A DNA stretch of 64,000 bases, taken from positions 44,256 to 108,255 of the forward strand of contig UWYS01000031.1 in assembly GCA_900291925.1 (NCBI GenBank). Reading direction: 5' to 3'. The position numbers were made by a program, and so were the translations under genes. The notes below the pieces were generated by a model. The model did not search any database. It was not told where the DNA came from and saw only the letters and a list, made by a program, of their open reading frames with translations. Positions 1 to 64,000 of the stretch are shown here, one piece after another. The DNA is from Thecaphora thlaspeos. Its lineage: Eukaryota > Basidiomycota > Ustilaginomycetes > Urocystidales > Glomosporiaceae. Numbering within the stretch: position 1 is the stretch's first letter; the number at the start of each line of letters is the position of its first letter.

Positions 1-223
1 TTAATAACTTATTATTTAATATATTTATAATAATCCATTTAAATAAATAGGTCTATATTTTATAAACAAAGAGTATATAATAATTTAATTAACCCCCGGG
101 TGGGGGGTGGAAAATAGATTAATAGATATTAACTTTGTTAAATTAAATATATTATTATTAACATTTAAAATACTTTTTAAATTAAATATATTATTATTAA
201 CATTTAATAAATACTTTTATTTA
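1..223. other. AT-rich spacer downstream of atp8
   Basis: No gene is seen. A C/G run at about 92-110 stands out from the AT background. An AT-rich unit of about 27 bases is directly repeated at about 142-169 and 178-206. Confidence 0.6.
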
Positions 224-370
224 CTATAGTTTAGTAATGTACATTCGTGTTAGGAATAGCTCTGTAAATGCAGGTAGAATGTATCGACTAAATACAAATA
301 GCAGAACAAATAGTCCTAGAAATGTAAATGAGATTTGGTTAACAAAGTAAAAAGGTAGTAGTTGTGGCAT
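224..370 (-). CDS. atp8: ATP synthase F0 subunit 8
   Basis: This 48-residue protein starts [12 protein letters not shown], has one hydrophobic segment (about residues 13-30, rich in F, L and V), and ends RMYITKL. This is the classic fungal ATP8 pattern: an MPQL start, one membrane helix and a short basic tail, at the usual 48-residue length. The subunit belongs to the F0 stator of mitochondrial ATP synthase in the inner membrane. The ATG is at 368-370. The stop is TAG, immediately followed in frame by TAA, so even if UAG were decoded only one residue would be added. It is too short for most ORF screens. It is the only intact gene in the first 4.9 kb. An atp6 neighbour, usual in fungi, is not seen. 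Confidence 0.93.
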
Positions 371-470
371 AGTTCATTTAAATAGAATTGCTTTTAACTA
401 ATAAAAGAATCAGTACTTTATAGTATATAAAAATATAATTTGTTCTATTTACCTATATAGATAAAGACGA

Positions 471-508
471 TAACTCTTAAAGTAAAAACCATCTCTTATA
501 ACATACTT
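471..508. repeat. dispersed 38-bp direct repeat, copy 1
   Basis: Matches 2282-2319 in the same orientation with one mismatch (C/T). Neither copy lies in a gene. Confidence 0.85.
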
Positions 509-794
509 ATTTAGAATAATAAAAATATCTACATATTTAGTAAATAAATAATAACAATGCTTTAGAAAACAGATATAAAACACGTAAAAGATATAATAAG
601 ATTAATCCAATATTCTAAATAATGAGAGAAGAAGAAAAAAATGGTCTAAAAGATTACCGGCATTTTTATTTTTAAAATAGGTGCCTTCCTGAAAAAGAAA
701 GATTTCTTTTTTTATTTTCTACTTTTTTATTTTCTACTTTTTTTACGTTTATTTTCTGATTGAAAAGTACAATAAAAATAGTTTTTTAAAGCGT

Positions 795-829
795 GATTTT
801 TAACTATTCGAATAATAAACAGATAAATA
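795..829. repeat. dispersed 35-bp direct repeat, copy 1
   Basis: Matches 4026-4060 in the same orientation with one mismatch (C/T). Non-coding at both places. Confidence 0.85.
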
Positions 830-1396
830 GTCGAGTTTATCTTTCTTTTATATACTATACACATTAATATAGTATTAAGAATAAAAGGCTTACGTTAATA
901 CCTCCTATACAAAGTTCAGCGAGATAATTAACATTTTTACTTATTAATCGGTATGACAAGTACCATATACATATAAAAGGTATATTACAAACTCTCTTGA
1001 TTCGATGTAATGAAAAAAAGAAATATATATGTATTTTCATTTTTATTCTAAAAAATACGAAAGAAAATATCGAAAGGAAAAAGGGGATAATAAATAGAAT
1101 AAAATTACGTAAGTGTGTAAAAATAGTTATTTTTTTTTTCTTAATTAAGAAAAAAGGAAATGAATTATTCGGTAAACATTAGATACCAGATAGTGTGCTG
1201 TTGCAAAAAATTATAGCACCAGTACAATCAGGTAACTCCAACGTTTTTGGTATTTAACTAGGCACAGACACAGATAAGTTATAAAGGCCATAGGGCTCAG
1301 AACATATAGAATCCAGAAGACTATTACTATTTGCATTTACGCTGTTTTGTAAAAAATCTTTCTTTCTTAAATAAAACTATAAACAGATTTAATTGC

Positions 1397-1908
1397 TTAT
1401 AGCAGTTTAGCCGAGTCTACAACTGAAAGTTGTGAGTGGTTTTCCAGATTAGGAAGATTGTTAGGAATATCCGTATCATTTACGACAAGCTCAAGATCTT
1501 TAAATCGACTTCATCCCTCACTCCTTGAATTCGATCTCCCGTTACGTTATCGTAATCCATTTTTTCAACATTTTTAGCTGCGCTGTTGTGGCTCCAAGGA
1601 TGCGGTAGTTTCGGTGTATCTAGTACAAACTTTTAAAAACTTAGGTCATCCTCTAGTGCTGTATTAATATTATTAAACACTTTTATAACGGATTTACACG
1701 TTCGCCGCGCGTCTTTGAACATTGTTTGATTATTTCGCAGTGTTTCAAAAGCACTGATATAATCCTCATTTATTTTACTCTTAATATCTTGCCGACGTTT
1801 TACCTGCGTATTTTTTCTGTTTAATAGGACCGCTTTATAAAAGCTAATTAGCTTTTGCATAGTTAGTTCAGTAAATACGTTCTTACTTTCGCCTATTGTT
1901 TTTATCAC
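1397..1908 (-). pseudogene. unidentified reading frame with one stop and one frameshift
   Basis: A minus-strand frame opens with GTG at 1906-1908 and runs 91 codons to a TAA at 1633-1635. It then continues in the same frame for about 45 more codons. A one-base shift near 1500 gives a further stretch (DLELVVNDTDIPNN and on) ending at TAA 1397-1399. Read through, it makes about 170 residues, hydrophilic, charged and partly helical, with no membrane segment. Codon choice (ACG, GCG, TCG, CCG, CGG) differs from the CTA/CGA-rich respiratory genes, which suggests an acquired element gene. I do not recognise the family; a ribosomal-protein-like or plasmid-derived gene are untested alternatives. Sequencing error could explain the shift. 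Confidence 0.4.
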
Positions 1909-3150
1909 TTAAATAGAAAATAGTGTACCGCGACTATGTAGTGTGTCGTTTAAAAGTATGACTCAGAATCGTATGGTGAATACTGATTTGTGAATTATAA
2001 CTACGAAAAACTATAAAAAGAGTACAAACACGATTATTTACCCGTGTTTTAATAGTTGATTCATTAACTGAAGATGTTGTTGATTCCGTTTTAAGCCACT
2101 TATCCAGCAGATCGCTGTTGTATTATTTTTATTTGATAGTTGAAGCATATTAAATAACAAAAAAAAAATTTGGATCTATACCTAACCATATTAAAAACAT
2201 TAATTCTATTACAAATAGTGTTAGCTTTACTGATTTTTACCTACATCTTTATTATAATTAAACCGTTTTTAGATTAATAGATAACTTTTAAAGTAAAAAC
2301 CATCTCTTATAACATACTTGTCTATATTGTTGGAAAAACATCTATTTAATAAGAATAATAATTAATTATTACAGATTATAATTAGTCCGACACTATAAAC
2401 AATGAGATAATAAGAAAAAAAGAAAAGTGGAGTAAAAATAGGCCATCTACCTATATTAATCGAATTTTTCATGGATTTTTTTGTATTTTCACAGCTATTA
2501 AATTATAAAGCAGAAAAGAATAGTATTTTTCAAACATCCAAAATCTGTTGATTTTTAATAGTGTTATAGTTAGGCATCGATAAATATTCTTGAATATTTA
2601 GAGTAAATATTTTTGTAGGGGCCTATTATAAGTAATTAGTATTAATATTACAAAGTAACTAATACCGAAAAGAAAAAAGGGAAACTGATTTAATAATCAT
2701 AGAGAATTCTATTTCTGTAAGTAGTTGTATTAATATAAGTAATTCCCTATGTTTTTCAAGATAGAAAAGGGCACCCCGCCGAACAGGTAACGAACGAATC
2801 TCGGATTGTTGTAATATTTACCGCAAATATTCTAAACTAGGTATAGGGCAGTAGAAAAATAAAAAAAAGTAGATGGCAATAAAAAAATAGAATTCCGAAA
2901 CGACGAAGGTCTTTTTTATAAGCCCCAAAACTTGTTAACAATGAATACAGTGAGATAACTTAGAAAAGGTAGAAACCCATTTAATTAGTACCTCATATAC
3001 ACCACGAATAATCTATCGACTATGTTCATCTACTAAATATACTCTATTATAAACATCTGCACCAGATAAAAATAAGAAAAAAACAAAAACAAAAAAATAA
3101 GAAAAGTAGATATAGAGCACATAATATATAGAATAAAAAGAAAAATTATG
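1909..3150. other. non-coding, probably decayed zone
   Basis: No intact gene is seen on either strand. It holds copy 2 of the 38-bp repeat (2282-2319) and a short GC-richer stretch at about 2765-2810. Confidence 0.5.
2282..2319. repeat. dispersed 38-bp direct repeat, copy 2
   Basis: Partner of 471-508, one mismatch. Confidence 0.85.
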
Positions 3151-3312
3151 AGCTATGGAATGGTGTAGGTGAATCTAGTGACGCTGTGTGAGATTCCGGA
3201 AGAATGCGGTTTACCATTTACAAGGATATCGTAGATGATGTAACCAAATAGAACAGTAGCGAAATCACACATCCGTGCATCAGGGTAATCTGGAATACGT
3301 CGAGGCATGAAT
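3151..3312 (-). pseudogene. cox1: decayed second copy of the cox1 3' end
   Basis: The minus strand repeats blocks of cox1 exon 8 (5870-6160) in the same order: the encoded ends PTPFHS, FLVNGK-type, YIIYD/VLFGY and [10 protein letters not shown] are recognisable. Several segments are missing; for example the 15 bases corresponding to about 5917-5931 are cleanly absent. No frame is open, so this is not a working gene. It lies about 2.5 kb downstream of the true cox1 stop in the same orientation, and group I intron sequence sits on its upstream side (3331-3500). It was therefore copied as DNA, not as spliced RNA. Compare the displaced 3' ends of cox3 and nad5. Confidence 0.85.
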
Positions 3313-3330
3313 TTATTCGGTCCTTAACTT

Positions 3331-3500
3331 CTTATTATCACTAATAAGTTTAGACTATGTTATCTTTTATATCCAATAGAATATAAAAGCGGATTATTGT
3401 TAGTGCAACTCACCGATTAGTCGTTGAACTTTCTTAAACCAAATACATTTAGTATACACCTATTTAAGTTTAGCTGCAAGTTGTCTTTTATCTATGACAT
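3331..3500 (-). pseudogene. group I intron 3' core fragment attached to the cox1 tail copy
   Basis: The minus-strand equivalents of the conserved core elements, including the GTTCAACGACTA element and the ACATAGTCT-like element, occur in the same order as at 12100-12330, the 3' part of cox1 intron 2. Both copies also share the TAGCTGCAA-like element further upstream. This is a non-functional remnant. Confidence 0.65.
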
Positions 3501-4439
3501 AAAAAAGAGATCCTAGCAATTCACCGGTTTGGGTTCATAACGGACATCAAAAAATGTTCCAACGGAATATAGTATACATAAATAAGGCAGACTATTTGGA
3601 CAGTAAAAAGAATGGGTTTAAATAGATCGGTATATCTTTCATTGAATAGAGTTAGATATTTCTTAGGGCTCGATAAATTTTAGACAGAAATAAATACGTA
3701 CAACAAATAGTACACTAGTAAAAGCAAGATAAAATTGTAGTGTCTTATAGCAATTAAAAAGACCATTGTAAACATTATTACCGTTCTAAAAATTGCGATA
3801 AAAAATGTGTATTTTATTTTTAGAATCTTCTTAAACAACATAGAATAGTGTAATAGGTAGAATAATAAAACAAAATACCCATTGAGACGGTCGCATCATA
3901 AATTATTGCCATATCCCCAAAAAATAAAAAAAAAAATAAATTAGACAAACAATTAGTAGAAAATGAGCGATTTCATAGAATACACAAATATATCAATACG
4001 ACGTAATCAATCTTTTTTTTAACCCGATTTTTAACTATTTGAATAATAAACAGATAAATAAAGATACAAACCCGCAAAATTTATTATTTGTAGAAATTGT
4101 TCGCAATCCGGCATATGTGAATAGTATTCTGCAGAAATAGAATCTGTAAAAAAGATCGTCAATCATTGATTCAATAAATGAGAAAAAAGATTTCTCGGAT
4201 TATTAATATTGAACTTATCGGGATTAATTTCCATATGCGATTTAGCTACCTTATCAAATCGCGGTGGATTTTTTGATACTTTATCAAGAATACCGCTTTA
4301 ACACGGGGCATAGACGCAATAGCTTGTGCGGACGTGAAATCTTTGTTATAGAACGTTAGTATTTTTAACACTATTCCTATGGTAGTTAGTCCTACTGCTA
4401 TAGCTTGTTGCTTTTTTTAAAAGAGCCCTTTACCTTATT
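3501..4439. other. decayed zone
   Basis: No intact gene. It carries the second copy of the 35-bp repeat (4026-4060). At 4190-4440 the minus strand shows short open stretches that may continue the neighbouring nad2 remnant or a lost endonuclease, but I cannot name them. Confidence 0.45.
4026..4060. repeat. dispersed 35-bp direct repeat, copy 2
   Basis: Partner of 795-829, one mismatch. Confidence 0.85.
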
Positions 4440-4780
4440 CGTCTGGACTATGAATAGTAAAATCTTTATAAACAGTTGGATTTGATACAGGTTCAACACT
4501 CCTAGATTTTTACATGCTTCATTTCCTGTTACTTGTACTAGATTATAGATCTTTTCAAATTGTGTTAGTCCTGTGTAACTATAGATTAGGGCTGTACCTA
4601 GTAGAATAAGAGCCCGTAGAATTAGAGCACCGATACAGTTGTAACATGGAATAGTCGATACGGAAGCTAGTGCTTCAACATGTAGACCGTTAAAAGCGAG
4701 TAGAGCGGAGTAAATTAGAACTACAGATGTAATCCGATTAAATAGACTTGGAGAAAAGAGGAATTTGTACTAGTTGTGAT
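4440..4780 (-). pseudogene. nad2: NADH dehydrogenase subunit 2 fragment
   Basis: The minus strand reads segments resembling two separate parts of fungal NAD2. One is the N-terminal helix region (SVVLIYSALLAFNGLHVEAL). The other is the mid-protein stretch ILLGTALIYSYTGLTQFEKI. Known NAD2 proteins have the same order but with more than 100 residues between these parts. Here they are separated by about 20 scrambled residues, so the copy carries a large internal deletion, and no start or C-terminal part is visible. The intact nad2 must lie outside the window. Assignment rests on recalled family pattern and was not aligned. Confidence 0.6.
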
Positions 4781-4953
4781 ATTAGACCAATTGAAAGCGG
4801 CTATTTAACCTCTATTTTTAAATCCGATTTATTTTAGAACGCGTTCATTTTCATTTTTTCTAAAAAACGAGGAATAAAAGTACCGGATATTTTTATGCCC
4901 CGCTACTTACTATATTTAGAATAGTTTTATAAATGGCGTTTATTTTCTAGATT

Positions 4954-5025
4954 TAAGCGTATTCGGAATCGAACCGAAAATATGAGAGTGGAAGTCCCAA
5001 GTTTTACCAATTAAACTATACGAGT
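4954..5025 (-). tRNA. trnG: tRNA-Gly(UCC)
   Basis: A cloverleaf of 72 nt on the minus strand. The anticodon stem TGGGA/TCTCA encloses loop CTTCCAC, anticodon UCC. The T arm is TTCGG-TTCGATT-CCGAA and the D stem is GTTT/AAAC. The acceptor ACTCGTA/TACGCTT has mismatches C:T and T:C at positions 2 and 3 while positions 1 and 4-7 pair. Mismatches confined to the first three pairs are the hallmark of tRNAs that undergo 5' editing in some chytrids, so this tRNA may need editing to function. Confidence 0.88.
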
Positions 5026-5842
5026 TATTATTCCTATAGAATAATTTAACATTAATATTATTCTAAAAAATATTGGTAACCTTATATAAGTTATATATAT
5101 TAAAAAAGCGAAAATAAAAATAGAAATAATACAATCAAAAAAAGAAATCTTTTTTATATAATACCATAAAAAATAGTACTAAAGAATAGTCTAATAAAAA
5201 GTAGCAGTAAAAAGTAATAAAGATAATGGTTAGCAGAGTGATTCGAAGAGGCCGCAATTAAAGCGTATCTTTTAGAATAGTAAAAATAAAAACGGGTTTT
5301 GTAGTGTACATATACTTATTCTATATTTAAGCCTTAAACTGAACTTTTTCTAAAAAGTTATATGTTTTTCGGATAGGGAAAAACATAGAGCTAAAAAAAA
5401 TATCCATGAAATTATTCTTGTTGTACTATTTTTTGGATTTTATTGGGATTATTAAATGCCTAATTTTTATTGGGGCCTAGCAGAATGGCCCAAAACTATG
5501 TTGAGTCATTAAAAAAGACTATTCTAAAAATTCTGAAAAGAATACAAAAGATCTTTCAATTTTAAGGGCACAAAAATGCATAGGACAGGATTACTGTATA
5601 CGTTTTTATTCTGCGCACAAGTAAAATAACCCGTTACAAGAATAAAGGTTATAACTGCTTACCCATATGCACCTATTATTATATATATATAATATATATA
5701 CGATAAAGACGTTAAGATCTGCATAATACGTAAAAAGAATAATAAGTAAAAAGAATAATAAGTAAAAGAATAATAAGTTAAAAAGAATAATAAGTTAAAA
5801 ATAGTTACAAGAAAAAGGGGGTAATTGCATAATTCTTTAAAA
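5026..5842. other. spacer between tRNA-Gly and the cox1 3' end
   Basis: No gene is seen. Contains an AT palindrome (about 5676-5702) and a short tandem array (5733-5803) just downstream of the cox1 stop. Confidence 0.55.
5733..5803. repeat. tandem array, about 17-bp unit
   Basis: Four imperfect units of the type GAATAATAAGT(T)AAAA follow each other directly. It lies 40 bp downstream of the cox1 stop. Confidence 0.8.
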
Positions 5843-14592
<8,750 letters not shown>

Positions 14593-14814
14593 AGTTTGAT
14601 ACTGTGATATTAACTCCTCAATGTATTCCTTTTATCATAAGACTTAGTGTAAAGTTTATTATTCTACCTTATTTATAGGATACTTTACTTAAATAAATAA
14701 GATTATTACTTAGTAAAAAATATTTCATTTATTAAACTTATAAAAAGGAGAAAAAACTATCTTGATTTTTATAATAACTATATTTTCTATAAATAGACTA
14801 TCCTATTTAATATA

Positions 14815-14903
14815 CGGACAAAAGGAGATTCGAACTCCTAAGGAATGGTTTAATCTTCCAGACAATTAGCAATCGCCTACACTTCGCCAATAGCGGTTTG
14901 TCC
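14815..14903 (-). tRNA. trnS1: tRNA-Ser(GCU), left arm
   Basis: An 89-nt class II tRNA with acceptor GGACAAA/TTTGTCC. The anticodon loop is TTGCTAA (GCU) and there is a long variable arm. The T arm is AGGAG-TTCGAAT-CTCCT. Lies 222 nt upstream of cox1 on the same strand. Duplicate at 61563-61651. Confidence 0.93.
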
Positions 14904-14980
14904 TAGTAACCTATATAATAAAGGTTTTTCGGCTCGCGAGTAAAAACTTTCAATACCTTATTATAAAAAAGGGACGGCGT

Positions 14981-15008
14981 GTTCGGCGAAGCTGCGCTGG
15001 CGCAGAAC
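14981..15008. repeat. GC-rich palindromic cluster
   Basis: GTTC...GAAC ends enclose GCTGCGCTGGCGC. The same core recurs at 22441, 46637, 48141 and 49880, in a genome that is otherwise nearly all A+T. Mirror copy in the right arm at about 61459-61486. Confidence 0.75.
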
Positions 15009-15120
15009 AAGCCGAAAAATACTTTTTCAAACCAAAACAATTTAAGTACGTTTTTTGCTTTAACTATAAGTTATTTATTTCTATATATATTATATAGGAT
15101 CCCTGTGATATATGGTTATA

Positions 15121-15192
15121 GAGGATATAACTCAATGGTAGAGTGTGGTACTTTTAATACCAAAGTTGTAGGTTCAAATCCTACTGTCCTTA
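15121..15192 (+). tRNA. trnK: tRNA-Lys(UUU), left arm
   Basis: Acceptor GAGGATA/TGTCCTT, anticodon stem TGGTA/TACCA with loop CTTTTAA (UUU), T arm GTAGG-TTCAAAT-CCTAC. Complete 72-nt cloverleaf. Duplicate at 61275-61346. Confidence 0.93.
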
Positions 15193-15701
15193 CTATAAAG
15201 ACAAGATAGATAGTACATTTCACATAGAACAATTCGTGGTTTATTGTTATAACTTAAACAGCATAAATGAGAAATTGTATTAAAGCCATTTTTATTTTAG
15301 GCTATTTTTCCTATCCTTATCCGATTGTTCTGCGCTCTTCCGAATAAGCGCTCCGCGCGAACATAGACGATAGGAAAAAATAAAAATAAGATAGCGTATA
15401 AAAATTTTTTAGAATTCTCCTGATAATATAGTCCAGTTTTTATAAAGACCTCTATTATTACTTTAATAATATTCTATACTCTTTTTACAGAAAGGTTTCT
15501 TACTTGTTTGAACTCGTTTTTCAGAGCGCGCGATAATATAAAGATACCAAAAACATAAGGGCCCCCTAATTAAATTCAATATTCTCTTTCTTATCTGCAC
15601 TTTTACAATCTTCAATTAGTAGGACTTATCTATGTAAAAAATCGGCTTTTAATATAAAAAATAATTCTTTTTAATTATATCTTAATTAACCATTATTTAA
15701 T
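15193..15701. other. intergenic spacer in the repeat
   Basis: No gene is seen. A GC-rich inverted motif lies at about 15328-15363 (GTTCTGCGC...GCGCGAAC). Mirror: 60766-61274. Confidence 0.6.
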
Positions 15702-15772
15702 CTAGGATGGATTGAATCGAACAATCATTATCACTACCAAAAAGTGACGTCTTGCCATTAGACGACATCCTA
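15702..15772 (-). tRNA. trnQ: tRNA-Gln(UUG), left arm
   Basis: Acceptor TAGGATG/CATCCTA, D stem GTCT/AGAC, anticodon stem TCACT/AGTGA with loop TTTTGGT (UUG), T arm GATTG-TTCGATT-CAATC. Duplicate at 60695-60765. Confidence 0.93.
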
Positions 15773-16214
15773 TTTATTTGTTATACAAATACACTTACTA
15801 TACATATATTAATACATTTTTCGAATTATTTCCAAAATTTAAGAAAAATGCATTCGGCGCGGGATCATTGCAGCGCGGCTTCTAATCTATTTTTACTATT
15901 TTTGCTAGTATTGTTATACTAATTATAAAAAAATAACTTTGCTGATTATTTGCTCAATACAAACATAATCCGTTCAATTTTAGAATTCAATTCTAAAAAA
16001 GTACTTTTTAGAAATCAGTAACTCACTTAATTGCTACGGTTTTTAATAGCATTTTTAAATCTTTACATTCAACATTGTTCTAGAGTTATACTCGCTTATA
16101 AATAGTATACTTATACTTTATTATTATATAGCAGTTATTTATTTCACGGCTCCTTTTTCCTTTAGGATAAGAAAATTAACGTAGATACTTTATAAACTAA
16201 AAAAAAGTTTTGTT
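15773..16214. other. intergenic spacer in the repeat
   Basis: AT-rich with a small GC island at about 15855-15880. No gene is seen. Mirror: 60253-60694. Confidence 0.6.
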
Positions 16215-16285
16215 TGCCGACTACTAGAATCGAACTAGTGCCAAGTAATTACAAGTTACCTATTCTACCATTAAACTAAGTCGAC
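16215..16285 (-). tRNA. trnT: tRNA-Thr(UGU), left arm
   Basis: Acceptor GTCGACT/AGTCGGC, anticodon loop CTTGTAA (UGU), T arm ACTAG-TTCGATT-CTAGT. Duplicate at 60182-60252. Confidence 0.92.
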
Positions 16286-16576
16286 TTTAGTTAAAAGATT
16301 TTTCTTTATTTTTACGGCCTATCTTTAATTTTCCTAATCCACCTATATGGATAGAGTCGAACAGTCTTTCCTTTCTATGAAAAACCACTTTTTACGCTCT
16401 TTTTCCCCTATCCACCGAAATTAACAAAGGAAAAACGAAAACAAAAAAAAAATTGGTTCTATTTTTATTACCTCTTCTAATTTATCAGAAAATAATAGAA
16501 TAGAGACGCATCTATATGTTTTTCTCTCTAAAAAGGCGCAAAAATGCGATTTATTTGTGCTAGTTTAATAAGCCCA

Positions 16577-16647
16577 TGATCTCTAGGAGAATCGAACTCC
16601 TATTAGTAAAGTGAAGATCTACAGTTTTACCGTTAAACTAAGAGACC
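16577..16647 (-). tRNA. trnE: tRNA-Glu(UUC), left arm
   Basis: Acceptor GGTCTCT/AGAGATC, anticodon stem GTAGA/TTTAC with loop TCTTCAC (UUC), T arm AGGAG-TTCGATT-CTCCT. Duplicate at 59820-59890. Confidence 0.92.
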
Positions 16648-16771
16648 ATATATTCTGTATTCTTTCTGGTTTTCGTTCTAATTTTAGAATCCTATTTTTT
16701 CAGAAGGGCAAAAATATGTTTTTTATTTCCACTTTTTAATTATTATAGCTTTAATTCCGTTTTTCATTTTT

Positions 16772-16844
16772 GAGTACATTCCAGGATTCGAACACTGGTC
16801 TAGCAGGACATGAGTCTGCTGTGCTACCTTTACACTAAAGTACT
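16772..16844 (-). tRNA. trnM: tRNA with CAU anticodon (Met, or Ile2), left arm
   Basis: 73 nt, with acceptor AGTACTT/ATGTACT (one T:T mismatch at pair 6). The anticodon stem GCAGA/CCTGC closes with A:C, and the loop CTCATGT gives CAU. The T stem is irregular (CCAG/CTGG with a shifted loop). It is one of two CAU tRNAs in the window; elongator Met, initiator or lysidine-modified Ile cannot be told apart here. Duplicate at 59623-59695. Confidence 0.78.
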
Positions 16845-17662
16845 TTTAGAATAAAAAATAGATAGTTTAGTTAACAACTTTTTAATTATTTATATTATAA
16901 ATAGAAGAAACAATTAAAAAAGAGACTAGTAATTAATAAAGGTTAAAAACACTACAATAAAAATATTGGTATCTTTTTATAAAATCTGCTATTTTCCCTA
17001 TTTTCTCCGCGCGAATTTTTGGGGGCCTTTTTTTAGTTTAGTTATTCGGTTTAATACTAGTTAGTGTACCCATGTTTCCAGTACCTATATGAATAGATAA
17101 ATGCCTTGCAGGACCCTATTTTAAGTGGCAGAGTTATACAAGCCCTAATCAAATCGAAGATTTGAGAATAATAGGCAAAATTTATTTAGAATATAAAAAT
17201 ACTAAAGAAATATTTAGTTGGATTATAAAAATAATACAGTAGTACGTACATATATTAATACGTAGATAGTATACATCAAGTATTAAGAATAAATATATGA
17301 CGAGAATTTATTCTTTTATTAATACACGTTCGTTTTCGATTTGTACTTTTCTTTTTTTAATAATAAATAAGTAAAATCTCTTTATAGTCAATAGATTACA
17401 AGATGTCTTATCTAATCCATTAGTACTTTTGTAATTACGCATCTTATTAAATACCATCTATTAACAATCAAATAAATTTAATTATGCTAATAGTGCAAAT
17501 AAGTTTACGGCATCGATTGTTCAATCTATTCTAAATTTTCTAAATAGTATTAATTAAAATAAGATGTCTTCTAAATTTTTTCTAAACTTTTCAGAATGGT
17601 TTAGCACAACAATACAGTCTATAACTCTCTTAAATATTTCTTTTTTATTGTTAAAATAGTTT
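16845..17662. other. spacer with a conserved bipartite element and a hairpin
   Basis: No gene. Holds a 39-bp element (17073-17111) repeated near atp9, a hairpin with TCAAATC/GATTTGA arms at 17149-17165, and AT-rich filler. Mirror: 58805-59622. Confidence 0.6.
17049..17111. repeat. bipartite conserved non-coding element, left-arm copy
   Basis: A 19-bp part (about 17049-17066) and a 39-bp part (17073-17111) match 49562-49580 and 49617-49655. The 39-bp part is identical and the first part has one change, but the spacer between them differs (about 6 versus 36 bp). Mirror at about 59356-59418. Conservation with a variable insert suggests an RNA structure or a recombination or processing site; function unknown. 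Confidence 0.75.
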
Positions 17663-17749
17663 CGGACGCGGGGAGATTCGAACTCCCGGTCTCAAATTGA
17701 GACGCCTAGACTCAAGCCAGGTACATTAAACCAACTCTGCCACACGTCC
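17663..17749 (-). tRNA. trnS2: tRNA-Ser(UGA), left arm
   Basis: An 87-nt class II tRNA. Acceptor GGACGTG/CGCGTCC, anticodon stem CCTGG/CTAGG with loop CTTGAGT (UGA), long variable arm, T arm GGGAG-TTCGAAT-CTCCC. Duplicate at 58718-58804. Confidence 0.93.
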
Positions 17750-18643
17750 GGTATTATTTGGGTAGTACCTAAGTTTTCCGACTCTAAAAAATTAGGACGT
17801 AAAATAATATAGAAAATTCTTTCTTTAATAAGGAAAAAATAACGCTAATTTATTAGGGCGAGAAATTAGCACTTTAAAGCACCCTTACCTATATTATTAA
17901 TAATCTTCTACTTATTTATTTTTTTTTAATAAGTTTATTTTAGTAAATAAACTTTTTACAAAAATTACTTTTTAATCTTTTGTTAAAGTATATTCTATAT
18001 TCATCTATTTATTATTTGGTAGTTTCAATTCAATTTTTTTTTTGAATACTGCACTATTCTGTTTATTCACTGCGCTTATTTGTTTTTTTTTTCCTTTGGA
18101 AAAATGCATCGTAGATTAAATTAAGGAACATTTTACTAAGATTCAGTAACTGTATACTACTATACTTTATTTTTAGAATATAATTTTATGTATATAGGTG
18201 TAGGTAGGCGTAATACACATTATATACTAGTGTATTTTCTTACCTTTTTTAAAGCAATCAATTTATAACCATCTTATCATATGGTTTGTTTATAGTATAA
18301 CTTGTGTACTAAATGTTTAAAACAAAACATACTATCTAATCTAAATAGGTATAATAATAGTAAATTTATTGCGTCTTTTTTTATAAAAATATCGAAATTT
18401 TATAACGACCGTAATTGAATGCATTCTTTTATCGTTCTTATTAAAAATGGATATTTTTTAAGGCTTTTCTAAATAACTATATTGTAAATCTAAAATAGAT
18501 AAAGTACAACAAGAAACTAACTAATTGATGTCTGATTAAGATTAGGCTACTGATATAATATATATCCAGTATTAGATAAAACAATTTATCTAAGTACCCG
18601 TACGATCTATAAATATACGATCCATTTACATTTTTATTTATCA
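17750..18643. other. cox3 upstream region
   Basis: AT-rich with no gene. It must hold the cox3 leader, but I see no promoter motif I can name. Mirror: 57824-58717. Confidence 0.5.
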
Positions 18644-19489
18644 ATGAACACACGAAACACAAACGTACAAACACTATCACGAACACAATTTCAATTCCAG
18701 CCATTCCATCTAGTTACACCTAGTCCATGGCCACTACTAACATCATTTGCACTACTAATTCTTACATCTTCAGCAGTAATGTACTTTAACGGTTACGCTA
18801 ACCCTCTAGGAGGTTCAGGTCTACTACTAGTAGGAATCGGTCTAACTACTACAGCTGGTGCTATGGCCCTATGGTTCCGAGACGTAGTTGCGGAAGGAAC
18901 ATTTCTAGGAGACCATACATTCCTAGTACAAAAAGGAATTACAATGGGAGTTGCACTATTCATTATTAGTGAGGTATTCTTCTTTATTAGTATTTTCTGG
19001 AGTTATTTCCATTCTAGTCTTTCTCCAACTGTTGAACTAGGTGCTCAATGGCCACCAGTGGGTATTGACACTATCAATGCCTTTGAACTACCACTACTTA
19101 ATACTGTGCTTCTGCTATCATCAGGTGCTACAATTACATATTCGCACCATGCACTAATTCAAGGTAACCGACGAGGTGCTCTAGTTGGTGGACTGCTAAC
19201 ACTAGTATTTGCAACTCTATTTACTATCTGTCAAGGTATTGAGTACTACAATGCACCATTTACAATTTCTGATGGTGTATATGGAAGTACATTCTTCTTT
19301 AGTACTGGAACACATGGTATTCACGTAATTCTAGGAACAATTTTTCTAGCAGTAGGTATCTACCGAATGCTTAACTACCATCTAACAGATCACCACCATC
19401 TAGGATTTGAAGGAGCTATTCTATATTGGCACTTTGTTGATGTAGTATGGCTATTCCTATTCGTAACAGTTTACTGGTGCAAATCATAA
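18644..19489 (+). CDS. cox3: cytochrome c oxidase subunit 3, left arm
   Basis: A 281-residue, seven-helix COX3, intronless. Landmarks: FQPFHLVTPSPWPL at residues 17-30 (conserved N-terminal HPFHLV-type motif), WFRDVV (about 77-82), EVFFFISIFWSYFHSSL (about 109-125), GIEYYNAPFTISDGVYGS and FFFSTGTHGIHVILGT, and a C-terminal WHFVDVVWLFLFVTVYW. Length is slightly above the common 265-270 because of a short N-terminal extension. COX3 is the third core subunit of complex IV. Its protein is identical in the right-arm copy (56978-57823). It is followed directly by three decayed GIY-YIG genes, each trailed by a fragment of the cox3 3' end. Confidence 0.97.
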   Translation: MNTRNTNVQTLSRTQFQFQPFHLVTPSPWPLLTSFALLILTSSAVMYFNGYANPLGGSGLLLVGIGLTTTAGAMALWFRDVVAEGTFLGDHTFLVQKGITMGVALFIISEVFFFISIFWSYFHSSLSPTVELGAQWPPVGIDTINAFELPLLNTVLLLSSGATITYSHHALIQGNRRGALVGGLLTLVFATLFTICQGIEYYNAPFTISDGVYGSTFFFSTGTHGIHVILGTIFLAVGIYRMLNYHLTDHHHLGFEGAILYWHFVDVVWLFLFVTVYWCKS

Positions 19490-19530
19490 TTTAACCCCCT
19501 TTATTTCTATTTATTTATCTAATAACTGCA

Positions 19531-20522
19531 ATGAACACTATTATTATTAACCTTATTCAATAACTACAAAATGATTCTAATCTACTTGTACCTATCACAG
19601 AACTAAGTAGTCATGCTGTAATTGCTAAGCAAACACTAATTAAAATAATTTAATCTGGACCTATTTTTTTAGAAATGATTATGTAAAATATAATACAGAA
19701 GTATTTGCTTATCTAAATACAGATAGTATGCTAGTACAATCAAATCTCTACTAAATCCGATGTAACAACGGATTCATCTGTTTATGTTGGTATTCAAGAT
19801 ATAGAAAATTATTCTATTGGATCAGCATCGAATACACTAAGTCGTATTAGTCAACGCGGGAATCGTCCAATAGAAGCAGTACATCGTAAACTGCTAAATG
19901 CATAGAATGCTTAGTAGCTTACTTGGAGTAAAATTTACAAAGTACCAAATTATTATGTGTAACGAATCTACCTTATTATGAGATTAGTCAAGGATAAATA
20001 AGAATTCGAGTTTGTACTCTGTATTCTAGAACAATCTCTAATTACAGAACGTATATAATGCTGTAAATAAACCAGTGCTATTTACTTATGGTACAGTAAC
20101 CAACTAAATGTGTATGATTATGCTAAAGATGGAAGGTGAATATTCTAAATGCGTAATTAGAGAAAAAGTAATCTAAATTTAGATTACAAATTAGTAGAAA
20201 TATGGCAAATCGTTATCTAAATTCAATAACTGGCTTTTATAGTACAGTATTTAATTGTAAAGTGGTTTTGCACTATACAATAAAGAGATTATTCACCGCT
20301 CTAAACCCTAACGGTAAATCCCTAACGCACCGGAGAAGATTTCCTTTCATAAATTTAAGTGAAGCTGCTAGAGAGCTACTCTCTAGTAATTTTACAAATA
20401 AAGAGATAAGTAGAACGCAAATACGATATAATAATCTGGATAAGCTACATCAATACGAAATTGGTAAATTCTATGTTGCTTCAAATCCGGTTCTAATCCT
20501 ACTTCATCTAAAAGTCCGGTAA
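19531..20522 (+). pseudogene. decayed GIY-YIG endonuclease a, downstream of cox3
   Basis: Starts MNTIIINLIQ 42 nt after the cox3 stop. Near 19782-19860 it reads VYVGIQDIENYSIGSASNT, with YSIGSA as the second half of the GIY-YIG motif followed by an arginine-bearing helix. An open stretch at 20202-20522 (106 codons) holds the C-terminal part, including NLSEAARELLSSNFTNKEIS (a DNA-binding NUMOD-like helix region) and IGKFYVASNP. Stops and shifts occur in between, so it is inactive. Mirror: 55945-56936. Confidence 0.75.
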
Positions 20523-20576
20523 GATTCTACCCCATTCAATAATTAATTAATAAATACAAACATCCTTTTTATAAAT

Positions 20577-20690
20577 GGTAGGAATTCACGTAATCATCGG
20601 GATTCTTCTCCCACCGATTTTAAGGAGCTATTCTATACTGGCACTTTGTTGATGGCTATTTGTAACAGGTGCAAATCAGAATTTAACCCC
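20577..20690 (+). pseudogene. cox3: cox3 3'-end copy 1
   Basis: Resembles cox3 19318-19495: GIHVI, then GAILYWHFVD, then the last codons and the AATTTAACCCCC trailer. Internal blocks are deleted and the stop is altered (TCAGAA for TCATAA). Mirror: 55777-55890. Confidence 0.88.
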
Positions 20691-20709
20691 CTTTTATTTA
20701 TTTATTACA

Positions 20710-21585
20710 ATGAACACAATTCTAACACTACTACAGCAAATGCAAAATGATACGGTACCTATTACAGATCTTAGTCCAAATGCGCTAAAAATGTACTAGT
20801 CTCGATAGTAGAATCACTACCCGAGAAAAATGGGGTAGTACACAAAATATTACTTATCATCTACGAGGACTAGGTGAAAATAGTCTCGTATATATGCTTC
20901 ATCTACCATATGATATAACTAATAACTATATTGGATCAGCCAGTAATGCCGTATTGGACAACATCGTCCACAAGATGCAGTTCATATGAAACAACTTTAA
21001 ATAGGTGATATAAAATAAATCGTATTCATCAATTAACTATTATAAACTAGGCCTCATTATCAATTTAGTCAAGTTTTTATCGCATTTACATAATTTATTC
21101 TTCGTATTCTAGAACAAAAGTATTATTACAGAGTTTAATCCATCTCTTAATAGTTGTAATACTTTACTATTTACATATACGATCCTAAACTACTTAGTGT
21201 TTATAATTTTAGAAATGATGGTCCGAAGTACTTCGTGCATTTGTGCCTAGTATTGAACAAGCTTCACAACTCCTAAATATCGTTATCTACAAAGTCGATT
21301 TTATAGTACTGTATTTAATTGTAAAATTACTCTTGGACTAATTGGTACTCTCCTTGTAAAAAAAGGGAATTGAACATCGAAAAAATGGTTCACTATATGA
21401 TCGGTATTTCTAGAAGATAAAATGAATTACTTTTGAATAATTCCTTAATTACACTTAAGCAAGTAAATTTCTTAATCCAATTAAACATGAAGAGCGTGGA
21501 AGTAGTAATTATAGCAAACCTATTAAACGAAATAGCGAAAATATAGTTAACACGGAAAAGTATATATTGCATGTAATCCGGTAAT
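20710..21585 (+). pseudogene. decayed GIY-YIG endonuclease b
   Basis: Begins MNTILTLLQQMQNDTVPITDLS, closely like copy a (LQNDSNLLVPITELS). YIGSASNA is near 20931-20955, and TRKSIYC/SGNP-like C-terminal remains are near 21560. Many frame breaks. Mirror: 54882-55757. Confidence 0.72.
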
Positions 21586-21614
21586 CCAAATTCTCTCCCT
21601 CTACCTAAATAAAC

Positions 21615-21685
21615 ATGGAATCGATTTTAAGGAGCTATTCTATATTGGCACTTTGTTGATGGTGCAAATCATAATTTAACCCCCT
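21615..21685 (+). pseudogene. cox3: cox3 3'-end copy 2
   Basis: Reads GAILYWHFVD, jumps straight to the final GCAAATCATAA and keeps the AATTTAACCCCC trailer. The segment between (VVWLFLFVTVYW) is lost. Mirror: 54782-54852. Confidence 0.88.
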
Positions 21686-21703
21686 TTTTATCTTAAAACC
21701 GTA

Positions 21704-22664
21704 ATGAACACTATTATTATTAACTTTATTCAATAACTATAAAATAATTCTAATCTACTTGTACCTATCAACAGAGCTTTATGATCAAGCACTAATTATT
21801 TTAAAAAATACACGAGTCTATACCCTATATTTTAGATCAGAAACTATATTACATATCGGTACAAATAATGAAAATATGCTAGTTCCGCCATCTTATTTAA
21901 GAACCTCTTCAAAGACTAGGTGAAAATAGTCATGCTATATTATAAAGTTGACGTTATTATATTGGATCAGCAAGTAATGCACTAAACCGTCAACATCTCG
22001 ATTTCGACTACGACTTCAAGACGTCTAAAACTACTATCATCTGGTTATTCTCGTTATTCTAAAGTTTATACCTCAATTAATTATTATAAACTAGCTATTG
22101 AAACGACTTATCATTTTAGTCGCGTGTTTATCGCATTTACAGAATTTGTAATTCGTATTCTAGAGCAAAGTCTTATTATTGATTTTAGTCAATATCTTAA
22201 TAGTAAAACCCTAGTACTACTCACTTAGACGATCCTGTTCTACTTCAAGTGTATAAGTTTGCGGTAGTCGACCTGTTGAGATTAGTAATGCGTAATTTCT
22301 GTATTTTGTACGCCTACTAAAAATTATTCTAAATATAGTAAATCGTTATCTACAAAGTTCACATGGGTGCTGATGTAAAGTTACTCTGGGACTTGTTGGA
22401 GCTAGTCTTTACAAAAACCACCGTAAATCATAATCTAGTACTGCGCTGCGCTGGCGCCTACTTTATGTCTATGTTATTTTTCCGTCTCTTTACTTTTCTA
22501 CCACGGATAAAACTAAATAGTTCGGTCCATTCCGTCATTATACAGAGCGTTTTCTTAACCCTAATAAACATGCTAATAATCCGTAATATATCTAAACCAA
22601 TCAAACGTAATTGTAATCTAGAAAACCTTGTAAATACAGATAAAAAATTATATTGCATGTAATC
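21704..22664 (+). pseudogene. decayed GIY-YIG endonuclease c
   Basis: Starts MNTIIINFIQ, followed in broken frames by LLVPIN-type sequence and YYIGSASNALNR (about 21953-21990). A 99-codon frame at 22363-22662 is a shifted C-terminal part interrupted by a GC-rich cluster (22441-22458). Inactive. Mirror: 53803-54763. Confidence 0.72.
22441..22458. repeat. GC-rich palindromic cluster inside endonuclease c
   Basis: CTGCGCTGCGCTGGCGCC preceded by TAGTA. With its flank it is the reverse complement of the clusters at 48141-48165 and 49880-49904, apart from a shorter middle. It sits inside the endonuclease remnant, as if inserted. Confidence 0.75.
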
Positions 22665-22759
22665 CTAATTTACAGCATTTGCAAGTAATCCCCCCATTTA
22701 ATCTGTAAGGGTTATTATTTGAACTCTTTTCCCTATCCGATTTTTCCTAATGCTTTTGT

Positions 22760-22853
22760 ACCGGACCATCATCATCTAGGATTCGATAAAGCGATTGGGT
22801 TGAGGTAGTATGACTATTCCTATTTGTAACAGTTTACTGGTGCAAATCATAAT
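22760..22853 (+). pseudogene. cox3: cox3 3'-end copy 3
   Basis: Starts with DHHHLGF-coding sequence and ends with VTVYWCKS plus TAA; the middle is shortened. The trailer AATTTAACCCCC is not kept, unlike the other copies. Mirror: 53614-53707. Confidence 0.88.
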
Positions 22854-23666
22854 GTCCTTGAATGCAGTCTACTAAATCTTTACAATATTAACATATCAAT
22901 TATTTTACCGTTTTTATCAAATAGACTAATTAGTAATATATAAGAAAAAAAACGAATAATGAGAATATTTGTAATGATACTAAAAAGTTAACTAATATTT
23001 TTACTAAATAAATCCTCTAAATTATACAGGATGAATTTGTACATTACGACAAAAAACTAAAAGGAAATAACGTAATGGTTTAAAAAAGATTAGACTATAA
23101 AACTGGTCATTCATAATATATACCTTACGATAACTATCCAGCTCTAATAGGGGCTAGTTGTAATGCTCGTTTAGAATATGTTAAAATTAATGCTGGTATA
23201 TAGTGAATAAAGTACTATAATTTACTAATACAAAACGATTGTTAAGCTATTTTACCCGCTGTTTTAGATAAATCGTTCTGTATATAGTAAAGTTATGGTT
23301 GCATGAAATCACTTCAGCTTGTTCACTGTGTAATATTCTTTGGCCCCGAAAAATACTTATTTAGAGTCCAATGTATCGCGCGCTTATCTTATTTATTGAT
23401 CTGTTAGAAAGTCGCGCATCTTTGATTATTGGACATCAAAAATCTTAGAATGAAATTTTTTATTTTATAAGAGGTTTAAACATTCCACAAAAATATACAA
23501 TATAATCTTGTAACTAAAAAATAGTGAATTTAAAGTGCTCTTTAAATATTTTCTAAAAATAAAAATGTAGATGTTAAACTAAAAATAAGGATTTAAGATG
23601 GGACTCGCCTTATCAAATCTTCGATTTGATAAGCAAATTTTAGGTTATTTATATAAGTATATACAA
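22854..23666. other. spacer between the cox3 tails and tRNA-Ile
   Basis: No intact gene. Short stretches (YPALIGASCNARLEY near 23135) may be a fourth decayed endonuclease. A perfect hairpin with 10-bp arms lies at 23610-23632. Mirror: 52801-53613. Confidence 0.5.
23610..23632. repeat. hairpin, TTATCAAATC arms
   Basis: Ten-base arms around a TTC loop form a perfect inverted repeat. Related hairpins at 17149-17165, 45323-45341 and 46405-46427, all between tRNA or gene units. May act as a processing or termination signal. Mirror: 52835-52857. Confidence 0.75.
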
Positions 23667-23738
23667 TTGTCCTTAATTCAACGGTTAGAATGTGTTTCCG
23701 ATAAAGACATTATAGAGGTTCGATTCCTCTAGGACAAA
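23667..23738 (+). tRNA. trnI: tRNA-Ile(GAU), left arm
   Basis: Acceptor TTGTCCT/AGGACAA, anticodon stem TGTTT/AGACA with loop CCGATAA (GAU), T arm AGAGG-TTCGATT-CCTCT. Duplicate at 52729-52800. Confidence 0.93.
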
Positions 23739-24527
23739 TAGAATTTACCCGTTAAAAAATCACCGCTTATTTTCCCTATCCGCGCGAAGCGGGAAAGCGC
23801 GGGCCACTTTTTTTTACTCTGCATATTTTACAGAGGGCCTAATTCAATATAATATTTGATAAGCAGCGCAGCGAATAAAAATATGTAATTTAAAGATAGA
23901 TTTTTCTAATTATATTTCTATAAAATAAGGATTAATTCTAATTCTTTAGAGAGCTTATCCGCGCTGACCGACTTAAGTTGGGTTTTTCATAGAAAAACAA
24001 AACCAAAAATGAACAAGATAAAATTGGTTTTTAGAAAATATTTTTCCCCAAATATTTTATTAGGGACTATTTTTAAGGGGGCGTTTTACTTATTAAAATA
24101 AATGAAAAAGTACAGTATATAGAATATACTAGAAGAAATTAGTATACTAAATAAAAATGGCATTAATAATCGAAAAAATAGCGCTAAAATATCTGTAACG
24201 AAATTATCTTTATAACTAAAATAAAGAGAAATATCTAGGTCTTCTTTTCAATTTTTTAGCTACAGATTAAAGTGTTTTTACTTTTCTATTTCCTATTTAT
24301 CTAACACTAATTACTGTATTAACTTTCGCTTTTAAATTGTACTAATTTAAAAACGAAGAAAAAGCTAGATAGTTTAAACTAACAATCATAAGTTAAATAA
24401 GCGGTATAAATTGTTTAGAATAGGTAGACTATTCTAGTTTTTAGAATAGTAATAGAGTTATACCATAATACAGTAAGTATTGATGTGCTATAATAATCAA
24501 AAAATAATTTCTTTATTTTAAAATATC
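23739..24527. other. cob upstream region
   Basis: Holds a GC cluster (about 23772-23805) and the cob leader. The inverted repeat ends at 24524, three bases before the cob ATG. Mirror: 51944-52728. Confidence 0.6.
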
Positions 24528-27500
24528 ATGCGACTACTTAAATCACACCCAATTCTTAATATTGCTAACAGTTTTCTAGTAGATAGTCCACAACCAGCTA
24601 ACCTTTCATATATGTGGAACTTCGGATCACTACTTGGGGCTTGTCTTATTCTTCAAATTCTAACGGGGGTATTTCTAGCAATGCACTATACACCATCAGT
24701 AGATCTAGCATTTATTAGTGTAGAGCATAGAATAAAAATCTAAATTCGATGTGCTCTTAAAAAATTTCGCTATATGCTGGGAAAACTTAATGCCCTAGGT
24801 ACAAAAATAAAATAAGTAAAAATCCAAAGGATGTAACAATAGTCAATCAGCAGAAAGTTGTTGAATTTTTATAAACAAAGTTCTCAGAGACTACACGCGA
24901 GACTCTTTTTATTCTTTATTAATACCAAATTAATTAGATAATTAATATTGAATAACTAAGAGGTGATATAGTCCATAGAAGAGATAGATAAAGCATCAGT
25001 AATTACTCTAGTGTATTCACTCTAGAATAAAAAAGAACCTTCACAAATGACTCGCCCTAAATTTTCCAGTATTTATGGGTATCTACGAGTCGCATTTCGT
25101 ATTACTCTACATGTTGATGATGTAGAAGTACTATATGCAATCAAAAATTACCAAAAAAATAGGAAAAATTACGTATTCGTAATGCTACCGATTGTAATAA
25201 AATTGTAGAACTACTTAGTAAATATCCACAACGTTTTATTTTCTTGATTTTTTATCAATAATTAAATTTAGAGTTTATAATTATAGCCGTACTAATTACC
25301 GGAGATACACTGAAATATGTACGTATGGCGACTCTAAAGATTTTGCTGGATTTATTGAAGATTTAAAAATCTTGTACCTTATTTTCAACTAGGACAACAT
25401 TATGTATTCTACTAGATGCAATTTCTAACTTTCTTAAATCCGCGGTTTTCAATTTACACTAAATAGTAAACCACAACTATTAATAAGAAAAAAAAATGTG
25501 AAAGTGATTTAGAATAATAATATCCTACTAAATATTCGGCGAGCGATTTTATGTTTTGGTGTATTGTACTACATATGCATAAATATGGTCATTTCTATCT
25601 GGTCTGTTGTTTAAATTACCTGCCCGACGGCCGTTATGTAAATAAATCACGATATAGTAATGCTAAAATTCCAGCAATTGAACCATCTATTTACTAAAGC
25701 TCTACCGGCACTCTTACATCAGATATATCTCATGTAAAACTAGCACCTCAGCTAATAGTAAAAATATTGGGATAACGGGTAGTGCTTTTAAAACTCAAGT
25801 ACAAGCACTACAAGCTATTAATAAACCATATAATTCTTATGTAATTAAACGATATATCGATACGTATTTGATAATCGATATATATTTACAAGTAAACCTG
25901 TTTCATAATATTTATCATAACATATAATCCCCTTTAATTTATTTTTCTGATAATTCTAAATAATCTATTGGCTTTATTTTTCTCTTTCTAATGATCATGC
26001 GAGATGTTAACTACGGTTGGCTAATTCGATATCTACATGCTAATACTGCTTCATTTTTCTTTATTTTTGTTTACTTCCATATTGGTCGAGGTCTATATTA
26101 TGGATCATACAAATCACCACGAACACTTGTATGGTCAATTGGAGTAATTATTCTTGTAATGATGATAGGAATTGCTTTTCTAGGTTTTTATGGCCTAACA
26201 TGTATTAATGATAATACGACTATTACTGAGTTTTCTATGAAAATAGCTGTAGTAACGTGAACGCCGGCTCTATCTAAACTTAATCTACCCGAGAATACAT
26301 ATGTAGATACCTCTGTAAAATCAACATAAAACTTCGGTATTTATATGTGTATTAATCTAATTAATGGTAAGACCGTATCGTTGATATATTGGACGGTAGT
26401 AAACTTGTGAAACTTGCTGTAAAAAAGTATGGACCTTTGCGTTTGTGGTACGTTTTCACTAGAGCAATCACAAGATAAAACCTTTATTCTTATGCGATAA
26501 CAATTTTATCTTGATCTCGTTTCACCTGAGTATAATATAAGCAAAATTGCGGTGTTAAACGTACACCAGAGCAACGACTTCGACAGAGCCTTAATATAAC
26601 TCCGGAACAAATTAAACGATTCCGGAAAGTTCGAACTGAGGCTGAACGAGCGCATCTTCGTAAAATTGCGCTAAAAAAATGAAATGTCACAAAATAATGC
26701 GAAATCTGTGGCATAAAGATACGGATATAGTATATCGTTCATTTATAAGTATTAAATAAGCCACTTTTATGGAGATGAATCTAAACGATACCGTCGAGCA
26801 CTAGAGAAAAAAGCACCACTACTAAATAAATACACACTTACTAAATAGTCATTATCAACATACATAGTCCTATTGTTTTCCCTTAGTAATCAGTATAGAA
26901 AATAAGGTTAATAGCAATAGAATACCGGGGTATTGGAGATAATTAGCTATTTATCTTTGGCAATGCAAGTGAAAACGGTCAACGGAAGTTATCACCTTTC
27001 AAGACCGTCGGTTGTATACACAATCGCTACAGACTGGGTCACTTGTGGGTGCCTGAAAAGGTGCTTAATGTACAGTCGGACATCTAAAGTAAAAATTCTA
27101 TACTTTTCAAGGCCATGTAAATAACGGTTATTTATTGATTAGGTACAACTACTATTTACTGTGATATTCAATTTTAAATAGATAGAGATGTTGTATGTAC
27201 TTCCTTATGGACAAATGAGTCTATGGGGTGAATTTAATTGCCCCACATGCAATCAATATAGTAGTTATATTTTTGGATCCTTTGTATTCATTAGTGTTTA
27301 TCTTAAGTCTAATCTTCTAGCTAAACGTGTAAAAGCTATTTCTCGTGTAGGTCCACATAATAAAGATATTCTATCTATTATTTATGGTTCCCTACTAGGG
27401 GATAGTCATGCGGAACGCCGTGCACTTGATAACGGTACACGTATTAGTTTTTCACAAGAAGCTTCACATAAGGAATATCTCCTATGGCTACATAATATTC

Positions 27501-30500
27501 TATCTAGTCTTGGATATACTACACCTAACATTCCAAAAATTCAGACTCGACTAGGCATTGGTGGTAAAATTCGATATATTATTCGATTTCATACTTTTAC
27601 TTATAGTAATCTAAATTGGGTATATGAAAGTTGGTATAACAACGGCGTAAAACGTGTACCAAAAAATATCGGTGATTTTATAACACCTCTAGCACTAGCT
27701 ATTTGGATTATGGATGATGGAGGACGAGTAGGGGCCGGACTCAAATGGGCGACAAATTGTTTTTCTTATGAGGACTGTCTCCTCATTTCTAATGTACTTT
27801 TCAATAAATATGGTATAAAAACATCCGTACAATCTGCAGGAGTTCAGGATCAATACATTATCTATGTATTTAAAGAATCTATGCCAGTACTTCGCAAGAT
27901 TGTAAAACCATATATTGTTTCCTCAATGCTATATAAACTAGGATCATTGTACTCCTTAATTATAATTACTATTATTATTGTATAGTCTTATTTTAATAAG
28001 GCGACACTGATGAAAACGGTCAACGATTGTATCTCAGATCTAGACCGTCGGTTATCCAATATTCAATAAAATTGAATGATCGCTACAGACTGGTCCATCG
28101 GTGGGTATTTCTATGTTAATGCTTAATGTACAGTCGGAGTGTTTTTAGTTATATAACTAACACAAGGCCCATATATATATTTCTATGAATCGTAGAAAAA
28201 TTGGGTACAGGGTCATATATTAGGAGCCACTATATATGATTTAACACTTGGCAACAGTAATTACAAATCTACTAAGTGCTATTCCATGGATTGGTCAAGA
28301 TTTTGTTGAATTTAAAAATAACTATCTAACATTTATTATTATTATAATACTATCTATTATTCTAACACTATTTCTTATTTAAAACTATTTTGTAACCTAT
28401 CCATCTTACTGTCAACTTCATACTATTGGTAAGGTTAATGAATCTGCTATACTACAAAAAAAAGTCGTACGCTCTTATCTTTGCATTTATTACGATTTTA
28501 TAAGTATGGATTTATTGATGGTTATATTGCTATTACTAAAATTGGAATTGATAATATTCGAATAGAACTAGTACGATATTAAAGATCTACCACTACTAGA
28601 ACATATTGAAAATGTTCGGTCGTATTAATGTATATCCTAACATTTATACAGCTAAGCTAATTGTAGGTAAAGTAGATCTGCAATAAGTACTTATTCCAAT
28701 TATTATTAGAATAAACTATTTTTTAGAACAGATACACGATGTAAACAATTTAATCTTTGTATATATCTTCTTGAGAATAATATCACTAAATTTAGTCAGT
28801 CTTATTAAAGAACTATTCACACTACCAAACACGATTATCTAAAACTACCGTTCATTTTATATTTAAAGTAGTGGTTAATACTTTTTTTCACTGCGACAAC
28901 GTTGTCATATTCTACTTTTTGAAGCTTTTAAACTTATATTTTAAACAAATCGTAAAATTTAAGATAATGGTAAACATATGAAATTTAGTGGATCTACGTA
29001 ATAGAGTCGACCCAGAATATTTTTGTAATGAGGCATTTTTATTAATCAAAAATAATAAATGTTAGATCAGTTAAGTTCCTTTATATTATTATATATTGAA
29101 TAATCGGGTGAATTGCGAAGAACTCTTTAAGTATCCCCACTAAAGACAATTTGCAACGAAACTATTATCAGCACGTTATCTTTTCTTTTAATATTTGTAG
29201 CTTACTTTTATTTTTGTATAAATTTACAGGAAAGATTTCAGATAGTAGAACGTTCAACGACTAACTGGTGAGCTGTGCTAGCAATAATCCAGACACGAGT
29301 GCCCGACACCGAATTAATCTCATGATAATAGATGATGACATAGTCTAAGCTTATTCTAAACAATAAGAATATACAATTTAATGTTGTATAGATAATAATC
29401 CTGTTGTTTGGGGAGGATTCTCTGTAAATAATGCAACACTAAACCGATTCTTTTCACTACATTACCTACTACCATTTGTGCTAGCTGCTCTAGTTGCAAT
29501 GCACCTACTAGCTCTACATGAAAACGGAAGTAGTAACCCACTAGGAGTATCTGGTAATACAGATCGACTACCATTCCATCCTTACTTTACGTTTAAAGAT
29601 CTTGTTACAGTTTTTGTATTTCTACTTGTTCTATCACTATTTGTATTCTACATGCCGAATGCTCTAGGACATTCAGATAACTATATTCCAGCTAACCCAA
29701 TGCAAACACCAGCTTCAATTGCAACTTTTTTTATTCACTGTTTATTATTTCTACCATTCTATTTATTCATACCCATATTGTACTCTTGATAATCAAATTA
29801 ATTATTATAGTACGTATTTATTAATTTAAAAAAAAATAAAAATAAAACATATTTCTATAACTAAAGCTGAACTTAAAAATCTTCTAAATAAAGCAAAATC
29901 AAATGATCTCTAATTAATGGTCTATTTAAAGCGGTTTATTATTCAAAATGCTAAAGTATTCTTGGAGAACTATTTAAAGTACGTCCACTTTCATATTATA
30001 TGTCCATTACATCTTCAGGTCAATGGCATATTAGAATCCGGGACCATATCATTAATATTATTCTCCCTTATTTTTCTCAGGCTTAAAAATATCGGTATAC
30101 TTTAAATGGTTAGAATTTATAATCTTAAATCTGCTAAAGATATTCTTTCTTAAATTGAACTAATTAAACTAGTATATAGTATTACGGTTATAGATCTGTA
30201 CCAAAAAAAAAAGTAGTAATATTACCCTATTTATCAAATTGTTCTACCATCTTATTACTAAACATAATACTAATCCATTTAATATTATATGGTTTCTAGG
30301 TTTCATTATTGGAGATGGTTATATTACTATTCGTATTCGAGATACGGTCATTCCGTATTACACAAACAAAAAATACGAAACTAAATATGTCTCTATATTC
30401 AGATAATATTAAATACCGGAGATAATCTTGAACTGCGGTAAAAGAGATAGAACACTATTTATGAATATGCTAATTCCATAGAATAATAATTATTATTGGA

Positions 30501-31502
30501 AAATTAATCCATTTAAAATTCTGCAAAAAAAAAATTTTTTTAGAAATCTAATGAACCTAAATATTCTAAATTGGAAATTTCTACGCCTTATTTATAAGAT
30601 TCCAAATAAACGAGAAAATTCCTTTGACTATTGGATTAACCGTCTAAATGGGTTGTTACTATGCCTAAAGTACTAGATATTAAACAAAAAATATTTTACA
30701 ATTACAGAGCCGTAATATTGAGAATGCTAAAAACGCAGCTATTCAATATAGAGATTATGTTCTAATAGAATGGATTAAAAAGAAGAAGATAAAAACCCAC
30801 AAAAAGTTATAACAGTTGCTTAGTTATATAAATAACTAAATGAAAAATTGGGTAAATTGCAAGAAAGTCTTTCTATTTATCAAATATTGCTTTTTACAAA
30901 AATAAGATAATAAGACAACTTGCAGCCAAGCTTAAACTAGTGCTAAAAAATATTCTGGTTTAATAAGGTTCAACGACTAATTGGTGAGTTGCACTTACAA
31001 TAATCCAAACACGAGCGCCCAACATCTATATATAAATAGATGATAACATAGTCTAGTCAACAGTGTAAATTGTTGAATAAAGTTTAAATACTTTCTTATA
31101 ATATAACGTGTTCCAGAGTGGTATCTACTACCATTCTATGCTATCCTTCGATCAATCCCTTCAAAACTTATCGGTGTTATCGCTATGTTTATGAGCCTTC
31201 TAATTCTTCTAGCAATGCCTCTTCTGGATACTAGTCGAATTCGAGGAAACCAATTCCGACCTTTTGCTCGATTTGCTTTCTGGGCTTTCGTTGCTGATTT
31301 CTTTATCCTTATGTTTATCGGTAGTCAACATGTTGAAACACCTTATGTTGAAATTGGTGCAGCAGCAACTGCTTTTTATTTTTCTTGGTTTGTAGTAGTT
31401 ACTCCTGTTGTTGGTATTGTTGAAAATACTCTAATGGATATTGCTCTAGCTGAGGAATCGGAAGAGTTTGATAAATCAACACGTTATAACTTAATTCATT
31501 AA
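24528..31502 (+). CDS. cob: apocytochrome b, 6 exons
   Basis: Cytochrome b is the haem-bearing core of complex III. Exons: 24528-24728, 25994-26185, 27194-27229, 28251-28313, 29406-29720 and 31110-31502. They join in phase to 399 residues. Landmarks: [170 protein letters not shown]. Paired haem-ligand histidines lie in the second and fourth helices. The C-terminus is a little longer than usual. Exon 1 starts just outside the inverted repeat, so only one full cob exists in the window. Confidence 0.95.
24729..25993 (+). other. cob group I intron 1 with LAGLIDADG remnant
   Basis: Splits SVEH|IMRD. AATCAGCAG (Q) and TTCTCAGAGACTACACG (R) core elements lie at 24843-24900, with GATATAGTCC (S) at about 24965. 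Downstream, broken pieces such as [18 protein letters not shown] and [19 protein letters not shown] are typical of a single-chain LAGLIDADG enzyme. Inactive. Confidence 0.82.
26186..27193 (+). other. cob group I intron 2 with GIY-YIG remnant
   Basis: Splits [22 protein letters not shown] (about 26337-26372) is a GIY half-motif. Later [17 protein letters not shown] and [16 protein letters not shown] survive in other frames, and CEICGIKI hints at a zinc or HNH-like end. The core with ACAGACTGG and CTTAATGTACAGTCGG lies at 26960-27080. Confidence 0.78.
27230..27985 (+). CDS. LAGLIDADG homing endonuclease in cob intron 3
   Basis: An open frame continues from cob exon 3 (ending QMSLWG) for 251 codons. 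Its two catalytic helices are [16 protein letters not shown] (about residues 62-77) and [15 protein letters not shown] (about 164-178), with acidic residues in place. This spacing and the WIMDDGG form are those of the LAGLIDADG_2 intron endonuclease/maturase family. It would be made as a fusion with cob exons 1-3 and then released. Its role is intron homing at the cob site, possibly also splicing help. Start by fusion; no stop interrupts it. Only one other endonuclease in the window is intact (6625-7416). Confidence 0.9.
   Translation, partial: EFNCPTCNQYSSYIFGSFVFISVYLKSNLLAKRVKAISRVGPHNKDILSIIYGSLLGDSHAERRALDNGTRISFSQEASHKEYLLWLHNILSSLGYTTPNIPKIQTRLGIGGKIRYIIRFHTFTYSNLNWVYESWYNNGVKRVPKNIGDFITPLALAIWIMDDGGRVGAGLKWATNCFSYEDCLLISNVLFNKYGIKTSVQSAGVQDQYIIYVFKESMPVLRKIVKPYIVSSMLYKLGSLYSLIIITIIIV
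27230..28250 (+). other. cob group I intron 3
   Basis: Splits MSLWG|ATVITN. After the endonuclease, the core elements AAAACGGTCAACG, CTACAGACTGG and AATGTACAGTCGGAG follow at 28013-28140, closely like cob intron 2. Confidence 0.85.
28314..29405 (+). other. cob group I intron 4 with LAGLIDADG remnant
   Basis: Splits [29 protein letters not shown] (about 28500-28560) is a LAGLIDADG helix, with the rest frame-broken. The 3' core at 29095-29345 (GGGTGAATTGC, TTTGCAACG, GTTCAACGACTAACTGG, ACATAGTCTA) is nearly identical to that of nad5 intron 1. Confidence 0.85.
29721..31109 (+). other. cob group I intron 5 with LAGLIDADG remnant
   Basis: Splits [29 protein letters not shown] (about 30288-30345) is a LAGLIDADG helix, flanked by stops. 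The 3' core (30845-31055) is nearly identical to nad5 intron 3. Confidence 0.85.
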
Positions 31503-32089
31503 TTAATAGCATATTAATCACACTATTTTATTTAGTTAATAATTTGCAAAAAAAATGAATTCTTTTAACAATATTTAGAATATTTATTGAATATACTACT
31601 TATTGTTATTTATATTTTTTAAGAACTACAGTATATATAATTACTAATTTTTAACTAGTTTTTATATTTTTTACGAGAATAAATCTCTTTATTCTAGTTT
31701 AATCCCCTTTTTAACTATTAGGTACACTATTTAGTTAAATAAACCCTTTTACTAAATTATCTAGTATTTCCTTCTAGTTAATCGTAAAATAGTAGAGAAT
31801 ATGCACTTTTTTCCTTATCAATATATTCTAAATGTTGTGTCTTTATATAGATATTATTCTTAATTATTTGTAAATTAATTGAATAATAGCAACCAACAAA
31901 AAAATTTGTCTAAATATCATGTCCACTATTTTGCGGTATTATTTTAAGTTGTCTATTTAATTATAAAGGAATAGATAAGAATGATCACTAATAATAGTGT
32001 ATCCACTAAATAATAGGCCAATAAAAAGAGGCAAAAAATAGGATAAAATAGATCTAAGTATATAAGTCGAGTAAAAACTATTATAAATT
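31503..32089. other. spacer between cob and rns
   Basis: AT-rich. No gene or clear signal. Confidence 0.6.
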
Positions 32090-33826
32090 ACTAACAATTG
32101 TTTAATCGTGGCAAAGTTAGAACGTTATCTGGTAGTTTTACTCATGCAAGTCGAATGGTTTTTATAATAATCATGGCGTACAGGCGAGGATAAATAAGTA
32201 CATACCCGGTGTTAAAGTCAAGAGAGTTGACTGTTAACGCTTACTCTTAAAAAGAGAAAGCTATAAGCTCTAAAAAGAAAAGTTTTCGTCTAAGGATTGG
32301 CTTTATATCTAGCAGGTAGTTGGAGTGGTAAAGGCGCTCCAAGCCGATGACGGATAGGAAATAGCGAAAGCTTCAATTCCCGCAATTGGTTTTAGAATAA
32401 CCGATGGTGTCTTTAAGACATGCTGCAGAGGAGGATCTTGGGCAATGCTCGAAAGAGTGACCCAGCTAACCAGAACTCTATAAGAGTGTCGTAAGGGAGG
32501 ATAATGACGTTACCTTACTAATAGTCCAATCTAAGTCTCGTGCCAGCAGACGCGGTTATACGAACTGGGCAAACGTTTAATAAATTAATTGGTATTAAGG
32601 ATCCGTAGGCGGTTTTAACGAAAATGGACTTTTATAGCTATTATAAAATCTTCCATTTTTATTTGGACTCTCAAGCTTAAAAAAAAAATAAAAATAGAGA
32701 ATTCACTTTTTACTCTTTATTTAAACAAAGAATAAAAATAATTACGGGACGTACCCGTCCGAACAATTTAAATTATTTGATTTATAAGCTTAATTTTAAA
32801 AGAAAACTAGAATCTAATAGAGGATAGTGGAATGCTAGGAGGAGGGATGATATCCATTGATATCTAGCGGAACACTAAAGGCGAAGGCAACTATCCAGCT
32901 AAAGATTGACGCTGAGGGATGAAAGTCTGGGGAGCAAAACAGATTAGATACCTGTGTAGTCCAGACCGTAAACTATTTACATTTCTTATTTGGTAATTTC
33001 ATTTCTTTTTTTTTTTATTTTAGAATATATAATACCAGATAATAAGCAAACCGCTGTATGTGTAACACCTTGTAAGTACAGTCCCAGGACCGAAAGCAAA
33101 AAGATTAGACCGTCCTAAAAACCCGGAGTGGAGCATGTTGTTTAATACGATAATCCGCGTAGAACCTTACCTCTCCTTGAATGACTTATTAAAACGTTAC
33201 TAATTTGTAAAATGAAGTAACCTTACTGTAAGATCACAGGCGTTGCATGGCTATCGTCAGTTCGTGTCGTGAGATGTCAGGTTGAGTCCGCCAACGAACG
33301 CAATCCCTATCCTAAGTTGTACATTTTAGGATTTGCATTCTATAATAAGCATTTTTGGGAATATGATAAGCCTTCATGACCCTTATGGAGTATGGGCTAC
33401 AGACGTGCTACTTGAACCTAACAAACTGATGCAATACCGTGAGGTGGAGCTAACCAGTAAAATATGGTGATATAAGGATCGTAGTCTGAAATTCGACTGC
33501 GTGAATCAGGAATTCCGAGTAATCGTTGATAAGTACGCAACGGTGAACTTTTACATTTGGGAGATACTAACCGTCTATCACATGTTGGTCGTTAATAAGT
33601 TATGAACTAGTGTATAACTCTATTCTTTTTAATTATCTAACTAACTATAACTATTTCTATTGTTGTAATAATTAGACTTTAATTAAAACTTAACGATAAG
33701 CTATTTTAAGAAAGAAAAATAGCTTAAATAAAAGAGTTTATAGTCGATACACAAGGAGTAGCTTATGACTCCTAACGTGAAGTTATAGCAAGGTAGCCGT
33801 AAGGGAACTTGTGGCTGATTGATAAT
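32090..33826 (+). rRNA. rns: small-subunit ribosomal RNA
   Basis: Conserved SSU blocks occur in order: GTTTAATCGTGGC near 32100 (matches the 5' GTTTGATC...GGCTCAG region); CTCATGCAAGTCGAATGG (32144); GTGCCAGCAGACGCGG (32540, the 530 loop); ATTAGATACC (32943, 790 loop); GGCGTTGCATGGC and GTCGTGAGATGTCAGGTT (33240-33285); CAACGAACGCAATCC; and GGTAGCCGTAAGGGAACTTG (33790, 3' end). About 1.74 kb, with AT-rich expansions in variable regions (for example 32640-32800 and 33600-33740). The 3' end lacks an anti-Shine-Dalgarno CCTCC, as is normal in fungal mitochondria. Ends are approximate. Confidence 0.93.
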
Positions 33827-34294
33827 ATACTAAAACCCCCTTTTAAGACACTTTTTCTATTTTAATAAAAAATAGAAATAACGACATAATAACCTATTTT
33901 ACAGTGTTACAAATCTACGGGTTTATTTAATAGTAAATACGTTAGCACAAGGCATCTTATTATATTCTATATAGAATAGAGAAGATTCAGAAAAGATTAT
34001 TTCCTACTTTATTAGACTATTTAGAGTATATTTTTAAATTGGCAACATAATAAAGAAGAATAAGACAAAACTATAAAGCTAGCTTGTTTACAGACTAGTA
34101 TTAAAGCAGTTATTTTATAAGGATAGTAAAATCAATTAATGATTTATTACTAATTCTAAATTAACATTTTCTTAAGAATATGTGATTTTTGCAGACCGGT
34201 AAGAGGAGCAGAGCAGTAAAAGCCGAATACAGCGGTAAAAATAGAATGGTTCTAATAAATATAAAAAGAATAAATTAAAGTATATTAATTAAAA
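33827..34294. other. spacer between rns and tRNA-Asp
   Basis: No gene seen. A C/T run follows the rRNA 3' end. Confidence 0.6.
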
Positions 34295-34368
34295 GGGAAT
34301 CTAGCATAATTGGTTAATGTCCTAAATTGTCAGTTTAGATGATGCCCGTTCGAATCGGGTGATTCTCG
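34295..34368 (+). tRNA. trnD: tRNA-Asp(GUC)
   Basis: Acceptor GGGAATC/GATTCTC, anticodon stem CTAAA/TTTAG with loop TTGTCAG (GUC), T arm GCCCG-TTCGAAT-CGGGT. Confidence 0.93.
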
Positions 34369-35109
34369 TAATATCCTTCTGTTTTATAACTAATTTATTT
34401 ACTACAAATTATAATTTGTACATTTCTACTTTTTTCCTAATAAAACATACGATTTTATAATTGCTTATTTTAACAAAGGCATACAGAATAAATATTAAGT
34501 AAGTTTTATTGTTCTTCTGGTAAATCTAAAAAAGCATAAATAAATGAAAAACCCGACATTATACAATAAAATATAGATCTAACTCTATGTTAGTCGTTAT
34601 TAACTAGAAAATATTCAACAAGTCCCTAGACCGAATAAACGAAAGTAAATCCTAATTGATAGTTTTTCAATTATTAATACAAGATACTATATACAAAATG
34701 GCCTATTTTATTTTAGAATAAGCCTTGTTCTTTTTTCCTGCGGGGCTATCTTACTCTTCTAAATTAGAAGAAGGCATTAAATAAATAGATACCAAGGCTA
34801 TAAAAACATAGAGGCGCTACGCGCAGATAATTTGGCTGCTTTAGAGTCGACCCTATTTAACTATACTTTAGGATTGTAAATAATGTGAAATTATATTATT
34901 CCTTTTTGACTATGTGCTAAATAAATGAAAATTTAATACTAGTTATTTCTGTAAAACTCTATAAAGTTAAAAAATAGTAGCTTTAAAAGCTAAAGGACTA
35001 AAAATCGAGAATAAACGCTTTGAGTCGAAATTATAGTCTATCAATTTATTTTTTTTTTATTCGTTATTAAGGTCCTTTAGGAAACCGGCTTTGCTGGTGC
35101 AAATCTATA
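34369..35109. other. nad4L upstream region
   Basis: AT-rich with no gene. The last 18 bases before nad4L (GGTGCAAATC then TATAATG) resemble the end of cox3 (GGTGCAAATCATAAT), a possible recombination scar. Confidence 0.5.
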
Positions 35110-35376
35110 ATGAACCTTTCAGTAATTCTATTTCTAATTGGTATTCTAGGATTTGTTCTAAACCGAAAAAACATCATTCTAATGCTAATTTCTATTGAGG
35201 TTATGCTGCTAGCTGTTACTCTACTAGTACTAGTAAGTTGTTACAGCTTCGATGACATTCTAGGTCAAACATATAGTATTTATATTATTGCCATTGCTGG
35301 AGCAGAATCAGCAATTGGTCTAGGTATTCTAGTTGCCTACTACCGACTACGAGGAAATATTTCTCTACGACAATAA
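35110..35376 (+). CDS. nad4L: NADH dehydrogenase subunit 4L
   Basis: An 88-residue, three-helix protein of the proton-pumping arm of complex I. Landmarks: ILGFVLNRKNIILMLISIEVMLLAV with the conserved glutamate of helix 2, and IAIAGAESAIGLGILVAYYRLRG with the second conserved glutamate. Length is normal (about 89). The stop TAA shares its last A with the ATG of nad5, the classic fungal nad4L-nad5 one-base overlap, so the two genes are co-transcribed. Confidence 0.97.
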   Translation: MNLSVILFLIGILGFVLNRKNIILMLISIEVMLLAVTLLVLVSCYSFDDILGQTYSIYIIAIAGAESAIGLGILVAYYRLRGNISLRQ

Positions 35377-38300
35377 TGTACCTATCACTTCTTCTTCTAC
35401 CTATGTTTGGGTCTATTGTTGCTGGTCTTCTAGGACGTAAAATTGGAGTAACAGGAGCACAAATTATTACATGTTCTTGTCTAATTACTTCTGCTATTCT
35501 AGCAATCGTAGCATTCTATGAAGTAGGGCTATGTGGATCTCCAGTATCTATTAATCTAATTAGTTGGATTGATTCCGAACTAATGGATGTATCATGGGGA
35601 TTTATGTTTGATAGTCTAACTGTTTCTATGCTTTAGAATAGAAATATTTATTCCACTCTATATATTGTACCCGTTATTAATGGTCCACATTTTTCTACGT
35701 ACTGATCTAGTTATTTGGAATAATTATGGGAAGGGATATAAAGCTAGTTATTATATTCTAATGTGCGCCTTCTTATTACTATTATGTTCTAGTTGGTCTA
35801 CGTGTTCAAACAGGATAAAAATAAACTAGTACAGCACGTATTATATTTGGTCAATAGATTAACCGTAAATCACAACCACATATTAATAGACATAAGCATA
35901 AACACCAAACTTTTTATGGTGTTGTTCTAAAGACTCGTGTTTATGCTGTATTTGCTGTTATTTATATGCAATTTATTGTAAATGGTAGTGCCATTTCTAA
36001 GATTAAAAATGAAATTAGTTTTGCACATTGGATCATGTGTGATGGTGGACGACTTACGGTCTTGTACTATGTACAGATAGTTTTACAGTAAAAGATGTAG
36101 TAAAACAAATGAATGTACTAATACAAAAATGAAATATTAATTCAACTATTCAGTATTACGAGAATAAACCACGTATTTATATTTATCGTAAAGAAATAAT
36201 CGGGATATTGTACGTCGTGTACATTTTTTTTTAATGTATAAAATTAATTAAATATGGACCCTTAAAAATGGGAACAAATATAGAAGATAAATATATTAGC
36301 TTAAAATTAAGAAAAATATTTTAAAGTGAAATGCCTTTTTTTAAAAATAGCGTAGCCTAGATTAATACTAATTTATGGGAAAATCGGGTGAATTGCATAG
36401 ACATCTTATTAATGGTAAAATTAATGAGACAATATGCAGCGAAGTTTGTTATAGCACTGTACCCCGAAGATTTGATAAGGTAAGAAAACGTTCAACGACT
36501 AATCGGTGAGCTGTGCTAGCAATAATCCGGACACGAGCGCCCGACATCTATTTGTAATCTACTATAAATAGATGATGACATAGTCTAAACTTATCTATTA
36601 AGATAAGAGATAGAGATAAAGAGCTCTATGGTAATACAGTAAATATTTGGCTACTACCAGTACTAGTTGTTTCTAGTCTAGTACATATTTTTTCAGTAGA
36701 TTATATGAGTGCTGATCCTCATAACCAACGATTTTTTGCATATCTAAGTATGTTTACATTTTTTATGCTTGTACTTGTTACAGGTGATAATTATCTAATT
36801 ATGTTTGTAGGTCCCCGGCCTAAATGTTATATATAACATTAAGCACATCACTATATGCTGGAATATCCTAAAGCCCTAAGTACTAATAATAGAATAGTAA
36901 AAATTTTATTGGATATCAATGGACAATCAGCAGGAAACTTCTTTTCTTTTTAAATAAATAGGATCCTCAGAGACTACACGTGATGCAGTTTATTTATATT
37001 AATTAGAATAATTGAACATAAACTGAAGATATAATCCAGTATAATATGAAAATATTAGAATAGAGGATATTCTGGGATATCCTGACAATATAATTAACAA
37101 TAGTCCTTATCTACTATCTAGTGTGATACCCCTCTAATTAGATTAGATCAGACTTATCCTAATCATGAGTCGCGCGTAGCGCACCACCACGAATTCATAC
37201 TCGTAAACCAGATAAACGAACAGGTAAAATTTCTAGCTTTTAAGTCACAACGTCATATTTCACGAAATTATTATTCTGATCTATTTTCTATTTATGATAG
37301 TAATGGAAAGCGACGAAAGATTGTACCTAATAATATTATAGAACTGCTTACTCCATGTGCACTGGATTATGGATGATGGTGGAATTAATAGTTATAATGC
37401 CACACTTCTAAATACAGATAGTTTCACACTGGAGGACACAAAATTTTTGTCTAGGAACTCGAACAGCAGAAAAACGGGAAGAACAGTGGATTATTGTAAT
37501 TCCTGTACGACAAAAGTTCCACTATGTAAAATTGTAGGATCTTACATGCATGCTATTTTAAGTAAAAGGACAAAGTGAAATAAATTGAACAGAATCCCAG
37601 TATCCTTTATTAACAATATTGATAGATGAAATACTCCAATCTGTGGGAAGGAATTGGTATTTCATCATATCTACTAATTAACTTCTGGTTTACACGAATT
37701 AAAGCAAATAAGAGTGCTATTAAAGCTCTAGTTGTTAATCGGGTTGGTGATATGTTCCTATCTGTAGGTTTCTTTGCAATTTTCTTTGTATTTGGTAACC
37801 TAGACTACTCAACAGTATTTAGTATTGCACCATTTATTAATGAAACAATCATTACTATTATTGGTCTACTACTTCTACTAGCTGCTATGGGTAAAAGCGC
37901 TCAACTCGGACTTCACGTTTGGCTACCAGATACCCCGCCCTCTCTATTTTTTCAACACTAAAACAACAACTACTACTATTCTTTATGTGTTTTATACGTT
38001 CTCTATCTAATAACAATTAAATGCCGATTTCCTATTTCGTTTTCTAATTGGACTAATAGTTAGTGGTAAACTACTTTGTATTCCTAATAAAAAGGTCTAC
38101 GATATCGCTTGATTATATGCGCCTCTACTAAAAGACTTTTGTATAAATGGTGGAAACAAGTAAAAGCTGTAGATAGCGGTACAACTAGTGTACGTAATAC
38201 ACTTGCTACTCGTACTTTTTCATTTTTCTATCGTTTTATTCTGATTCTTCAGGTTATCGAGTATTCACTAAATAAATATTCTTGCAATTTAATGAGGCTC

Positions 38301-40247
38301 TTATTATATCTAGTGGATATATTCTGGATATCGGTATATTCTGAAAAAATATCGAAAAGATGGTGGAAATCTGGACTAGCACTACATCTACCACATCACT
38401 GTACTATGGTAGAGATTACAATACAACAGAATCGTCTTACTGAACTATGTATTCAGTCGCTCTATCACGAAAACGAATGTGACTACTAATTCCTTTTACT
38501 GAATTCGATAAACTTCAAAAACTACTTTAAAAACACGTAGTAAAATGCATCTTATCCTAGTAAAAAGTACTGAATTAATTCCACTTTTTTTAAAACGATA
38601 TTTTTATTATATTACTTAAACAAAGTAATAGTAGAAAAAATAGAGAAAATGTGTCTGCTTAGTATGTTAATACTAATGAAATATTGGGTAAATTGCAAGA
38701 ATATCTCTAGAAGACAACTTGCAGCCAAGTTTTAATCAGTGCAATATAGAAATATATTTTATTTAAAAAGGTTCAACGACTAATTGGTGAGTTGCACTTA
38801 CAATAATCCAAACACGAGTGCCCAACATATTTTTTGTAATACAAAATATGATGACATAGTCTAAACTGTACAGCGATGTATAGAAAAGTGTTCTTAAATA
38901 GAACATTCTGTAATAAATTTGGCTATGGAAGGTCCAACACCAGTTAGTGCTCTAATTCATGCTGCTACACTAGTTACAGCTGGAGTATATCTACTACTAC
39001 GATCATCACCTGTAATTGAATATGGTCCAACAACACTAATTGTTATTACTTGGGTTGGTGCTCTAACTGCTTTCTTTGCAGCATCAACAGGTCTTCTACA
39101 AAATGATCTTAAACGGGTAATTGCTTACAGTACATGTTCACAAATGGGTTACCTATTTATGGCTTGTGGTCTATCTTCTTATGATGTCGCTCTTTTCCAT
39201 CTTGTAAATCATGCCTTCTTCAAGGCACTGCTATTCCTAGCTGCTGGAGCTGTTCTACACGCAACTTCTGACCAACAAGATATGCGACGTCAAGGTGGTC
39301 TACTAGCTTTCCTACCATTTACTTACACAGCAATTGTTATCGGTTCACTTAGCCTAATGGCTCTGCCATGGCTAACTGGATTCTACAGTAAAGATCTGAT
39401 TATTGAAATTGCTTATGGACAATATGAATTCTCTGGACAAATTGCTTACTGGCTTGGTACTCTAAGTGCTTGTCTAACAGCTTTCTATAGTTTCCGACTA
39501 GTTTCAATAACATTCCTTACTTACCCTAATGCATCTAAATCTGTATATAATAATGTACATGATGCACCAACAATTGTTATGATTCCTCTAACAATCCTAG
39601 CTATTCTTTCTGTATTCTTCGGATATGTGGCTAAAGATCTTTTTGTAGGTATAGGATCTGATTTCCTAAGTAGCAGTCTATTTACACACCCCTCACATAT
39701 TATTCTTGTTGAAGCTGAATTTATGCCACTACTACCTAAACTACTTCCTCTACTTGTTAGTCTATTTGGTGCTAGTCTAGCACTATATCTGTATCATGTT
39801 CTACCTACTGTCCTAATTAATATAACAAATAATACAGTAGGACTAACTCTATACAAGTTCTTTAATGGTAAATATCTTATTGACGTAATTTACAATCATT
39901 ATATTATTAATGGTGCCCTAAGTCTAGGTTATACTATTAGTAAAAATCTAGACCGAGGTATTATTGAACTAGTTGGACCATATGGTCTTGCAACTGGTCT
40001 AACATCAGGAAGCAAGGATATTGCTAAACTAGACACAGGGCAAAGCCCCCTAACAAGTTATGCACTATATATCAGTCTTTCAACAATTCTACTACTACTA
40101 ATTCTAATAAGCCCAATTATGTTTCGAGTAGGTGATATCCGAATTCTACTTATTATTACAGCAGGACTAATTGGACTGCCGTATATTAGCAAAAATCATC
40201 CCCCTTTTGATCATTCGGCCACTATAAAAATGGCGGAGGTTGAATAG
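35376..40247 (+). CDS. nad5: NADH dehydrogenase subunit 5, 4 exons
   Basis: Large antiporter-like, proton-pumping subunit of complex I. Exons: 35376-35633, 36654-36812, 37644-37931 and 38922-40247, in phase, 676 residues. Landmarks: [138 protein letters not shown]. Conserved lysines and the histidine of the pump channel are present. The stop TAG is followed directly by TGA. About 4.2 kb further on lies a degenerate second copy of the 3' half (44426-45140). Confidence 0.96.
35634..36653 (+). other. nad5 group I intron 1 with LAGLIDADG remnant
   Basis: Splits [19 protein letters not shown] (about 36020-36055) is the second helix of a LAGLIDADG_2 enzyme, now frame-broken. The 3' core (36380-36585) nearly matches cob intron 4. 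Confidence 0.85.
36813..37643 (+). other. nad5 group I intron 2 with LAGLIDADG remnant
   Basis: Splits MFVG|WEGIG. TATATGCTGG, AATCAGCAGGAAAC and CTCAGAGACTACACGTG core elements lie at 36852-36980. After them [12 protein letters not shown] (about 37360-37395) is a LAGLIDADG_2 second helix. No complete frame. Confidence 0.85.
37932..38921 (+). other. nad5 group I intron 3 with LAGLIDADG remnant
   Basis: Splits [28 protein letters not shown] (about 38040-38095) is a degenerate LAGLIDADG helix, followed by shifted frames to about 38580. The 3' core (38680-38865) nearly matches cob intron 5. Confidence 0.83.
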
Positions 40248-43200
40248 TGAAGATCGGATTTTTTTTTGTTTAGTTGTTGTTGTTTTGGTTTTTCTAGTAT
40301 TTGTTTATTATTTTTATTTATAAAATAAGTAGTTATAGTACCGTGTTTGTAATAATAGTAATTGTCCTAAATATTAAATCTAATACTAAGTTTACTGGTA
40401 ATAATTATCTAGTTACTATTAGTAAAGTTGTATCTGCGAATAATAGTATTAAAGTAATAAATAGTATTCTTTTTTTGTTTTGTAGTGTTTATTAATAATA
40501 TATATGGTTACATCTCAGATTCAGGGGTGTTAAACAAAATACAGTTAAAGCACGTAGTGTTCTAAAAAATATGCTCTATCAAAGGATGAAAAAGCATTTG
40601 CAGATAAATACGGTAATACAGAAATAATAGGTCAAATTAGATCTATAAAACCTTATAACTTACCAACTTAATAATAAGTTTAATGCTTATGGTAATGAAT
40701 ATATAGATAAAGATGTAGTATATTGTTTATCATGTAAATAATTTACTGTATCGGATTACAACGGTAATCGTCTTAATACACATCTGCTAAAAATGTGGAC
40801 CCCAAATTTTCGTATTCTTATTTCATTTAAGAAGTATTCTACTATTTATGGTTATATTACTCCATATATATTCTTAAAGCTTTTAGTGAATATCGAGTAA
40901 GTATCCGCACTATTTTATTACGGCCCTAAATTCTCTACTTACAACACAATTTAACTTTATAGCTTGGAAAAAGGGTTATACATCAATAGGCATTTATTCA
41001 AAGTGATAATATAAAAGATATTCTAGAAATTCGTTCTAAAAAATAAACAAAACACAAAAAAAAACTTTGATTATACACTATATATTTATTTCTGTGAATA
41101 TTCTAGTATTAAACCTATAACTCGGTTTACTGGTTTTACTGATGGGTTTTTTTAATAAAGCTATATCAAAAGAATTGTTTTGCTATTAATTGTAAAAATG
41201 TTAACTTTCTTAATAATATCCTAACTAATCTACAAGTTCATACAACTGTAAAAGATCGTGGAAATGGTAAAGTTACTTAATTTATTAGAGGGGATTTATA
41301 ATAATATAGTTTCTACTTATACGGTTTTTATTCACATATTGCTTAAATTTACCCCTAAGCCCAAAGAAATGGGGCTCCCACCGAGATTAAGATTAATGAT
41401 CCTATTATTTTCTCTGCTATTTTTACTATTTTTAACTATTGTACTAAACTACCTGCACGTAATCGTATTATTTTTAAAGGTCCTGTAAATCAAGTACTAG
41501 ATTATCTTTAAAAATACCCCGATATAAAAAATAGACCAAACAAATACGAAAATTAAATGTACACATATTTATTATGCTTATTTAGATATTGTATATATTT
41601 ATATATTGCCTATTGAACTTAGTTCGCTTATCCTATCTATCTTTTTAATTTTTGCATTGCAAAAAAAAAAACAATCGTTTTTATAAAACTCCTGTAGAAC
41701 AAGAAGGTACATTATATCTTAAATGAAATATTAAGTGTGCCTAAATTTTCATTTTATCTAAATAATTCGATTTGTCATTTTTATAACCTTAACTAGACCT
41801 ATAGCAATAAATGATTGCTAGCGTAAACGAATCCCATACCCTAATAGAATTACTAAATCTTCTTTAATTTATTACATCAACGAAAATTAATATCATGCTA
41901 AAAAACACCGTCTTATGTTTTGTGTTACATTTCTTATTAAAATAGGAATTAATTCTATGCAAGAACGACGTTAATACAGAAGAGTACATTAACCTACTAC
42001 TACCTGCTGTTAGTTTTATTTTTAATAACATGAAAAATTTAGATCAAGGTTATCTAAACAACAAAAATAATAACCCATAGTAATACAAAGACATTGATAA
42101 AACATCTAATGATAATGAATTTATCATAGATATTAATCAGAATATTTTTTATTTAACCTCTCAAGATAATAAAGAAGGTGGAAAGATTGTATATTCCGCA
42201 AAAAGGAAAACAAAAAAATAGTAGAAGATATAACTACTATAGAAAATACTCTATATATCCATGCCGATTAAGAGATAAACTAATACTTTTTAAATTATTC
42301 AAAAAAGATTCTTTATCAAGAAAGTGATTTATGATATTATGAAACCCATTTCAACATAGAAATCAGAATTTTTACCAATATTACAGAACTCCCCTTAAGC
42401 TTGTTAAGGAGAAACTATTTACGGAACTGGATCTAGCTAGAACAATATCAACAATTCGTACTTATAATAGTAAACTACTTAACCAACTAACTTAAACAAA
42501 TAATCAACTAGGACTAACAAATAATCTAAGAAAAGCAGTTGGACAGGATCGGAAGAAATTTTCGTAAGAACTACAAGTAAAATATAGTGTAAAATAAACG
42601 ATTGTTAAAAAGAATCTTCTACTAAATCTTTCTTAATATCGTTATTCTTGTTTTTCTCTATTTCTTGTTGGTCTATTTTTCTCTACTCTAGTTCTATTGA
42701 TTTTAGACAAACAATTAACATTAATGTAATTTATGGCCTAGTTGTTTATGGATTTTATCAAATGGTTATTACAAAGTTTTCTAAAAATCTAGCTCTAATT
42801 ATTTTGTTGTTGTTTTTGCTAAAGCTAATCTATCTATTCCTAATAATATAACTAGAATTATCTCGGTATTATTATTTTTGTTACGGGATATAATTCTGTT
42901 CAATCATTCTATTCAATTTTTATTTCTAGTTTTAATTCTATTTTTAATTTCACTAATACACAAAAAAAAAATTTATTTCATATATTATTTAGAATAAACT
43001 TTTTATTGGAGATATTCATGGTCTTCTATTTAAAACTAAAATGAAAAGAATTCTTTATTTCCTTAAATTTAATGCGGCTTTTGTATACTCTCTAAAACTT
43101 TGGTCATTTATGATTGAAAATATTATTAACTAATATAACTTATATATTTAATAATATTCCTTGTATTATTATACTATATCCTTTATAGTTACCTACTTTT

Positions 43201-44425
43201 AAGTAGGAGTTTTTTAGTAATTTTCCTATTTTTTGTTGTTGTAATAAATATATATTTAGCACCATATAAAAGTTATTGTATATTTAACTATGAAAACACT
43301 TAAAAAATAACTAATACAATGTTCTCTTAAATTAAAGAGATTGTTGTAAAAGATATGCCTGAACTTATTAATACTGTAAAACATAGTTCTACTACAACAC
43401 ATTTTAGTAGCAAGTTGTTAAACCATCTAATAAAGATACAAATAAGAGCGATATTAATGTTTCTGGTATTAATGAGAATGTTTCTGTAAATAATAAAGAT
43501 CCCTGCTAATAATAGTGCTGATAGTCATAATAGCGATATTCTGCCTAATTTTTCAAATTCAAATGAAATGAAAAACACAAAAATCGAACAACTTTAGAAT
43601 AAAACAGAAAAGCAAAATAGTTCTAATATTATAAATGATCCAAATTATTAATTTTAGAATAAACAATCCAATAACATTTAAAATGGTTTCCAAGTCATAA
43701 CAGATCGACCACAAAAATATTAATGCTATTGCTTGTGACGTATGGGGTATTAAAACATATACACTAGTTTCTGATTACGTATATGAACGGGTGTTTATTA
43801 TGTATCTGGTTTTAGTAATTATCAGATTGTACATAAAGATAAACTACCATTTATATTCAAGATACTAATTTTATTTTCAATAAAACTAAGCGATATTAAT
43901 ATTAATAATGATAAAAATCAAACTAATACCAATTCAACAACGGATACGATAATCAGCATGTTATTGAAGATCTAACTACTGAAAATCTTGCAATTTAAAA
44001 AGGTGTTTAAAAAGAGGTTTAAAGAGATATTAGTATCAATACTGATGAACTTGATAAAATAGCACTCCATTAATATTATTGAAGAAACTCTTCTCTAAAC
44101 TAATTGCTATTTCTTTTTCTATTTTTTCTATTGTACTTATTTTTACTCTTCTATTTGTGCTATCGTATATTATGCCTGTTTTTCTTTTTCTATTTCGTAT
44201 CCTAGTTACTATTGTACAATCGATTGTACGAGCTTCTATTTTTAAATTTAAGGCAATTAAGTAATAAAATTATTCTATTTTATTTACTAGACTTATTCTT
44301 AATAGTTTTCACTATCTATCTATAAAAAAAAAAAATAGAGAATAATACAGTAGTACTTTTCTAAAAAATAAATTCGATAAACATGTACATCTATATATTA
44401 AATATTAAAGAAAAAAAGAAAGAGG
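40248..44425. other. 4.2-kb decayed zone between two nad5 3' ends
   Basis: No intact gene. Plus-strand fragments in shifting frames suggest one or more lost reading frames: ALSKDEKAFADKYGNTEIIG near 40570, VHTTVKDRGNGKVT near 41240, LDLARTISTIRTYNSKLL near 42430, and hydrophobic stretches at 42648-42851 and 44079-44264. I cannot assign them; a decayed plasmid-type or endonuclease element is possible. Confidence 0.5.
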
Positions 44426-45140
44426 TTGCTCTGTTTCACCTTGTAAACCATGCTTTCTTTAAAGCCCTACGTGCAGTACTACATGCTACATATGATCAAC
44501 AAGATCAACGACGGTCGCTCTTTCACATATACTGCAATTCTTATTGGTTCACTTAGTCTAATGGCTGGGGATTCTACAGTAAGGATATTATTATCGCCAG
44601 TACGAATTCACCGGTTCTATCGCTTATTGGCTTGGGGTCTAACTGCTTTTTATAGTCGTTTTTCAGATAAAAAACATAGCCGACTAATTTCTCTTCTTTT
44701 CCTTACATATCCCCTAAAGTTATAGACGATAATACGCTCCGTTATGATTCCTCTGGTTATTCTTTCTGTACTAGCTATCTTATTTGGATATGTTGCAAGT
44801 GGATTTCCTAGTCTATTTACACACCCTTCACATATTACTCTTGTTGAAGCCATTCCTCTACTACCTAAACTACTACCTGTTATTCTTTCGGGTATCTCTA
44901 TATCTATACCATATTCTACCCTAATTAATATGACTAATAATACAATACAGTAGGACGTATAAATTCTTTAATGGTAAATACGATGTAATTTATTACCATT
45001 ACATTATTAATGGTGGACTTAGTCTAGGTTATACTATTAGTTAAAAACCTGGTATTATTGAACGTCTAACATCAAAGATATTGCGATACTGGGCGTCCTA
45101 ATTATGATTCTATTTGCACCTATCCGCTAGATGTACGTAA
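44426..45140 (+). pseudogene. nad5: decayed second copy of the nad5 3' half
   Basis: Parallels nad5 exon 4 from [10 protein letters not shown] (39193) to near the C-terminus: [83 protein letters not shown]. Many short segments are dropped and frames change repeatedly; two stretches of 91 and 69 codons stay open by chance. Third-position differences show it is not a recent copy. Same orientation as nad5. Its start inside an exon and absence of introns fit a displaced 3' tail left after an insertion into nad5. Confidence 0.9.
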
Positions 45141-45660
45141 TTCTACTATCAACACGCTATCTCGAATTAACACAATTTCATCCCCTTTTTATGTTATTAG
45201 TATTATAACACATTTTCTTATCCGGCTACTTGATAGTCGCGCAGAACAAGCAGAATAAAATAGAAGATTTTAGAACGTTTTTGTACTTTGTTTTAAGATA
45301 AATACGTCCATTTTTTAACCTGATCAAATCTTCGATTTGATAATGGATAAGAAAAATAATGGCATTCTAATTTTTCTGTTTTTATTCTATTAATTAAATA
45401 ACTATATAGCTATATTTATAGTAAAACGCGTATCCTATTTTATTCTTTACACAGTTGACAAATCAATTATAAATTATTAATATTCTATATATTTCTGTTT
45501 ATAATACCCCTTTTTACTTTTATGGTGTCACTTTATAGCAAGAAAGCTCTTTAAAAAAATGGCAAAAAAAAGAGTATATTTAATATGGCTTTTCCGAATG
45601 GCCGTTATTAGTTCGCCGCGCCGGTGGATTAGGAAATTAGGAAAGTTATTAAAACCAAAT

Positions 45661-45699
45661 AAAATCATAGCGATTATAAAACCAGCGGTTTTATTAGGG
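45661..45699. repeat. 39-bp direct repeat, copy 1
   Basis: Matches 45959-45997 except for about three bases; contains the inverted element AAAACC...GGTTTT. Confidence 0.82.
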
Positions 45700-45958
45700 C
45701 GCATTTTTTTTGGGCTTTTAGTTTGCCCACTTTTAATTATTAAATTATATAGGAATGGCTGTAACGGACTAAAATATAACAGAAAAAATAGGATTCTTTT
45801 TTTTTTATAAATTAGAATAACACCACTGTTAGTTTAGCGGATAACCGATCAGATATTTAGAGTAAAGAAAATAGGGCAAAAATATGCGATAGTGAAAAGT
45901 ATACAATAAAATAGGGCGAAAAATTTATAGCAAGTTAGAAATAAATTCGGGTCCTACT

Positions 45959-45997
45959 AAAATCATAGCGATTATAAAACAATCGGTTTTATTAGGG
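45959..45997. repeat. 39-bp direct repeat, copy 2
   Basis: Partner of 45661-45699. Confidence 0.82.
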
Positions 45998-46194
45998 GTC
46001 TTAAAGTTTTTCTATTTTATTCCACTGTTTTATATAAAATGGAAGAGGTTAGAAAATACGGGAAAAATAAATCCTCCGGCTCGCCCAGCTCATCCTGCAA
46101 ATAAATGGCCCATCAACGAATAATTTTGTTATGATAGTTATGTCCTTTAAATATAAGATTCTTATACACGCCGCTAAAGAGAGGCGAAATGTAA

Positions 46195-46269
46195 GGTAAT
46201 ACTAGCTTAATTGGTAAAGCGCCAATCTGTGGAGTTGTGTCAGTTTCGGTTCGAGTCCGAAGTTTTACC
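46195..46269 (+). tRNA. trnH: tRNA-His(GUG)
   Basis: Acceptor GTAATAC/GTTTTAC (one T:T) plus an extra G at -1 facing C73, the identity mark of tRNA-His. Anticodon loop CTGTGGA (GUG), T arm TTCGG-TTCGAGT-CCGAA. The anticodon stem has one mismatch. Confidence 0.85.
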
Positions 46270-47455
46270 CTTACAAAAATATCGTATTACCCGCTGCGCA
46301 GCAATGCCCAATCCGCGCGAAGCGCCGGTGGATTGCAGATATAACTTAATTAACAACCAATTTTTTTTTTTCATATTCGTTTAGAAAAATCTGCTTTAGA
46401 GTCCTAATCAAATATAAGATTTGATTAGCAGTGTATTAAAAAAATCCGTTCTTTTTTCTATTTTTTCTATATCCGGTATAATAATATATAAAATTATCCT
46501 ATTTTCTTTCCTTAAAAATAACTCTAAAAAAATGCGCTAAAAAATAGATGCTTTTCTAAAAAATAGAAGAATATTTTTAGTTTAGAATCGCTGTTGTTTT
46601 TGTACCGAGTCCTTTGTTTTAAGATAAATACATAAGGCGCTGCGCTGGCGCTGCAATGATTTAAAGATATATTAGGGGGTTTTATAGAATATAAGCACAT
46701 TGAAGAGTATAGGAAGGGTTATATAATAAATAACGAGAAATATCATTTCAGGAAGGTCCAAGGTCTATTAAAGTATGTAAAGGCTTACAAAAATCCATTC
46801 AATTTAATAAGTACTTTTCATTTTGAATTGGTTCTATTATAGAAAATAAAAAGCAGTTTTTTAGAACAAAAATTGTTACGTACACATACCCATAACTTGA
46901 TCCACCTTATTGTTAAGGTTATATTATAGTTTCATTCGTTTCACCTTTATTATACTGATCCACCGTACTTTTTTAGAAGGATCAGTATTATTTAAGGACC
47001 ACTAAAAATCATTGATTCAATAGGCATCCGTTTTAGTTGGCACTACCGTAATAACAATCTTTATATTAAATACAAAATTTGGCCTATTTATTATTAACCC
47101 CTTTATTTTTAATATTAGTGTATTTCCAGAAATAGTTATAATATACTTATTTTTCTATTAATAGGTAAATACTTTTAATTCTAAGTATTTAATCCCGACC
47201 GTTTTTATAGCCTTGGTATCTATTTATTTAATGCCGATTATTTTTTATAATTTAGAATAAAATATAAAAAAGAACATTTTTTATAAAAGTAGAAACTCTA
47301 TCACCCTTATCTGCACCGTTTTTAGAAGTATAACGATATAAAAATCTGGAAATTTTAAGGTGCTTGTTTAATAAAATACAGGTAAGTAGTTAATAAAAGA
47401 GAGATTAATATATTTCTATATATATATATAGGATATAGAATATATTTTCAATTAA
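46270..47455. other. spacer between tRNA-His and tRNA-Met
   Basis: AT-rich, no gene. Contains GC clusters at about 46290-46330 and 46637-46654, and a hairpin at 46405-46427. Confidence 0.6.
46637..46654. repeat. GC-rich palindromic cluster
   Basis: GCGCTGCGCTGGCGCTGC, same core as the clusters at 22441, 48141 and 49880. Confidence 0.75.
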
Positions 47456-47528
47456 GCTGGAATAGGCTAATTGGTTAAACCATTCCATTCATACTGGTTG
47501 ATTGAGGGTTCAAGTCCCTCTTCCAGCT
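47456..47528 (+). tRNA. trnM: tRNA-Met(CAU)
   Basis: Acceptor GCTGGAA/TTCCAGC is perfect and the T arm is GAGGG-TTCAAGT-CCCTC. The anticodon loop TTCATAC gives CAU, but the stem TTCCA/TGGTT pairs only in its lower three positions (two T:T). One of two CAU tRNAs; initiator or elongator role not resolved. Confidence 0.8.
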
Positions 47529-47902
47529 TAACAAAATAAATAGATCGGAGATTAAAAAATGGGCTCAACCTAAAAGTCTCCGCTTTTAAATAAACATAAA
47601 AAAGTGGCAAAACTATTAAAATAAGGGGGCCAGGTAACAAATTCTTAAAAATCAGCTTTCTATCCGGCGCTTCGCGCGGATAGGGAAAAAGGTAAAATGG
47701 GTCCTAATAAGTTTATTTTTGGCCTTATTTTTGGACTCTCAAGACGCTAAACAAGGAATATTTTTAGTACTGTAAAACTAAGCCTATAATAATGCCCTTT
47801 GTTTTTACCGGTTCTAATTTTTAGATTGCCTTATTTTCCCTATCTAGAAAAATAATAAAAAAAAATGCATAAATACGGTATTTACTTTTATTTAATTTAT
47901 TA
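47529..47902. other. spacer
   Basis: No gene. A GC-rich element at about 47662-47690 reverse-complements the TATCCGCGCGAAGCG clusters at 23774 and 46308. Confidence 0.6.
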
Positions 47903-47977
47903 AGCACACTAGAGGGCTCGAACCCCTACATCTCCTAATCCGAAGTTAGGCGCTTTAACCAATTTAGCTAAGTATGC
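47903..47977 (-). tRNA. trnR: tRNA-Arg(UCG)
   Basis: Acceptor GCATACT/AGTGTGC, anticodon stem CCTAA/TTAGG with loop CTTCGGA (UCG), T arm AGGGG-TTCGAGC-CCTCT. Reads the CGN codons that dominate arginine positions here (mostly CGA). Confidence 0.92.
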
Positions 47978-48596
47978 TAGTAAATAACCCACAGCTTATT
48001 TCAGTTGCGACTCTAAAATAATAGCAAAATATTCTATTTATTAAATCCTTTTTATTCTAATTAATAACAACTCTTTTATTTACTAAGATTTGTTGGGGCA
48101 TTATTTAAAAATGTCTAAGCGAATAAAAGTTATTCTACCGCCAGCGCAGCGCCAGCGCAGTACTATTTTTCCTTTAAAACGTCCATCTTAACAATTAGAT
48201 ATATAATAGGGTCCGACTATTTTAAGGGGCCCCCATTTATATATTTATACAAATCAGAGTATTGTTTCATAATTATACCCATTTATAGATATAGTACTTT
48301 AAATATTTCATGTTCTAAATTAAATTAGGCTTAATAAAATAGAATCTTTTTGAGAAAAAACATAAAGCCCTTATAAATAATAAGCGGGAAATTTTACCGC
48401 TCCGATTAAATAATAGGCGCTAGTTTTACAAAATCTATTTGTTATTATAGATTAAAAATGAGATATTTACCAATCCAAAATTATAGAATTCGTAATTTAT
48501 TTAGAATAAAAAGAAGAATTTTACTGACCGTTTTATTTTTAAATAACTATAGAAATTTATTTATAAAAATGAATATTTTAATCCTATTTACTAAGC
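47978..48596. other. spacer
   Basis: AT-rich, no gene; contains the GC cluster 48141-48165. Confidence 0.6.
48141..48165. repeat. GC-rich cluster, 25 bp
   Basis: Identical over 25 bp to 49880-49904. Unit CCAGCGCAGCG doubled, then TACTA. Related cluster at 48822-48842. Confidence 0.9.
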
Positions 48597-48679
48597 TGTG
48601 AGTGATAGGACTTGAACCTACACAGTCTAGGACTATCGACTCCTAAGGTCGACTTGGCTACCAATTTCAACACACTCAC
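48597..48679 (-). tRNA. trnL: tRNA-Leu(UAG)
   Basis: An 83-nt class II tRNA. Acceptor GTGAGTG/CACTCAC, anticodon stem TCGAC/GTCGA with loop CTTAGGA (UAG), variable arm, T arm GTAGG-TTCAAGT-CCTAT. It reads CUN, of which CUA is the favoured leucine codon in cox3, cob and nad5. Confidence 0.93.
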
Positions 48680-48997
48680 TTAATATTCCTATATTATATA
48701 TATAAGATAGATAAAGGGTAGACGACTATAAAAAAAAAGAGTAAGTATAAGAGGTTTATCAGGTAGGTCTGACACAATGATATAACTTAATCTGTAATAA
48801 CTTCCTTTTAAAAAATAGTCGCAGCGTCAGCGCAGCACGAATATTATAAACAGAGAAAGTAAGATTTGCTGCGATCTCGCTCTTAACTACAGCTTCTCTT
48901 TAATATCGCTACTCAATTTTCAAATAGGTATATATAAAGAAATATTTCTTGAAATAAAAGGGGAGAATTCCCACGGATAGGTGCTATCAGTACTCAA
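48680..48997. other. spacer downstream of atp9
   Basis: No gene; a GC cluster lies at 48822-48842. Confidence 0.6.
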
Positions 48998-49546
<549 letters not shown>

Positions 49547-49561
49547 CTATTTATAGAATAT

Positions 49562-49655
49562 GGTTTAATACTAGCTAGTGAACAGAGGCTGAATATCTAT
49601 TTCTATAAAAAACAGATGTTTCCAGTACCTATATGAATAGATAAATGCCTTGCAG
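49562..49655. repeat. bipartite conserved element, copy next to atp9
   Basis: Two blocks (49562-49580 and 49617-49655) match 17049-17066 and 17073-17111, with about 36 bases between them here instead of 6. Lies between atp9 and tRNA-Trp. Confidence 0.75.
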
Positions 49656-49706
49656 AAAAAATCATCTTATGTTTTACTTAGGGCTACGCCGAACAAGCGA
49701 TATGAA

Positions 49707-49777
49707 CAAGAACAGCTGGAATCGAACCAACATTAATGACTTTGGAGATCATTGTACTACCATTGTACGATATTCTT
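49707..49777 (-). tRNA. trnW: tRNA-Trp(CCA)
   Basis: Acceptor AAGAATA/TGTTCTT, D stem GTAC/GTAC, anticodon stem ATGAT/GTCAT with loop CTCCAAA (CCA), T arm GTTGG-TTCGATT-CCAGC. The CCA anticodon reads only UGG, so UGA is a stop, unlike in most ascomycete mitochondria. Confidence 0.93.
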
Positions 49778-50285
49778 AAAAAATCGTCTTCATTTTCTAT
49801 TTTTTTTAGGCCAATTTAATTAAAAAAAAAAATAACACAATATATAAATAGAAATAAAAGGAAAAATTCTTTGCCTGCGCCAGCGCAGCGCCAGCGCAGT
49901 ACTAATTAAATATCTGCTATAAAAACCATCTATTTTACTACTATTTTTATTTACCAAATTCAAATTATTTCTTTTTTTCTTCTTTAAAAATATGTTTTTA
50001 TTCTAAAAAATAGTCGATTATTTTAGCGCTTATTTTTCGGATAAGGAAAAATAGGGAAAAAGTTGGGGTGATCTTTTTTTATCCCATTAGGGAGATAGAG
50101 TACCTATATAAATATGTGTAATTATTTAGACACTGAAAAAATCTTAGCTAAAAGTTTTAGCTAAGATTTTTAGTTATGATTTTTTATAGCTGTGATTTAT
50201 AAGGCACTTTTATAACAAAGTGGCTAAAAATATGCTCACCGCTAAAATAGAGGAAAATAGAATTAATCCAATTTCTTTTTAGATA
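49778..50285. other. spacer
   Basis: AT-rich, no gene; contains the GC cluster 49880-49904 and an inverted repeat around AAATCTTAGCTAAAA at about 50140-50172. Confidence 0.6.
49880..49904. repeat. GC-rich cluster, 25 bp
   Basis: Identical to 48141-48165. Confidence 0.9.
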
Positions 50286-50358
50286 AGAGTCAAGAGGGAA
50301 TTGAACCCTGAATGAAAGAATTTGCAGTTCCTCAACAGAAGCCATCTGTACTCGACTC
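50286..50358 (-). tRNA. trnC: tRNA-Cys(GCA)
   Basis: Acceptor GAGTCGA/TTGACTC, D stem ACAG/CTGT, anticodon stem AGGAA/TTCTT with loop CTGCAAA (GCA), T arm CAGGG-TTCAATT-CCCTC. Confidence 0.92.
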
Positions 50359-50880
50359 TACTTTACGAATGTTGTGTCGCTATGGCAATCCCAAATTTAA
50401 GGGTTGTAGGATCGACGACACAAAAAATAATGGTCGTAAATTTTTGCGGGCCATTCTGCAACAACCGCAACAAAATAGAATACCGTATAAAAAATGGGGA
50501 TGTCATTGTCGATTCTCTTTTAATTAAATTACTCTATTTTTCTCTTAGTTTTACTAAAAATAAGAATAATATGAGAAAGCGAACCCATTTTTAACTACCC
50601 GACCGTTAGTGTAAGGTGAACAGCAAATTTATACTATAGCTTTATTAAGTGTAATAAGTATTCTATAAAAAAATATAGAAGTTACAGAAATGTAGTAAAG
50701 ATGTATTATTATTAATTCTAATTCTAGTATTATAATTAGTAATAAAAAAAGGGCAATATTTTTAAGACTATATAAATAGACATTAGTAAATCTTTTTATA
50801 CTCCTATAAATATATTTAGTTCTACAAATTTGTGGTAGTTATTTAAGATATTACTCTTTTAAATTAAAAAAAAAAATAAA
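50359..50880. other. spacer with a nested hairpin next to tRNA-Cys
   Basis: At 50372-50423 an 8-bp perfect helix (TTGTGTCG/CGACACAA) encloses a second helix (CAATCCC/GGGTTG). No T-loop, so not a normal tRNA. Otherwise empty. Confidence 0.55.
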
Positions 50881-51945
50881 CCAGTCCGCTACTATTAATT
50901 TGCTAACAAAGCTTTAAATGAAGTAAATATATTATTATTAGCAACATACAGTAGTGGAAATAGTGCTATAGTAATAATAAGTAGAAGATGATCGGTATGC
51001 GCTTGGCAAAGGGAATAGAAGACTGAACCAAATGCAACAATAGAAAGAAGAATAGACAATAAGAAAATTTACGTATTTAACTGCGTCCACTCATATACTC
51101 TCCAAATAGTGTTACCGCATAAATCACCATATAATAAGCACAAATCTGCACGACTTGTAGTTGAATACTTATCTTAAGATAAGAGGGGTATTTTGTGTTG
51201 TAGTTGTTTCAATGAAGAAATAGACAGATTGCAGAACTGTCTGAAAGATAGAGCAAATTATATTGATAAAGTAAGCAATAAATTCTGTTGGAATTACAGA
51301 CGATGTTTATCGGTGTATTTCGAGCGTCCATGATTATACGAACCAAAGTTCTTGATGGTTGCGATACCGTTGCGTACTTTCCAGAATTAAACTAGTGGGC
51401 CCCCGTGAATGATCCTTGTAGATCTACTAGTTCAAAATGGGCTGTTACCGTGCTGAAGGTAGATCCATATGATGGTAAGCTATATAAGCTGTTCCATACA
51501 TACTTGCAAAAATTGTGTTAGCTCGAACTAGACCTCTAAATAGGGGCTCCGGAATTACTAGAGAAAATACATTATCAAGTTGACCGTATTGTTTTGTGTC
51601 TATTCTCCTAGTCCTAGATTGGATGGTTCAGGTGTAGGTGTATTATTTGGGCCCGGATATTCAAAGTAGTTAGCTATAAAGCTAATGTTATACAGACACA
51701 ATAAAAAGTATAAACGTATACAGAAAATAACTTTACAAAAGTAAGCAAGCTTAACTGTGAAAAGATAAAGCTTAAATGCAGTAAGCTGTTTCGGTTCATT
51801 GTAATTAAATAGCAGTGTATTAATATAGTATAGAAGAACACATACTACAAACACTTGATAAAAGACGGTAAAATTAGTTGGGTATTTTCTGGATATACTA
51901 GATAAACTGATACTACGATACAAAAGATAAAATAAATAAAACCAT
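50881..51945 (-). pseudogene. unidentified, frame-broken membrane-protein gene
   Basis: The minus strand from the inverted-repeat edge reads an ATG (51943-51945) followed by VLFILSFVS and a stop. Open stretches in other frames follow. One is 107 codons (51600-51923) ending in PGPNNTPTPEPSNLGLGE. Others are QLDNVFSLVIPEPLF, VRANTIFASMYGTAYIAYH, YYMVIYAVTLFGEYMSGRS and, near 50910-51080, a run with hydrophobic helices (LLSILLSIVAFGSVF, LLLIITIALFPLLYV). CTA-rich coding in places resembles the respiratory genes. Together it looks like one gene of about 300 codons broken by several shifts. I do not recognise the family. Its leader is the inverted-repeat copy of the cob leader. Confidence 0.4.
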
Positions 51946-52728
51946 TTTAAAATAAAGAAATTATTTTTTGATTATTATAGCACATCAATACTTACTGTAT
52001 TATGGTATAACTCTATTACTATTCTAAAAACTAGAATAGTCTACCTATTCTAAACAATTTATACCGCTTATTTAACTTATGATTGTTAGTTTAAACTATC
52101 TAGCTTTTTCTTCGTTTTTAAATTAGTACAATTTAAAAGCGAAAGTTAATACAGTAATTAGTGTTAGATAAATAGGAAATAGAAAAGTAAAAACACTTTA
52201 ATCTGTAGCTAAAAAATTGAAAAGAAGACCTAGATATTTCTCTTTATTTTAGTTATAAAGATAATTTCGTTACAGATATTTTAGCGCTATTTTTTCGATT
52301 ATTAATGCCATTTTTATTTAGTATACTAATTTCTTCTAGTATATTCTATATACTGTACTTTTTCATTTATTTAATAAGTAAAACGCCCCCTTAAAAATAG
52401 TCCCTAATAAAATATTTGGGGAAAAATATTTTCTAAAAACCAATTTTATCTTGTTCATTTTTGGTTTTGTTTTTCTATGAAAAACCCAACTTAAGTCGGT
52501 CAGCGCGGATAAGCTCTCTAAAGAATTAGAATTAATCCTTATTTTATAGAAATATAATTAGAAAAATCTATCTTTAAATTACATATTTTTATTCGCTGCG
52601 CTGCTTATCAAATATTATATTGAATTAGGCCCTCTGTAAAATATGCAGAGTAAAAAAAAGTGGCCCGCGCTTTCCCGCTTCGCGCGGATAGGGAAAATAA
52701 GCGGTGATTTTTTAACGGGTAAATTCTA

Positions 52729-52800
52729 TTTGTCCTAGAGGAATCGAACCTCTATAATGTCTTTATCGGAAACACATTCTAACCGTTGAATTAAGGACAA
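52729..52800 (-). tRNA. trnI: tRNA-Ile(GAU), right arm
   Basis: Inverted-repeat copy of 23667-23738; cloverleaf intact. Confidence 0.93.
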
Positions 52801-53613
52801 TTGTATATACTTATATAAATAACCTAAAATTTGCTTATCAAATCGAAGATTTGATAAGGCGAGTCCCATCTTAAATCCTTATTTTTAGTTTAACATCTAC
52901 ATTTTTATTTTTAGAAAATATTTAAAGAGCACTTTAAATTCACTATTTTTTAGTTACAAGATTATATTGTATATTTTTGTGGAATGTTTAAACCTCTTAT
53001 AAAATAAAAAATTTCATTCTAAGATTTTTGATGTCCAATAATCAAAGATGCGCGACTTTCTAACAGATCAATAAATAAGATAAGCGCGCGATACATTGGA
53101 CTCTAAATAAGTATTTTTCGGGGCCAAAGAATATTACACAGTGAACAAGCTGAAGTGATTTCATGCAACCATAACTTTACTATATACAGAACGATTTATC
53201 TAAAACAGCGGGTAAAATAGCTTAACAATCGTTTTGTATTAGTAAATTATAGTACTTTATTCACTATATACCAGCATTAATTTTAACATATTCTAAACGA
53301 GCATTACAACTAGCCCCTATTAGAGCTGGATAGTTATCGTAAGGTATATATTATGAATGACCAGTTTTATAGTCTAATCTTTTTTAAACCATTACGTTAT
53401 TTCCTTTTAGTTTTTTGTCGTAATGTACAAATTCATCCTGTATAATTTAGAGGATTTATTTAGTAAAAATATTAGTTAACTTTTTAGTATCATTACAAAT
53501 ATTCTCATTATTCGTTTTTTTTCTTATATATTACTAATTAGTCTATTTGATAAAAACGGTAAAATAATTGATATGTTAATATTGTAAAGATTTAGTAGAC
53601 TGCATTCAAGGAC

Positions 53614-53707
53614 ATTATGATTTGCACCAGTAAACTGTTACAAATAGGAATAGTCATACTACCTCAACCCAATCGCTTTATCGAATCCTAGATGATGATG
53701 GTCCGGT
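53614..53707 (-). pseudogene. cox3: cox3 3'-end copy 3, right arm
   Basis: Mirror of 22760-22853. Confidence 0.87.
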
Positions 53708-53802
53708 ACAAAAGCATTAGGAAAAATCGGATAGGGAAAAGAGTTCAAATAATAACCCTTACAGATTAAATGGGGGGATTACTTGCAAATGCTGTAAATT
53801 AG

Positions 53803-54763
53803 GATTACATGCAATATAATTTTTTATCTGTATTTACAAGGTTTTCTAGATTACAATTACGTTTGATTGGTTTAGATATATTACGGATTATTAGCATGTT
53901 TATTAGGGTTAAGAAAACGCTCTGTATAATGACGGAATGGACCGAACTATTTAGTTTTATCCGTGGTAGAAAAGTAAAGAGACGGAAAAATAACATAGAC
54001 ATAAAGTAGGCGCCAGCGCAGCGCAGTACTAGATTATGATTTACGGTGGTTTTTGTAAAGACTAGCTCCAACAAGTCCCAGAGTAACTTTACATCAGCAC
54101 CCATGTGAACTTTGTAGATAACGATTTACTATATTTAGAATAATTTTTAGTAGGCGTACAAAATACAGAAATTACGCATTACTAATCTCAACAGGTCGAC
54201 TACCGCAAACTTATACACTTGAAGTAGAACAGGATCGTCTAAGTGAGTAGTACTAGGGTTTTACTATTAAGATATTGACTAAAATCAATAATAAGACTTT
54301 GCTCTAGAATACGAATTACAAATTCTGTAAATGCGATAAACACGCGACTAAAATGATAAGTCGTTTCAATAGCTAGTTTATAATAATTAATTGAGGTATA
54401 AACTTTAGAATAACGAGAATAACCAGATGATAGTAGTTTTAGACGTCTTGAAGTCGTAGTCGAAATCGAGATGTTGACGGTTTAGTGCATTACTTGCTGA
54501 TCCAATATAATAACGTCAACTTTATAATATAGCATGACTATTTTCACCTAGTCTTTGAAGAGGTTCTTAAATAAGATGGCGGAACTAGCATATTTTCATT
54601 ATTTGTACCGATATGTAATATAGTTTCTGATCTAAAATATAGGGTATAGACTCGTGTATTTTTTAAAATAATTAGTGCTTGATCATAAAGCTCTGTTGAT
54701 AGGTACAAGTAGATTAGAATTATTTTATAGTTATTGAATAAAGTTAATAATAATAGTGTTCAT
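53803..54763 (-). pseudogene. decayed GIY-YIG endonuclease c, right arm
   Basis: Mirror of 21704-22664; its 99-codon open stretch (53805-54104) encodes the same peptide as the left copy. Confidence 0.72.
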
Positions 54764-54781
54764 TACGGTTTTAAGATAAAA

Positions 54782-54852
54782 AGGGGGTTAAATTATGATT
54801 TGCACCATCAACAAAGTGCCAATATAGAATAGCTCCTTAAAATCGATTCCAT
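54782..54852 (-). pseudogene. cox3: cox3 3'-end copy 2, right arm
   Basis: Mirror of 21615-21685. Confidence 0.87.
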
Positions 54853-54881
54853 GTTTATTTAGGTAGAGGGAGAGAATTTGG

Positions 54882-55757
54882 ATTACCGGATTACATGCAA
54901 TATATACTTTTCCGTGTTAACTATATTTTCGCTATTTCGTTTAATAGGTTTGCTATAATTACTACTTCCACGCTCTTCATGTTTAATTGGATTAAGAAAT
55001 TTACTTGCTTAAGTGTAATTAAGGAATTATTCAAAAGTAATTCATTTTATCTTCTAGAAATACCGATCATATAGTGAACCATTTTTTCGATGTTCAATTC
55101 CCTTTTTTTACAAGGAGAGTACCAATTAGTCCAAGAGTAATTTTACAATTAAATACAGTACTATAAAATCGACTTTGTAGATAACGATATTTAGGAGTTG
55201 TGAAGCTTGTTCAATACTAGGCACAAATGCACGAAGTACTTCGGACCATCATTTCTAAAATTATAAACACTAAGTAGTTTAGGATCGTATATGTAAATAG
55301 TAAAGTATTACAACTATTAAGAGATGGATTAAACTCTGTAATAATACTTTTGTTCTAGAATACGAAGAATAAATTATGTAAATGCGATAAAAACTTGACT
55401 AAATTGATAATGAGGCCTAGTTTATAATAGTTAATTGATGAATACGATTTATTTTATATCACCTATTTAAAGTTGTTTCATATGAACTGCATCTTGTGGA
55501 CGATGTTGTCCAATACGGCATTACTGGCTGATCCAATATAGTTATTAGTTATATCATATGGTAGATGAAGCATATATACGAGACTATTTTCACCTAGTCC
55601 TCGTAGATGATAAGTAATATTTTGTGTACTACCCCATTTTTCTCGGGTAGTGATTCTACTATCGAGACTAGTACATTTTTAGCGCATTTGGACTAAGATC
55701 TGTAATAGGTACCGTATCATTTTGCATTTGCTGTAGTAGTGTTAGAATTGTGTTCAT
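54882..55757 (-). pseudogene. decayed GIY-YIG endonuclease b, right arm
   Basis: Mirror of 20710-21585. Confidence 0.72.
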
Positions 55758-55776
55758 TGTAATAAATAAATAAAAG

Positions 55777-55890
55777 GGGGTTAAATTCTGATTTGCACCT
55801 GTTACAAATAGCCATCAACAAAGTGCCAGTATAGAATAGCTCCTTAAAATCGGTGGGAGAAGAATCCCGATGATTACGTGAATTCCTACC
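55777..55890 (-). pseudogene. cox3: cox3 3'-end copy 1, right arm
   Basis: Mirror of 20577-20690. Confidence 0.87.
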
Positions 55891-55944
55891 ATTTATAAAA
55901 AGGATGTTTGTATTTATTAATTAATTATTGAATGGGGTAGAATC

Positions 55945-56936
55945 TTACCGGACTTTTAGATGAAGTAGGATTAGAACCGGATTTGAAGCAACATAGAATT
56001 TACCAATTTCGTATTGATGTAGCTTATCCAGATTATTATATCGTATTTGCGTTCTACTTATCTCTTTATTTGTAAAATTACTAGAGAGTAGCTCTCTAGC
56101 AGCTTCACTTAAATTTATGAAAGGAAATCTTCTCCGGTGCGTTAGGGATTTACCGTTAGGGTTTAGAGCGGTGAATAATCTCTTTATTGTATAGTGCAAA
56201 ACCACTTTACAATTAAATACTGTACTATAAAAGCCAGTTATTGAATTTAGATAACGATTTGCCATATTTCTACTAATTTGTAATCTAAATTTAGATTACT
56301 TTTTCTCTAATTACGCATTTAGAATATTCACCTTCCATCTTTAGCATAATCATACACATTTAGTTGGTTACTGTACCATAAGTAAATAGCACTGGTTTAT
56401 TTACAGCATTATATACGTTCTGTAATTAGAGATTGTTCTAGAATACAGAGTACAAACTCGAATTCTTATTTATCCTTGACTAATCTCATAATAAGGTAGA
56501 TTCGTTACACATAATAATTTGGTACTTTGTAAATTTTACTCCAAGTAAGCTACTAAGCATTCTATGCATTTAGCAGTTTACGATGTACTGCTTCTATTGG
56601 ACGATTCCCGCGTTGACTAATACGACTTAGTGTATTCGATGCTGATCCAATAGAATAATTTTCTATATCTTGAATACCAACATAAACAGATGAATCCGTT
56701 GTTACATCGGATTTAGTAGAGATTTGATTGTACTAGCATACTATCTGTATTTAGATAAGCAAATACTTCTGTATTATATTTTACATAATCATTTCTAAAA
56801 AAATAGGTCCAGATTAAATTATTTTAATTAGTGTTTGCTTAGCAATTACAGCATGACTACTTAGTTCTGTGATAGGTACAAGTAGATTAGAATCATTTTG
56901 TAGTTATTGAATAAGGTTAATAATAATAGTGTTCAT
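55945..56936 (-). pseudogene. decayed GIY-YIG endonuclease a, right arm
   Basis: Mirror of 19531-20522; the 106-codon C-terminal stretch (55945-56265) is the same in both arms. Confidence 0.75.
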
Positions 56937-56977
56937 TGCAGTTATTAGATAAATAAATAGAAATAAAGGGGGTTAAA

Positions 56978-57823
56978 TTATGATTTGCACCAGTAAACTG
57001 TTACGAATAGGAATAGCCATACTACATCAACAAAGTGCCAATATAGAATAGCTCCTTCAAATCCTAGATGGTGGTGATCTGTTAGATGGTAGTTAAGCAT
57101 TCGGTAGATACCTACTGCTAGAAAAATTGTTCCTAGAATTACGTGAATACCATGTGTTCCAGTACTAAAGAAGAATGTACTTCCATATACACCATCAGAA
57201 ATTGTAAATGGTGCATTGTAGTACTCAATACCTTGACAGATAGTAAATAGAGTTGCAAATACTAGTGTTAGCAGTCCACCAACTAGAGCACCTCGTCGGT
57301 TACCTTGAATTAGTGCATGGTGCGAATATGTAATTGTAGCACCTGATGATAGCAGAAGCACAGTATTAAGTAGTGGTAGTTCAAAGGCATTGATAGTGTC
57401 AATACCCACTGGTGGCCATTGAGCACCTAGTTCAACAGTTGGAGAAAGACTAGAATGGAAATAACTCCAGAAAATACTAATAAAGAAGAATACCTCACTA
57501 ATAATGAATAGTGCAACTCCCATTGTAATTCCTTTTTGTACTAGGAATGTATGGTCTCCTAGAAATGTTCCTTCCGCAACTACGTCTCGGAACCATAGGG
57601 CCATAGCACCAGCTGTAGTAGTTAGACCGATTCCTACTAGTAGTAGACCTGAACCTCCTAGAGGGTTAGCGTAACCGTTAAAGTACATTACTGCTGAAGA
57701 TGTAAGAATTAGTAGTGCAAATGATGTTAGTAGTGGCCATGGACTAGGTGTAACTAGATGGAATGGCTGGAATTGAAATTGTGTTCGTGATAGTGTTTGT
57801 ACGTTTGTGTTTCGTGTGTTCAT
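56978..57823 (-). CDS. cox3: cytochrome c oxidase subunit 3, right arm
   Basis: Second complete cox3, 281 residues, identical in protein to 18644-19489. Identity over a full gene while intron regions of the same arms have drifted shows that this part of the repeat is still being homogenised or under strong selection. Either or both copies could be expressed. Confidence 0.97.
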   Translation of the reverse strand: MNTRNTNVQTLSRTQFQFQPFHLVTPSPWPLLTSFALLILTSSAVMYFNGYANPLGGSGLLLVGIGLTTTAGAMALWFRDVVAEGTFLGDHTFLVQKGITMGVALFIISEVFFFISIFWSYFHSSLSPTVELGAQWPPVGIDTINAFELPLLNTVLLLSSGATITYSHHALIQGNRRGALVGGLLTLVFATLFTICQGIEYYNAPFTISDGVYGSTFFFSTGTHGIHVILGTIFLAVGIYRMLNYHLTDHHHLGFEGAILYWHFVDVVWLFLFVTVYWCKS

Positions 57824-58717
57824 TGATAAATAAAAATGTAAATGGATCGTATATTTATAGATCGTACGGGTACTTAGATAAATTGTTTTATCTAATACTG
57901 GATATATATTATATCAGTAGCCTAATCTTAATCAGACATCAATTAGTTAGTTTCTTGTTGTACTTTATCTATTTTAGATTTACAATATAGTTATTTAGAA
58001 AAGCCTTAAAAAATATCCATTTTTAATAAGAACGATAAAAGAATGCATTCAATTACGGTCGTTATAAAATTTCGATATTTTTATAAAAAAAGACGCAATA
58101 AATTTACTATTATTATACCTATTTAGATTAGATAGTATGTTTTGTTTTAAACATTTAGTACACAAGTTATACTATAAACAAACCATATGATAAGATGGTT
58201 ATAAATTGATTGCTTTAAAAAAGGTAAGAAAATACACTAGTATATAATGTGTATTACGCCTACCTACACCTATATACATAAAATTATATTCTAAAAATAA
58301 AGTATAGTAGTATACAGTTACTGAATCTTAGTAAAATGTTCCTTAATTTAATCTACGATGCATTTTTCCAAAGGAAAAAAAAAACAAATAAGCGCAGTGA
58401 ATAAACAGAATAGTGCAGTATTCAAAAAAAAAATTGAATTGAAACTACCAAATAATAAATAGATGAATATAGAATATACTTTAACAAAAGATTAAAAAGT
58501 AATTTTTGTAAAAAGTTTATTTACTAAAATAAACTTATTAAAAAAAAATAAATAAGTAGAAGATTATTAATAATATAGGTAAGGGTGCTTTAAAGTGCTA
58601 ATTTCTCGCCCTAATAAATTAGCGTTATTTTTTCCTTATTAAAGAAAGAATTTTCTATATTATTTTACGTCCTAATTTTTTAGAGTCGGAAAACTTAGGT
58701 ACTACCCAAATAATACC

Positions 58718-58804
58718 GGACGTGTGGCAGAGTTGGTTTAATGTACCTGGCTTGAGTCTAGGCGTCTCAATTTGAGACCGGGAGTTCGAATCTCCCCGCG
58801 TCCG
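58718..58804 (+). tRNA. trnS2: tRNA-Ser(UGA), right arm
   Basis: Copy of 17663-17749, intact. Confidence 0.93.
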
Positions 58805-59622
58805 AAACTATTTTAACAATAAAAAAGAAATATTTAAGAGAGTTATAGACTGTATTGTTGTGCTAAACCATTCTGAAAAGTTTAGAAAAAATTTAGAAGA
58901 CATCTTATTTTAATTAATACTATTTAGAAAATTTAGAATAGATTGAACAATCGATGCCGTAAACTTATTTGCACTATTAGCATAATTAAATTTATTTGAT
59001 TGTTAATAGATGGTATTTAATAAGATGCGTAATTACAAAAGTACTAATGGATTAGATAAGACATCTTGTAATCTATTGACTATAAAGAGATTTTACTTAT
59101 TTATTATTAAAAAAAGAAAAGTACAAATCGAAAACGAACGTGTATTAATAAAAGAATAAATTCTCGTCATATATTTATTCTTAATACTTGATGTATACTA
59201 TCTACGTATTAATATATGTACGTACTACTGTATTATTTTTATAATCCAACTAAATATTTCTTTAGTATTTTTATATTCTAAATAAATTTTGCCTATTATT
59301 CTCAAATCTTCGATTTGATTAGGGCTTGTATAACTCTGCCACTTAAAATAGGGTCCTGCAAGGCATTTATCTATTCATATAGGTACTGGAAACATGGGTA
59401 CACTAACTAGTATTAAACCGAATAACTAAACTAAAAAAAGGCCCCCAAAAATTCGCGCGGAGAAAATAGGGAAAATAGCAGATTTTATAAAAAGATACCA
59501 ATATTTTTATTGTAGTGTTTTTAACCTTTATTAATTACTAGTCTCTTTTTTAATTGTTTCTTCTATTTATAATATAAATAATTAAAAAGTTGTTAACTAA
59601 ACTATCTATTTTTTATTCTAAA

Positions 59623-59695
59623 AGTACTTTAGTGTAAAGGTAGCACAGCAGACTCATGTCCTGCTAGACCAGTGTTCGAATCCTGGAATGTACTC
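59623..59695 (+). tRNA. trnM: tRNA with CAU anticodon, right arm
   Basis: Copy of 16772-16844 with the same stem irregularities. Confidence 0.78.
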
Positions 59696-59819
59696 AAAAA
59701 TGAAAAACGGAATTAAAGCTATAATAATTAAAAAGTGGAAATAAAAAACATATTTTTGCCCTTCTGAAAAAATAGGATTCTAAAATTAGAACGAAAACCA
59801 GAAAGAATACAGAATATAT

Positions 59820-59890
59820 GGTCTCTTAGTTTAACGGTAAAACTGTAGATCTTCACTTTACTAATAGGAGTTCGATTCTCCTAGAGATCA
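59820..59890 (+). tRNA. trnE: tRNA-Glu(UUC), right arm
   Basis: Copy of 16577-16647, intact. Confidence 0.92.
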
Positions 59891-60181
59891 TGGGCTTATT
59901 AAACTAGCACAAATAAATCGCATTTTTGCGCCTTTTTAGAGAGAAAAACATATAGATGCGTCTCTATTCTATTATTTTCTGATAAATTAGAAGAGGTAAT
60001 AAAAATAGAACCAATTTTTTTTTTGTTTTCGTTTTTCCTTTGTTAATTTCGGTGGATAGGGGAAAAAGAGCGTAAAAAGTGGTTTTTCATAGAAAGGAAA
60101 GACTGTTCGACTCTATCCATATAGGTGGATTAGGAAAATTAAAGATAGGCCGTAAAAATAAAGAAAAATCTTTTAACTAAA

Positions 60182-60252
60182 GTCGACTTAGTTTAATGGT
60201 AGAATAGGTAACTTGTAATTACTTGGCACTAGTTCGATTCTAGTAGTCGGCA
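60182..60252 (+). tRNA. trnT: tRNA-Thr(UGU), right arm
   Basis: Copy of 16215-16285, intact. Confidence 0.92.
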
Positions 60253-60694
60253 AACAAAACTTTTTTTTAGTTTATAAAGTATCTACGTTAATTTTCTTAT
60301 CCTAAAGGAAAAAGGAGCCGTGAAATAAATAACTGCTATATAATAATAAAGTATAAGTATACTATTTATAAGCGAGTATAACTCTAGAACAATGTTGAAT
60401 GTAAAGATTTAAAAATGCTATTAAAAACCGTAGCAATTAAGTGAGTTACTGATTTCTAAAAAGTACTTTTTTAGAATTGAATTCTAAAATTGAACGGATT
60501 ATGTTTGTATTGAGCAAATAATCAGCAAAGTTATTTTTTTATAATTAGTATAACAATACTAGCAAAAATAGTAAAAATAGATTAGAAGCCGCGCTGCAAT
60601 GATCCCGCGCCGAATGCATTTTTCTTAAATTTTGGAAATAATTCGAAAAATGTATTAATATATGTATAGTAAGTGTATTTGTATAACAAATAAA

Positions 60695-60765
60695 TAGGAT
60701 GTCGTCTAATGGCAAGACGTCACTTTTTGGTAGTGATAATGATTGTTCGATTCAATCCATCCTAG
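60695..60765 (+). tRNA. trnQ: tRNA-Gln(UUG), right arm
   Basis: Copy of 15702-15772, intact. Confidence 0.93.
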
Positions 60766-61274
60766 ATTAAATAATGGTTAATTAAGATATAATTAAAAAG
60801 AATTATTTTTTATATTAAAAGCCGATTTTTTACATAGATAAGTCCTACTAATTGAAGATTGTAAAAGTGCAGATAAGAAAGAGAATATTGAATTTAATTA
60901 GGGGGCCCTTATGTTTTTGGTATCTTTATATTATCGCGCGCTCTGAAAAACGAGTTCAAACAAGTAAGAAACCTTTCTGTAAAAAGAGTATAGAATATTA
61001 TTAAAGTAATAATAGAGGTCTTTATAAAAACTGGACTATATTATCAGGAGAATTCTAAAAAATTTTTATACGCTATCTTATTTTTATTTTTTCCTATCGT
61101 CTATGTTCGCGCGGAGCGCTTATTCGGAAGAGCGCAGAACAATCGGATAAGGATAGGAAAAATAGCCTAAAATAAAAATGGCTTTAATACAATTTCTCAT
61201 TTATGCTGTTTAAGTTATAACAATAAACCACGAATTGTTCTATGTGAAATGTACTATCTATCTTGTCTTTATAG

Positions 61275-61346
61275 TAAGGACAGTAGGATTTGAACCTACA
61301 ACTTTGGTATTAAAAGTACCACACTCTACCATTGAGTTATATCCTC
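61275..61346 (-). tRNA. trnK: tRNA-Lys(UUU), right arm
   Basis: Copy of 15121-15192, intact. Confidence 0.93.
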
Positions 61347-61562
61347 TATAACCATATATACAGGGATCCTATATAATATATATAGAAATAAATAACTTAT
61401 AGTTAAAGCAAAAAACGTACTTAAATTGTTTTGGTTTGAAAAAGTATTTTTCGGCTTGTTCTGCGCCAGCGCAGCTTCGCCGAACACGCCGTCCCTTTTT
61501 TATAATAAGGTATTGAAAGTTTTTACTCGCGAGCCGAAAAACCTTTATTATATAGGTTACTA

Positions 61563-61651
61563 GGACAAACCGCTATTGGCGAAGTGTAGGCGATTGCTAA
61601 TTGTCTGGAAGATTAAACCATTCCTTAGGAGTTCGAATCTCCTTTTGTCCG
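61563..61651 (+). tRNA. trnS1: tRNA-Ser(GCU), right arm
   Basis: Copy of 14815-14903, intact. Confidence 0.93.
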
Positions 61652-61873
61652 TATATTAAATAGGATAGTCTATTTATAGAAAATATAGTTATTATAAAAA
61701 TCAAGATAGTTTTTTCTCCTTTTTATAAGTTTAATAAATGAAATATTTTTTACTAAGTAATAATCTTATTTATTTAAGTAAAGTATCCTATAAATAAGGT
61801 AGAATAATAAACTTTACACTAAGTCTTATGATAAAAGGAATACATTGAGGAGTTAATATCACAGTATCAAACT

Positions 61874-63258
61874 GTGGTTCGTTGGCTTTATTCAACAAAT
61901 GCGAAAGATATTGGTACACTTTATCTTATCTTTGCTGTATTTGCTGCAATGATCGGTACAGCATTTTCAATGCTAATCCGAATGGAGCTTACTGCACCTG
62001 GGGTACAGTTTCTAAATGGAGACCATCAACTATACAATGTAATCATTACAGCACATGCTTTCGTAATGATTTTCTTTATGGTTAGCGCCTCACTGTCTAA
62101 AAAAAAATCCGAAGATTCTAGAATAAAAGAATTATTAATGAAGATATAGAGAATTAAAGTCCTGACAAGTATATAAAAATTACTATTGATAATCCTTATA
62201 TTAATCGTAAACTTATTGCAAAATAAGCTAAAAATGCTATTGGTGTATATATCTTTAAAACTAAAGACGTTATGTAGAGAGTTCCGGTACGTACTAAAGT
62301 ATTTTTAAAAAGATGGTTTTCAAGATGTTACTCTTACACTACTTATTCTTGATAGAGAGTGTACTAGTGATATAGCTGTTGAACTAGAACGCCTAGATAT
62401 TCTTAAACCAAATCTTAATACTCTACGTTCGACTCTATTTTCAGGGCCGCGAAATAGCGTGAATACGAGGAGTTATAATTTATGTCTATGATACATATAC
62501 AATAAATCTAGTCTTTATTAGTGATAGTGTACAATTTTAGCGGATCATGTAGGTATTCATCGATCTTCTGTGCTACGTTATGCAAGTAATGGAAAACTAT
62601 ATCTAAATCGATTTATGTTTAGCTACAGAAATAGACAACTCATTTATAAATAACGCAAAAAAAAAATAAGGCTCTGATTTTATATGTGCTAATAAGATTG
62701 AATATGTTATAAATCTGGCAGATTTCAAGAACCTTATTTATCTAGTTTGTATGGGATATGATCCCTTTCGCAAAACCCGTATACAATAGCACTAATGCAT
62801 TTGCAAAAAGTGTAAAAGGAGATGTCGGAACAATTCGTAAATATCTTAATAATCCGATCTTTTTTATCGATTTTTCACAAACAAAAAGGCATAGCCGGGT
62901 TATAAAGTAATTTATAACTTTCTTCCCACTATATGCTGGAAACTCCTTAGAGACCTATAAACTAGATAGAATGAACAAATTAACAATCTGTTCCTCTTCT
63001 GAATCAGTAACATTGTATGGTATTGGACAATCAGCAGGAAACGAAAATAATTAATCTAGGTATATTCTTGTTTTTTATACGTTAATTATTTGTAGGATCC
63101 TCAGAGAATACACGTGAGATATCCTACTATCTTATAATTAGGTAGGGATAAAGATGTATTCCTGATCTATTGGAAAACAATAGATAATTGCCAGCATGCC
63201 AGCTATGGTTGGTGGTTTTGGTAACTACCTTGTACCAGTAATGATTGGAGCACCAGAT
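61874..63258 (+). CDS. cox1: cytochrome c oxidase subunit 1, right-arm copy, 5' part
   Basis: Exon 1 (61874-62083, 70 codons, GTG start) and exon 2 (63196-63258, 21 codons) repeat the left cox1 exactly at protein level. Intron 1 (62084-63195) carries the same broken GIY-YIG gene with small differences, and intron 2 begins at 63259 and runs past the window end. Whether a full second cox1 follows outside the window, or the repeat stops inside the gene and leaves a truncated copy, cannot be seen here. Confidence 0.88.
62084..63195 (+). other. cox1 group I intron 1, right-arm copy
   Basis: GIY-YIG fragments in order: [39 protein letters not shown]. Compared with the left copy (13267-14382) it is four bases shorter and carries substitutions and indels, for example around 62455-62475 and 62625-62640. 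Confidence 0.82.
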
Positions 63259-64000
63259 TATAAAAAATATAATGTACGTATTCGTCAACTAACTACTATT
63301 CTATCATCTAAAAAACAATTTGGTACATATCTTGCAGGGGATGGATCCCTAAGACTACGGTAAACGATATACACCGCTACTCTATTACATTTAGTGATAA
63401 AGATTATCCACTAGTTATTGCGCTACGGTACCATTCGATATAAATCAGAAAACGGGTGAGCAGGGCGAGCAGGTGCTAGTTATTACTGGTATTACAGGAC
63501 CGCTACAGAAATTAAATGAACTTGTTAAATGGGTTAATATAAAGTATCTAAAGATACTTTTGTTTATCATAATGTAGATACTAGTCCTATGTTTAGTAAT
63601 GCTTGGGGATGCTGCGGATCTTTGATGTAAAAGTACGTCATAAATCCGCGCAGTAAAGGTAAAGATCGTATTTAAGCTCGAGTACGGAAAAAAAGAACAA
63701 CGTAAAATTGACCCGGTCTATCTTATGCTTAAGTACTAGAATCTATTGCTAGTTGGTGTTAAACTAAATACTTCTATTCATAATGGTGATATAGAATACA
63801 ATATTGTAGCGTCCTGTTAAGCTTAAATCACTAAGTAAGTATCTAGATACATATCCGTAGTAAAAACTAAATTAGAATGATTTCGATGTTGCGTAAATAT
63901 GATGCTATCTCAGAAGCGCAAAATTGTGGTATAATAATAAACGAACATATTATAATTGGGCGGCATCTATCTAAACTATCCAATTACTAATTATGTTCGA
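63259..64000 (+). other. cox1 group I intron 2, right-arm copy, partial
   Basis: Starts with the in-frame LAGLIDADG remnant ([28 protein letters not shown] then stop) and runs to the window end. Differs from the left copy by several one- and two-base indels. Confidence 0.82.

Follow-up and report, generated by a model that had tools for sequence, protein, structure and literature searches.

How did the 3' end of cox3 in the mitochondrial DNA (mtDNA) of Thecaphora thlaspeos come to be followed by three broken endonuclease genes, each with a further partial copy of the cox3 end behind it? The window is the whole stretch of DNA analysed, 64,000 nucleotides of mtDNA on contig C31 (108,255 bases) within an assembly of 20.6 Mb. 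In the portions of the literature surveyed, homing elements are described as replacing gene ends, and no series at a single gene is reported. A three-deep stack from at least two element lineages would show one gene end to be repeatedly overwritable, and its layers could serve to test whether mitochondrial coding sequence has passed from fungus to fungus once the mtDNA of relatives is compared. Positions are those of the window unless given as contig positions. Features lie on the + strand unless stated otherwise.

The cox3 gene and its setting

The cox3 gene (18644–19489) is intact, encodes 281 amino acids, matches Pfam COX3 at 5e-116 and ends with a stop codon at 19487–19489. Among the listed proteins, the nearest named fungi are Tilletia controversa (79% identity), Parajaminaea phylloscopi (75%) and Jaminaea pallidilutea (71%), and nearer matches reach 85%, with P0001, P0003 and P0005 at 83–85%. 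The mtDNA is taken to be that of a basidiomycete on the Ustilaginomycotina side. One match, at 77% identity, carries the label "bacterium" only. The protein ends in YWCKS. WGS is found at the C-terminus in 72 of 116 compared relatives; YWC is absent from all 120 cox3 relatives.

The tRNA-Trp detected in the mtDNA is CCA, and among the codons of nine core-gene pieces there are 25 TGG and not one TGA. TGA was for these reasons counted as stop in the final lesion counts. In the tree readings of the homing endonuclease genes (HEGs), TGA was taken as Trp in four codons.

The contig wraps: contig positions 1–11277 match 85348–96627 at 99.96%, the first 200 bases not being letter-for-letter equal. 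The last 12 kb equal contig positions 56713–68779 reversed, at 99.87%, and are joined through a 431-bp inverted repeat; the two 12-kb readings disagree 16 times, 15 of them inside the final 2.7 kb of the contig. The second reading of the cox3 locus occupies 51944–64000 of the window on the − strand. The array of HEG remnants and tails is identical across 3671 bases in both readings. Most simply, the mirrored array at 53.6–57.8 kb is the same locus and not a second copy; the whole mtDNA is most simply read as a circle of 85.3 kb that carries a 431-bp inverted repeat and exists as two flip isomers. A further copy of the array, nuclear or other, was rejected, as a DNA search of the 20.6-Mb assembly gave two matches, both of them readings of this locus.

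Decayed partial 3' copies are also present downstream of nad5 (44422–45062) and cox1 (3207–3308) in the same mtDNA. No HEG was identified at these two copies.

Endonuclease gene remnants

The initial annotation had read the region behind cox3 as three units, each a GIY-YIG remnant beginning with MNT and followed by a partial cox3 tail. Profile scores and blastn bear this out, and the MNT starts are located at 19531, 20710 and 21704. Aligned to a profile built from relatives, with frameshifts allowed, units 1, 2 and 3 score 381, 303 and 290; their reverse complements score 22–26.

HEG1 (19531–20543) is a decayed GIY-YIG gene of subfamily A with 10 frameshifts and 8 stops; it was read over 19519–20521, and its end at 20543 comes from sequence reading. 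HEG2 (20710–21580) is decayed, belongs to subfamily B and carries 11 frameshifts, 3 stops and 3 TGA. HEG3 (21704–22692), also decayed and of subfamily B, has 8 frameshifts, 2 stops and 1 TGA; it was read over 21955–22692, its start being placed by DNA similarity to HEG1. Lesions (frameshifts and stops, TGA included) number 18 in 328, 17 in 282 and 11 in 240 read codons of units 1, 2 and 3, or about 5.5, 6.0 and 4.6 per 100. None of the three HEGs is still intact, and no unit is clearly younger than the others. An age order of the units by decay was rejected, the lesion densities being alike; the proposal that the outermost unit is youngest by virtue of its longest frame fails on the same figures, unit 1 being no less decayed than the others.

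The three HEGs are members of one small protein family with the GIY-YIG catalytic fold. The predicted fold of an intact relative is best matched by the catalytic domain of I-TevI, and the Tyr, YIG, Arg, Glu and Asn columns of the family alignment are invariant. A Foldseek search found nothing at E 0.001 or better. The invariant columns are presumably the catalytic positions. Scanned members of the family fall under the curated Pfam cut-offs. With 17 family proteins as queries, no further relative was found elsewhere in the contig at E 1e-3.

Displaced tails and trailer

Three displaced 3' ends of cox3 follow the HEGs; E values are those of the best blastn piece against the cox3 end. Tail 1 (20577–20680, with similarity possibly from 20560; E 2.7e-18) has short deletions. 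Tail 2 (21613–21674; E 2.1e-13) has the largest deletions. Tail 3, the distal one (22710–22852; E 2.3e-19), has other deletions. The tail positions proposed earlier, 20577, 21615 and 22760, agree with these blastn copies, at about 20577–20680, 21613–21674 and 22710–22852, and the match to cox3 itself is upheld by the same comparison.

The trailer AATTTAACCCCC is present after cox3 (19488–19499), after tail 1 (20680–20691) and after tail 2 (21673–21684). Within the window it occurs at these three sites only, plus the same three in the second reading; 0.006 occurrences are expected by composition. The initial annotation was correct in placing the trailer behind tails 1 and 2, but its description as native is not supported, since the distal tail, the one expected to be native, is without it. 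The codons of the WCKS ending, GGTGCAAATCA, are common to cox3 and tails 1, 2 and 3. This ending may have spread by exchange among dead repeats.

The tails differ along their length. In tail 3, the final 48 bases are identical to cox3 at 46 positions and the 5' part differs mostly at silent sites; about 35 bases each of tails 1 and 2 are almost identical to cox3. The tests on tail blocks use small counts, and the blocks were picked by the analyst. Two in-frame blocks of tail 3 (26 sense codons) show 8 of 10 differences from present cox3 at third positions (p 0.003), and 6 of 9 changed codons are silent where 22% is expected (p 0.005). In a 7-codon 5' block of tail 1, third positions account for 4 of 5 differences. 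No silent excess is seen in the 3' blocks of tails 1 and 2, where third positions account for 1 of 3 and 0 of 2 differences. As two tails in one genome cannot both end one cox3, the silent divergence of tail 3 suggests time in separate lineages. It is as expected had tail 3 formerly been the end of a functional cox3 in a different lineage, on small counts. Of all the observations it points most clearly to replaced tails, over few sites and in blocks picked by the analyst.

The present cox3 tail (19313–19489) is the probable replaced part. Its exact start is uncertain and is set at the His-Gly codons, where the similarity of tails 1 and 2 begins. In protein comparison, the cox3 tail is nearest to P0069 and P0078 (87%) and the cox3 body to P0001 (89%). 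The body-tail identity gap ranks 14 of 117 and is not extreme, a result with no clear sign of a foreign tail (proteins only; both parts present in 116 of 120 relatives). Thr in the codon preceding His-Gly, considered as a mark of element-bearing alleles, occurs in 3 of the 74 relatives with a readable pattern, 46 of 120 being unreadable. Searches for the DNA of relatives yielded none in viral contigs (HEG family and cox3) and none in genome contigs (HEG family).

Mosaic structure

Changed codons in tail 3 number 7 of 11 in the 5' block versus 2 of 16 in the 3' block (p 0.011). Tails 1 and 2 have a GAA to TAA nonsense change in common. HEG1 and HEG3 are 90% identical across 104 bases of trailer and start and share an N-terminal stop, with bodies of different subfamilies. 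The simplest account of the mosaic tails and element starts would be an exchange of sequence between dead repeats. Because of this mosaicism, which the initial annotation does not mention, the tails and element starts are not readable as clean layers.

Origins of the endonuclease genes

The HEG-family set comprised 22 proteins, of which 15 are in the main tree (P0126 and P0139 forming one row). P0134, P0135, P0136, P0138, P0140, P0141 and P0142, which are short, damaged or distant, were left out of the trees, and P0137 additionally out of a cruder tree made from hand readings. Columns less than 30% filled were removed (13 of 433 in the main tree, 61 of 481 in the hand-reading tree).

In the main tree, HEG1 groups with P0123, P0125, P0127, P0129 and P0130 (94/96, not starred), and HEG2 and HEG3 group with P0121, P0126 and P0128 (99/99). 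Forcing the three HEGs into one clade lowers the log-likelihood by 62 units (p-AU 2.3e-5). In the hand-reading tree HEG1 again falls in the first group, with P0132 (94/95), and HEG2 and HEG3, on long branches, are nearest to the second group by path; p-AU for monophyly is 0.03. Plain tblastn scores favour the same split among the matches listed. In raw identity HEG1 is nearly as similar to one subfamily as to the other (53.1% to P0127, 51.6% to P0121), and in the hand-read set its top raw identity is to P0121 (44%); the case for separate origins rests on the trees for this reason. On the evidence of these trees, at least two separate invasions occurred at the same cox3 end, because HEG1 belongs to another subfamily than HEG2 and HEG3 and a joint clade is rejected.

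HEG2 and HEG3 are probable sisters (90/87, not starred), their amino acids being 61% identical across 171 columns. Their DNA differs at 22 first, 14 second and 43 third positions in two stretches (p 9e-5), after 104 frame-disagreeing positions (7 + 97) and 28 frameless ones (10 + 18) were dropped; a third stretch of 23 bases with one third-position difference was kept out of the pool. A profile-guided comparison gives 44, 40 and 79 differences at first, second and third positions. By this codon pattern the two genes seem to have diverged largely while functional. The earlier statement that the endonucleases are distinct, through separate events or old duplications, holds in that at least two origins separate HEG1 from HEG2 and HEG3; the latter pair may reflect a third invasion or an old duplication.

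Interpretation of the array

The array is probably what is left after free-standing GIY-YIG HEG elements repeatedly invaded the 3' end of cox3. Each element would have combined three parts: a cox3 tail to replace the existing one, a short trailer and an endonuclease gene. The endonuclease would have cut a cox3 without the element, presumably near the His-Gly codons at about 19313, and repair would have copied the element in. The gene would have stayed functional with its new tail, the old tail being displaced downstream of the HEG and then decaying. Every unit would have arrived with its own tail, and the distal tail would be the oldest. After decay, tail ends, trailer and HEG starts would have been exchanged by recombination; this later exchange must be added to the invasion model because the starts of HEG1 and HEG3, and likewise tails 1 and 2, share nonsense changes. 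A wider reading is possible and somewhat doubtful: the cox3 3' end may be a recurrent landing pad, occupied in succession by elements of at least two lineages, each with a tail from another fungus. The present C-terminus, YWCKS included, would then be foreign, and the array a layered, recombining record of replacements.

Repeated invasion has a narrower version, with overlapping odds, in which two invasions and one duplication suffice: a subfamily B unit of tail, trailer and HEG was doubled by unequal recombination to give HEG2 and HEG3, and a subfamily A element arrived later, nearest cox3. The sister position and amino-acid identity of HEG2 and HEG3 agree with this, as do the common nonsense change and similar start of tails 1 and 2, which precede them. 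Its chances are nevertheless put below even, since 43 of the 79 differences between HEG2 and HEG3 at third positions imply divergence largely under selection, which is hard for a dead tandem copy, and since tails 1 and 2, where aligned, are far more alike than the HEGs behind them. It is unlikely that the HEGs entered the spacer past the cox3 stop and copied the end of the resident cox3, the native tail never being replaced, a course near an alternative given in the consulted part of PMC4019555. It would account for the near-identity to cox3 of the final 48 bases in tail 3 and of some 35 bases in tails 1 and 2, and also for GGTGCAAATCA in all four ends; in their 5' parts, however, tails 1 and 3 differ mostly silently, unlike a fresh unselected copy.

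It is very improbable that simple tandem duplication made three copies of a single element, which then decayed. All units have the same order and trailer, and the starts of HEG1 and HEG3 are alike, but both AU tests reject monophyly of the HEGs and divergence is quite unequal between segments of one unit; the HEGs are thus not the equally diverged products of one duplication that the initial annotation had named as its refutation. An assembly artefact has the least chance of all. The contig ends do repeat, yet the array lies inside the contig and agrees between its two readings, cox3 is open, and the units are of different subfamilies.

Comparison with known systems

Sporisorium scitamineum is a smut, presumably of the same subphylum as the fungi named above as cox3 relatives. 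In its mtDNA, atp9, cox1, nad1, nad5 and nad6 are each followed by an N-terminally truncated copy with GIY-YIG fragments between, according to the part of PMC4466345 consulted; the explanation given there is that the original C-terminus is displaced when an HEG enters the 3' end and supplies a substitute. The type of event is thereby already known, smut mtDNA included. The arrangement of complete gene, eroded GIY-YIG gene and partial 3' copy is the same as at cox3 here. In contrast, cox3 is not among the genes concerned, and the consulted part of that paper contains no single-gene series and no HEG phylogeny.

In atp6, atp9, cox2 and nad3 of Glomus sp. and in atp6 of Allomyces macrogynus, an in-frame inserted C-terminus is followed by an endonuclease gene, with the native C-terminus downstream; the Glomus atp9 case is GIY-YIG, the native tail was seen in relatives, and transcripts were tested (PMC3630166, in the part consulted). 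The precedent of mobile reading frames with a replacement C-terminus, invoked in the initial annotation, is sound for Allomyces and Glomus and extends to the smut with GIY-YIG remnants. At cox3, likewise, the HEG1 start at 19531 is directly downstream of the stop at 19487–19489, and three displaced partial 3' copies lie downstream of HEGs. The array differs in that all HEGs are broken and three layers occur at one gene.

In Phlebia radiata, two regions resemble the last 66 bp of cox2, with three LAGLIDADG domains and one GIY-YIG domain between them, and alternative 3' ends are described at atp6 and cox2 (PMC4019555, in the part consulted). Other genes are involved there, and several HEG domains lie between two tails without alternation of HEG and tail. 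A likeness to the I-TevI type lies in the GIY-YIG fold predicted for the intact relative of the window HEGs; the window copies differ in being free-standing and broken. No three-deep stack at cox3 was found in the portions surveyed of a literature that includes PMC3630166, PMC10849329, PMC7593156, PMC5096740, PMC4466345, PMC13028006, PMC4019555 and PMC5626475. The addition made by the present locus is depth, with three layers at one gene and at least two element lineages, and the array resembles a small fossil record of repeated invasions replacing the end of an essential gene.

Gene ends and displaced copies

The cox3 gene (window 18644-19489) terminates in YWCKS; in 72 of 116 relatives the protein ends in WGS, and YWC was found in none of 120 cox3 relatives. 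On the plus strand of the window, ATGAACAC occurs only at the starts of cox3 (18644) and of the three homing-endonuclease genes (HEGs) downstream of it (19531, 20710 and 21704). It is possibly a common start context; the coincidence is possibly due to chance.

Partial 3' copies of two other genes are present. The 3' half of nad5 recurs on the plus strand about 4.2 kb downstream of the gene as a decayed partial copy (window 44422-45062), in three pieces with deletions, at 42-58% amino-acid identity. The 3' coding region of cox1 also recurs, as a short copy on the minus strand (window 3207-3308) some 2.5 kb downstream of the gene's stop codon; this copy has an internal deletion and 29 identical residues among 46 aligned.

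Repeats and genome form

A perfect inverted repeat of 431 bp is located at window 24094-24524 and at 10849-11279 of C31, the contig that contains the window. The ends of this contig suggest an 85.3-kb circle with two flip isomers; the apparent 12-kb inverted repeat of the window would therefore be a re-read. A diverged inverted duplication near tRNA-Gly (C31:25618-26467 and window 4506-5043) shows identity of 73.6% over 458 bases and of 95% over 108 bases.

Genetic code and HEG relatives

TGA probably does not encode tryptophan in T. thlaspeos mtDNA, because nine core-gene pieces of the window contain 25 TGG and no TGA codons and the tRNA-Trp found has the anticodon CCA. Among relatives in the same HEG family, P0135 (Ustilago sp. 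UG-2017a) is damaged-looking; since it is listed with a contig of 780,583 bases, it is probably a nuclear copy of the mitochondrial HEG. Four others (P0124, P0126, P0128 and P0131) end directly before an alignment column occupied by tryptophan in other members, as if TGA were read as tryptophan in their hosts.
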